From Diprion similis (lineage: Eukaryota; Arthropoda; Insecta; Hymenoptera; Diprionidae): 64,000 nt of DNA. Location: contig NC_060116.1 of the NCBI RefSeq assembly GCF_021155765.1, positions 5,642,001-5,706,000 on the forward strand. Reading direction: 5' to 3'. Shown in pieces: positions 1 to 64,000 of this stretch (positions are counted from its first letter, which is position 1; each line of letters opens with the position of its first letter). The translations under genes were made by a program, and so were the position numbers. The notes beneath the pieces were generated by a model that ran no database searches, was not told the origin of the DNA, and was given only the letters and a program-made list of their open reading frames with translations.

Positions 1-500
1 AAATAAGAATAGAAGAGTACGAGGAAAACAATCACTGTAATATTACAGTTATGTATAGATTATTTACGAAAAGATAAGAAAGATGAAGAAATCTCGTGAA
101 TACTTTTGATGAAAGAACGAAAGAAGATGAAGAAAATCTTTCTCCTCTTCCTGTAATATAACGTTTCAGGAATAGAATATACATATATATTATAAATACA
201 CGCAAGCATTGTCCTGTTATAAAAGCGTGATACACGCATATGTATTGCATTTATATATATATATATATATGTAGAGGATATATTTGCATCGCAAATCGGC
301 AGCTGCATACATTTCAGAGCCTTGAGATTTGAATGCGTGCAGAGGTCGTAACGAAACTGTGTAGAATAAAAAGAAGCAAAGGTAGGCATAAAGTGGGTAT
401 GTATTTAACGTATGTATACACATGTGGATGTACATCCAAAGCTGCGTGCAGCCGATTGTACGGAGGAAACTCTCTTGTCGCGAACGTTGCGTGCTAGAAG

Positions 501-527
501 CGTCGTCGTCGTCGTCGTCGTCGTCGT
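501..527. repeat. CGT triplet microsatellite
   Basis: Nine uninterrupted CGT units. A second run of the same triplet lies at 10,711-10,732. Neither lies in a supported coding exon. Confidence 0.95.
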
Positions 528-1501
528 TCACTGCATCTGATTGTGAGCGGTTTGTGTCTGTGCTATGCAGTGTTTCTCATGTTTAAGAGGTAAAGCGAAA
601 GGAAGGAGAGAGGTATGAAAGGTACGAGAAGGTAAGTAAAATCGTCATAAGTCACAATATGGTGTACAGGGGTTGTTACGTTGGACTGAATCATGGCAGC
701 GACGATCGGAGCGAGTTGTATTATGCAGCTGTGTGTTCGATTTGCGGCAAAAAATTGGTCCATCAGATTTATTGTCAAGTTGAGGTTATGTAGTAAATTT
801 ATTGCCCAACGATTGCATTTTTGAAAAAAAAAAATAAGAATAAAATAAGTATTCGATATTTAATGCAAGTTTATCAAGATTGTCTAAACTCAAATTTGCT
901 AAACTTTCAATTTATTCAATGTTATCTACAAGTTTCAAAAAAGAGATTTTTCTTTTTCAACGTTCCGTTGACATCGAACATCACTACAACTCAAACCTCG
1001 TAAAAATTACTCGATTCGGATATTGAAGTTTCAAGATAAGTGCGATCCTTTATATATACAGCATGAAAATCTGTTGATTCGTATATTTTCATTCTCACTT
1101 TTCAACTTCTAAAAAAATCTCGTGTACGAGGCTTTGGCGTCTCTTCGGTAAAACGAAGGTGCCAAAAAAATCCCGGTAGCATGATCTCATTATAGGTCTG
1201 AAGATCAGTCGACGTATGTACGTTTATTTGAGAGAGTCACCTGGCGGAGGTTGTGCAAGTAACAAGAAGAGTGAAAAAAAATGCCTCGGTTGAAGGAGAA
1301 AAGGATTATTATACGTATATATGTGTGTGTGCGAAGGAAGAAGGAGAACGTTCCCGCAGGACGAGGCGACGCGACGCCGGCGTCGGGATGCGAATGTAGG
1401 ATATAGGAGCACATAGGACAGGCGGACGGACCGCAGGGAGGGGAGACTGGCATAGCAACAGAAAGAGCGTTTCGAACGAGCGGCCTCGCCGAGCTCAGGG
1501 G

Positions 1502-1552
1502 CTGCTGCTGCTGCTGCTGATGCTGGTGTTGCTGGCGCTGTTGCTGCTGCCG
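1502..1552. repeat. CTG-like imperfect triplet repeat
   Basis: Imperfect CTG, TTG and ATG triplets, followed at about 1,565-1,605 by CAGCC/CAACAG-type repeats. All frames of the region are low complexity, so I do not call a glutamine- or alanine-rich protein. Confidence 0.8.
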
Positions 1553-1649
1553 AAGTACCTACAGACAGCCAACAGCCAACAGCCAGCAGCCAGCAGCCAG
1601 AGCGGCAGAGCAGCAACGGCGTGTGAGTGAACGAGGCGAAGGAGATGAA

Positions 1650-1684
1650 AGAGAGAGAGAGAGAGGGAGAGAGAGGGAGAGGAG
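1650..1684. repeat. GA dinucleotide repeat
   Basis: Purine-only GA/GGGA run. It generates long spurious open frames on both strands (Arg-Glu on one, Leu-Ser on the other). Confidence 0.9.
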
Positions 1685-4080
1685 AGCCAGCGTATTGATC
1701 GCGTCGCGCGGGGGAGTGGAGTTGGAGTTGGAGGTGGAGGTGGAGGTGGAGACGGATGTGGAGGTACGAAGCGCCGACCGGCTAGCCACCAAGTTGCCAT
1801 CCAACCAACGCCAAACCTCGCCGGTAGTCCCGACGCAGCTTTCGAGCCCCCGCAGCGTCCGAGCAGAAGACTGTCTAGCCGTAACCCTGGCCCAAAAGAG
1901 GTGCACGAGGTGTCGTGTTCCTGGAGCCGCCGATAGTTGCCGATTGTATTGCGGAGGAATACTTGGCCAACGATTTTTTATTTTACATTTTTAAAGGGCA
2001 TCAGGGACGATGAAGTTCGTTGCACCCCCAAGCGGCAATCTTGACACAATCGTGGAAACACCGACGATTTTGCACAACTTTGTAATGGTCAGAAATTTCG
2101 CAACGAAAACTATTATATACGGTCTGTGGTAAATCACTATGGGATTGAGGTTCGACACACAGACAGACACTTGTTTTACAATTGCAGTAAAGTAATTCTA
2201 ACAGCTACTTTTTTTCTGCGTAATTCAGTCACGTTGACATCGCTAACTTTAACCTCTCATTGACGGTGGGTGGTAACGAAATTTCAAACTATCCGCAACC
2301 TTGTTGATATATGTATCATGATGCTGAAGCACAGCCACCGATTCTCTAATAAAAGTTCTTGCACGCAGTGATTTCCACGAAAAAAACCACTCTGATCTAT
2401 GGTGTTTCAACATTTCTGACAGTTTGATCGTGAAAAAGAATGTGCGTAAGAACCTATTGCGAATATATCGGTGGCTAACTTCACCTCGTATTTCCCTCGT
2501 ATTTTCAAACCTTCATTAACGTTACCCTGAGAATTTTCACTTCTTCTCTCGAGATTAAAACAACTTGCCATATTTCGGCCTGTTCGAAGTATTATTCATG
2601 ATGAAACAGCACGTAACGCGTTGTTGAAACACTCCCGACGTTCGACATCCTTGTGAACGCAGCTGTACAAAAGTACATACATGCGTCGACTTTCAAGGAT
2701 GTCTACTGCGCCTACCTTTACTTTCGCATCCTATTTTACGTAATCGAAGATAGAATCGAAAAGGATATGAAAACAACGGAACAAAATTTTTCGCACACTG
2801 AATTTTGGACAATTATGCAAAATACGTATAGAATAGGATGACAAAACTTTAGTACTTAGTGCATAGACGACATCCTTGAAAGCTATATCATTATTTCGTG
2901 CAGTATTAACGCATGACAAGAAGTATGTTAAACCATTATATCTCGCCACATGCACGCATAATAATTAATATTTCGAATGCCTTCAATTTACGAAACCTAA
3001 GTTTCATTTTTATCAATTTCAATCAAGTCATTATAACACATCGTGTTGCTAATTTAATTCCCACTCGAATATGCAAAAGGAATAACTTTTCTGGCAAGTA
3101 AATGAAAATTTGAAAATCAAAGGAAATCGAATTTAACTACTTTGTTGTAATATTATAAGGTACTAATGGTTAATAAAAATTTGAGGCTAAACGAATTTCT
3201 CGTTATTATACCCTGCATAATGTACACAGTACAAAGTAAAAAAATTTGATGACATTTGATAACAATTTTTGTTCCACATAATCGTGTGTAAAACAAATTG
3301 TATATTTATAAACGAGAAAAAGAAGAATGGGTGAAATAAATGAAACGTAAAAAAGAAGAAGAAAAAACAAATACTACACGTTTAATGAAAGGGTCCTCGG
3401 GTAAACGACCGCAAATTGTAATTCCCCGGATATATAGGAATACAGTTCGCGTGAAGTTTGAATACCCCGATTTATCGAGGTAAAAAAACGACTAAAAATT
3501 TTTGGTATACCAAAAATCGAACACCAAGTATTCGAGAGAGATTTCAAAAACCTAATCCTCGAGTTTTCTAACACGATTTGCGAAAAATTTTTCCAAAAAA
3601 ACGATCTCAGTTCTAACTAGTAATCAAGTTCCATGATTAAAACAAAAAAAAAACAAAAAAATTTCTCCAGTTTAGTTTGATTCTCTACAATCTTGGATAT
3701 CACAAACGTATTCAATGAATGAAAAGAACAAGTTTGTGTAAAATTCGTTTGATAAATTGGTAGTATAGGCGCAATGGAAAAGGATCTTGTCAACTGTCGG
3801 TTCCTTCTGCCAACTTTGACTGCGCAAATTTAGCATGATGACAGTTTAGAAGGTGAAAAATAAAATAGAGGAAAAAAGATGGGAGTATCAGAATAGGATG
3901 TCGGACGGTTATTGCTGACCTACGTTCACGCAGCAAATGCTTTCGGTAATGCTAATAGTCGGTGAAACGTGTTGCCCCAAATTCTCCGCTGCCCTAGTAT
4001 TCGAGTATGTGGTGTGTTGTTATAATTAGAATGAGGCGAACGCTCTAATTTCAGTTTAATAAGCTAAATGTGCGCCTCTG

Positions 4081-4106
4081 AGAAGAAGAAGAAGAAGAAG
4101 AAGAAG
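4081..4106. repeat. GAA microsatellite
   Basis: About nine AGA/GAA units, continuing into GATGAA units. A complementary CTT run lies at 7,779-7,802. Confidence 0.95.
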
Positions 4107-4643
4107 ATGAAGATGAAGAATCAGGGACGAAGATTAGACGAAGAATGAGCTATAACTGTACTCTGAATCGCAAGGGAAAAGTGTTTATCGCCCAATTAAT
4201 TTTTTTTTTTAATTTCGATTATATTGATATAATAATTACTGTGATTGGGGTAGTTTGTAGGTGACGAATAAAAGCGTTAGAAAATAAATACTCTAAAAAT
4301 GGTTTGGTACTTCTGGCTGCGTGTTTCCACGACACATTCCGGAACATTCGATACCTACATCGTATTTTATTTTTGCGCTGATCCGCCGATTCCAGTTACC
4401 CGGTACTACTGCTGCTGTTTCGTCTAGAGTCTACAGTCTAGACAGTTACGTAAACGACAAAACGGCCAGAAATAATAAACTCTGAAGGATACGTGTGTTT
4501 GAGACTTGAAATTATGACTACGGAGAAGAATGAATACTCTATAAGTAAATATACATGCATGCGTATATCGATATTTTTATTATAAATATATAAATTATTG
4601 AGAGAGAAAAAAGTGACCGAACGTATTACACACTTCATCGACT

Positions 4644-4659
4644 CCCCCCCCCCCCCCCC
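4644..4659 (+). repeat. Poly-C tract (16)
   Basis: Sixteen consecutive C followed by TCCCTCCCCC. This is one of four long C runs on this strand in the first 20 kb. Confidence 0.95.
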
Positions 4660-6733
4660 TCCCTCCCCCATATTGAAAGCAAAACGTTCTTCCTGATCGT
4701 TGAAAAAATTGCGAAAATAAAAAAATAACTTGGTGTCATATGATAATAAATTATTCCTTCTCATTTGTATAGTTATTAGAAAATTTTTATAGATTGTTAC
4801 ACAAGTAACGATTTAGTGCGGTTCTGATTGTTGCAACATTAAGACGGTTTATCTAGTTAACGAAGTTTTACCGTAAAATGAGTCCGTAAGATAAATTTAT
4901 TCTTGTACCATCATCAAATTATCGCAATAAATAGTTACTAGAAAATATAGTAAGATTGACTACGACCAGACAGAATCGTGCCTGACACACGTTGTATTTT
5001 TTTGGTTACAGCACATGTGTTATAGCACATTTTTATTTTGTACCAAAAACCATAATATTTTTCAGTCATGATAGAATGTGAAGAAAATAATTGACGAAGT
5101 GTGCAATAACGACTGATACAAATTTCTCTCTATGATAACGACGATTTTTTTCTCAATTCATTCGGCAGTACTTGATTTTATTTAACAACGAGGTAAACAA
5201 AATTTTGCCGAACGGACTAGGATTCATAGACTTAGCGTGAAGATTTATCGTTCACAAATCCCGGAAGATTTGATCCTTATATATATATAGCGAAACAGGC
5301 GGTCTTACAGAGTTCGGTAGAAAATTTCGGGTTTGTTTGCATCAAGGGCTTCTCGTAAAATATCTTTTTCTTTTCCTCCATTTTTCGATTAATCGAACGG
5401 TAATTCTAATGACTTCGAAACGCGGAACCGCACGGAGAAACAGACGTTCGAAAAGTTCATGGACACGAACGAAATGATATATTAAATGTCTTGATCGGTG
5501 CTTGATGATAAATAATTGGTGATTGGTAATCATTAATTAGCAACTAAACTCGCAAACTAGGAAAGAAAAAGCTACAGAGCTGTGTCTGCGGCTATCTCTC
5601 GCTCTTCATCTCTGTTTCTTTCAACCTCCATTCGTTCTCTTTGGCTAGCTGCTTTTTCGCTCTTGGTTCACCATCATCAAGCAGCCAAGTATGGCCCGCG
5701 TCAAGAAAAGACCAAGAGCCTACGTAACATTGGACCAAAAAAAGATGGACGGACGAAAAGTTTTACTTTAAAAACTTCCCCCACCCCCTGAAATACGTCA
5801 AAGTAGGGGAGCAGATTTTGAATTTTTTACTGTATCTGCGTAAATTAAGAGACCCTAACAAAGTTTCACTTCAGTATTAGTATCACTCAGCGTACCTACA
5901 ACAGTACGGTCAAAAGCGTGATGAAAGAAAAGGAAGAAAAATAATTCCGACAGAATTTCAAAACGTGGGACAAAAACCAAACAACCAAAATTTGTCCGAC
6001 TAATAAAAAGAATTGCAAGTAAAACTGCACAGCGTATACGAAGTACTTGACGACAGTGTCGGTGATGGTTGGGTCAGTGTTCTCAGACTCATTGAACCCG
6101 CATCATCTCATCCAACACAAGGAACGATAGGCAAGCTGCAGGGAGCACCGAGAATCTATATAAGAAACGAATAGGCGACTTGGAGCCCTGCCTAGGCAGT
6201 GACTCTTTGACAATGCAGACTCCTCTCTTTCTTCTCTCCTCTTTCTCTCTTTCGAACGGCGTCACGTCCGCCTAGTCGTATATTTTTGACCTGGCATCTA
6301 TCTAGGTGTTCTTCTGTGGTCGTATAGACGAATGTTCCTGTTTTTTTTTTTTTTTTTTTCTTGTTTGTTTTTTGGTTTTCACTTTTTTCATTCGGTTCCT
6401 TTTCTTTTTTCTCCTTCATCTCTGCACTGATATTCTACACTCGTTGAAATACCATCGTGTTGTCATGTCATCTCGCACCTCACAGCCATATGTTATAATT
6501 TTTACTCAGAACACGTCAGTATCTACCTACCCCCCTAATTTGACAATCTCAGTTATTAATCGCCAAAAAAAGAACATTTCTTTTATCAAGGTATTCCATA
6601 ACTTTCACTTAGGTTTCACTAATTGAGCAGTTTAGAGACTAGATATGCGGTATGTCAGCGATTCGGGTGTATAAGATACAGTTACGTTATGCCTGAGTAT
6701 TAATTGGCAACTTCCGTTAGTTGTATTCATATA

Positions 6734-6839
6734 TAGGGCATTCCATGTAAATTCGACTACGGTCTGACCTTCGTCCTCTTGATTCGGATTTGGTCCGCGA
6801 TTTTTTATAATATTCTTCCAACTCTAAAAATCCCTTCAA
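6734..6839 (+). mobile_element. Truncated copy of a MITE-like element
   Basis: This segment begins with a near copy of the terminal repeat of the element at 21,918 (GGGCATTCCA). It stays recognisably similar for about 90 bp, including a shared GGTCCGCGAT block. Similarity ends near the poly-C tract at 6,840. I see no matching right-hand terminal repeat, so it looks truncated. Confidence 0.6.
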
Positions 6840-6864
6840 CCCCCCCCCCCCCCCCCCCCCCCCC
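6840..6864 (+). repeat. Poly-C tract (25)
   Basis: Twenty-five uninterrupted C bases, the longest homopolymer noticed in the window. It abuts the end of the truncated MITE-like copy. Confidence 0.95.
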
Positions 6865-6916
6865 GGACACCGTAAAAGCTCCTTAAATGGCAATATTTCG
6901 TTAATGGTCATTAAAT

Positions 6917-6938
6917 AATATATATATATATATATATA
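6917..6938. repeat. TA dinucleotide repeat
   Basis: About eleven TA units in an AT-rich context. Similar TA runs occur at about 14,643-14,664 and 42,401-42,431. Confidence 0.9.
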
Positions 6939-9900
6939 ATAAGATAATAGACATTATTGAAAATTATGAAAAAAAATTGAATAAATACTGTGGCCAAAAC
7001 CAAAAATATTGCAACAAAAATTGAAATGGGCAGGCAAAACGGTAATTTTTTATTAATTTTTGAATTAAGTTAAAAAAAAAGAATGCAGTCATTTATTTTA
7101 GTGTATATATATATAAAGAGAGCTATAACGACAATTCGCCTTGTTTGGCGACAACGTGAAGGAATACCGTGTACATGATATGCATGTACAGTGTGTTCGT
7201 GTACATCGTTGTTGGAATGCAACAGCGAATCTCAAGGCATTCGCAACAAGGCGCCAGTCTCAACTGTACCTATATAGGTACCTATTACGTATCCGTGCAT
7301 CGTTTCCTGCACATCAAAATGACCAGTTGCGTTCCTTCGATCCATCTGTTGACGAATATCCGGAAGGAATTAACTCCATCGACAATCTCGAGCTCGTAAA
7401 TATGTTCGCGAAATTTAACGCAACACAACGAATGTAGCGTTTCAAATGACAGATGAATTAAGAATTGAAAATATTTATAAAATTTCTATCTTCTCATCAT
7501 CATTTATCGTCATCATGCGATATCGGTTGGTTGAATGGTCGGTGAAATCTGAGACGTGATGAGGAAGAAGACGAATAGAAGGCTGAGAAAGGTTGGTTAA
7601 ACCAGTAAGAAAAGTCGAGTAAGTGAATTTTGAGAGACTAAGATGAAAATGTGTAATGAACAGATCTTTGAATTTTATACTTCGCTAAGATATTCGTATT
7701 ATGATTATTTCTGTATATAAAAATTGACTCTCGCGATATATATGAGGTCCCGTTAGCGGACTCAATCAGCATCTCCTCTCTTCTTCTTCTTCTTCTTCTT
7801 CTCGTCCGTCACTGTGGAACAACCGAATCTATTTCCGTGCAGAAGACGAGTTCGCTCGATTACGTATACGAATAATACACGTGTAATATTAAACTATATA
7901 AAAAATGAACGAAGAATATCATAGACTACAAAATTTACTGGCTTTAATTCCATCGTCGTAATTCTTTTACGAAACATTAGAGAGCCGAAAAAATCTATTC
8001 AGTTTTCAGGAATCAGACCAGTTATCTGAGAGCTCGTAACACCAAATAATTAGCTGAAAATGTATAATTGAAATTTGCATTTAGGTAAAAATATCATCTC
8101 TATTTAATTACCGATGATCAATGGACTGAATGGAAATGTGCTTGAAAAGGCGTGTATGATGAAACCCTCGTTCGCAAAGCAACTCATAAATATCTTCCAT
8201 CAGAGAATATAATTACAAATTGCGTGACTGAGCAATTGCAAGTCTGTGTACATATAATACACTCCGTAGCAATTAAAGTGATAATTATGATGATTTTGGA
8301 TGAATAAGAAATTAATCAATCACCGTGATTAAAGATCACGATAAGTAACATCGTTATATATCAAACTAAAGTATGCGGAGTGCAACATCAGCAGCATGGT
8401 AAAAATACGCGTGAATAAATTCCCATAAAATAATAATCATCATCACTTCGTCTCGTCGACCGCAAAAGCGAACTACGATCACATGTAATACAGCAATTTA
8501 CTGTAATACTCTAGATCATCACGAATTCCTACAGTATAGTTATAACATCTGTTTTCCGCCTGCAAAGCTACGGAAGCGCACGTAATAGTTCATCCGGTGG
8601 TGTCGGAGAGGAAGAGGAGGACGAGGACGAGGACGAGGAGGACGCGGAGGAGAAGCAGTTGTCAACTAATGCGTGGGACACATTTACGTAAGTACGTGCA
8701 CATAGTGTGTGTGAGAGTGATTGAGGATGGAGAATTCACACTAATTTGTTGAACCAGCAACGAGTATATTAGCGAGATGTACAAGACACGTGCAATCCAA
8801 GATAGGAAAAGGGGAAGCGAGGAAGGAAGAAGAAATTTATAACCTTTAAGGCCTGTCGCACAAGCTATAGCTGCAGTTTAACGCTTATATCCGCGGTAAA
8901 TTTGAAGGATGCATGGTAATGTGACGAAGAAAGTGAAGAGATTCTCGATCGTGATCCCCTGTGTTTAGGAAAATTCGCTACTTCGAACCTTTCGGAATGT
9001 CTGTAATTTAGTAAACCGCGATAAACGAAACATACTCATATATTTCGAAAAGCGGACTACTTGAAAGTAATTTTAGAATAACGCGATAATGATTTTCCCG
9101 CTAAAATATCGTTACGGTAACGTTACTAAAACTTCGGCCGCATGTCTTAAAAATCCTCCAAAAAGTGAAAAAGTATTTTTCACACCCTCGTAGGCGATGC
9201 AGGGCAGCAACAGTTTCGCCCAGCAGTGCTGGCGAACTCCTCTATACATGTATATATACATTAACGCGGCGAGTGGCAAAGCAGGTTGGCGATGCAGCCG
9301 AGCTTCAAGAAAGTTAACGAACAGGTAGAAGAGCCAAGTTATTAAAATAATTAACAATTTGTCGATGCACCAGACCGCGAACCAGACTCCGCGTCTCCCC
9401 GTCTTCCACACGTTTCTTACGGACAGGATATGATACTCGTTATATGAAGTTACTTGCTTCGAACTTACGTGGAGGACGAATCGTTACTATATATACAATT
9501 CGTTTTCAATCGCTTAACACGTTAGATCGAATAGGCAACGATTGAATTATGTACAGAGTATAGATTAGTGAAGAAACAATTTAGTTTTTTGGTTGTACGA
9601 TGCATTTCCAAGTTTTTACCGAATTAACTTAAACTCGTAAACGAGTACAGTTCGTTCCAATTTTAATAGTCGTTCACCACTTGTTTGTGGTGAACTCTCG
9701 AAACCTTATCAAAGCTTCTCAAGGAGACAAAGTTTTCGTTATCGCACAAACGACGAAGAAAATTGATACAAGATTTTTAACTTTCTACATTGATCAAACG
9801 TTGTTTGTCAAAAAACGAAAACGCGGATTTTCTGTAAGTCTGTAAAAAAGATTTCGCTGTTGGAAAATTTTTCCTATACCAGAAAAAACAACTTGCGATA

Positions 9901-10710
9901 ACTTTTTAGAAAGTAATTACAAAGTGACTGAAAGAGACCGAAACCATATAATTATAATCTCCAATATTCTCCTATACATCACGTGCAACGTACAATTTTA
10001 CTTTTATTATATTCTTTGTGAGAAAATTATGAAGCTAAAGCTAGCAGGCAAACGTGTCAAAATTTTTGAAAGTAGAAAAATGCATTTCAATTTTATCCTC
10101 ATAATTGTATAAAAGTATCAGTGGTTCAAGATATTTCACAAAATTTTGATTTTCGGACTTCACTACCTTACTCAAATAAACGTTATAAAAAGTTTGCTAA
10201 TTCTGGTAGCTCTTACCTCTGGCCTTTAGAAAAATTAAAAATGTCGTCATAAACGTACAATGTAATTACAAATCTGTAGCGTTACCGGTTGTTTGTTTGT
10301 TTTTTTTTTTTTTTTCTTATTCTCGTTATTGCTCTCACTCTCTCTCTGTATTCTCTGTAAGGTAGGTATACGTATACACGAGAGATAAATTTTCTCGCGG
10401 GAAGAACAGAAGAACAGGATGGCTATTGGCTTATAGGTAAGAGGAAGGAAGAAGGATGGCGGAAGGGAGGTAAAGAGGGAGAAAGGCCGCTGTATGTAGC
10501 TGAGGTACGGTTTTACGCGACTCAATGGGCAGCCGGAAGACTTTGTTCCGATGAAGGAAAAACTATATATGTATAGAGACGACTCGTCGTCGATTGCTGG
10601 CACTTCTTTATATACGTATATATGTATATATACATACACACGCGCGTGTGTGTGCGTGTGCATATCTCTACATATCGCGTAGTTTAAAAGTGCATGATAT
10701 ACCTGCCGAG

Positions 10711-10732
10711 TCGTCGTCGTCGTCGTCGTCGT
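10711..10732. repeat. CGT triplet microsatellite
   Basis: Seven TCG units. About 90 bp upstream is a palindromic TATA/CACGCGCGTG low-complexity patch (10,610-10,665). The 240-residue minus-strand frame across this region is a by-product of these repeats. Confidence 0.9.
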
Positions 10733-11300
10733 TAACTCGCGGTTGAATATCAAGACGGACGATTTTCTTTTCGTCGAGGAACAAACTTGGAAAAAAAACA
10801 ACAAAAAAAGCGTGACCAAATATGTACGTAATAGTGTACCAAATATGTTTTGCAAAATATATATATTGAATTTCAGAGATTTTCCATGAAAAATTATCCT
10901 TGCGCATTTAACGTTGCGAATTTGAACCCTGCGTAAGAATTCAACTTTTCGAAAAGAATCGTCTGACATTGTTCATAGATTTTTTCGACCTTGGTAGAAA
11001 AAATACGACGGAAATATATGTTGTTCGTTAAAATGATCGATTAATTATTAATTATACTGATGTATAAAACGAACTTCTAATCAGTCCGATAACTCTAACT
11101 ATTTTTTGTGAAATTTATATCTCGAATGAATAAGAAACAAACATATATAAGGTAATACAAATCTAATAGTCATAATAATAGCGAACCACTGACAGAGAGA
11201 GTAAAAGAGAGAGCCGACATTTTTTCTTAAAAGTTTTATTTGTTTTTTCCAATATCCTCTTATATCTCGTTTGATATATTTTTTTTTCTTTTCCTTTCAG

Positions 11301-11330
11301 GGAACCGGAGAATTTACCTGGAAGGCAAAG
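11301..11330 (+). CDS. Possible 30-nt microexon (10 codons)
   Basis: A long pyrimidine tract ending in CCTTTCAG precedes thirty bases that end at a good donor (CAAAG, then GTAGGT). The exon is exactly ten codons in phase 0 and reads GTGEFTWKAK with no stop. No neighbouring exon of the same gene can be identified in the window, so the host gene and the reading frame are inferred from splice-signal quality alone. A weaker AG/GT arrangement also exists on the opposite strand. Confidence 0.3.
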
Positions 11331-12276
11331 GTAGGTCTTTGTGGCTCAGCTTACCTGCCCTTTCCAAAAAGGAATCAAATTATTTCAACTAAACCTTTCC
11401 GCGGCACGTTAAAACGGATCCCGCACACGCGGGGGTCGCGAAGAATCGATTTCAGGCGTTAAAAATCGGCTAAAAAATAAGACTGCAGGAAGAGATTTAA
11501 ACGATATTATATAGTCGTCGACGATTTTCGCGGATTTTGACATTCTATATCTATACAAAAATAAGTAACCAAGTGTTAAATACATGAAAATAATGAACGA
11601 AGGAGCAACTATTTTTAAATATTTCGAAACTCGCAGTCGCCCGTCACAGAACTCTTTAATTTTGAGAAAACGTATAACCAATGAATTTTTTGAATTTTTT
11701 TATTAAGAAGGTTAAGAAGAAAAAGTAGTTTGTTTGGACGAATTACTTCGTCAAATCATCACCGACCGACCACCAATCTCTTGAAACCAAAGTGAAGTAT
11801 TTACGCGGGAACAGAAAGAGAGATAGTTGAAATTACCAAACATGGCGATAGGATGTGGCGAAAAAAATTCTTCGTCAAATCAAATAAATACAGTTTCACT
11901 TAACGATAATCCAAATTATTGTTCTGACTACATTTTTCGTAAATGAAGAAAAGGACGTTTCAGTCACGTGTGATTAACTCCTGCTGGCACTAAAAAAATC
12001 CGCTCAGCAACGTCTCAATTTTTTCCGAAACTGATTTTTTCCCACATCCAAATCACCGCTGAAGCACAGGACCATTATTCCATATCTTCATACTCAAAAC
12101 TTTCCCAAAATTTGACATAAGAAGGCAACAATCGTCACTTAAATAATGAAATTTTATTTACAGGATGTGTCTGTTTCGTTTAAAAAATGCGGGAGAAGAA
12201 CAGGAGTAAAAACGGAGACCGAGAAATTTGAAAACTTAACTGCATACTTCAGTCACTGTAAATTGCAAAATAGTGA

Positions 12277-12297
12277 CCCCCCCCCCCCCCCCCCCCC
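12277..12297 (+). repeat. Poly-C tract (21)
   Basis: Twenty-one consecutive C. Proline-rich frames across it are artefacts. Confidence 0.95.
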
Positions 12298-12475
12298 GCC
12301 ATCAATGTTTTGTTGCGTTAACAACTACTAATTACAGCCTCATACTAATTTATATTTTGCAGTCAAGAATTATGAAAGCCGTAGAAATAAAGTTAGGGTC
12401 CATGTACAATATCGATAATATGCGTGTTTGTGTACTGCAGGTTTCATGCTGCGTGTTTTACATAATTACTCTATG

Positions 12476-12575
12476 AGTCCAGTCAAAATAGCTCTGACTG
12501 CAAAATATTCGGCTGGTGGCTGCATTTTCATGCATGAGTAGAATATTTTTGATTCAGATCTATTTTAACTGGACT
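12476..12575. mobile_element. 100-bp inverted-repeat (MITE-like) element
   Basis: The first 16 bases (AGTCCAGTCAAAATAG) and the reverse complement of the last 16 match with one mismatch. The whole is 100 bp and non-coding. No clear target-site duplication is visible, so assignment to a transposon family is not possible from this copy alone. Confidence 0.55.
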
Positions 12576-12772
12576 AGTTATATATACCAGAAAAGTCTTC
12601 CCAACGCATGTTCGCTTACAACTGCAGAACTACCGAACCGATTTTCATGATTTTGTTTCTCTGGGTAGCTACAAAGACTCGTCATGTTGTTTTAGGCTAT
12701 ATAGTTTCACCCAAATAAGCATTAAAAAACTGGCTGTTAGTACAATAACTGCAGGTGTAGATAGGTACTCAC

Positions 12773-12929
12773 TTTGCTGCTTCTGCCTGGATTCCATAAG
12801 GATCATTTGCTCGTGCTTGTGCCACGCGGCATCGGTAGTGTCGGTTCCTGCCATACCTCGCGCTACTGTTGGGGGTTGAACACCCCCGCCACCCCCACGT
12901 GCTCCAACGCCACCACCGCCATACTCCAT
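12773..12929 (-). CDS. Possible first coding exon of a minus-strand gene
   Basis: From an ATG at 12,929 an open frame of 52 codons runs to a strong donor (CAGCAAA, then GTGAGTACC), leaving the intron in phase 1. The peptide starts with a glycine-rich tract (MEYGGGGVGARGGGGG) and ends with a polar, helix-like stretch (DAAWHKHEQMILMESRQKQQ) that does not look random. An in-frame stop lies just upstream of the ATG, as expected for a 5'-untranslated leader. No second exon is recognisable at lower coordinates, so the next intron would be long, possibly leaving the window. I do not recognise the family. The exon could be spurious. Confidence 0.35.
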
Positions 12930-15900
12930 ACCCGTACCACCGACTGCCAACGGCAGTTCTCAAAGGCTCATAACATTTGGCTCGCAGGCCACTGGGTTGC
13001 TCTGCATCCAGCCTCTGTTTCCTGTTTTCACTCGTCTTCTTCTTTTTCTTCTGTTCTAAACTTGCACGGGCGTAGATTTTCACTCAAAAGAATAAGATAA
13101 ATCGCCTCACAAAGATTACGTCAAATTTTGACCCCTTTATTAATCAAACTTCATCCTCCTTCGATTCAATTATCTACTCTTTTCCTGTTCTTCCAAATTT
13201 GCTTATTACCGTTAAACCGCACGAACGGATCAGGTATATTATAATAATATCACGAAGTCCAAAAACACGCGCACACACTCGAAGAATAGTTTTTATGCAT
13301 ATATGCTTTGTGCTCTTATTTCTTGTCCTTTTTTTCTTCTTCTGCTTCTTCGTTTACTGGTACCTCTTACGCTGACTTCATCACGAATGACAATGACGAT
13401 GACGAAGGTGATGATGGAGCCGTCGAACCAGACACTCGGCTCCAACCCTCGAACTCGACTTGAACTCGAAACTATAAGCAAACCGCCTTTCCAGCAGTAT
13501 AGATTCAAGGATTAATTCCGTTTGTACTTGTCGTTGTACCACGTGTGGCTGAAAATTGACTTCAAACACTCCGACAGACTTTTACTGTTTCCCTTGCGTC
13601 ATCATCGGGTCATTATAATTGCTGCTTAGATATTATTTTCATCATCATCAGCATCATCAAACGCGAATTATTATTCTATCTTAACAACTGTTCGAGATAA
13701 CAATGATGATTACGATTATGAAGATGACTGTGATGTTACCGGCAAATTAGGCTCGTCGATATAAACAATTTTATAGGCCGCGTTACAGACAACAATTGCA
13801 CGTGTGAAATCTTTCGGCTAAACGAAATATACACGTCTCTTTCTCTATTTCTCTCTTCCTTTTTTATCCCTCTTGGCAGTATTATTTTCGGCTATCGAGA
13901 GTGTATAATTATAAATTTACCCGAAAGTTAGAGAAATATGTTTTGTTTTGTTTCTGTTGCGTAGGAAAAATAGCTCTTATATACACTAACGGTTGTCTTT
14001 TTCTTTATAATAGTTTCTTCTTTCTTGTTTTTTTTTTTTTTTAAACACTACTTTGGCGGTGATTTGTTGCTATTTATTTAAGTCAAGGTTAAGACTTCAG
14101 TCGGTTTTTGTTTGTTTGTTTGTTTGTTTTGTTGCACTTTTTTTTTATACTATAAATGATTAGTTGAACAGGTATTTTATTTTGTTTTATTTCTTTTTTC
14201 GTTACTTCTTCTTCTCCGTATTCTTATTCGTGTTTTTTTTTTTTTTTTTACCTTTGCTTCTTTCGAGGAGAGTTTCAATAATTTCAACCTTTTCCGGCAA
14301 TGTTACAACGATTGCAGTTCGTAGCTGTTATATGCGAGACGATGTCATCAAAAATTAGCAGCGTTGATTCACTTTTCTTTTCGGCATATAATTGTCTTCG
14401 TATTTACATAATTCTTCTGAAGCCAGGCCAACAACACCCACGTGATTTCTGTAACATAACCAAACGAGGGAAAACAGATTAATATACCTATTCTGTTATT
14501 TTGAGTTCCATTTGAAATTATAAATGAAAAAGTGAGGATGGAATTTCGTTTCTTTTTTTTTCAATTTTCTCACTTTCCTTTATCGATTAATTGTCAACGC
14601 GAGACGTCCGGGATTCTTGATGTTTGCTTGACCTGTACATATTATATATATATATATATATATAACAATTTTAATTGTAGTTAAATTTTTTTTGTACACC
14701 TGCACAACACTTTCGGTGTACCGAAGAACGTTTAGCCGCGTGCAGGAAAAATATTTCCGATTAGGACGAAATACTCGTAACTAGCAATATGATGGAATAA
14801 TTACTTATGGTAATAACAAGGCCAATATTTAACGGGTAGTAATTAAACGACTCTAGGCTCGCGCGTCACCTTCTCCAGTTTCAGCCCGGGTAATAAAAAA
14901 TAATTAAAAACGTATATACAAGAAATTATATATTCAAGATCCTGTTGCAAATAAGAAATAAATAAATAACACGTGTATGAATGTATCATACATATATATA
15001 CAATTATACAGTGACATATAATATACATATATATATATATGTATAATTGTATACGTATACATCTCCAAAGTGGATATTCCATCGGAGGCATTAAATTTTG
15101 ATTGGACTATTGAAGTTAACTATAATGTTTGAAAAATTGGCAATAATGTAATTTATTTTTTAGTTTGGATCAAAATTTATTTATATATACATGCCACGGT
15201 TCTGGCATAAGAGAAAAAGAAAAGAAAAAAATATATATATATATAAAATGAGTAAAACCAGAGAATAAAAAGAAGAATAATCTCCGTACAAAATGGTATA
15301 TAAAGAGTTAATAATTAATTGTTTCAAGTCAAACAAACACCAGATCGTGATATCCCTTCGCATGATAAGACAATAACATTAATAACTAACAGATACAGAT
15401 CAAGGGTAGTAATATTGTAATATGTAAGGGGTGAAATTGATTGGAGGCAGTGTGGGAAAATGGGAAAACGTTTTTGGTGTTATAGAAGTGATGGAGGAAA
15501 TACACGAAATAATGATGCCGTATTTTGTATTGATCTACATTATGTGGAAGATCGCGCTCATCTGATTCTTCACTTTTTTTTTAACACATTTTTTTGAATT
15601 TTGAAGAAACAAGTTGTAGCACTTCAATTACTACTTTGTTCCTAACATTTACTCGCGATAATTCATTGATTTAAAAAAATGTATGACGGTGAAAAACCAA
15701 CTGAGTGCGATCTTCCGCATAACTTTAAAACGATCATCTTTTGACAGAACCTTTTTTTTTTAACCTAAGGAAACTTTTTAGGGAGTTCCATGGTTGAAAA
15801 TCGTCAATTATTTTTTTCTGTAATGTATACAAATCATGTGATTATTCTACCTCATTCGTTGTCATCGGATAAATAAATGGATGTATAAATAAATCGGAGA

Positions 15901-18900
15901 ATAAATAGTAATCTTTTTCATTATTGTTGCGTAGGTATCTATTTATTCTAATCGTAGCACGATTAACTCGGTTAACTCGTCCCTCTCTTTCTTCATACCC
16001 GTGCTTCTCGTGGGGGAGGGGGAGGCAAGGCATTTAAACTTTTTTTTAATTGACGACGCTGTGAAGATAATTACCGAGTTTCATTTTGGATTTTTCAGTG
16101 TGCAAAACTGTAAAACGTTTTTCTGAAACTTGTCATTTTTGAAGTCGGTGAACACTGTAACTCAAAATCTAATGAACCGATGCATTTTTCCATTTCCATC
16201 TGCGTGGCGTGAACCTTTGAGTGTCAAAACTAGAAAAGCGCATATGGAAAATACTTTGAAATCATTTCACCAACGATAAATCATGAAGAACCAAATTTCG
16301 TAGCTATTAAGAAACGTTTGTTAGCATTTATTAGCATCAGACGGATATAATTTTAAATCTATGATTGATTTATGCCGTTTTACGTTATTTTTTATATGTA
16401 TATATTTTATTTCAGGGTAAGCGCACAATATTAAGCATAGATAACAAATTATATAAACTTTTGATTGATAAAATTAACGAATTGTTCCATACGTAGGGCA
16501 GGTGTTAATCGATGAAAATTAGAGAGAAGAGACGAATGAATGAATGAATGAGTGACGTAGCCACCAGCGAATTGCATGCCCCCGTACGAAAACGATTTGA
16601 TAATTGAACTGAGCGAAGTGTAGTGCGATCGATAGGGTGACGGAGACGAAATGTCCGAAAAATGGTGAACAATTTACGTCAGATATTTCCAGAAATAAAA
16701 GGCGTCGGTGCAGAGAAGGTTGGTAAATCTGGAATGCCTTAAAATAGCGGCAGGTCAGCATCGGGATCGATGTAACACGCGTCGATAGCCTATATCCTCC
16801 ATGTTTCAGTCTGTTCGAAAAAGCAATGCATCGGTCGAAGGAAGAAGGACAACGATTTTAAACAAGACTGAAGTTGGTAAGGTTAATTTTTCAAATACGG
16901 TGAGAAAAGAATGACGTTTAGTCTCGCGTATGTATTTTTCTGTACATTAACCGAAGCGGTTTTCTTTTTGACCGATTTTATTTTGCGTGTAAAAGCTTGG
17001 ATTCTTGCACAGCAGCAACAGGAGCAGCAGCAGCAGCAACAGTGTGAGGAGTGGTAACGGACAATTTGTACAGCTTCCGGTTTCAAATTTCTCGCTCCGG
17101 ACACTTTTGCCGCCGCCCCTCTCCGATTTCACAAACAAACGTTCAAATGACCCTCGTATAAAAACTGACGAGAAGAGATTGTTGTACCTATTATAAAGCT
17201 TATATATTATGACAACGATACTGCGGGAATAATTATTCGTCGTGAAACGTTTTGCCTGGAAGCTAACAACGTAAAATATATACTACAACGACGACTAGGC
17301 AGATGATAAATTTTGGGCACATATATTATTAACCGTTATAAATGGAGGATTATTTTGCATCGTGCATTTACCTCGAATTAAGCTGCGGACAAAGTGTAGC
17401 GAACATACTATAAGTTATAAATTAAATTCTATGGATTTTCGAGAATAATTTAAAATTAAAACTGCTCAAATAAAAAACAATATTATTAAAAGGTCACACT
17501 TTTCAGAACTCTGTTCTTGCTGAAACACATTTCCTAATAGAATGCAGCTAAGTTTAGTAACGAATTTGACGTTCGAAAAAAAGAAGCCCGATGAAAATAT
17601 CGTCACGTGAAAAGCAGTAGAAGACTAAAGCGTAGAATGGCTGCGGCATCTTGTTGTTGTTTGGGTCTTTCCTCCCGCTGAAATGGTGGCAGAGCGACGT
17701 TGGTGGGGGAAAGAACGGCGTGCCAGGTGTTCAGCCGGGGTTTGGTTTGCCAGGGGTGTACATAACGAAATAGGGTCGGTCGACATACCTGGCCTCGAAT
17801 GGTAGGTACCCAACGCGACAACAAACCCTCGGATATACCTGCGCAAGGGTCGCAGGGTAGGAACAGCTGTTGTTCATTAATTTTCTGCGAAACAGCTCTC
17901 AAGAACTTTGTTTTTCGTTTAAGTAAAATCGTACTCATTCCACGGTGAGTGTTGAACTTTGGTGAGCTATTCTCTACGACAACAACGATGACTAACCAAC
18001 TATCAACACATAAATATTTGGCGGGGGAGAATTTTCCGATACCGTATACGCATCGGGAAAATGTCTATGGATTTACGGAACCGAAATGATATTTGCAAGA
18101 ATCTAAGCGGTGCGAGTGAGCTGGGCTTAATTCGTTGCTGCGCAAATGTACAATTGAGTGTTACATGCGTCATACTTTCGATTCTCCATAATTCTTGACT
18201 ATGGATGTAGAGATAAGAGTTCGAAGATCGCAGTAGCACAGCTGTCGCTTGCACAAGGAGCGACAGTGATTAGCGAACGAGCAGCAACAGTATCAGAAGA
18301 AGGAGGTTGTGGTGGAACGATCGAATGAGTTAATGATTGATTAATCTGCGTAAACTGAATAATAATATATTATAATACTGATGCGTCATCTTACCGCCGC
18401 CGATGACATGGATGAGTGGTGACCTTTGAATCAGGGATTTCCAAAATAGAGTTATCGAAAAACAAGCAAAGTTTCGCGTATTGTTTCAACACAGTTCTGT
18501 AAAACGTATAACTATAGCTAATCGATTCGACTTGATATGAGGTCGTTGATACGAAAAAAATATGGGAAAAATGACACGAAAAACTGTACCAAGATGGCCG
18601 TTATGAGTCAGTCGCGTGGTGGTGGTGGTGTTGGGCTGGGAGTAAAATAACGATATTTAAACGCATTAACGTGCACACGCCAAGGAGCGAGCAGGCGGCA
18701 GGGCAATATGCGTCGTAAGAGAAGATGTTCCTTTTCCGATAATGAAAACAAGTGAGTAATGGTTATTGGTTTCAGTGCATCAGTACTGGCTGATACACAA
18801 AGCCACGTGATCCGGAACCGTTGTCGACCGTCGCAGTGCCATGTACGTTGTGAAATGTGCACGTATACGCGCGCACACAAGCACTCTCACGTACACACGT

Positions 18901-19287
18901 ATGAACTTAGGTAAAAGGTAGTGTTTCCGAGGAGGAATAACATCGAGACGTAGAAGCGCGCGCATTTGCAAACTTAGGAGGAAAAGAACGAGGCGTTGAC
19001 GCTGTTCTTACAATATTGTGGCGATATTTTTTGCTGACGCAACAACGTGTACTTGAAGAAACGACGTCGCACTGGAAACGTCGATTCCACGCGGCAAAAC
19101 CAGTTCCGGCGGCGTTACAAGATACATGTGTATCACACTCGGATAGCACACGTACGCAATGCAGGGTGTGTGGGCGTGAACGTGAACCACTGTTGACATG
19201 CAAGGTAGTCTCCTCGTTGTTCGGAATAAATTTTGTTTTCACCCAACTGCAACGGCGTTCGTGACTCACTGCCGTTGAATGCTTGCT

Positions 19288-19306
19288 CCCCCCCCCCCCC
19301 CCCCCC
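19288..19306 (+). repeat. Poly-C tract (19)
   Basis: Nineteen consecutive C on the same strand as the runs at 4,644, 6,840 and 12,277. Confidence 0.95.
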
Positions 19307-21917
19307 GTATACGGAATCCCGACACTCATTATCGCTGGTCAAATAAAAGTCTGGCGACATCGAGACCGTCGGCGGAAATTGAATATCGGACAAACGTCAT
19401 TGACGAGACTCACTTTTTTTTATTCCGCAGATTGCGTCGTGACGTCGTTGTCTGACGGTGTTTCGTTCTCCGGCTCTGCCTCGAAAAGAGGCGTGAGTGT
19501 GACTGTGCCTTTGCAATCTTTGCCAGTCTTTATAGAAATATGTGCGCACGGCAAGTAAGAAGTTAATTGAACTTTCGACCGAGATTTACTCTCGCCGACT
19601 GACCGATCGCTCGCTCGTTGTTGTCAAGTAAGAACTAGCGAACGAACGGGCAACAGTCAGGTTATGGCCGTCGAGACAAGCATGCTCTGCTTACAGCCTG
19701 ACAATGATCACGTGGGACTCGCGTCGCTCTCTTGTGTTCGGTTTCAGCGCTTCTTGCAACAGACTATCGAGCTCCGTGTGTCTCTACTAAACGAGTCCCA
19801 TTTCCCCGAGTATTTCCTCGCCTGAAAGGTTGCGGGGTGTATGGGGTCAGGGATACCAATTTCGGGATAAAAGTGCCACTTTTAGTTACCCAGTACGTAG
19901 AAGAGTCGAGATATTCGAGCAGAGGAGATCCAAGGTGTCGAGCGTTGCCAGGGAATATCGGAGTTGCGTGCCACGGGCAGCCGTTGCAGACGAGGCACCG
20001 GACACCCCTCTAGACAGGCTCGAGTGAACTCGCCCGCTTTCGGGTCAAAAGCACCGCAGCAAAATAATAACAAATGCCTGGAACACCTCCGGGACCGCGC
20101 ACTGGCACATACAAATCACAAATACACCAACAACAGCTCGATGCCGTTATTAGAATGAGAAATTGAACAGAAGTAAATGATAATTTTGGCGGTTTTCTCT
20201 ACAGCACCACTGCCGCCGAGCATTCACCTCATTCGCGTCGTGCAACCACGATCCACAAAATTCACCAAATCACTCGTAAACACTCGACGATCCGACCGAG
20301 ATTCAGCGGTATATTGTTGTCCCAGTGGCACCAGTCGATTCGTAACACGTTCACTGATCACGAAAAAAAACGGCGAGGTACAACACGAGAACTGCACGCC
20401 CTATCCGCGGGGACACCGCATTGCTTCCTCGGCCGAACATGGAGCGCGATCCATGCTGATTAGTTGACGAGACGTCCGCTGGATGACGAAAGGCGCCTCG
20501 ATCGCTCACGGAGGACTGCCAACCCATCAATCCCCCTTGACAACAGTGCTTCGTACCTCGCTTATTACCAAACTCAGTTATGTCTCCCTTCGATATCTTA
20601 CAGTGAATTCATTGAACGCCTCCGCAACCGTCTCAGCACCGTAAACGTCCTAAAATCGTCGCATTCGTTTAGCTCCCGCGCAACCATCTGTCCTCGAAAG
20701 CCCATTGGCTATAAGGCTCTGTATCGCATATTCTGTTTGAAGACTCGACCAATCGTACAAATTTGCCTTGTCAAGTTCAAACAATAAAGTCGCCAAACAG
20801 CTATCTCGATATTTACAACCTAGTCGCAATTGACGAGGTCTGATTAACACGACACTGTTATATTCCAATATCCTAATTATCAATACTTACAGCTTCGTCG
20901 ATGGTCTTCTGAGAATTTGTCTATTCTTTATAACCGAAATATACGGATTGCGCGTGGTCAAAGATTTCAATATACCGCCATATTGAATAATTTGATTGTT
21001 TTGACTAGACACTATTGACGTAATATTTAATATAGTAACAAAATCGAATAAAATGCTGGAAAATTAGTCTAGTCGTTTTTGGTAAGATTTTTCACTTGGC
21101 TTGAATACTTTGTTAATCAGATTACTTTTCGTTCGACTACAACTTCACGGCAGTCGGTAAGTAAAACACCTACGGAAAAGGCCACTTGCCATACGTTGAG
21201 CCACAGGGGGCAGCACGTATCAGGGCACCGGTAACGTTGACCCAGACGTTACGTCATGCCCACGAACAATGCTACCGATAAAATTAACCGTCCGTAGCTG
21301 AATTAAATTCTTCAGTTCTTTTACGTCGAACGACTAGGGCATATAGAATAATTGGAACATTTCTTGCTTGTACCGCGACCGTACGCTGAGCGGAAAAAAG
21401 AAATTACAAATGAGAATTTGTTACTTCGTTAAATGCTAAACAAACAGACCGCAAGGAAAATACAAGATACCGCATACGACGCAGTATATGAGCAATGTCA
21501 TATGAAAACATGAGTCTAGATTACTTTATACGTTTTTATTGGATTCCCAGAAGTCACCGAATGACGTCTGGTTAAGCAATGCAGTTTATGAATTGGGTTT
21601 ACCTACGTCATCTGCCAGATCCTGCGGTTTCTCTTTTAATTCAAAATATTGTTTTACAATTTTGCTTTTCGATTTCGACAATGGGATTTTATAATATAGA
21701 AATGGTCGAATTGAATACAGAAGAAGCGTAATTACATTTGTTTTGAAATAACCTCCTGGCACGCATATGTATAATCTATTGATTATTGTGAAGTTGCGTT
21801 GGGTGTATTAAATGAAACACATCTGTTCATATGTATGTAGAGAACCGTAAGATTTATTGCACGTACGTGAAAATAGCTTCGATATTACCTTTACTCCTGT
21901 AGATACGTACATGTATA

Positions 21918-22364
21918 TGGGGCATTCCATACTAATTCGACCTGGACCTGACCCTCGACCTCTTAAATCTGGTCCGCGATCTTTCGTATCAGTTTTCTGA
22001 CTTTAAATAGCAGTTAATGAGCAAGATTTTTAAATTTTTTCTCAACACCTCGATGGCCAGGATGAAAAAATCTGAAAAAAAATTCTTAATAGTACTATCA
22101 GAAAAAAGTTTTTAATAAAATTTCCTGATATTCGAGCTTTTGCTTCAACCTGCTTTTTAGCTTTTGAACAAAAAAAAATGAAAAAAAATACATGAAGAAC
22201 AGCATTTCATTTTTGAAAAATCTTGAGTGAAACAAATTTACTCCGAAAAAATCTGAAAAAAATCGGGGGTACTGTTTTGGAGTTGGGACAATTGGATAAA
22301 ATTATTTTAACGAAATCAAAAATGGTGAGGGTCCAACGTTGTTCGAGTGGCGTGGTATGCCCCA
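21918..22364. mobile_element. 447-bp MITE-like element with TATA target duplication
   Basis: The left end (TGGGGCATTCCA) and the reverse complement of the right end (TGGGGCATACCA) form 12-bp terminal inverted repeats with one mismatch. The element is flanked on both sides by TATA (21,914-21,917 and 22,365-22,368), consistent with a 4-bp target-site duplication. The interior is AT-rich and non-coding, so this would be a non-autonomous DNA element. A truncated relative lies at 6,734. Confidence 0.7.
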
Positions 22365-24368
22365 TATACCAACATGTGGGAGTTGGCCACTAGTAAGAAT
22401 TATATTACATTATAGTATACACGTACACAGTGTTTACCAAGTCGGAACCTGCGAGAATTAGTGTATTCCTCTCCTTCATCAAATTGCAGCCCGTATCTAC
22501 CGTGCTGTGTCAATACTATGAGGACTAAATACCCCGATGGATTCCACTATGCGTAAACACCATGGATTCTACCATACTATACTACATACATACATACATA
22601 TCTCTCTCTCTTTCTCTTTCTCTCTATATCTATATATTATACATAGGTGCAAACTTTTATTTAATAAAACTTACCGAAGAAGTAAACGTCCTTTTTTTTA
22701 TCATTCGTAGTATATGTATATGTACTTATTAAACGCAACAACCCTGATCTGCAATATTACCTCTTGCAGCAAAATGCAAAAATTATCAATACACATCTGA
22801 TAGTATGAATCGGAAGAAACAATAAAGATTCACGTGTATTGAGAACTATTAATTCCGCTGATGTTCGTCGCACTGGTCTTTTGCATTCCATTGGAATGAA
22901 TGAACCAGTACCTACTTTGCAAAAATGCCATCTGCAGCTTGACGAAAAAAAGATTTCATATAGCCATGTAATAGGTTGATATGTTGATTAACAAGATATT
23001 TGTGAAATTCTATACATATATATGTATCCTAGTTGCATATACCAAATAATATTTTGTACAGTAATTGCAAACTCACAAGTGAGCAACATATAACACAGGT
23101 AATCGTTACTACAGTTTTAGAATTTAATACAGACATCCAACGAATATCTGGTGAAAAATAGTATTGAGATAAGTTACATCTCATCTATTACGTCGTCGTA
23201 ATAATCACAAGTCGCGAGTGTTTTTCGGTTAAATTTTTGGCTTATATTAGTATAGCCACTCTAAACGTGAACAAATGCAGTTGAGAGAAACTACACAGGA
23301 TTGATTACTTTCGCATTTATTACGCACATTACATTATAGACACAGTCACATTTCGAAAATACAGAGGCTGGATCGCGTAGTTTCTACATGCGTAATGTAT
23401 AAAATTTTATCACCCAATTGCCTTCGCAAATTAAATCGTAGGAACCATTATTACGGTTGTATTTTACGATGCATGCAGTTGGAAAAATTAATATATCCTT
23501 TTAGTTGAGAGGATTATTACGGTAAACTGCAAATATTTTCGCTATTTATATGATAGCTTGAAATTAAAAGCCGAAATAATACCTTGATGACATCACGATT
23601 TGATACGAAATTTGATTAATAATTGTTTATGTTCAGACCTCAGCATTCTCGTTACAGAAAGATTCAAGATCAATTTATGATTAGTATCCAGTTAAGAAAT
23701 CGTTACTTATACTCGTTGTCTGTATATTTTGTTGAATGTATTTCTGACTTATAAATTTAAAACATTTCACAAGGGTTTCGTAATCTGTGTCTGTAGGTAA
23801 ATTTTCACGAGATTTTTTTCTTGTTATTTTCAATGTTAAATTAAATGTGACCTCTTACTACTTATATTTCCAACTTTCGGACATTTGTTCTTCGTTTTTA
23901 TAATAGCACACTCAATTATTTTGTCACTATTTGTACATCTTGCTCACTGCCCATTATAAATGGATATTTTAGTATAATTTCAATCAATAAAAAAAGAAAA
24001 AGTACAGAACAAAAAAAAAAAAAAAACGAAGTAAGAAAAAAGCCATGGCATTGTTTAAACGAATATTGAAACTACATGGTATTTTACACATTTAACGAAA
24101 AAAGTTTTATACATATTATCACTTATATATATATAAAGTATTTGCGCCATATTTCATATTCATTCAAAGCCTGTTGACACTTTGAATGTATCACCAAATG
24201 TTTAATTCAGATGGTTTCGACGCTCAGTGTCATAGAATTTCTTTGTTCAAGCTCACTGTAATAAGAAAACTGTAATAAGAAAACAAATTGTATACATCCA
24301 GTTATTCTCCTTAATTCAGGAAACTGTTGATAATTATTGTTTTTACTGCGATTGGTCATCGCCTCACG

Positions 24369-24374
24369 TTTATT
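24369..24374 (-). terminator. Polyadenylation signal for the SR-rich gene
   Basis: AATAAA on the minus strand, about 150 bp past the stop codon at 24,526. It is the nearest canonical hexamer found downstream of that gene. Confidence 0.6.
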
Positions 24375-24525
24375 GTTAGTGAAGTTCATTTAATTCACTG
24401 CACATTGAGGCTTGGCACAGTCTCGGGTGATCAAATGATCTCACATAATGTTTGAAGGAAAATGAGACTAGTTGTTGCGACTTGTTCAGGTAAAGGAGAT
24501 CCCAGTTGATGCAATTTGTTGCTTC

Positions 24526-27500
24526 TTAGAATTTGTCTCGATAGCCACCTCTTCCACTGCGAAATGGTCTTCCTCCTCTTGGCCCTCCACGTCCTTTGAA
24601 AACAGGAATTGACTGCCCACGTGGAATTTTAGCAAGTACGATTCGCTCGCTAGTTCTAGGAAATACTTCCGGTTCTTCTTCAATTTCTTCTGGAGAGTCA
24701 TCAATTACCATCGGGCTTTCTCCACGGCTACGATCGCTTCTATTATCATGAAAATGTTCATCGTGATCATCCACATTTTGTCTATAACTAGGTGGTAATG
24801 GGTCACGAATGAAATGATCACGTAGTATTGGCCCACGGTGTGATGAAAATTCTTCCCGGCTTCTCGCTGGTGTACAAAGTGTCAAGGTTCTGCTAGGAAA
24901 ATCAGGCAATGTACGTTCTCTGTTGAAGCTTCGGTCTTCGGGCTCTCTGGGTGGTGATACTGCTCTGCCCCACGGACGCTTTTGAGAAGAGTTACTCAGG
25001 CTCCATCTTAGATCATCGGCTTCTCGCGGTTTCGGGGTATAATCGAAAGTTTCTCGCATATTCCAGTCAAGCCTATCCATGATTGGTCTTTTTTCTTCTT
25101 TAACAGGTTGCTGTAAATCATTTAGATTTACTTGAACTCCAAACTCTGCAGTGATCACTGTTGCTTGGACTTCTTTTTGTTCAGTTTGAACCTCGTCTGT
25201 CTGACATATTTTTTGATGCACATGAACACCAGATTTCACAGTTATTTGCGAATGACGCTCTTCCTCCTCGTCCCAGTATATTTTATTTTTTCCTTTCTTC
25301 AGCAATATCGAATTTGATGATCGCTCTTCACTTTCACTAGGAGTATCTTCTTTTTGAGGGTTGAAAAAAAATCTACCCTTCATCTTCAATCTGGGATCCT
25401 CGACAGGCAGGTCCCGGAGAGCATGTTCGCAATGTCGTAGTATTTCTGGCTTGAATCCTAAGCCAAAAAGCAAAGTTTTTTGTTTCATCATTGTTAATTT
25501 GCAAATGAAATTAAAAGCCACCGTTTCAAAGAGCAGTATATTTTCACATATATACTGAAATCACAAATTTTTAATTATTATGTCACCACAGTAGCACGTA
25601 TCGCGTTAGATAATTCATCCGGGTATTTAAAATAATTGAATAGTACTGGTCATTACTTGTAATGAATCCATCTGTATGTCTATACAATTATCATGACGGA
25701 TGCAATAAACTAAAACCATCCAATATTTGTGTTATGCAGATGTTTGGTTTATGCATGCAATGTCCCTATAACTTGGTACATCATTCGACTGACCAGCTTG
25801 CATATTTCAAAGAATGAAACAGCAGTAAAGCTTCCATTTCTTTAGTTTCCATAGGAAACCTTGAAATTCAGCACATAAAGTGATCAGTGTTCATACAAGC
25901 ACAAAACTCCCGTCATTTTTCGGGAATTGAATAATATTGATAATTTTTTTTTCAAGTGTTACGTACTAAAATCACATTAATCAGGATATCTCACCTGGAT
26001 AAAGGACCGTTGGCCCAAGCGAATCTATAATATTTAAAACAAAAGAAGCATTAATATCATATGACACAAATGAAGTTTCAATTTTACTGCAGTTTTACTT
26101 CTTACAATCAAATGCTTTTAGAGTTCCAGCTTTACAACTCTTTCACAAATAATAAAACAGTATGAAAATTTTCGCACCTTTGGCAGAAACAGAAGCTTCC
26201 AACAGGCTGGATAAACTAGTCTTTCCGAAGGAGGCCTGGAATTTCAGAATGCAGCAGGGGATAGTAAATTGAAATTTGATGCATTTCACCTGGCTTCAAA
26301 GCTACCCCAGAATGTCAAGATGTATCGAAATAGTAGAAAAAAACGAAAATGACGATTTCTCTTAACACAACTATGTAAATACAGTAGTCATACCATAACT
26401 TTGCGTGTACTAACTTCCTGATCGACTCATCGGCTTTCATAACACATACTAAGCGTAAATGGTTGGATCACTACACTGCTATAGCTGTGATTAAAGATAA
26501 GATTTGACACAGCGAGTAGTTTCCTGTTTACCATATTAAGATGCTCTTAGCTTCTCAAGTAAGTTCTCAAATACTCCAAACTCAGAGCTCTAATGCTAGA
26601 AAGTTATGATGAGTCTACCATGACCGAACTTCTCATTAAAGAAGAAACTGAAGAGTCTAACGAAATAGTTTGTAGCAATAACTAAATCATGAGAATAAGA
26701 GAGATTGAGAATAATGTGTGAGGTAGCTGAAAAAGCACACAATTTTAAAATCTGAGTGGTAGAATAAAATTACTTTGGTGTCCGATATAACCGGCGGCTC
26801 AGGTGTTTTTAATCTTTCCTCGTGTGATGAATGTACATCATTATAGGGAGTAGTGGACCTTCGCATTCCCCTGTAGCTCCGAGGTGTGTTAGATCGAACC
26901 GATCTAGCCTGAGGGGAAATCGAACGTCTGCTGCTCAGATTAGTCTGCTGTTTCCCTGGGATCGGCACAAAGGGTGCCAGGTGATGTAGCTGATTATACA
27001 TAAGAGATCCTTGTTCCATGATCGGACCAGGGGCTGGTACAGGTTGAGGTGAAGGTACTGGCAGAGGTAATAGTGGTGGTTGAACAGGGGTTGAAGCATG
27101 TTGTCCATACATCACAGGTCCAGAAGAAAATTCAGATTGAATCATAGGCTGCGCCACAGTTGGATCGTAGTTGATGGGTGGAGTCATATGCGGATGAACT
27201 GGGTCAAAGTTTATGAACCCTTGCGGCGGACCAGTCATCATTAATCCCTGTGGTCCTGATGGATGATGTGACATGAAAGGTGGGTGCTGCTCCTGCTCGT
27301 GAGGGTAAATGGGGTTACCCATTGGTGGCATCCCAGACATCAATGGTGGAATCATGTATCCGAGATTTGCAGATGGTGGTTGCTGTTGCTGCTGTTGTCG
27401 GGTGGTTTCATTTCGAAATTGTCTTCTTATTTCATTGATGAATGGAGATCGTTTCCGTGTACGCCTGTGTGGAGATCTTCCTCTGCTACCGCTTCTGCTA

Positions 27501-29246
27501 CGCCATCGTGGACTACCTCGCCTATCTCCTGGAGAACGGCTGTACCTTCTTCGATGACGATCTGGACTTCGGCTTCTGTGTCGCTCTCGTGAACGACTTC
27601 GACGACTTGAAGGCTTGTAATCACTGTGAAAGTAGGCTATTTCTAAGATTCTAAGTAAACACGTAAAATAAATATCATACAGGTATCTACAAATTACTTG
27701 TGTACATTGTAGTTTATAGAAGTAATAATGGTACACTTATATTTCTAAGTCAATCCATTATTGGCACTGTTGAAGTTATACTTACTGTGGTTCGAGTAAC
27801 AAGCTCATGATCACTCAACTGTACAAAGAAGACGAATACCATACAGCACAGCACAAATTGTAATGGACTTGAGTCTTCGATAAAAAAAATCCTTACCGTT
27901 CACGAACTTCTTGGCGTCTTCTGTGTCGATCAGCGCTACGCCGTCTCTCCTCTGCACTAGTTTTGCGCTCCCAACTCGGTCTTCGTGGATGAGTAGGGCT
28001 TAATCTAAGCAGGCTCCTGGGTCTTTCGGGGCTCAGAACTAAGGGGCTTAGCTTATGAGGGCTTCTGCGAGACAGAGGACTTAATCTAACAGGACTTCTG
28101 CGAGATGGTGGACTTAATTTAATCTGGCTTCTGCGACGCTCCGGACTGATAACAATGGGGCTCCAGCGACGATGAGGACTGTTTCTACTCTTGTCATCAC
28201 TGCGTCGTCGGGCAGGACTTCCTCTGGTTCTTTTTTCTCTGCTTCGACGGCTTTTTGAAATTCCCACTTTGTCCACGTTCTGCTTCTCGGTGATAGTTTC
28301 AATGGCTTCCAGTTCCGTCCCGGGGGGCACAACATTGTCCGAATCTAGTAGAGTCTTGATTGCTTTGTTCTTTTCAGCTTGGATTTTACTTTCACAGTCT
28401 CGTTGCGTGCGCATTTTATCACGCTCAATATCTTTGGTACTTTTGTTTGGATCTCGACGATTTTCATCTCGTTTGCGATCCTCACGTCTGAGCCTCTCTC
28501 GGTTGTTTGGACTTCGGTGATCTCGAAAACGGTTGCGATCCCTACAATTAGTCTAGTAGTCATATTCAGTTGCAAACATTTACAATTACAGTTAGAGATG
28601 ACCACAAATACGTCTCTTGTTGCAAATGACTTCTGAATATACATATAAAATCATATATGCATATTATCGATTGATTTGCTTTTCCCCACATGTTACGTAC
28701 ATTTTAACATGAGCTAAAGGAAACAAAAATAATAGAAGTGTACTGAAAAATTGTATCATCATTGTTATCATGATGAATACTCCAATATAGTTAGTGAAGT
28801 TGAACATATTCTTTCATAATGGTAACAGAAACTCAAGCGATCATTCTCGTACATAAATAAATCATCCGCTACCTAGAGATTCGTCTTCGCTCCCTCTCTC
28901 TGCTACGACTTTTCGGTTTCTTTTCATGGCGTTTCTCTTCTTCACCTTCCCAGGCGTCTACGACGTCTAACCCTTCCATAAAGTCTTCGTCATCCAAAAA
29001 CTCTTGTAATTCTTCGTCCGGTATATCCTTCAATCCTTCTATTGCACGCTGGACGTCGTCGTTCGTCTTTGGCCGCGTAAGCTCCGAAGGATTCTTAGTC
29101 AAGACATCATCAGCTTCTTCTTTCGCGTTCCGCGGCTCCAACGTTTCGCTCTTCGTATCAGTCCCCGTCTTTGCAGATTCTTCTTTCTCTAAACCGCCAG
29201 AGGTTGATTCCGGGTTTTCTGAGTTCTCAGTTTTCGTGTCACCCAT
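24526..29246 (-). CDS. SR/RGG-rich nuclear protein, six exons
   Basis: Six exons join in frame: 29246-28873, 28541-27897, 27623-26774, 26235-26178, 26024-25995 and 25457-24526. Every junction has a GT donor and AG acceptor with matching phase, and the product is 962 residues. Residues 1-125 are acidic and end in a short Arg/Ser run. Residues about 126-340 are rich in RS/RD and contain tandem LSP repeats. Residues about 341-620 have RS dipeptides, a Gln run, and a Pro/Met/Gly-rich stretch. The last exon ends in an RGG-type tail (KGRGGPRGGRPFRSGRGG). No RRM or zinc finger is visible. The composition points to a nuclear-speckle, splicing or mRNP protein. An m6A-writer cofactor of the Flacc/ZC3H13 type is one possibility I cannot support by motif. 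The ATG was chosen as the first in an open leader, with the strong acidic N-terminus following. Confidence 0.85.
27985..28165 (-). repeat. In-frame minisatellite encoding LSP repeats
   Basis: Within exon 2 of the SR-rich gene, units of about 33-36 bp repeat. Each encodes a variant of S-R-R-S-P-x-x-L-S-P. Five to six degenerate copies are visible, each with SP dipeptides that could be phosphorylated. It expands the protein without breaking the frame. Confidence 0.75.
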
Positions 29247-29605
29247 TGTATTTAACTTTGTTGATACCTAAATCTTAAACTAAACTTACAACATCAGCCA
29301 AACTTTCGGAGAACGAGTTTAGCAGTTTGTTCATTTTCCGTAACCTCTCTGTACGACGTCTGTTATCGATCAGATTCTAACATTTGATTCGTTAGTAGGA
29401 AGTGATAATCGTGGACTATAACTTAAGTGATGGAAAGTTACCTTCTCACTGACTAGATCACTTAATAATAATTGATAACCAGAGTCTAATGGATCCTTGA
29501 TCTTCTTGAGACATGAACAACGTAGGCGTGAGTGTAGGTTACAAAGGGTTACAACCTACAAATGGCTGTGAATACCAGTGAATTGAGTGAATACTATTCA
29601 ATGCT
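29247..29605. promoter_or_regulatory. Upstream region of the SR-rich gene
   Basis: About 360 bp between the ATG at 29,246 and the 45-bp repeat. No canonical TATA box at a suitable distance is obvious. The 5' leader and start site of the minus-strand gene should lie here or slightly beyond. Confidence 0.4.
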
Positions 29606-29650
29606 ATACCGGGACCATCTCTAGAAACTAAACAGGAACTGCGCATGCGC
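29606..29650 (+). repeat. 45-bp repeat, left copy of an inverted pair
   Basis: These 45 bases are repeated without a mismatch, in opposite orientation, at 32,258-32,302. Similarity stops sharply on both sides. The copy ends in the palindrome GCGCATGCGC, the core of the NRF-1 (insect Ewg) binding consensus. A CCAAT-type ATTGG lies about 20 bp beyond. It sits where the promoter between the SR-rich gene and a possible plus-strand transcript would be expected. Confidence 0.85.
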
Positions 29651-29959
29651 CAGATGATTCAATTTCATTGGTCAGCGAAATTGCCCCGCGGAGTAATTTT
29701 CGTCAGCTAACCAAGGCGACCAACGTACACGAAATGTGACAAGGCTCTGAATATCTCGCGCGTAAAGTAGCGTATTGAGGTTATGTTGATATTTATTCCT
29801 ACTTATCGTGAATTTTCTAAGAAAAGTGTCATTCAGCAATACCGTAGTTGATATTAGCAGATATTTAATCGACACAATAAAGGCGTCAATGGAGAAACAA
29901 ATATCAAAAGCTACAGAAATTGGATCAGTTATTTATTGAAAGAAGAAAACTGAAATTAA

Positions 29960-30363
29960 ATGTGGAACGTCATCAACGAGTGGGAGTCTAGACAAACTGA
30001 GGCAGGTAAGTAAAAATATTGTTTATTTCAAACAGATTCTTTATTTACATAAAATTAAAAATAAATGGATTGTTGAAACCCAGTAGAAGGTTGCTCCAGA
30101 GTAGATTTGTTACAGTGCAGTGCTCCGGAAGCCAGTAATCAGTGCCGATGAACATGAAATATTAAAATAAAATCAGTAACAAGGAATAAAAGAAATAGTG
30201 TATCTTGAAACACAAAGCTTAGGAGTACAAAAAGTAGCAATTCGTTTTTCTGTCGCAATTTATTGAAAATTAGTGGTATCCAAAACAATTAGAAGCTCTT
30301 GTCTGATGATAATATCTTTTAATATTTTCAGGTGGGAAACAACCATCATCGAAGCGAGACTAA
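29960..30363 (+). CDS. Possible small spliced ORF (25 residues) or lncRNA exons
   Basis: An ATG at 29,960 opens a frame (MWNVINEWESRQTEA) that reaches a strong donor (GGCAG, then GTAAGT) after 46 nt. A good acceptor (ATTTTCAG) at 30,331 starts an exon that completes the frame in phase and ends at TAA 30,361-30,363. That second exon has its own strong donor after 30,384. The splice signals are better than chance, but the peptide is tiny and an upstream ORF precedes it. A non-coding RNA driven from the promoter at about 29.65 kb is equally likely. Confidence 0.25.
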
Positions 30364-30384
30364 AGTTGTCAGGCGTTGAAGCGT

Positions 30385-32257
30385 GTAAGTAAATTTCTGA
30401 TGCTATGATATTTGCATATTACAATATTTTCACATGTATTCAATGATAAAATTCGTTTGTTCTGACAGACTTAAAGTTTCAAGTTTGGATAATAGGATGA
30501 AAATCATACCTTACCTGATGGTCAAAACGTTTTGGTGGCTAGGACCCTAGTTTCTCGATTGGTGCCACCGTTCCAACCATCGAACCTGGTTGTTCCGTTG
30601 TTCCATTAGACAACAGGTATCCGAAGGAATTTCTTCTGGTCATCGCCACCTTCTGAACATCAGTCGTGGCAAAATTGAAGAGCACGACACGCTACAGATC
30701 ATGGTGTTTGAATATTCCATTATTTTAGATCTATCGAGCCAATAGTAATAAGTTTGTTATTCAACAATTGCTGCTAACTAATTTTACAGAGCAATCATTC
30801 CGTGCACCATTGTAATCCAAGCAGTATTATTGGTCCACATTATTTTTCAAATTTTATTATCGGCAGTTTTGATATTTTATTTTTCACTCTCTTGGTATTC
30901 AATTCAGATGAATAGTGTTTCAAGTGTTAAATCAGATTCCAAGGATGAATTTTGATGGGTAAACTGAACCAATCTCAATCTAAAAATGTTGGATAACTTC
31001 AGTTGAAAATGTCTTTAAAGTCAATATTAATCGACAGTATCATCTGACTAGCTAGTTGCAGCTATCATCCGTGCTTGAGCCTCGTTCAACCCCAGCAAGG
31101 TCTAAGGAATGCATTCACTTACTAGTACACGTTACAAATGATCACTTTGTCTACAATAGGACTTACTTGCTGGCTAACTTTTTTATGATGAATCTTTATC
31201 AGGGAGTCATCCGGTAACTTATTGAAAGCTTGAAACCAGATTCAATTTTATACTCTTACAATGGTCCTTCATTGAAACTGAGAGTTTGTGAATCTCCATT
31301 TATTACAATTAATTCTGCATCCCATGTTAACACTGTTCGAAACAAAAAATCTCATCCTAAGATTGGAAATGGAATCTGCAATGCAAAAGTTATCTAGTGG
31401 CACAAGTTAAAAACAAAGAACCTTAGAACGGTTTCTGCGACAGAGGGATTCCTTCCGGACATTCATGTTACTGGATGATGTTCGGAGCACTATGAACAAG
31501 ATATTGTATTGGATTTAGGTTTGAGTAGATATTTTCATGAACTTCAGTGAAAATTAGATATTCATTTGTTTCAAAGGAACAAGGGGTACAATGTTGAACC
31601 CGATAAGTCAATATTTTCATATGAATGTTCTGAACATTACTCTAAAACATGATTATCCTTAAAGTTAATTACTGAGGCACATTTTGAAAATGTTGATTTT
31701 TAACTTGTGTCACAGAATGTTTCTGAGTTTTACTCTTGGGATTAGATTTCTTTAGATTAGATTTGAAATTGAAAGAAACCGTAAGATCTACAACTTCCTT
31801 TTTCAACCAACAAAAGTGGCCGATGATCTCTGCATGTGTCATGAATTGAATGGGAAGAGAAGACATCAGCTAACAGCAGAGATGCTATTATTTTGGCTGT
31901 ATTTTCTGTTGAAAGAAAAAAATTTCATTGTTATTCTTAATGTATGAAGTAATGAAAATGATTGAATAAATTGTCCCCACCTACCTGCTTCGTTTCTTCC
32001 AAGCACCCAACATTTGAACAGATTTCTTGTTTCAATCGAATAGGACGAATTTTCAAAGAGCATCAGCATTAAATTCCGACCGTTCTTTGAACAATCAATT
32101 TTCAATAACAAATGCTTCCCAAGCCTTTCCGAGTGACTATCTGGATGACTTGAGATTCTAACCTCAAAAATGCATGTGAACTACATCGCCGACAGAAACA
32201 GAGTTTGACAGCAGGGTCTCGGGGTGGCCAGACTGCACGGACGGCGGATTTAAATTC
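30385..32257. other. Non-coding stretch inside the 45-bp inverted repeat pair
   Basis: AT-rich, with no long frames on either strand and no recognised transposase remnant. If the flanking 45-bp copies are terminal repeats, this is the interior of a 2.7-kb non-autonomous element. If they are duplicated promoter modules, it is ordinary intron or intergenic DNA. Confidence 0.4.
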
Positions 32258-32302
32258 GCGCATGCGCAGTTCCTGTTTAGTTTCTAGAGATGGTCCCGGT
32301 AT
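32258..32302 (-). repeat. 45-bp repeat, right copy of an inverted pair
   Basis: Exact reverse complement of 29,606-29,650, including the GCGCATGCGC palindrome. No shared sequence flanks the two copies and no target-site duplication was found. Confidence 0.85.
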
Positions 32303-32498
32303 GATGGAAAGTCAGTGTGATCTATGCAGTCAAGTTAACTCTAAGATTACGGATCTAGAAATAATGAAAATAGTGCAATGTAGCACGGAGTGGTTTTTTT
32401 TAATTACAATAATATTGTCTTCATTGTATTTCAATCCCTAATTGTTACAGATAATGTGACGTGAATTATCGCGAGAACGGAACTTGACTAGTAAGGCA

Positions 32499-32520
32499 TG
32501 GCGCGAAACATTTCGCGCCA
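32499..32520. promoter_or_regulatory. Palindromic E2F/DP-like site
   Basis: The 22 bases TGGCGCGAAACATTTCGCGCCA-like consist of two perfect 10-bp arms (TGGCGCGAAA and its reverse complement) separated by CA. Each arm contains TTTCGCGC, a match to the E2F/DP consensus TTTSGCGC. It lies about 240 bp from the right 45-bp repeat. No start codon of a supported gene is adjacent, so its target is unknown. Confidence 0.5.
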
Positions 32521-33645
32521 CTGAACATGCATTAGCGAAATAAGTTTGCACTGATTGTGAGGACATTAGGATGTCGCTCATTTGGTCGGTAGGTAGCAGC
32601 GGTAGCAATCACGCAATAAGGCTGGCTACAGGAAGTAACCTGATTCAACATTTGTTGAACAATAAATCGCTGCGGAGTTTTACACAATAGCAAACAACTC
32701 GATTCTTGTTTAATAAGAAACTTATTACGGCATTAATTTAATTATTTTCAAGAATGCATTGGTATAAAAGAATTGATCAGTTTTATTTTTTACTGTTTTT
32801 CTTTCACATTTCTTACAAACATAAGTATGATTTCATTTTTCATGATTTGTTTGTCATTGTTTCAAACAATGATCAATCCATCAATCGCAAAATCAAATAA
32901 ATTCACACTAAAATACGGAAGCAGCCATAATTTTATGACAATCGCTGGGAGATGAATAATTCGCATTCAAAGGTCGTGTATAGTTCTAAACTAAACTGAA
33001 ACTTTACAGTTTTCCCGTATTACGTTTTTAGTACAGCAAAACATGCAAAAATAAATACATTAGAATAGCTTCTGTCTTGTGTTAGATAAAAATACCAGAG
33101 ATTGCATATATTCGAGAAAAAATATCTTACCCCAAAACTGTTATACTCATAGAATGATAAATTGACACAAACCATATCAATTGAACAAGTTTGGGCCACA
33201 TAAAGCATACTTGAAAATATTACGACCAAAGAAAATACGTAATTTATTCATCATTTATTTTCAGCAAAAAGTGCATTATTTTTGACCCGTAGTTACCACA
33301 CTTCTATCAAGCCATATGTGCCAACCACGCTAGATGGTACAAATTTGCACTGGTGTGGTTACTACAGGTTAAATGAAACTTAAAATGTAGAAAAAAAGAT
33401 TCCAAGATAAATCAATAATATGCTACTTGTAATTGATAAGTTACATAGTTCCATGATAAGCCCGTAATATTCAAACGAGGGAGGGACAATTTTATCAAAC
33501 CAAAATTAACGTTAAAAATTGTACGTTAGTAATAAAACTCAAAAGGTCAAAGTTTGTGTCAAGTTTTTACATGTACTCCTGCTAAGATTTTTGAAAACAA
33601 GATAACCAAGGGTAAAAATTACATTATAAAAAAAAAAAATCCGTT
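32521..33645. other. Intergenic and TUT1 downstream region
   Basis: AT-rich, with no coding frame of note. It should contain the 3'-untranslated region of TUT1. Nothing else is recognised. Confidence 0.5.
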
Positions 33646-36268
33646 TCACGACGATTGAGATGTCTGTTCCTTTTTCTTGTACTGCAACATGTGTGACAAT
33701 GTCTTGTCAACAATCTGAGGGAGTTTGCTGTTGATGTAATCCGAGAATTCTTTGAACGTATTTTTTACAGAATTATTGTTCTTAATGATCAACTCTACAG
33801 CAACGGGCTTTTGGAGCTTCTCAAATATACATGTGAAACTTATGATTGGAACACTCGATGCCGGAGTCTTTGTCAGCTCTTCCATTATCTTGTCAGATAT
33901 ACTAGCTTCTTTATCCAGGGCGCTCATTGCTGGATCAAGTATAGGTTTTTTATTTTTACGACCATGCCACAGTTTGAAGTAACCCAAACACTCGAGAACA
34001 GTTTTTGTTTTGTCCTTTGAATGTACGTCTGACTCTACTTCACATTTTTGTTGTTTCACTTCCCTATCCACCGATTCGAGTTTTACTTTGAACTTTAAGA
34101 CTTTTTCAAAAGTTTCTTTTGTGAGATTCAAAACAGTGTCATACCAATCATTTATTGTGAAATGTCCCCTATAGATTATATTTGGTTGAAGAACAGTGTT
34201 TTGCGGTAATCCAACTTTCAAAAACTGCTCACCTCTAATGAATATTTTAAACTTTGTCTGTTTATCCATCTTTGTTTCTCTCGTAAACAATATGGAAAAC
34301 AAAGTTTTATAATCATTTTCTTGCGCTTCTTTACAAACTTCTCGCGAAGTTATGCAGTGTTGCTGGAAGAAAGCTACCGTTCGACCACCTACTCTAGAGG
34401 TCACATTGTGATTCAATTCAAATGGATCTTGTAAACACATCGGTTTATCTATTTGCAGCAACAGAGGGTTTTGCGTTTCACGAATGTACTCCCTGTACCT
34501 AAACATGGTATTAGATAACTCTTCAGTGCTCGTGAAAACCGTTTTCGGATGTGCTTTGCCATCCAACGGGCAAAGTACTTTTGAACCAAGGTCAAGTCCA
34601 GCGTAAAAATCAAAAAATTCATACAATAGACTTGGAATACTATGTTCGTTTTTAGTATTCTGTAGTTTTATGTTTTCGTCATAATTCACTTGCCACCCTT
34701 GGACAAATTCGGGTGTGCAACTCGACTGCAGTTCCACAACTGTAGGTACTATGGCTCTTTCCGGTTGTTGTAAAAAGAAAATAACTAGCATGGTCAATGC
34801 ATAGTTTGAGATTTTTCCCACGCCAGCTATTCCAAATAGCTGTGCCCAGAATTTGATGATTACCATCAGAGGTTTTAGTCTTACGTCAAGCGATAGATAA
34901 TACTTTATTAAGTGGCTATTGCACACACCTAGACTGTTCTTAAAGTTAATATCGCAAAAAATTTTAGTAGGAGCATGACGGAATTTAATAATTGGCGTTT
35001 TTGCAGTTGGTATTAAAACAATATCAGTAAAAATATTTTTCCGCCTAAATAAAAGCGATTTTGCCATTCTGAAAACTTTCTTAGGAGTCCATTCACTAGG
35101 CTGTGAATCATCTTCTGATTCAATTATCGGTACACCTGAAAATTTCATAAGTTTCATTTGAGTTTGTGTCACTTATTCATCATATTGCACAAGTTAACAA
35201 TGATGAAAAAAGTCTTCAGTTGCATCATAATAACAAAAATAAAGTGATTTTGTATGTTTAGTAGTAATTGGACGACAAACCTATATCAATGTAAACATCA
35301 AGGTCACTTTCGATGAAGCTCAGACCAGTAACAGTTGATCCAAACCTTTGTACCTTACAATTACGAAACTTTGTCTTGAATATTTGATTCAAACTAGCAC
35401 AAACAGAACCAGAGTTTGCTTCAACTACAACATCGCTGGGTTGGATCGCATTTAAAAATGCAATCAACTGACTATCAAATGTAGTTTCAGTTTCGAAAAT
35501 GCCCCTCAAATCTTCATATGAAAGTGTACTTGAAGCTTGAGTGACTGGTGTTCTTTCTGCAATACGAAATAAGAGATATGTTAATTTCAAGAATTTCTTC
35601 TGTAGAATGTGTAATCGTCAGCTGGGAGGAAGAAAGTGTTGTTTCGGTTTCGCCGTGAAAAAGGTGTTGTTTTGGCTTCGACTTGAATAAGGTGATGTTT
35701 AACGAGCGATTAATTTTGAAATATCCAACTGATACACAGTAGTGAAAGGGATAAATATGATTATGATAAATTAGAATTGTTACCCACCATTTTGATGAAA
35801 TTTCCTTGGCTCAATACGTAATTTGTAATTGTTGATGAAAACTGGACGACTCATAAGAGATTTAACGGTTTCTCTGAAAATCAAGTTTTCAATTAAACAA
35901 TGTTCAAGATATTCAAATTCAAACGACTGAGAATACAGGTATGAGAAAATCATACAAGCTATTCAACTGGAAAATTATTGATAAGTTTAACTTAGAATAA
36001 AAAAGCCTCACCTTTCTGCAAATTGTATCAGCGCATAATCGCGTTGACACTTGTGACTTTCGATGAATCCATATTTAAGAAAAAATTCAATTAATTGCTG
36101 ACTAGTGAAATGTGGTGGCCAATTAGAAACAAAAATCGATCTTTCTTCGATGGCTTTTTTGAACTCTAAGAATTGCAAATTCTTTGCATGTTTTTTACCA
36201 GTTATATGACCTTGATATGCATAATCGTCGGCAAGATCAATCTGGCAAACTTCACAGTGTTTAGCCAT
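33646..36268 (-). CDS. TUT1: Terminal uridylyltransferase 1 / speckle-targeted poly(A) polymerase
   Basis: Four exons join in phase: 36268-36012, 35873-35788, 35556-35281 and 35135-33646, giving 702 residues. In this family the enzyme adds uridines to U6 snRNA and can polyadenylate selected mRNAs in the nucleus. Seen here, in order, are a U1-type C2H2 zinc finger (C5, C8, H21, H27) and an RRM (SIFVSNWP near residue 44, DYALIQFAER near 77). A polymerase-beta nucleotidyltransferase core follows, with FGS at 186-188 and the aspartate pair D199/D201 (SDLDVYIDIG). D268 (KIFCDINF) is the probable third metal ligand, and then come a central domain and a PAP-associated domain (DPFELNHNVTSRV). The zinc-finger-RRM-NTase-PAP order is diagnostic. 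The start is the first ATG, which overlaps the TRPT1 stop codon. The human protein is longer (about 870 residues), mostly through an inserted linker. Confidence 0.95.
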
Positions 36269-36270
36269 TA
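36266..36270 (-). promoter_or_regulatory. TAATG stop-start overlap joining TRPT1 and TUT1
   Basis: On the minus strand the TAA stop of TRPT1 (36,270-36,268) and the ATG of TUT1 (36,268-36,266) share one A. The surrounding exon is continuous from at least 36,861 to 36,012, so no intron or spacer separates the two reading frames. This arrangement would allow termination-reinitiation on a bicistronic mRNA. Confidence 0.9.
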
Positions 36271-36861
36271 CGGAAATAGTTTACGACCATCCGAAGACGA
36301 AACCTTCAAGAAATATTTGGGTTCCAAAAATCCGTAAGGATTCCCTGGGCAAAGTATCACACCGTTTTCAGATTCATAAAATTCTAAACCATCTTGCTGA
36401 GCTTTGAAAAAATCAACAATAACGTAAACCTGGGCGCTACGTCGCAATCCTGCAGTAAAATTGAGCCCTTTCGAGAAATGTATGTGATTTCTATTCATGC
36501 GAGACAATCCCTTGTTTTTTATGTTTCCCCAACGATTAAAGTATGTTCCGTGAATTATTTCATAGTCTGGATTGTCTACCAATTTCAAGCTCAAACTATT
36601 CACTTGGCTTAGTGAGTGTCCCTGGTTAGCCTTAATCACTAGCGTACCATCTAATTCTTTAAGAGTGAATCGGTTTTTTGTATTCTCAGCAACGACTCTT
36701 TTCACATCTTCGACTGTCCCGCGGTGGGGGCCCACCTTGATAAGGATATCTCTAACAGGAACAAATCCTTCCGGGCTGATTGTTAGACCCTCTTTCACAG
36801 CACCGTGACGAAGAAGGTAGGATAATCTTTTCGAGAGTTGGAAATCACGCTCGATTTTGTT
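36268..36861 (-). CDS. TRPT1: tRNA 2'-phosphotransferase (N-terminal exon unresolved)
   Basis: This enzyme transfers the splice-junction 2'-phosphate of ligated tRNA to NAD+. The visible exon encodes 197 residues after the acceptor at 36,862 (GTTTCAG, then AAC). It shows family signatures in order: QLSKRLSYLLRHGAVKEG (the Arg-His pair), FVPVRDIL, IKANQGHSL, HGTYFNRWGNI, HIHFS, GLRRSAQVYVIVD, and ANGVILCPGN-like residues near the end. The length suits the family (about 200-250). An in-frame stop just before the acceptor shows that a further 5' exon is needed. One short possibility is ATG-ACT at 36,920-36,915 with a 53-bp intron and a weak donor (GTGTGA). An exon further upstream toward 37.6 kb is also possible. 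One catalytic-tetrad position usually Arg (RANQGHS) is Lys here. The frame ends inside the TUT1 start codon. Confidence 0.93.
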   Translation of the reverse strand, partial: NKIERDFQLSKRLSYLLRHGAVKEGLTISPEGFVPVRDILIKVGPHRGTVEDVKRVVAENTKNRFTLKELDGTLVIKANQGHSLSQVNSLSLKLVDNPDYEIIHGTYFNRWGNIKNKGLSRMNRNHIHFSKGLNFTAGLRRSAQVYVIVDFFKAQQDGLEFYESENGVILCPGNPYGFLEPKYFLKVSSSDGRKLFP

Positions 36862-36920
36862 CTGAAACGTTTAACGCACATTACGTAAATATCTTAAAGC
36901 ATCCAAAATCACACAGTCAT

Positions 36921-37739
36921 GTTATGAATTTTTTTCACATAACCTTGCTCAGCAAAAGAGGCTGACCAATTGCTAGAACATTTAAAAAATTCCTGGTGGG
37001 AATTTAAAGAGATGGTGGGAAAAAAATTGTGTTTCTTTTGCTCTTTCAACCCTGCGAAGCCGTGAGTACTAGCAGAAAAAAATGTGCTCATCGACAGTTT
37101 GTCAAAATTTGCGTGAACTCGTTTTTTTCTTCAAGTTGCTAACTTTCTATCGATTATCCAAACATTCCAACTTATTTCATACCATATTTTTTTTAATCCA
37201 TGTAAGACGGTCATCCGACTGCCACCAATGACACTTTAATCAACAGATTGGCGATCTTTTTAAATCGGGATTTGACATGAGTCACCTTCTTTCCGTTAAT
37301 AACTGTATATTACAACCACAGGTAGTCAACGCGTCGGCTATCTAGCGTGCGTTTTACTCAATCCCATGGTACACCTGGAAAGATACAAAGACATGAGGTT
37401 AAAATGGAAAAAATTTCTACTGCACGAAATGGCGTACACACCGTTTGGTACATCGCGTCACGTCCTAAGTTGAGGGTGTTAAAGTGTGAGTCGAGCCAAT
37501 TATAGCCTTGGTCGAGAGGAAAGGGCCAATAGGGTGGTGAATTCACTCACTTGAAGTGCGCCTCAGTCGCATGTAAACTAGAGACGAAGCATCACTTTCG
37601 ATTGAATCGAGTTTTATCGCCACAAGTATTAAGTAGGTTAGTTTTTCGATAGTGGTCAATACGTACTGGGATAGGATATCTTCTGCAGCGTGCTGCATAG
37701 TTCTTCAATAACTAGTAACGACTAAGTAATGTTGATAAA
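36921..37739. promoter_or_regulatory. Divergent promoter region between TRPT1 and PET117
   Basis: About 0.8 kb separates the oppositely oriented TRPT1 and PET117 genes. Minus-strand splice-like signals occur at about 37,556 (a GTGAGT donor after a short ATG frame) and 37,377 (acceptor CTTTCCAG). These could be 5'-untranslated exons of the TRPT1-TUT1 transcript. No TATA box is obvious. A shared bidirectional promoter near 37.6 kb is a reasonable inference. Confidence 0.4.
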
Positions 37740-38047
37740 ATGACGACATTGTCAAGAGTAGTTTTAGCCTCGAGCTGCACAATATCATTAGGGATTATCG
37801 GTTACGTGCATTACGCCCAGTTCATGGAAAGGTTTGTGAGAAATTTTTATTATTTTACCAAATGTTAAGGTTATGTACAGCATTTGTTGAGCATATCGAT
37901 TGCTTCAGGGAGGAACTTCACGCGGGTGTTGTACGTGACTGGGAAGCACAGGAGCGTATGAAGAGAAAGAACACTTTTGCACTCGCGCGCCAATCTGATA
38001 TCGCCAAAGAATTGCGGAAAGAAGAGTTGGCGCAGCATGAAACATGA
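37740..38047 (+). CDS. PET117: PET117 cytochrome c oxidase assembly factor
   Basis: Two exons, 37740-37831 and 37909-38047, are joined across a 77-bp GT-AG intron in phase 2 and give 76 residues. PET117 is a small protein of the inner mitochondrial membrane and matrix needed for complex IV assembly, where it works with the heme a pathway. The N-terminal half is a short hydrophobic signal-anchor (SLGIIGYVHYAQF). It is followed by the family motif of the form REELHAGVVRDWEAQERMK and a basic, charged helix ending in KELRKEELAQHET. Length and layout match known PET117 proteins (about 75-85 residues). The ATG is the first in the exon. It is transcribed divergently from TRPT1. Confidence 0.9.
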
Positions 38048-38383
38048 TTGAGTTGTCGCGAGTAGATAGAATTATTTATGGATGCGAATAATTTTCTGCA
38101 TATCTTTCCGACCATACTACTATTGGTTTTGTTTTTACACAACTAGTGAATGATTTCCATCAAGTAATGTGCATATCACCTAAGAATCGCGTATGCATTG
38201 CTTGTTGCCAGTGTACAGGCGCTATGCGCTCAATATTTCTAGTGGAATACATTATTTGAAGAACATCAATCGAGAGGCACCTTTTTCTGAGTAAACGTCA
38301 AAATTGAAAAACAAAAAAATTAGTCAGATTTTCAATTTTTATGGAAACTTAGAAGGAGAGTAAACTTCATTAAAGACTGTTGA

Positions 38384-38389
38384 AATAAA
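38384..38389 (+). terminator. Polyadenylation signal downstream of PET117
   Basis: AATAAA about 340 bp after the stop codon. A second AATAAA lies at 38,644-38,649, so the 3' end may vary. Confidence 0.5.
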
Positions 38390-41300
38390 TTTTTCGATGT
38401 AAAAAAATTGTATTTTAATTGTTTGATTGTCAATAATATGAATCTGTTGACCTTTCCACGTAAAAAACAATCCTTGAAACTGTGTATGGCTCTTCGGGTG
38501 AGTTGATGTGAGCCTCAGAGCATATTACTGTATATGCTCTAAGATGTGAGCTATAAAAGAAACACATCTTACAAGTAATTGTATACGTCTGTGTATGTAT
38601 AGAATACTCACGGAGTAAAGAACCGCTTTCATCGTAGATTTTAAATAAAGCATTCGAAATACCTAGTTTAATATGGTTGTTTTCTATCCTATTTCCGTGA
38701 TTCTAAATGCGCGTAAAAATATTCTACCATCAACCGGTTGCTACAAAGAACAGAGAGCATGCAAGATGGAACCGGTGGCGGATTTCGGGTTTACATGTAG
38801 GCAGTAATCCGCAATGATTTCCTTTCTTTCACTGCCATTCATTACCATAAACTACCTGCCTGAGTGCCGCCTATTTTTCTCTGGTTAAGTGTCAAACGTT
38901 TCGACCCCTTTTGCACAGTTTTGTTCGACAGCGCTAAGCAATTACGAGGAAGCAATCCAGAGTCTCGGCTAATGGAGTAGCCGAATACGTTGCCGGAAGT
39001 TTTGGGTGCTTCGGAAATGCAAAGTAGAGCGCGAAAATGTATTCCGCAAATTTGCGATTATGTCAAGACGACCGGCACACAACGGTTCTGTTATTCCAGA
39101 ACGGAAATTCGGGCATCATTTGTGGATTTAAAACTAGATCAACGGCTATTACACTAACTGATGCAGGAATTGGGCCTAAACCTCTTGCACCACAGAGTTC
39201 GGCTAAAAAAAGACGAGGAAATGAATTCGGCACAGTTGAATTTTGCATATACGTATATCTTTTTATGGCTGGTTCGATTGCAAAGAGATAAACAGATCCA
39301 CGTGTACTTGGGCTGCTTAGGGTTTCGGGTTCGAGTGCTATTTGTTACACATCGTGAAGCAACACAGATCCTAAGATTACTGATTTATATCCCACAAAAA
39401 CTGCGATATTCAAGCGTAAGGCGGAGACGGAAATCCGGAAGATATGCAGAAGTACTTTGAGTTTCACTAGAGAATATTAGACGCATGTAACATGATACTA
39501 TCTGGTCAAGAAATTCAGAAACAAGAAGGTCAAGAAGTCAAACGATTTATTTAAGGGAGTGGGTCAAGCTTTTTTTGCACGCTTGCGTGTCGCAGCCACT
39601 ATGCGAAAAAGAAATTGACCTATAGATTTTATGAAAAAAAGTTCCAGATGCTACTCGTTTAAATTTGATAACCATTTGCTTATTCCGAGTTAAAATCTGA
39701 CTAGCATTATCTCTCAGTACTTCAAATAGCGTGATTTGAGAGCATAGAACTTATACACTGTGCCTCGGGGTGCTGTTTACTTATGTTCATAGGATATGCA
39801 TACGCAGAATAGGCTAGCACTACTCACTTCATATAAGGAATTATACGTATCTGTTGCACGGTCGAAGCAAGCCATGGACACGGTCTCAGTACGTAGGAGT
39901 ACCGTAATTATAATTGAGGCATCTAATTATTTCGCGGTTTCCACCTGCACAAGCTGTCGTCTAAAGGCGACCGTTTTACTCTACTCTACTGTAGAGCTAA
40001 CATACGTCACTTCCGTGATGCCAAAATGTATGCGAATTTCATTTGTAATGTTTATTCGATCTAGGGGGGGAGGGGAGGGGGGGGGTCGAGATTCATTTAT
40101 AAATTTTACCTCCAGCAACTTGCGCAAATTTATTTTCGTCTCAGGGTTGCTGGAATTGACTGCTGATGCACTGGCGTAATGAGCAGGTAAAAATGTTCCA
40201 AAAACGAGTACGATCGTTTCCGTGGTTGTCGGTTCGGTGAGAGGCCAGGAGGCCGAGGAACTAGAAGCTCTGACGGCGTGAACGTATTCCCGTAAAGCAA
40301 GAAGTACGCAAAAGTAGGAACAAGGGTTTATCCCCCACCTCCGAGAGATCTTTAGCGCCGCGGCTTGGGAAAGCTGTGGATACATTGGGGGCGTGCTGAG
40401 CATCCCGGCTCAGTTCAATTCCAACATCTGAAAGGACTTCAGACTGAAATATATAAGATTAGTGTCGAATGTGAGGCGCCGTCGTGTCACGTCAGTGATA
40501 TCGAAACCACGCTGTCTCATACACGTCGGTATACCCTCCGGATATTGCAATGAGGCACCTCGTCGACGATTAAAATTTTCGCAAAAGTAGAAATTTCTGA
40601 TTGACACAAAACTGCAACGATCGAATAACGACCTGATATTGCATATCTTGTGCAATGGAAACAAGCAACTGAACGAATCGCACGTTTTTGGTAAACGTGA
40701 CGTGCGTATGAAATGATTTATCTATAAGACAAATCACAACTATACTTTGGTAGATAATCGGAGATTCAGGATTGAATATTGTTGGAATTGAAAGATATTG
40801 TTACCAGACAAAAAAAAAGACGATATCAAAAGCAGCAGAAGCAGAAGAAGAGAAATATTGCGTCGTTGTATCTCGATTGTAATGACTTGTGAATTGGTTG
40901 CAGAAATGGCATAAGACTTGAGTTGGGGTGATAATAAAGGACCGGATTCGGGCGAACGTCAAGATTGAGTAAGATTGACGACTTCTGGCAGAAGTCAAGA
41001 AGCATCAAGATTAAAAATCCTGCAGCCCGATGTATCATCACTTTACTGCTGCTCTCCAAATGCACGAGAACGAAGAAAAATAAGAGAGGAAATTTTTTGC
41101 CACAGAAAAGTGATTCTCTCGACGGATGTCATTAAAGGATATGAATTTCACGGACACGGAGATAGGAATCTAAAATGAATCCAAAACTAAGCCATACGAA
41201 TAATGAAGAGCGAACCTGGACGCTACTATTCGAAATATAATGATTGCCGCCAAACCAGAAGAACCGGAAGCGAGAACCGGGCATTGACGAAGGTAGGAGG

Positions 41301-42396
41301 AAATCGGAAGAATGCTTGTGGTCCTTTGATATGTACCGCGAGCCATAAGCCAGGAGTTGTGCGAAATTCGATTAAGTTAGAATGATTGTGATTTAAGTCG
41401 ATTTAGTCTTAACGTCGAAAGACGTATTACGTGTACTTGATCGCAAGCAGAAGAAAGGCGCGTAGTTAAATTCCAATCAACTTAAGCGTACACGTAGAAA
41501 GATGTACGAGTATATGTGATTCGCGGAACATTTTTTCAAACGGTTTTAATGACTAATAATTATTCGCCGGTCCGACGTTATTTCAACTACAACTCCAAGT
41601 AGGGCTTGTTTTGTATCTTGATGTTAAGTGTACGGCGAAGAATAAGAATGGACAAACTATTGCGTCGCGATACGATTGTCCATCGATCAAAGTCACGTCA
41701 GTAGATATTTGCGCCACGCGGTCGTCACTGCGATGGATAAATCGGTTAATCATAAAAAACGATTTGCTAGGTTGCAGGCTCATTTTTGCTTGCCACGAGC
41801 AATCGGTATGGTGGTCCTTATATAGAGACAGGTGCTGCATCGTTAGTCCATAATTACAAAGCAGGTCAGCGATTTATACGAGTACGTGCTCCAGAGAACA
41901 GGACTTCCCGATAGAGCGTTTCAGGTCCGTTATCAACGGTGATACCAAGTTCTTTTCGGCATGGCATTGTTCCTTGGGTCTCGAGGCATGCAGGGTCGTG
42001 ACGCGATGTGGCCTATTTCAACTCTCTGAACTAGATTCCCACCGAGGTGGAGCAAAAAGTCGATGAGGGACCACGCGAAAAATTGTTACTCACCTTCGAG
42101 TGTTCGCTTTCTTTCTCTATTTTTTAACTTTGATTTTTGTTGTCCTTGTTGTTAGGTTTTTAGTTTTTTTGTTTCTTTTTTCCGTTACATTAGCGGCGTA
42201 GCCCATCGTTGGGTATGCCTGATAGTAAAAAATAATTGATACCTTGTGGTTGTTGATGAAGAAAGAAATTCATATTCTATTTCGGAGCAAGAGTTATTTG
42301 AGGTTCCGGGATCACGAGTTAATCACAATTCTGACAAGATTTGAAATAACGGTGAATTGTATCGTGTAAACTGGTTTTATAAACTGTGCGTAGTAT

Positions 42397-42400
<4 letters not shown>

Positions 42401-42431
<31 letters not shown>
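42401..42431. repeat. TA dinucleotide repeat
   Basis: About fifteen uninterrupted TA units. Confidence 0.95.
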
Positions 42432-42434
<3 letters not shown>

Positions 42435-43004
42435 TATGGGTTACGCACGTGATTTCTTATTTCAAGGGCAAATCTACAGAGAAAATTTCTTTCTCAACGG
42501 CCGACCGATTGTGAGAAGCAATTACTTTCGTATCGTGATTCGATCAATGGGACAGCCGAGAACCAGTTCTTGTGACCAAGACGTTGGCCTTGGCCAACTC
42601 GCGTGATGTTACAGGCTGATTTATTTTTCAGAGAAAGAAGGAAGCTACTGTAGTCGATTCACACGGATTGCCCACATGTTTTATCGGTTTGTTATTTGTT
42701 GACAACTTATTTCTCGTTACAGAAGACGTTATTCTTAGTCATTGTTGGTATTTAACGAGCTTGAAAATAATTGCCGCATATGGGATCTTAAACAGAGCAT
42801 CGTGAATTCGAAATGAATTACTCGAAACGATTAATTGAAACGTCCTGCATCACTTGTTTAGTTAATTTGAAACCGTTTTGCATTGAATGAAATCAGAGAA
42901 ACAATCTTCGGTACCATAAGAGAAGAAAAAAATGCTAATTCACATGACCCTTTGAATTACGCGTTATTGTGCTAAGTCAATTTTTATAACAATAAGGTAT
43001 ACCA

Positions 43005-43331
43005 TAGTTTTTGGGATCACGAATTACGAATCTGAAATCAGATTTAAAAAATTCAAGATGCTGGATCCAATATGGCGGACGAAAATTTCAAATTTCATTG
43101 AATCCGGCCCAAAAACTGTAAGAAGGAGTTTTCGGCGTTGCTGATTGGATTCGCCATACTGAATTTTCAAAATCTGATTTCAGATTCGTAATCAGCGGCC
43201 CCAACAACCTCTGGACAGAGTATCTTCCCCGGATTCAATCAAATTTGAACTTTTGGTCCACCATATTGGATTCGCCACCGTGAATTATTTAAATCCAATT
43301 TCAGATTCGTAATAAGAAACCCAAAAAACTA
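43005..43331. mobile_element. 327-bp inverted-repeat element with internal repeats
   Basis: The left end and the reverse complement of the right end share about 40 bp of imperfect terminal repeat, including TTACGAATCTGAAAT in both. A third copy of that motif lies inside (about 43,172-43,196, in the right-end orientation). Two further internal blocks (ATCCAATATGGCGGAC near 43,066 and a CACCATATTGGATTCGCCAC block near 43,259) are also related as inverted repeats. It is non-coding and behaves like a MITE or foldback element. Ends are approximate. Confidence 0.6.
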
Positions 43332-46300
43332 GTAATTTATGTGAAACACGTACATGTGTAGAGGGGTAACTTTCTCCGAAATGAATTATTCCTTCAATTT
43401 CACGATTTTTTTCCAATCAATTCGTTTCTAACAATAATAATTTACTTTATATCGTAATAATTACTGTAGCAAAAACCGCAAAGAAATATGTTGAAAAGTT
43501 CTTTTAAGTACACAAAAAACGAATATGAAATAGGTGGTAAGAACATGTGGTTGAAAGAGTTAACCTACCTAGTCAGCAGGATACGAAAGTTTATTATAAC
43601 GTCCAAATAATTTAGATTTAAAATCGATACTGTTATTCGGCACAATTAACATAGCTCATTATTAGCAGCGTGCGGAATATCTCTATCAGCCGAGGAAAGA
43701 CTGAAGAAATAGATAATTTTTTTTGGTTTCGACCAGAGTTTGGCAGATTTTTCAATCGCGAAATTCATCTCGAGGAAATCGTTACACATAAACATCTGCA
43801 GCCACTAATGACTTTCCAGCTAATAATTTGACCAGTTCTAAGTGTGAGGAAAATAATTAGCCTACAAAATGAAACCCATCGGCAGAATTTAAATTCAAAG
43901 CAATATTTTTTCGCGAAATTTTGTCAATCTGATTCACGGTTAGAATTGGATAAATTATTGCGGTAAATTTCGTGGATTGACCTCTGGCGTCAAAATTTAA
44001 TTTCAACGTGCAAACCCGCGACGAATCTTTTACACTAATTAGTGTAATATTTGGCGCAAAAAACACAGACGAGCGGAATAATTGCACTTTACGTCTTTTC
44101 CAAGCAGGGTAATTCTTTTTTCACTGACCTGCGCATCCCCCGTTAAAAATACGGGCAATGTTACGCCGGGTGACACAATCGCGCTGTAAGAAAGTTCCGC
44201 TATGTCCCACATTATTCTTGCCCATAGCTGGGCGTTGTGTACGTTTTGTCTTTGTGTCAATGAAGAACTATCATTAGCCGCAGTATATTCCTGAGTTTTT
44301 TTTTTTTTCTTCCGTTCTTTTATTCTCGTTTTTATACACTGTCTGGTAATGGCAAACGATGCTGCGCACGCAATTGTCGTGATTCAAGTCGGTCAAATTG
44401 TAAAAAAATTCTACAAGGTTTTTGACTCTTTGTATCGGTATGCAAGTTTCCGGTCGAATGAACTCTTCGACCATTCGGATTCCAATGCATCTTTTATACG
44501 GCTATAACGTTAAATGTACTATTGCATGCTTTCTATATTTAGTCAAAGAAATAAATAGTTTTATTAACACTCACTGCACATCGGTAATCTAGCGCCTAAT
44601 GAGAAATTCTACATTTCGCAGATATGCTGTTTTCTTTTTTTTTTCAAATAACAAACCACTGCAGGAAAGATTTGATTAAAATTTACCGTATAAAAAACAT
44701 GAGTTTAAATTTTGACTACATAGCTTCACTGTAAGAAATGTCGCCCGTTTGAATTGAAATCAATGAGCTTATCACCTCAGCCAGATTTACAATGAAATAA
44801 AATGACGCACAAAAATGTTCATTACATAGTATCCCGATAATAGAATGAAGGATACGCTGGTGCTAATTACGATGAAGCTGCTCGTGTGAACAATCCTAAA
44901 GGCAGAAAGTAAAATGATTAATTGGTGGGGGGGAGACGATAATCCCAGGTATTGGATAACCGAGGCACGCTTCGTTGGCACCGATGTAAACGATGACACG
45001 GCCTTTCGATATGAATTAAGATGTTTTACACGCGTCATTATTCTCTCCTAAATTACGATAGTATTCGTACCACCGTGTGTAATAAAGATGACGTTTTTTT
45101 CTCTCGTCACTCTTTGACGTTTGCCCCGCGGGAGGAGACGCGTTACGCAGATGAAAATACCGTCGATTGGTCAACGGGTGGCGGGTTATTGCGATAGGTA
45201 GGGATTCCCGCCAGAATGTAACTGTACATCGCCAATCGTTTTCGTGTTTCTTTTTAGACTCGTGCTTTCGAGTAACGCCATACGGTTTACAACCGTTGAA
45301 AAATACGGTGTATAATTATAAGGTGTATGGGTATAGTAGAAATACACCTCTTGATTAGGTATATTTTACTCCGTGAAGTAACGTTATAACCACGGTTAAA
45401 TGGATTTCTCACAGCATTTAGTAGTTGCAATCTAGTTAGCGGCGGGGGTTCTTCAGTTCTTTTAACGGGAGTCGTACGATCTCCTTACTTTTGAAATAGG
45501 ATTTAAATTCGACAATTGTAGGAGATGCTTTTCACGATGAGGACATAGATATGTAAAGGAATTTTTAATTTTTCTTCTACTCTTTCTAATTCATCTCTCG
45601 GTGCAGCATTCACGTGCAACAAAAGATTGAACACTTCTTTCCTTGTCCAATTTTATGCCTGTAGTAAAACTAGATTCTACGAAAAAGCGATCGAGAATTG
45701 AATGATTACGAATTTTCATCGTACTTCCGGTGCAGACCATGATTTGGAAACCAAATAGTTAATTTCTTATTCATAATTAATTGTATTATTAACTGATAAA
45801 CGAAATAACCATTGTTTAACGTTCAAATTTGCGCAGCTTCTGAGAACGTCATTTTGAATATTTTAAAGTACTTCGAGAATAATGAAAACACTTGTTTGTA
45901 TATCACTTTGTGGTTTCGCTGAATCGCGTTTAGAGCACGGAAGAGCAAGACCTGCAATTTCAAGATGAATCGGCTGTACTCAGTGAATCAAAAGTCCGAA
46001 AAAAGAACAAAACCATTTGAAATAGCTCCCCTGACGATTCTTGCGTCAATGATAGTGAACACGAATGGAATAACGTCTTTACTAGGAAATAGAAACGAAT
46101 CTGAATGAATTCGAATAACGCAAACTAAGATATCAACGTTTCGACAAAAGGAATTATGACTAGAACTTTCAAAACTGTTAAACTGTGATTTTTTTGATCC
46201 GATTCTAATATTTTGTGGGATGCTTTTGCTCGCCTGCCTTAATTGTCTGAAAAGTTTTTGAAAAATCTTACATTGCACAAAAAACAAGCTCAAAACTATT

Positions 46301-46618
46301 TCAATCGGACAAAATTTACCAAACTTCAATCACGTCAAATGTTATAACTATAAACCCCATTCTCAAATTCTTGATCCTACCTCGTGATATTCAAATTTCT
46401 TCAGATTCTTTTTCATGACATATATTAAGATGGACGTTGTTTCAATCGTGTTTGCCATCATTGGCGGAAAAACACTGCTAATAATTTTTCAAAAAATTCT
46501 TTTTCTTCTCATAACCTTTGATTCACAGGTCCAGCCAATTCACAGTTAAAGGATGAAAACGATCTCTCGAAAATTCTTCTGGTACCTTCTCTGAAACCTC
46601 TCATCTGGCACGCTGTGA

Positions 46619-46819
46619 TCTAAGCATCCAGCAACCACATTCCTGAATCCGGAGGACCGCCGGGCCCTCGATCATCTGCTCGATCCCAATGTAGCAGTAG
46701 TTCAAGGCCTCAGGAGGCTGACGTGCATCTTATGTTTGGTTTTGTTTTTCGGTCTCGGTACATGCGGCTCGTTCCACGTCCATGCTGGTCCCGGGTTGGG
46801 GAAGGTAGCCACCGCTTAG
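46619..46819 (+). other. Open frame without ATG, hydrophobic core
   Basis: In a GC-richer patch an open plus-strand frame begins after a stop at 46,616 and ends at TAG 46,817. It includes FLNPEDRRALDHLLDPN and then a hydrophobic stretch (LTCILCLVLFFGLGTCG). A possible donor (GGGAAG, then GTAGCC) follows at about 46,803. There is no ATG in frame and no convincing acceptor. It could be a coding exon of an unrecognised gene, a pseudogene fragment, or chance. An unrelated minus-strand frame overlaps it. Confidence 0.2.
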
Positions 46820-46929
46820 CATACGAACGAAGGTTGTTCAACTCCGTGGTGAAGCAGTACAAGGAATAACGGTTCAAGTTCGGACTCTTAGCGTTCACCA
46901 GGAACATCGGGCGGCCGACCAGGTTGTGG

Positions 46930-47404
46930 TGTAGCCACTGTCACAGTCGAGACCCAGTCAGCCGTTGAGTCAAAAGACGCAACGATCCTCCGACGTGATT
47001 TTGTGCGATTTTTTATTCTCCCCAGCATTCGTATAATATTACGCGATCGACTCACCGTCGATCCCTAATTTCACACCAATTTCGAGAGATCACAAGATCG
47101 ATAAGTTAAGCAGAACCGCGTTTCTTGCATAAATTCGTGCTTTTGTTTTTTTCTCTGCTTTTCCGCTCGTTTTTTTCGTCTCGCATTTGGAACTTTTTAT
47201 CGTATAGGTGAAACAGCAATTCCGTGTTTATAGTTTGTGACTTAATTATCTCGGTGATCGTGGATAATCGTAGCAAGCATCGTTATCGTCTTAGCAATAC
47301 GTCTCAATTAACCCCCGAATCTAAATTAGTATCGTACAAAGTTTATAACGACAGTGAAAAGTGGTTAAATGATCGTTTGAAAGGGTTTCCAACGTTTTCA
47401 TAGG
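46930..47404 (+). promoter_or_regulatory. Possible promoter/5'-untranslated exon of the 1175-residue secreted-protein gene
   Basis: The downstream coding exon starts only 7 bases after an acceptor (CTGTTTCAG at 49,680-49,688), so a 5'-untranslated exon must lie upstream. A donor-like site (CATAG, then GTAAGAAT) at 47,404/47,405 is a good candidate for its end. The start is not defined. Confidence 0.3.
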
Positions 47405-48841
47405 TAAGAATTTAATTTAATCGATACTCCTGTACCTACATGACCACCGCAATATATCTTGTATCTGAAAGTCGAGAGTGCAAGTGTTTACTTATCATTT
47501 TGAACCTCGTAATTGTCACTCAGAATATCTTTCTCTCGTTTTCTTCAAGCTCTAAACCACTCTCAACGTGTCGTCTAATAAATTTTTTATAAATACCGTA
47601 GCATCACAGTCATAAAAAATCATAAAAAATAGTGTCATGGTTTCCCATTGACGTAACGAAAGCATTGCTGTGAAGGAACAAAACAAATATGTCGAAATAA
47701 AAAATACAGAGGCTAGTGGAATGAAAAAATGACCAATTGCGACATATTTCCAGTCCATTATTCACGAGAATTACTCGTTCAGCCATGACTGCGTTTCGTG
47801 ACTATGCCTACTGTGCCCGTGAACTAGGCGTTTCGAAGTGGATTGCATAGGTGATCAAGTCATGGCCAGAACAGTGCGCCACGCTGTTTAATCGACTCCT
47901 GAGAACCTGTTTCTTTGTAATGGGGTCACAAACTGTCCTAATGCAGGTCGAAGAGGGCTCGATGAGCCTCGAGTCTTGCTCAACGTCATATTTATCGCGT
48001 CTCTAAAAAGGTTTTACACAATTTCCACGATTCGAAACACCATTAAGACGGCAGTTGTATCTGAAAAATAACCCACATCCACGTTACCGGGAAGAACCTC
48101 GAATGTTCTACATTTGTAATACACTTTGTAATTTGTTCGCATGCCCGTAATTTTGCCAAAGATAGAACGCGGTAATGGTAAAAGTAAAAAATTTTACTTC
48201 TATACGGGAGAAACTCGGAAGTTGAAGATTTATGCGATGCATAATAGATGGAATCTAGATCGATGATCCTGTTCATTGTGAATACGAAATGAAAAATCAT
48301 CGATGCGCGTCGAGCTTCCTTGGTTATCGGTCCATTTTCCGTTGTCCCAGTTACACAGATGCACGATCCAAGACTTCCGGGATGAATTATTTCACACAAA
48401 TGCAAGGGAGCCTCGGCCGTGATTATCATGTGTAGGTGTGCGTGTGTCTGTCTACCTCCATATAAGCACATGATAGATAGCTAGTGGACGCTGGTGTGGC
48501 AGGTACCGTTAGGAGACACAAATATGAGCTAAAAAATCCAACGGTTTATTGCATGCATGTGTTTTACGAAATATGAACCCGAGGTGGATAACGGATTGCG
48601 TCATCATCGTTGAATGTCACTCAAGCTTTTTTGTTTTCCTCTCTAACCGTATATATGTATATATACATACGAGTATACCATCGTTCAAATTTATGCCGAA
48701 TTAGCATTCTTTTCATACTTTTTAACTTATTCATAATTGATACTTAACTCGGATAAAAGGTACATTCAGAACTAGAGAATATCTTTTCATTCGATCAGGC
48801 TAATCGCAGATATAATCACGATCAATCACCACCAATTTGAC

Positions 48842-48991
48842 ATGATGCCGTCTCTCAAGATCAGAACACAAGTAAACTTTGCTATTACGTTGTCAATTTT
48901 TATCATGATATATATTATTACCAATGGTACAATGGCGAGTAATTTCAATCTTTATAAGGATGGACATGTTAAGGTAATGCATAGGAAGTAA
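48842..48991 (+). CDS. Short ORF encoding a possible secreted 49-residue peptide
   Basis: Two adjacent ATGs open a 49-codon frame. It has a basic N-terminus (MMPSLKIRTQ), a hydrophobic core (FAITLSIFIMIYIITNG) and then a short polar tail (MASNFNLYKDGHVK), the classic layout of a signal peptide and short mature peptide. A potential donor (GTTAAG, then GTAATG) lies inside the frame at 48,973/48,974. The ORF may therefore be a first coding exon that is spliced onward in phase 0 rather than ending at the TAA. It sits inside the probable first intron of the downstream gene and cannot join that gene's coding frame. The family is unrecognised. Confidence 0.4.
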   Translation: MMPSLKIRTQVNFAITLSIFIMIYIITNGTMASNFNLYKDGHVKVMHRK

Positions 48992-49695
48992 CGATGAAAA
49001 TCAAAAGAGGTAATAAATCCTGCGCACAGCGTGAATTAGCACGAGCGTAATTTATTCGAGAAGTGCGGACAGGTGAGCTGCTGTTCGGTTATGTATTTAT
49101 TCCGTCACCTCGTGGAATTGATTTTGGCATAACGACGCGTCGTGCCTTCAAGAGGCTAGGCGGGCCATTATACACCGAGGACTATTATTAACTTGATCTG
49201 TTAGTTATTTTCCGTCAGACGTATATTAGCCATACCCACGCAAGAGTATATTCCAATTTGAATGCATCATACGTCTGCGGTAGAACGACTTATACGATGC
49301 GATAGGATCCGCATACCAACTTTGTCCAGCCGATCACGGGTACCTATAGCTATAATACAGAAGCTGTCGATGCCACTGTCGAGTTGCAAAGTGGCAGTAC
49401 GAATTCGCATCAGGTAAAAGAACGGCGTGAACTTGCGTCATTTCTTCGTTTTTCAAATCCTCTAAACGCGTCCTTCGAATACGCCGTGCATGCAGCTTGA
49501 CTCGGGATTTCAATCGCGATTTCGCACTCCTCCAACAATGGGCAATCGATCAAGAATTTCTTCGAGCTATGCACCTGAATAAAACATAGTGTATCACCCT
49601 CGCTGTATAAGTTGCCCCGATTTGTTGCCCCTTCTTCGCTATAATACTGTGTTTCCCTAACAAGTCGCTACTCCTTATTCTGTTTCAGTGTAAAA

Positions 49696-52600
49696 ATGCG
49701 GTTCAAATTATTGAAATTAGCGACTGTCCTGCTCCTCGCGGGATCCAGCGATGGGAGACCTCAAAAGCTTGGTGAGTGGCATTAAAACTCTGTACGTAAC
49801 AAGTGCATCGCGCTACCGAACCAACAGCGCGAAGAAGTCTTGCAGCGACGATTTTCTAACGTTGAATAAGTCGAGGAAGTATTACGTGATGTGGAAAACG
49901 CGCCGATCCAACGGCGGATGTTATAGTCTTTGACTGGCTTCTAAATACGGTCATCATACGGCTGAAAGTTTTTAATCAGAGATTCGATGTAATCGCGGGT
50001 TGTGAAGAAGCATTGTGAAACGTAATACTCGTGTATCATTACCGTGAAAGAACTAATATGCGAACGTTTATAGAACCCACAAACTAAACCGTTACCCTAT
50101 TCAAGAAAATTTTATACAAGAACAAACCAAACTCTAATAAAAACTGATCAAAATTTGCACTTCCTTACAGAGGTCTCACGGAGTCTTCAACCGGAAGTAG
50201 AAGACCCGAATACGGAAGGATGGCGACCGGTGCAGCGTGGCGTGAATTTCGCACAGGAGCCAAAGCCTGTCGTCAAGGATCTGCCTCAAATTGTCGAAGG
50301 CAATAGCAGGTACACGGAAGGAAGGCGCGCAACGCGCGGAAAAGCTTATCTTATGAATAACCTTTTTTACGAAGATCGTATTGTCCTTGAAGACAAACGA
50401 GTTGGCGATAGAAACTACGAGCAATTAGATCTAGGGGCCTCAGATTCCGAGTTATTTAGACTGTCTGTACCGAGAACAAAAATTGGACTGGAGTTAGGTA
50501 GGAATTTAGCGACTGAAGGTAGAAGTAGTAAGGATGTAAGGATACCGTCTGGCAATGAGGTTGGTAGGATTAAAGGTAGAAATACTTTCGATCACTTTGT
50601 GGCGAACAAAACTGCCGAAGCAAAACCCAAGTTGGTAGATGAGGTTTCGATGGATGTTAAATCACATTCGAATTTGGATAAGACTGTATTACTTTTAGGG
50701 AATAACTTGTCTTCCAATACCGATGAAAGCACAGATCGAATTATATCGTTGAGACGCTCACGGGATGGTTCATTAGCGATAGGTTCAGTTTTGTCTTCGA
50801 GCCGAATGACGCTGGAAAAACCAGAAGCGAAGGTAGTAAGTTCGAGCAGAACTAAGCCACGGGTTGTTATTTATTCTGGGACTATTTCAGAAGGTTCTCG
50901 GCCGGCACAGCTGAACAGGGCAAAAGTTAGAAATTTCCTTAAAATTGTACCAACCTATGCGAATCAAAAAATTTCTAGGAACAAACCGGCGCATTTGCAT
51001 AACAATCTTCATTCGCATCGCAATATTCACAATCGGGTTTCTAGTCCGAACTTGCACGATTCGCAAGCTGAAGTAAAGCATTTTGAAAGTGATTCAAAGA
51101 AATCGGTGGTCACGTTTCACTTACTAACCGACCAAAGTGTCCAACAGAAATTTGGTCAAAACAATTCTACAAACAACCTGATCCGTATGAAACCGCAGGC
51201 GAACCAATCGCTGCCTCATTTCACATTGAAAAGCGAAAATCACCAGGCTGGCGAGCAGGTACGTGGAAAAAATAAACCGAAGAGCAATGTCAAGGTGAAC
51301 GTAAATTCGAGTCAAAGTGTCTCGGACTTGAATCTTAAGAACTGGCCGAACGATAACTTGCAAAATATCGAGGATTTGTACAATTACGAAAAGTACACAT
51401 CCTTCGATGATGGTTATGACAGTTTGGAAGCGCAGGAAATTACCGATGTTTCCGTGCTTCATCAAAATGCGCCCAGCTTCCACGTCGTAAAGAAGAAACC
51501 TGGAAGCAAACCATCGATTTCGATTTACGATCATCCGACAATTTCTGATCAGTCTGCAATAAGCGTTGGCGAAGCGGATATGACAGCCATTCCCGAGCCT
51601 GCGTCTTATGCAAATCTCGAACAAAGCGCGCAAGAAGTAGTTCAGTGGCAACAGATTCCTCCGTTTACCTCTGACAATAGCGACTTTCTAGCTACAGAAA
51701 TGAACGGAAACGAATCGAATACGTTTGATCCAATTCCAGAAGGCTTAGAACCGAATCAACCAATAAATCTTGAACAGGTTAACGGACAGAGTACAAATTT
51801 TTACGGGTACATTAACGGAAAGCCATCCGTCCCAGTTATGCAAAATTACGATGATTCCGCTCAGGGGCAAGTAAATTACGAAGATCAGTATCACCAGCTG
51901 ATTTTTCAAAATTTAAATTCGCATGCGTCGCAAAACAACTTTTATCCAACGCATGTAACGAGGCCAACAAGCGAAACGGTTGGAAGCGATGGTGCTTACA
52001 TGGATTATCAAACCGATCCCACTAATGGGCCAAACCTGTCCAAGAAGCCGCAATTCAACCCAACATCAGTCGTCTCGCAAAATACCGTAGTACACATCCT
52101 GAATACCGGTAAGAAACGACCGAATGTCACCGTAACCGAAATGAAAGAACCGGATAATCCTGGCACGTCACTGAATCCCAATGATCCGAAAGATGACAAA
52201 AAGAATGATTCAGCCTCGGCACCGAACGTTCACATAATGTTCACCATGCAAAAAGACGAGATCGAGCAGAACGAGATGCAGCCCGGGGTGTCAATGGATC
52301 ATGAGATTCCGGAAGTGACGTACGACGAGGGCAGCAATTGTCCAACGGTGACGATCAACTCTTACACCAGGATAAACAATACCGTCCAAGGCAAGGAGGG
52401 CTGTACCGATTTGAACATCGTCATAAACTCGCACGTCCTAAACACAAATGTATTCAAGCACCCGCCACCCTCCACCGGAAATTATGGATCAGCGACCAAG
52501 GTGCCTAGTGAGCGTTACCCAGGAAGCGGTCTGAACCAGGGTAGTTACGCTCCTCCTTCAGGCGGTTATGGTACTTCCGGCGGAGGCTACGGAACGTTTC

Positions 52601-53622
52601 CTTCCGGTAGTGGACAGCACCCGGAAGGATTATACCAGCAAGGTGATTCTCAAAACGTTCCTATTGACGATGGTCAGGACCTTCAGGGTGTGCTGCAATA
52701 CGATCAGTACGATCAGCAATTCCCAGGGACGGCGACTCTCGAGGTCTTCCAACAGACCCAAATCAACGTTGGCTCGCAGAACGATGTGTCAGATGCAGAA
52801 GGTTCTTTCGAACCAGATCCCCCAGGCAACTCTCCTAGCTCAGGTGATGGTTTAGCTGACGATCCGTCTGCTCCTGATGCTGGAGTACCAGATAGTCCTT
52901 TGAATCCTGGTGCAGCACCGGGAAGTCTCCCAGGATTTGCGGATGATCCAGGTGGTTCAGAAGTTGCAAGTGACCCTGCGGCCGGAGGTGGTGTCCCATC
53001 TATTCCTTCTCTAGGTGGAATGCAGGGGTTCCCACCGCTGGGGGATGAAGAGATTCCAGCCGATGTGGCGGCGGCTGCTGTTCCGGAAAACGCGGCTGCG
53101 GACGTTCCGATATCCCCGGGAACTGGTGGCTCTTCTGGAATACAATTACCCGGGATTGGAAATCCGTTGTCGGGTATAACAGGTCAGCTTTCGGATGCTG
53201 TTGGGAATCTCGGCTCTCAAAACGGGAACGGAGGGCTTGGCCCAGGGTCCGTTCTCGGGGATGACGATGACGTCGATGACGATGACGATGAAGATGACGA
53301 TGACGAGCTGATGGACCTGATGCCCTTCAGTATCGTGGAGTCTATGACTTCTATGCTTCCCTACTTTACATTTTTGAATCCGTTGAATTATGGTTTCTTC
53401 AGCATCGCGATGTCGCCTCTCGCCGTTGCTGCAGCCGGTATTTTTGGGTTGGCGGCGTTTTTCGTTCCCTTCGCGTTTCCAACCGCTTTAGGTTTCGGAC
53501 GGGCAACTAATCGAGTTAAGGTCAGAGTCACACCCACGCTTGAGGACATGGTCATACGGTCGATTCATAAGTACAATAATTGGAACGAGTGGAAGAGCAG
53601 ACGAAAGAAGCGAAAAAGATGA
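49696..53622 (+). CDS. Large secreted, nearly cysteine-free protein with hydrophobic tail (1175 aa)
   Basis: Two coding exons, 49696-49771 and 50171-53622, join in phase 1 across a 399-bp intron. The first exon encodes a signal peptide (MRFKLLKLATVLLLAGSS). The mature protein is long, polar and probably disordered, rich in Asn, Ser, Gln, Pro and Gly. It has exactly two cysteines, C749 and C770, 20 residues apart in a compact Thr/Asn-rich module. After that come Tyr/Gly- and Pro/Gly-rich stretches, an aspartate run (about 1064-1080), a hydrophobic segment (about 1087-1130, including SPLAVAAAGIFGLAAFF), and a very basic end (KSRRKKRKR). I do not recognise a named family. The layout suggests an extracellular matrix or cuticle-associated protein, possibly membrane-anchored. 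The next two genes share the general plan. Confidence 0.85.
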
Positions 53623-53869
53623 ATTTAAAAGATAGGGAAAGCGCGAGCTGCAACATTGAAAGTGAAATGGTTGCACGACTTTGACATCCTGTGAAAGTGG
53701 TATACAATTACATACGTATATGGTATAATCTCGAAATGCATCGCTGCTCTTAAAGCCTTTAATTAATATTTTAAGTTAAGGAATGGCGAACGTAACTTTC
53801 TAATTTGTACTATATAATAACCAAATTTTGGAGTACTTCGTAACACTATGCTACTGAAATTGTTTGTAC

Positions 53870-53875
53870 AATAAA
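53870..53875 (+). terminator. Polyadenylation signal of the 1175-aa gene
   Basis: AATAAA about 250 bp after the stop at 53,622. It is the first canonical hexamer downstream. Confidence 0.6.
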
Positions 53876-55275
53876 ATTCTATTCTACAAGTCCATCGTCC
53901 CTCTCCTGAGCCCGTATAATTACTTAAACCATAATTAAATTTAGTGTGTTTATAATTAAATTTCACTTCTCTATAAAATCGTACCACTGCCATGTGATTC
54001 CGGTTGAAATTACTTCCCTGTACTGTAAACTCGATCATTCGATCAAGTTCCAGCAGTCTTTTGTTGGTCAATAATTCTTAACACCGTTCCAGTACGATCT
54101 TGAGTATATGTATTATCATCTTGAGATTGTAAATTCATTACCAAGAAAAATCATAAAAAATAACGGTATCGATCCGTCCATAATTAGATTTAACGCACCA
54201 TGACGTCTGTGTGCATCGCCATTCTCGCAAATCGTCGGCCGAAGACGTAATTACGCTTTAATGCGCGTCTATAAGTGTAATATTCTCGATTACTAGCATT
54301 TAGATAATTTCCTTCCTCAACGACACTTGTGACCTAGTAAATTTGACAGTCAGTATCAGAATTGATCAAGTTATCCGTAGAATTCGTTTACACAATAAGA
54401 CAATGACTAGAATCGTCGAAAAATATTCTGAATAGCCTGCCATTAATGGTAAACTCGAAGTCGACCAGGTCAGTTTTTTCTACGAATGTCTGATACGCAC
54501 AATTATAGAATATACCGCGGTATTAGAAGCTGGAAATATGCGCTGATCTACTTTTACATAGCGTGCGATTGACCGATCATTACGGCGGTGAGTACTTCTA
54601 CTCAAATTAGGTATGGACAGTGTATTCAATCCAGAGGTCTTTGATAGAAATTCATTATTGGTGGGATTATAATTAAGTAATAAAATGCTACGCCTAGTTT
54701 TTTCAAGCGTATAAATGCACGTTAGACGTAGGAGCTCAATATTGTTGTGTAACGGCTCTTCGATATAATTTTCATAAGATAGTATTACACTACCTTAATT
54801 GTTGAATTTATTATTCATTTCTTCAATGTTAATTAGTAATTTAATTAGGCTACAATTTTATAACTTGGCCAATTGGTCCTCGTAAGAAAGGTAATTTGTA
54901 CAAAAGTAACGTAGTTTCATTGTCACGCACAATTTGATTAATGCTTTTACCGTACGGTCTTTTGAAGAAGTTGTTATTACAAAATGCGCTCGGGCCGAAT
55001 CAGTCGGAGTTTATAGTCAATATAGAAGTTATGTTAATTAATTTTATACTGAAGTTTCTACATCACATAGACGGTATCTAATCAATGGGCATGGACCAAA
55101 TAGTAATTTAATGTTTAGAAAGAGAACATGTATTATAGAACGACAAATAAAAGGTTACCCGGATTATTAGAATTTTTTCACTTTGCCGCCTGAAATAGTG
55201 GATAATTAAAATGAAATTCAATATACGCCCCGCAAATGAAAAGTGCTCTTTACTTACGAGATTATTTTATTTCAG
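53876..55275. other. Intergenic region plus 5' part of the next secreted-protein gene
   Basis: The first coding exon of the gene at 55,276 must lie here, ending in phase 2. Several short ATG frames can be made to splice: ATG at 54,200 with a GTAATT donor, at 54,490 with GTGCGA, and at 54,827 with a stronger GTAAGA donor. None has a textbook signal peptide, so I do not choose between them. Confidence 0.5.
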
Positions 55276-58200
55276 AATCCAAGTTTCGAAGTCTCAGCGG
55301 GATGCTAAAGACCTTCCTGACATGAAGCAGTCTCTGAGGACTGTGGCAACGCAGTTACTCAACGTGACTGACCCCAATGAATCTCCAAAAACGTCTGCTG
55401 ACCTGAAGAACGAAGCTGGCAGGACGAGCGAACCGAAGAAGCTCGTTACCATCGGAAAGATCGGGAAATTTGAAAACTTACCAAGCACTGAAGTGAAGTC
55501 GAAAACGGAGGACCCCGACCTTCTTATAAAGGAGATAAACTCGGAAATAAGTTCCATGGAGGCTATCGGCGTCAGTTTTGGGCGACCTATGAACTCGAAA
55601 TTTGGTTATTTCGAAAGTAGCCACCCGGGACTTGCAATGGCCGTGACAGATGAGGAGTTGGAGAAGGAATTGTCCTCGAGACGAGACGTGATTGGCTACA
55701 AAAACCAGCTGACCACTCCGGGCGGAATATCGACCTGGATTCTCTTGAACCCACCAACGACAACACCGAAATCTGTACAGCAAGAGGCGAAGAAGCCGGC
55801 TGACACAGTCAAGAAAATCGCCACGAAGCCGACGTCTTCTATCGAGAAGATAGACGTCGATCAACAGGGCCAAAAGAAACCGATTGCAATAGTAGAAAAG
55901 GTAATGCCCACACAGTCCTCAGGAAAGTTGGCGACGAATAAGGTTAAGCCCGTTCCAAGTAACTCTAGAAATGGTCAGAAAACGACAACTGTAAAACCAC
56001 AAGTGGCGCAGACGACACCTAAGAAAGCGACTGTCAATCCTGGACAGTCTCCTGCAGAAGTTACAACCCCGAAGACGAAGGAAACGGACAATTTCCCCAC
56101 CACGGAAAAAGTACTGACAGTGACGAAGAAAATCATCCAAGTTCAAAGAACGACCCAGCAAAAGTTGGCGACATCTACGACCACCGTTAGGTCAACGCCA
56201 AAAATACCGAAGGGAAATCTGAACAGAACCAGATTTCCAGCTAGAACTACAACGACAGCGAAACCGGAGAAGAAACCTGAAACAGTATCCACAACTATGA
56301 TTGAGAAGGTGACATTTAAGCCGGTTCAAATGATACCAACGCCGAAGGATGAGACGATAATAGAAAGGCCCACCTTTGTAGCGAAGATAAAGACGCCTAT
56401 CCCTGTGGAAATGCCGAGAAGCACTCCGGCGCCAGTTCCGAAAAGCACAACACCAGAGTTCAGAGAAACGACAATGGCTGCGAAGACAGATTTCACGGGG
56501 TCGGATCTCGTTGAAGTTCCTGTCCAGACGAAACTTCCGATAACGAAGATAAACAACGTGTTGAAGGCTGAGATGAAGAAACCAATCGACGAAGCACCCA
56601 AGATCGAAGATCCAGTATTGAAGAGTAAGAAACAGAGTGCTGACGAGAAAGTCGATGCCTTGAGCGATAAAGCTATCTCCCAGGCACTGAATAATTCTCA
56701 GATCGATCTTAAGTTTGAATTCAATCCTGAACTGACGAAAATTGAAGTAAAGTCTCCCCCAGAAGAGCCGTTATTGAGCACGACTACGAAAAAACCGAGG
56801 AGAAGTTCGCAGAAGCGGCGAAGAAACAAGAACAAAGTGAAGCGACGTAGGCCTTCCAGCTCAACCACGGAAAGCAGCGAAGTCACGACGGAATTGATCG
56901 CTAGTGAAACAGCTCTTCAAGAATCCAAGGTAGAGCCTGACACGAAGGAAGTGAACGCGACGAAAACGAAGAAAAAACAAGTCGAGAAACCGATCGGTAC
57001 ACAGATTTACAATTACTTGAGCCGAGAAATCATGCCAAGCTTTGGAGTTGTGTCTTTGGTTGGTCTGGGTCTGGGATTAGCTTCTTATTTCCTGTATCCG
57101 TTCGGAGGTGGAATTGCGCGGAGAAATTACGAGGTTGAGCCAAATTACAAATACAACCTTGGCGAATATGGCGGCAATTACGGCCAAAGTGAGGAAGAAG
57201 TATTCTCTAAGGTCCTCCAAGGTATGACGAATCACGAGGAAAAGTATGGGGGCGCCAAGGATTACGACTTGAACAATTATTATCGATACCAGAAGTTCGG
57301 AGGTCCGGCTATCACTGACACGAAACTGACAAAAAGAATTGATCACAGATATCCCACGTCTTCGTCTGGAACAGCGTACAAACCGCTCGAAAATAGCTAC
57401 GACATGAAATATAAGAACACTGAATTTAAGTATCCCGAAGTTTCGACGACGGCAAATTATTTCGAACGACAAAAACAGTCTGGTTATACCGTATCGGCTG
57501 ACGGAGATGCGGACCGTCAATTTGTCGTCGGGAGCGTCCCCAAGGAGTACGGCTACGTCGAAAGCCCAGTTGTTGGTCAGAAGACGTCAACGTACGGTGA
57601 AAACGGGGACGGCCAAACCCAGTTCGAGGAGGACGGAGCACAGAACTATGCTTTTCCAAAAAATTCCGCAAATGTTTCTCCGTTGCAATCGTACGGACAA
57701 CCGGAAGCGTTGCCCTTGAAGAGCGACGCCAATTACGACGAGATCGAGATCACGCCTACGGCAGTCGCGGTCGAACATGGTCCCAGAGCTTTGAAAGTGA
57801 AAAGGTCGATAGATGAAGATCCGTTCCGTGCACACCCACGATTCCGAAGAGAGTCCGTTATCCAAGTGATACCACCAAGCGGAAGCCTGGCAGTTACCGA
57901 AAAAGAAGAGAACTTGAGCAACGAGATATTCGACATCCTCGACCTCATGATACCGGGCAAAGACGAGGCTCGGAAAATCAAGGACCACACGATGTCAAAC
58001 TCCATTGACCATGACGAGAAGATCGAGAAGAAGAGGGAGGGAGAAAAGACGAACATGGCTGACAGTACGACGGAGAATATCGTGGAACTGGAGGACAAGA
58101 AAACCAGTGAAAAATTGGTAGCACCGACCGTCATACCGACGATGAGTCCTACGGAGACATCTTCGAGCACTCATTCGCCTTCAACAACCGCAGCACAAGA

Positions 58201-58522
58201 GGTTGAAGTGGTTACCACGACGCCAACTGCCTTCAGCGAAGAAGCACCGACCGAATCACAGACCAAAGATGAGTCGATTGACGATATAGCAACGGAAACT
58301 GAGGGACAGGATCTCGAAGAGACGACTGTAGAGTCGTTAGATGAAGCGACGACGACCGAAAAGGCGGACAAACCAGAAGAGTCGGGCTTCAACATATTCG
58401 AATTCGTTAGGAAGGTCGCAGAAATTAAGTTCAGGTTAGGATTGACCATACTGAAACACGCGAGCGAAGGATTCGCGCGATATTTAGGGGGTGTTCAGAA
58501 GAGAATCAATGGCGAGGAATGA
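55276..58522 (+). CDS. Large Thr/Lys/Pro-rich secreted protein, main exon (5' exon unresolved)
   Basis: After a clear acceptor (TTTTATTTCAG) one exon encodes about 1081 residues to the stop. I see no cysteine in this part. Residues about 1-150 are charged and contain a GGISTWILLNPP motif near 152. About 160-560 is mucin-like (Thr, Pro, Lys, Val). A basic patch (KKPRRSSQKRRRNKNKVKRR) precedes a glycine-rich hydrophobic segment at about 588-612 (FGVVSLVGLGLGLASYFLYP), then a Tyr/Gly-rich region. Two convertase-like sites, KVKRS near 840 and RFRRES near 855, suggest proteolytic processing. The C-terminus is acidic and Thr-rich and ends in an amphipathic helix (FVRKVAEIKFRLGLTILKHA). The signal peptide must be on an upstream exon. 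No named family is recognised; an extracellular/cuticular role is inferred. Confidence 0.82.
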
Positions 58523-60045
58523 TCGCCATGTGATACGGAGAGGAAAAGCAGACTGTGGGTCGAATTAACATTACACGTACTATTATAGGGACCGAGCGCG
58601 AGTAAGTTTAGCGCTGCGAGTGGCCAAATTTGTTTTTGTCGACGGGACTTGCACTAACGTTGACGATTGGTCTGGCGGTTATTAAGAAATAGCGTTTCGA
58701 AACGATTGGTGGTTAATTTTGTGTCATGGCGTAGCCACGAAAGCTTATGATTGCCTGATTTATTAGCGCAGATGAGGGAAATGCCCGTCGATTGGGACAA
58801 ATAGGTCGATTTTGCGCTGTCGTCAATTTCGCGCACGGTCTTTATAGCAAAATCACGTTGAAACTAATAATGCGTTAAATTCACGTTAGATTTTTTATCG
58901 ATGAATATTTGTCACGGTAATCATGCGAGTATTTAATTAGCGTAGAGTAATTATAATCGGCTTTTTTGCCATTGTGAAGTTATCGAGTACAAGTCACAAC
59001 GACGATGTGGGATTATTGTGTAGTTTCATTATTTCTAAAAGATGGGCTCGCGCACCGATCCGATTACCGTGCTTGACTTCATTTTATAATAAGGCCATGA
59101 ATTTTTCAATACCTTTTTCAAATGAACATCTAGTTCAGGATCATTTCAATCAGGCAATGGGAAATTCTGGCATTCAAGCTCTCTTTGTTCGTAAGAAACT
59201 TTGAAGCGAAAAAATTTAAAATTTCTTATCGACGAATAACAACTTATAAATTGTCACATAGTATATTATGATATATAGGTATATAGTTTATTAGCGAAAG
59301 TTATTACTTCGTTGAAATATCACACACCTAAATATATATGTATAGAAAATTTATGATGATATCGTACCTAGAACGCATTTTCCTACACTTTACTATCCAA
59401 AGGGAAGCATATAGGGTTGAAGCGTTATTATTACAAAATAATTTATTGCAAGATATATAAATAAATGTATCCGTTGTAATGGAATTTCAGTTAAATATCG
59501 TATGTAAATAAAAGAATTAAATCTTTCACGAATCGGTCATATTTTCGCACCTTTCATTGTCATAACAATAATGTTGCTTAAAAGACTATCAATATACGAG
59601 TTATCATTACAGAAAACTCTGATTCAAACTTTTAGTTAAAACTACACTGGTAGTTACCTACCAATAAAGTCAGTCGGATAAAATACAAAAATAATATAAG
59701 AGCAAAGCGAAAATGATGAATAAGATGAAATAAATTACGTAATAATTTATGAATTAAAAAAACTCAGCTACCAACACTTGCGATGATGATGAGGTGAATA
59801 GTGGTATAAGTGATATTATACTTTATGTAAAAAAATGTCTAACACTATTGTAGATGAAGCTTAACTAGCTAATTAAGATTAAATGCAAACATCGTTGCTC
59901 TCAATACAGCGAAAATTTGAGAGCTGAGCAACATACCCATAATATGCCTCGTGTTTAAAATCTGAAGAATCGATTGAATATGAATTTTGGTCTGTCTTTT
60001 GGGCAATAATTATCTCGACCCGATTAGACTTACACATAGCAGCTA
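58523..60045. other. Intergenic region between convergent genes
   Basis: No coding frame is supported. Plus-strand AATAAA hexamers occur at 59,460-59,465 and 59,507-59,512, about 0.95 kb after the stop at 58,522. The 3'-untranslated region of the plus-strand gene may be long. Short GAATTA- and ATATAT-rich patches are otherwise ordinary. Confidence 0.45.
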
Positions 60046-61815
60046 CTACATTCGTAATTTTCTGAATTTTCTTCGATTGCTTAGCTTACTAATAAAGTCG
60101 TCTTTCAGTTCAAAGATCGATGATTTCAGAGTGTTTTCGAATTCTTCAGGATTGGCGGCACGCCTTTTTCTCCCCAGCATCATCGGTATCATCATCGCCA
60201 TTGTCGCCGGCAACATGCCGGCTCCGACAGCTGCCAAAACTGCCGAATTCGACGGCTGCTTTTTTCCAGCATTGCGAATCGGCCTCCTGGTCAGTACGGA
60301 GGAAGCGGTCGTCTGTTTCGTATCTTCGTATTCTCTTTGGCTCTGATCGACGGTCTTGAAGGTCTTCTCAACCTCCAAAAGGCCTCCGTGGGAGGTCGTG
60401 GTGTTAGTACCGTTCACCGAAGGCAGAACTGTCAATCTGACTTGACGTCTTGACGACATCACTGGCACAGTTGGATCCGGACCATTTTTCTCACGATTCC
60501 CATGGGCCAAGGTCTGAGGCTCACCATTTGTCGCTGATACTTTGATCGACCTTTGACGAGATTTGGTGTATCCTCTATTAGTCGAGAGCAGAACCCACTG
60601 CCCATCGCCATTGGCGGGGTGGGTGGGTGGATGATCGGTGGAGTACTGATAGTGGGAAAAATGGGGTCTGTCGAAGGATGACGAGGGTTGCGGAAAGTTC
60701 GACGGTCTATTATTCAGCTCCTCGTACTTCGGAGGAAATTCGTACTTGTGACTGTTCCATCCGGTCGTCGTCTGCTCCCGATTGCCGTCTCCAAACCTGT
60801 CCAAATTGTAGGACGGTTTCGATATCTGCGGCTTGTCCCAGTTGCTGGGAAAGTTAGCCGGTTTGTCGTCGGTGATGATGTCCGACGTGTGTTTGAAAGA
60901 GTCCGCATATTTGTCCCAAGGTTTTTCCGGGGGCCACTTTTGGGCGTAGCTAGGCCTGTCTTCAAAATCGTCCCCATCGAAGTACGACGGTCGTGACGGT
61001 TTGCTGGGCTTTGGACGGTCAGATTCGAACCACGGTTTTTTGTTACCAGCGTTGTCCGGGTAGTGAGGCTTCGGCTTGTCATACCATGGAACGTTGTCGT
61101 CGTTATACGATGGTCTCTGCTGCCAGGGTCTGTCCACGCTTTGAGGCTTCTCCCACGGGCGATGATCCGGCCAAGGTTTTTGTGCGTCTTGGCTTGCTTG
61201 CCACTTCGAAATCTTACTCTTGGACCACGGGATCGCTTCCAGGGTAACCCAGCCGGTCCGGTCGTCATAAGAATTGCTGCCACCCCACTGTTTGTTCCTT
61301 TCGAATGTGTCATTGGCGTTTTCATCACCTTGGGGATGATCCAGTTCTGAGTTAGTGTACGCTGTCGTATTTTCCTTGTCGTTCGTTTCTGACTCATCAA
61401 CCACCGAATCATGAACTTCAAGTTGGAAAGGCTCGACTGGAGGTTCAATAACCGTGAACGGGTATTTGTAATTTTTCTCAGTCGTGCTTTTTATCTTGGT
61501 AGCGTACTCTTCGAGGAATTTATTCAGCACATCCGGGTTAAACGTCGATGTTTCGACGAACGAATGCCTGCGCTCGAATTTCGAATTACCTTGTTCGTAA
61601 ATCGAGACGTCGTCCTCGATTTTGGAATTAACCTCGTGCCACGGACTTTTCGTTACGGCAATTGGTTCTTGGGGTATTTTTAAATTGTTGTTCCTAGTTT
61701 TGAAAAGATCGGAAACACTGTAATTCGTTTTCGAAAGGAATCTAGTGTCGCCCAAAGATTCGTCTACAATTAGGCAGATCAAAAGTAGCGAAACCGCACA
61801 CTTCAACCCTGACAT
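60046..61815 (-). CDS. Secreted Trp/Pro-rich protein with hydrophobic C-terminal segment (589 aa)
   Basis: The coding frame begins at the ATG at 61,815, immediately after an acceptor (TTTCTTACAG). It follows a 79-bp intron whose donor is at 61,895/61,894 (GACC, then GTAAGT), so the leader lies in a separate exon. The product is 589 residues. A strong signal peptide (MSGLKCAVSLLLICLIVDES) is followed by a mature protein without cysteine. Residues about 212-300 carry repeated PW motifs (KPWPDHRPWEKP, VDRPWQQRPSY, KKPWFESDRPKP, PPEKPWDKY). A GQWVLLSTNRGY motif follows. Near the C-terminus is a hydrophobic stretch at about 524-547 (AAVGAGMLPATMAMMIPMML), then a convertase-like GRKRR (548-552), then a helix-like EEFENTLKSSIFELK and a basic end. 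It is convergent with the preceding gene. The family is unrecognised; a cuticle or matrix role is inferred. Confidence 0.87.
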   Translation of the reverse strand: MSGLKCAVSLLLICLIVDESLGDTRFLSKTNYSVSDLFKTRNNNLKIPQEPIAVTKSPWHEVNSKIEDDVSIYEQGNSKFERRHSFVETSTFNPDVLNKFLEEYATKIKSTTEKNYKYPFTVIEPPVEPFQLEVHDSVVDESETNDKENTTAYTNSELDHPQGDENANDTFERNKQWGGSNSYDDRTGWVTLEAIPWSKSKISKWQASQDAQKPWPDHRPWEKPQSVDRPWQQRPSYNDDNVPWYDKPKPHYPDNAGNKKPWFESDRPKPSKPSRPSYFDGDDFEDRPSYAQKWPPEKPWDKYADSFKHTSDIITDDKPANFPSNWDKPQISKPSYNLDRFGDGNREQTTTGWNSHKYEFPPKYEELNNRPSNFPQPSSSFDRPHFSHYQYSTDHPPTHPANGDGQWVLLSTNRGYTKSRQRSIKVSATNGEPQTLAHGNREKNGPDPTVPVMSSRRQVRLTVLPSVNGTNTTTSHGGLLEVEKTFKTVDQSQREYEDTKQTTASSVLTRRPIRNAGKKQPSNSAVLAAVGAGMLPATMAMMIPMMLGRKRRAANPEEFENTLKSSIFELKDDFISKLSNRRKFRKLRM

Positions 61816-61894
61816 CTGTAAGAAATGAAGTTGAATCAGCATTTCCTCGCATTTTAATACGCGCTGAATTATAACAACAAGTGATGTAACTTAC

Positions 61895-62300
61895 GGTCAC
61901 CCGATTTCCTTCCACCGGTCACGAGCACAGTTGTTTAAGTGTTAAATATTCAGGATAACCAGTTTACTGTCTCAGCAGATGTCTCATGATGACGTTCTGC
62001 AGAGATTGGAATAAAGTATACAAATCAATAAAAATCAAAAGACTAGTTTTGAAAAAATCCTCCCGTACTTGTCCATACCGTTACTAGATATACCGACTCT
62101 CGGTAAAGGAGACAAAGTTCAGAACGGTTAGGCACCAAAAAATATCATCAGTCAGTGAATCGTGAAGAGTGTAACATACCGTGAAAAGTGTCCTGCGTGA
62201 ACGTGTTTTACATAGTAGTGGTCAGCTTTCCTACAAATGCAGTGCACCGGAGTATAATAACTGTTCGCTGCACGCTGGATACGAAACAGCAAACTCGAGG
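61895..62300 (-). promoter_or_regulatory. 5'-untranslated exon and promoter of the Trp/Pro-rich gene
   Basis: The donor at 61,895 defines the 3' end of a leader exon. Its start is not visible, and no clear TATA box is found. Divergent short frames further right are unconvincing. Confidence 0.4.
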
Positions 62301-62922
62301 CACGTTTCAATTTTAATAATATAAACAACAAAGCCGCGGGACTTCAAAACTGGATCTTCGGCAATGGCCTTAACTGTTCAAGGTCCGAGATGGTTCTGGG
62401 CTGGAGTTGGTGGCCTCCTTCGCTATTTAATCGGGATCCCCACTTCGAAGCCTGGTCCATTTTTCCTCTCTCTCGTTCTCGCGGTCAGCGTCACTCAAGA
62501 TCTTTGTCTTATTTCGCAGTGATATCGTCCGGGGTGATGGAAACGGAATTTCCATACTACCGCGATATTCGCGACAATGTGACAACGATGTGCGCCCGTA
62601 TATCGCGCGCCAGAATCTAACGTCACATTAATCAAAGAGTAATTTTACTTCCAAACAGTCTTCATACCACACTCGGACGTTTCGTGTTTCACAGTAGTTT
62701 GTCACGGTCTAATTGCGCTCGATGGTAACTAAAGAACTTCCTAGGTGAGCGAGACTTTTCTCATCTTCTTTTTTGCTCACGATTCAGTAAGCAAAATTTT
62801 TGACAAAAGCTGTACGAAAATAAGATTAAAGCAATACATATATTTGTGCAGAACTTTGTAAAGAGGCTTAGGTAAAACGTGGAAATAAAAACGGGCAAAT
62901 ATCGTTGAAATAACAGTGAGAG

Positions 62923-62962
<40 letters not shown>

Positions 62963-64000
62963 AAGCGACACTTATTGCTAGTAGTGTGTGAGAATTAGTG
63001 AGAATTGGTTATACATTTCAATTTAGTGTTTTTTCAATGAATCTATCCTTGAATCGTAACTTCCGATGAGAGTGTGCAATTTTATTTGCTGTCCGTCCGT
63101 CAATTTCTCAGTTAACAAAGGCACGACGTTATTTATAGTCGAAAGGATAATCCGCCGGAGACGAGCAAATGAACTTGAAACGGAGATAAGAAAAATGAAA
63201 TAAAAAAAAAAATAATAATAATAAAAAAAAAAAAACTGCACATTTCTACAAAACAAGAATATCAAGATCCTTCTAACGAAACTGTGTCAATTTTAGCGCT
63301 TTCCATTGCATCGAGGTCTTCGGGCTGGTGTAAATGTAGCATCCCCGTATCGTGTACCTACACCTATATTCAAAGCAGTGTCCATCGACGGCTGTGTACA
63401 CAACGTAATACGCTTGTATCTATAGTTAATTTTTCGCATGGCTGAGGTGAAATTGGAGTTTTTCAAACCTCGACATGCCTCTCACCGCTTGAGAGACAAC
63501 GCGATAATATTTATTTTACGATGTGCACTTACGGTTTTACTATTTTCTGCGTCGCCGGAACGGAGCTAGTAAAGTGAATTGCCTCTCCAAGGAATAGGAG
63601 TCATTCGTCGAGTGCGGCCTACTATGCCACCCGGAATTGGGTCAGTAAAGCAATCGTATAGCAAAAAGTCCACCACGGTCTCGGGGCTACTTTCATTGTT
63701 GAACGATCTTGTATATTCTCACATCTTGCAATTAGCATTTCTTCGCGTTGGCGGCTCGACGGTTCGCTGCACTTCGAATACTCGCCTGGGTCTAAAGTTT
63801 AAACTTTAAACATTTCATACTACTGTAGAATCGGGGATTCCCAAGGCCCTGATCCTCTCTGACTTTCTTTGGTACATTGACCGTCGATTTTCAAGATAAT
63901 GTATACGACTATCCCCGTTTTACTCTCCAAGAGAATGAAATACTCATCAATTACGAAGGAAGTATCATCGACTCACTGTTATAGTCATTTTTTCTGTAGC
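62301..64000. other. Non-coding right end of window
   Basis: No supported exon. It contains a plus-strand ATG frame of about 52 codons at 62,364 with a moderately hydrophobic C-terminal half, which I do not accept as a gene. It also contains a GA microsatellite and an A-rich low-complexity patch at about 63,198-63,236. Confidence 0.45.
62926..62957. repeat. GA dinucleotide repeat
   Basis: About fifteen uninterrupted GA units, which create a spurious Leu-Ser frame on the minus strand. Confidence 0.95.

Follow-up and report, generated by a model that had tools for sequence, protein, structure and literature searches.

How is a protein produced when its start codon shares a nucleotide with the stop codon of the preceding gene, and a single exon carries both? 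This question is raised by a locus of Diprion similis that lies within a 64,000-nucleotide stretch of DNA (hereafter, the window; all positions given below refer to it unless another contig is named). On the minus strand, a single 850-base exon, read from the sequence at 36861-36012, covers the last part of TRPT1 and the first part of TUT1, both of which are RNA-processing genes. The TAA stop codon of TRPT1 occupies positions 36270-36268, and the ATG start codon of TUT1 occupies positions 36268-36266, with one A common to both. The original prediction, made for this same interval, was that the genes overlap by TAATG within one uninterrupted exon, and this is borne out. Splice sites at the locus were inferred by using sequence and homology. 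Those that bound the shared exon are an acceptor (...CGTTTCAG/AAC, in which the slash marks the splice boundary) with its first exon base at 36861, and a donor (GAAAG/GTGAGG) with its last exon base at 36012. The coding features of both genes, in the direction of transcription, are as follows.

37442..37453, minus strand: candidate coding exon 1 of TRPT1 (MYQT), predicted, with donor ACG/GTGTGT; score 3.4, the next-best candidate scoring 1.8
36862..37441, minus strand: predicted intron 1 of TRPT1, whose acceptor (CGTTTCAG/AAC) scores 1.1; the homologous frame starts just after it
36268..36861, minus strand: main coding part of TRPT1 (tRNA 2'-phosphotransferase, Tpt1/KptA family; PF01885), ending with stop codon TAA at 36270-36268
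36266..36270, minus strand: TAATG stop-start overlap, read from the sequence
36012..36268, minus strand: TUT1 coding exon 1 (zinc finger and first part of the RRM-like region), with donor GAAAG/GTGAGG
35788..35873, minus strand: TUT1 exon 2, from the gene assembly
35281..35556, minus strand: TUT1 exon 3 (first part of the nucleotidyltransferase palm, with the SDLDVYID motif), from domain and PDB matches
33646..35135, minus strand: TUT1 exon 4 (remaining palm domain, PAP-associated domain and stop codon), from domain and PDB matches

The protein encoded by TRPT1 matches Pfam family PF01885 over the full Tpt1 domain (E = 5.5e-55, 186.6 bits) and matches PDB chains named "tRNA 2'-phosphotransferase 1" (best E = 9.9e-42). 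Individual residues were compared through an alignment to 6ede that was counted by hand; we take 6ede and 6e3a to be CthTpt1. The Arg-His-Arg-Arg tetrad of CthTpt1 consists of Arg18, His19, Arg68 and Arg121 (PMC6333775). In the hand-counted alignment, these positions fall in LLRHG, KNRF and MNRNH of TRPT1, and all four tetrad residues are present. On the basis of the profile match and the tetrad, the predicted protein belongs to the Tpt1/KptA family of RNA 2'-phosphotransferases. TRPT1 requires an upstream coding exon, a point on which the original description needs correction. The candidate listed above is the best combination of an ATG and a phase-0 GT donor when the minus strand is scanned upstream to position 39500, and joining it to the main part of TRPT1 gives a product of 202 amino acids.

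TUT1 assembles into a protein of 702 amino acids over four exons on the minus strand (36268-36012, 35873-35788, 35556-35281 and 35135-33646) with GT-AG introns, of which the third has a donor that scores poorly (-0.2 with rough splice matrices). Its zinc finger, nucleotidyltransferase palm and PAP-associated domains are above Pfam cut-offs. The RRM match is below its cut-off (PF00076, 18.1 bits versus 20.7), and the PDB alignment runs through this region. The best PDB match is named "Speckle targeted PIP5K1A-regulated poly(A) polymerase", which is TUT1 (E = 7.2e-45). As judged by the three domains and this best relative, the downstream gene is of the TUT1 type (U6 TUTase, or Star-PAP). The Pfam and PDB matches thus agree with the original view that both TRPT1 and TUT1 are intact enzyme genes.

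A search of the genome (a 269-Mb assembly of 60 contigs) found no second copy of either gene. TRPT1 produced one match and TUT1 produced eight, four of which are its own exons; the other four exhibit 29-32% identity and at most 51.7 bits, and we read them as other nucleotidyltransferases. The DNA of the 850-bp exon matched only itself genome-wide, and no retrocopy that would reveal the structure of the transcript was found. Prokaryote and viral collections were queried with 497 amino acids of TUT1 exon 4 and, as expected, contained no relatives. The COX1 of this assembly reads in the invertebrate mitochondrial code and resembles an insect sequence. On another contig (G000:C7:8182164-8182700), we observed a partial COX1-like stretch with five TGA codons inside it, which may be mitochondrial DNA copied into the nucleus.

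A stop codon in the frame of TUT1 precedes the junction ATG by 12 nt, which makes this ATG the earliest in-frame one that the exon offers. Because of this stop codon, and because no AG lies between it and the ATG, no splice can put TRPT1 residues before an intact zinc finger. A TRPT1-TUT1 fusion protein of that kind is therefore ruled out, and any other fusion would need a splice inside the zinc finger. As a separate observation, an AUG at 36290 in the third frame begins a 9-codon ORF that runs to 36261 (minus strand, 36261-36292) and overlaps both the TRPT1 stop codon and the TUT1 start codon.

The ends of the transcripts bear on whether the genes share an mRNA. On the minus strand, neither AATAAA nor ATTAAA occurs from the TRPT1 stop codon (36268) down to 34989. 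The latter position is inside the last exon of TUT1, which has four hexamers (34989, 34909, 34156 and 33954). Because no such signal precedes 34989, the TRPT1 mRNA should run on into TUT1, as was originally proposed. Barring a non-canonical signal, a polyadenylated TRPT1 mRNA should include at least TUT1 exons 1-3, and it could end at one of the hexamers within the last exon. A separate poly(A) signal for TRPT1 was rejected, as neither canonical hexamer is found between its stop codon and 34989, and the missing signal suggests a processed mRNA with both coding sequences, that is, a dicistronic mRNA in the sense used by FlyBase. Features at the two ends of the locus are as follows.

33243..33259, minus strand: two AATAAA signals past the TUT1 stop codon, likely the common 3' end
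37740..38048, plus strand: PET117 (exons 37740-37831 and 37909-38048); Pfam PF15786, E = 9.1e-19

PET117, a cytochrome c oxidase assembly gene, is a divergent neighbor. Its ATG is separated from the candidate ATG of TRPT1 by 287 bp, and a common bidirectional promoter is plausible. Elsewhere in the window, three very long ORFs that are rich in low-complexity sequence are found at 50074-53622 (plus strand), 55199-58522 (plus strand) and 60046-61890 (minus strand), encoding 1182, 1107 and 614 amino acids, respectively. Two other ORFs, at 26687-28552 on the minus strand, have arginine/serine-rich stretches and resemble an SR-type protein. Neither the three long ORFs nor the arginine/serine-rich ORFs have a Pfam match at E = 0.001.

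We lean slightly toward the view that the locus is one transcription unit with two products that are chosen chiefly by splicing. Transcription would start upstream of TRPT1 and end past TUT1. When an upstream exon is spliced to 36861, the resulting mRNA would read TRPT1 first and would be bicistronic in structure. Most TUT1 protein, however, would probably come from another mRNA of the same unit, in which an upstream exon is spliced into the coding sequence of TRPT1, at an acceptor within its 3' part, and the ATG of TAATG would then become the working start codon of TUT1. Two sites are candidates for this acceptor.

36449..36451, minus strand: candidate internal acceptor, first exon base 36449 (TTTTACTGCAG/GATTG), score 3.5
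36344..36346, minus strand: candidate internal acceptor, first exon base 36344 (ACTTTGCCCAG/GGAAT), score 3.1

Both candidates outscore three of the four acceptors that are inferred to be real (1.1, 1.6 and 2.3; the fourth scores 5.7). The 594-nt TRPT1 exon thus contains two acceptor-like sites with scores of at least 3.0; 2000 synonymous shuffles average 0.33 such sites, and 3.3% of them reach two or more. Six control sequences, made up of three exons of TUT1 and three long ORFs from the window, together contain seven acceptor-like sites in 10741 nt. The splice matrices are rough, and because the threshold of 3.0 was chosen after the scores had been seen, the excess in the TRPT1 exon is a lead, not proof. 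The original statement that the genes leave no room for a splice site between them is correct for the 1-nt junction itself but does not extend to the TRPT1 exon 5' of that junction. Also, the argument that only reinitiation, leaky scanning or a promoter inside TRPT1 could yield TUT1 overlooked splicing that skips most of TRPT1 and enters this exon at 36449 or 36344.

Several observations count against a choice by splicing. The mRNAs that would arise from candidate exon 1 carry a short upstream ORF and additional AUGs. Splicing to 36344 gives an ORF of 16 codons that ends 37 nt 5' of the TUT1 AUG, with one further AUG between, and splicing to 36449 gives an ORF of 25 codons and three AUGs before the TUT1 AUG. 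Also, the Tpt1 transcript of the fly locus compared below is reported to be wholly intronic, whereas the two coding sequences share an exon in Diprion similis. Finally, when separate mRNAs exist for the 3' coding region of a dicistronic gene, they usually come from another promoter rather than from splicing, according to the FlyBase annotation report (PMC4528330).

Coupled termination-reinitiation at UAAUG is the chief rival of a choice by splicing, although we consider it somewhat unlikely. Ribosomes would end translation of TRPT1 at UAA, slip back one base and restart at AUG, which would make TUT1 at a low, set ratio. The same UAAUG overlap serves for reinitiation in influenza B BM2, at about 10% (PMC3035654), and in murine norovirus VP2 (PMC2793014). 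The silkworm retrotransposon SART1 couples translation at an overlapping stop and start, which is UAAUG according to the title of a work cited in PMC5972666. In addition, the TUT1 AUG has G at both -3 and +4, and the scan for poly(A) hexamers suggests that the TRPT1 mRNA is probably bicistronic in structure.

However, the viral motif UGGGA is absent within 150 nt upstream of the junction. An AGGGA occurs no nearer than -76, and the norovirus 8-mer is matched best at -59, with two mismatches. Of the characteristics of a TURBS, the locus has the overlapping stop and start codons (UAAUG) and lacks motif 1 (UGGGA, which is complementary to 18S helix 26) in these 150 nt. Predicted folding is also ordinary, with z-scores of +0.9 upstream, -1.2 downstream and -0.1 across the junction; for the downstream segment, 28 of 200 shuffles fold as well or better. 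Five human transcripts that were shown to couple translation have aspartate-rich C-termini (PMC3923131), whereas TRPT1 here does not, and reinitiation after a long ORF is considered very rare (PMC5972666). The proposal that TUT1 is made by reinitiation was thus right about the UAAUG overlap, but with no UGGGA and an unremarkable fold, it remains unproven. The 1-nt overlap also makes the locus a clean natural case in which to test UAAUG restart in a cellular gene of an animal.

It is distinctly less probable that TUT1 has a promoter of its own in the coding exon or intron of TRPT1, and that a TUT1 mRNA begins within TRPT1. No likelier than this is an arrangement in which TUT1 is translated by a UAAUG restart after a gene of roughly 200 codons that lacks UGGGA, while splicing can also free TUT1, such that splicing capacity would set the ratio of TUT1 to TRPT1. 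Leaky scanning or an internal ribosome entry site (IRES) on a bicistronic mRNA is very improbable, despite the FlyBase suggestion that IRES use may be common in fly dicistronic genes (PMC4528330): the 100 nt upstream of the TUT1 AUG contain no stable structure, and leaky scanning, originally listed among the sources of TUT1, is disfavored by seven AUGs that precede the TUT1 AUG in the main exon of TRPT1, besides the TRPT1 start, of which six are out of frame and not depleted (synonymous-shuffle mean of 6.5, standard deviation of 1.4; 49% of 5000 shuffles have six or fewer).

A choice of product by splicing can be compared with a known locus of Drosophila. The fly Tpt1 gene (CG33057) sits inside an intron of mkg-p; snRNP mutants retain this intron, and one snRNP-biogenesis mutant has more Tpt1 protein (PMC9434302). 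Among the literature matches listed, this nesting is described only in that paper. The effect of intron retention suggests that both fly genes are on the same strand. Mkg-p (Monkey King) and Tailor have been described as derived from TUTase6, the U6 uridylyltransferase, which was initially recognized for regulating U6 snRNA (PMC5509036), and the human TUT1 work cited in that paper leads to the conclusion that TUTase6 is TUT1. Because Mkg-p is the copy beside Tpt1, mkg-p, not Tailor, probably occupies the ancestral fly TUT1 locus. Fly Mkg-p is reported to have lost the RNA-binding and PAP-associated domains (PMC5509036), unlike TUT1 of Diprion similis, in which the zinc finger and the PAP-associated domain persist, together with an RRM match below threshold.

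With a Tpt1 gene and a TUT1-family gene at one locus, the Diprion similis locus resembles, as read from its sequence, the CG33057/mkg-p type, and the candidate acceptors at 36449 and 36344 may place the Tpt1 coding region in an intron of a TUT1 transcript. The same two families are co-located in the fly, and the fly case points to a choice by splicing within one unit, and by analogy, we infer that the Diprion similis locus also chooses its product in this way. TRPT1/TUT1 looks like an old shared gene unit. If Diprion similis and Drosophila both keep the pair, then insects have preserved, in two lineages so far, a locus that combines Tpt1 with an enzyme that modifies U6 snRNA. A testable idea is that the efficiency of splicing decides which enzyme is made, which would tie an enzyme that matures U6 to the splicing machinery that it serves. 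The weight of the coupling between TRPT1 and TUT1 is limited, because depletion of fly Tpt1 is reported to have no significant effect on viability (PMC8935212).

The locus also resembles the dicistronic genes annotated in flies. FlyBase release 6.04 includes 159 dicistronic pairs, and at 45 fly loci, both products seem to come only from a dicistronic mRNA (PMC4528330). The original description of such coupling as unusual in animals is therefore too strong for insects. The FlyBase loci likewise have two tandem coding sequences in one unit, and the 1-base overlap observed here is within the stop-to-start distances of -34 to 319 nt reported for fly loci with only polycistronic transcripts (PMC4528330). 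They differ in that their processed dicistronic mRNAs are supported, whereas TRPT1/TUT1 is known here from genomic sequence. The literature matches listed include no description of a TRPT1-TUT1 bicistronic gene. BM2, VP2 and SART1 share the UAAUG stop-start with TRPT1/TUT1, which differs from these systems in being a cellular gene without the UGGGA motif 1 and without marked structure. With a shared exon and a 1-nt overlap in place of nesting within an intron, the Diprion similis locus is an unusually tight version of the known fly locus and of a known dicistronic kind. Its interest lies in a gene pairing that it has in common with the fly, and in the prospect of testing whether splicing capacity is linked to an enzyme that modifies U6.
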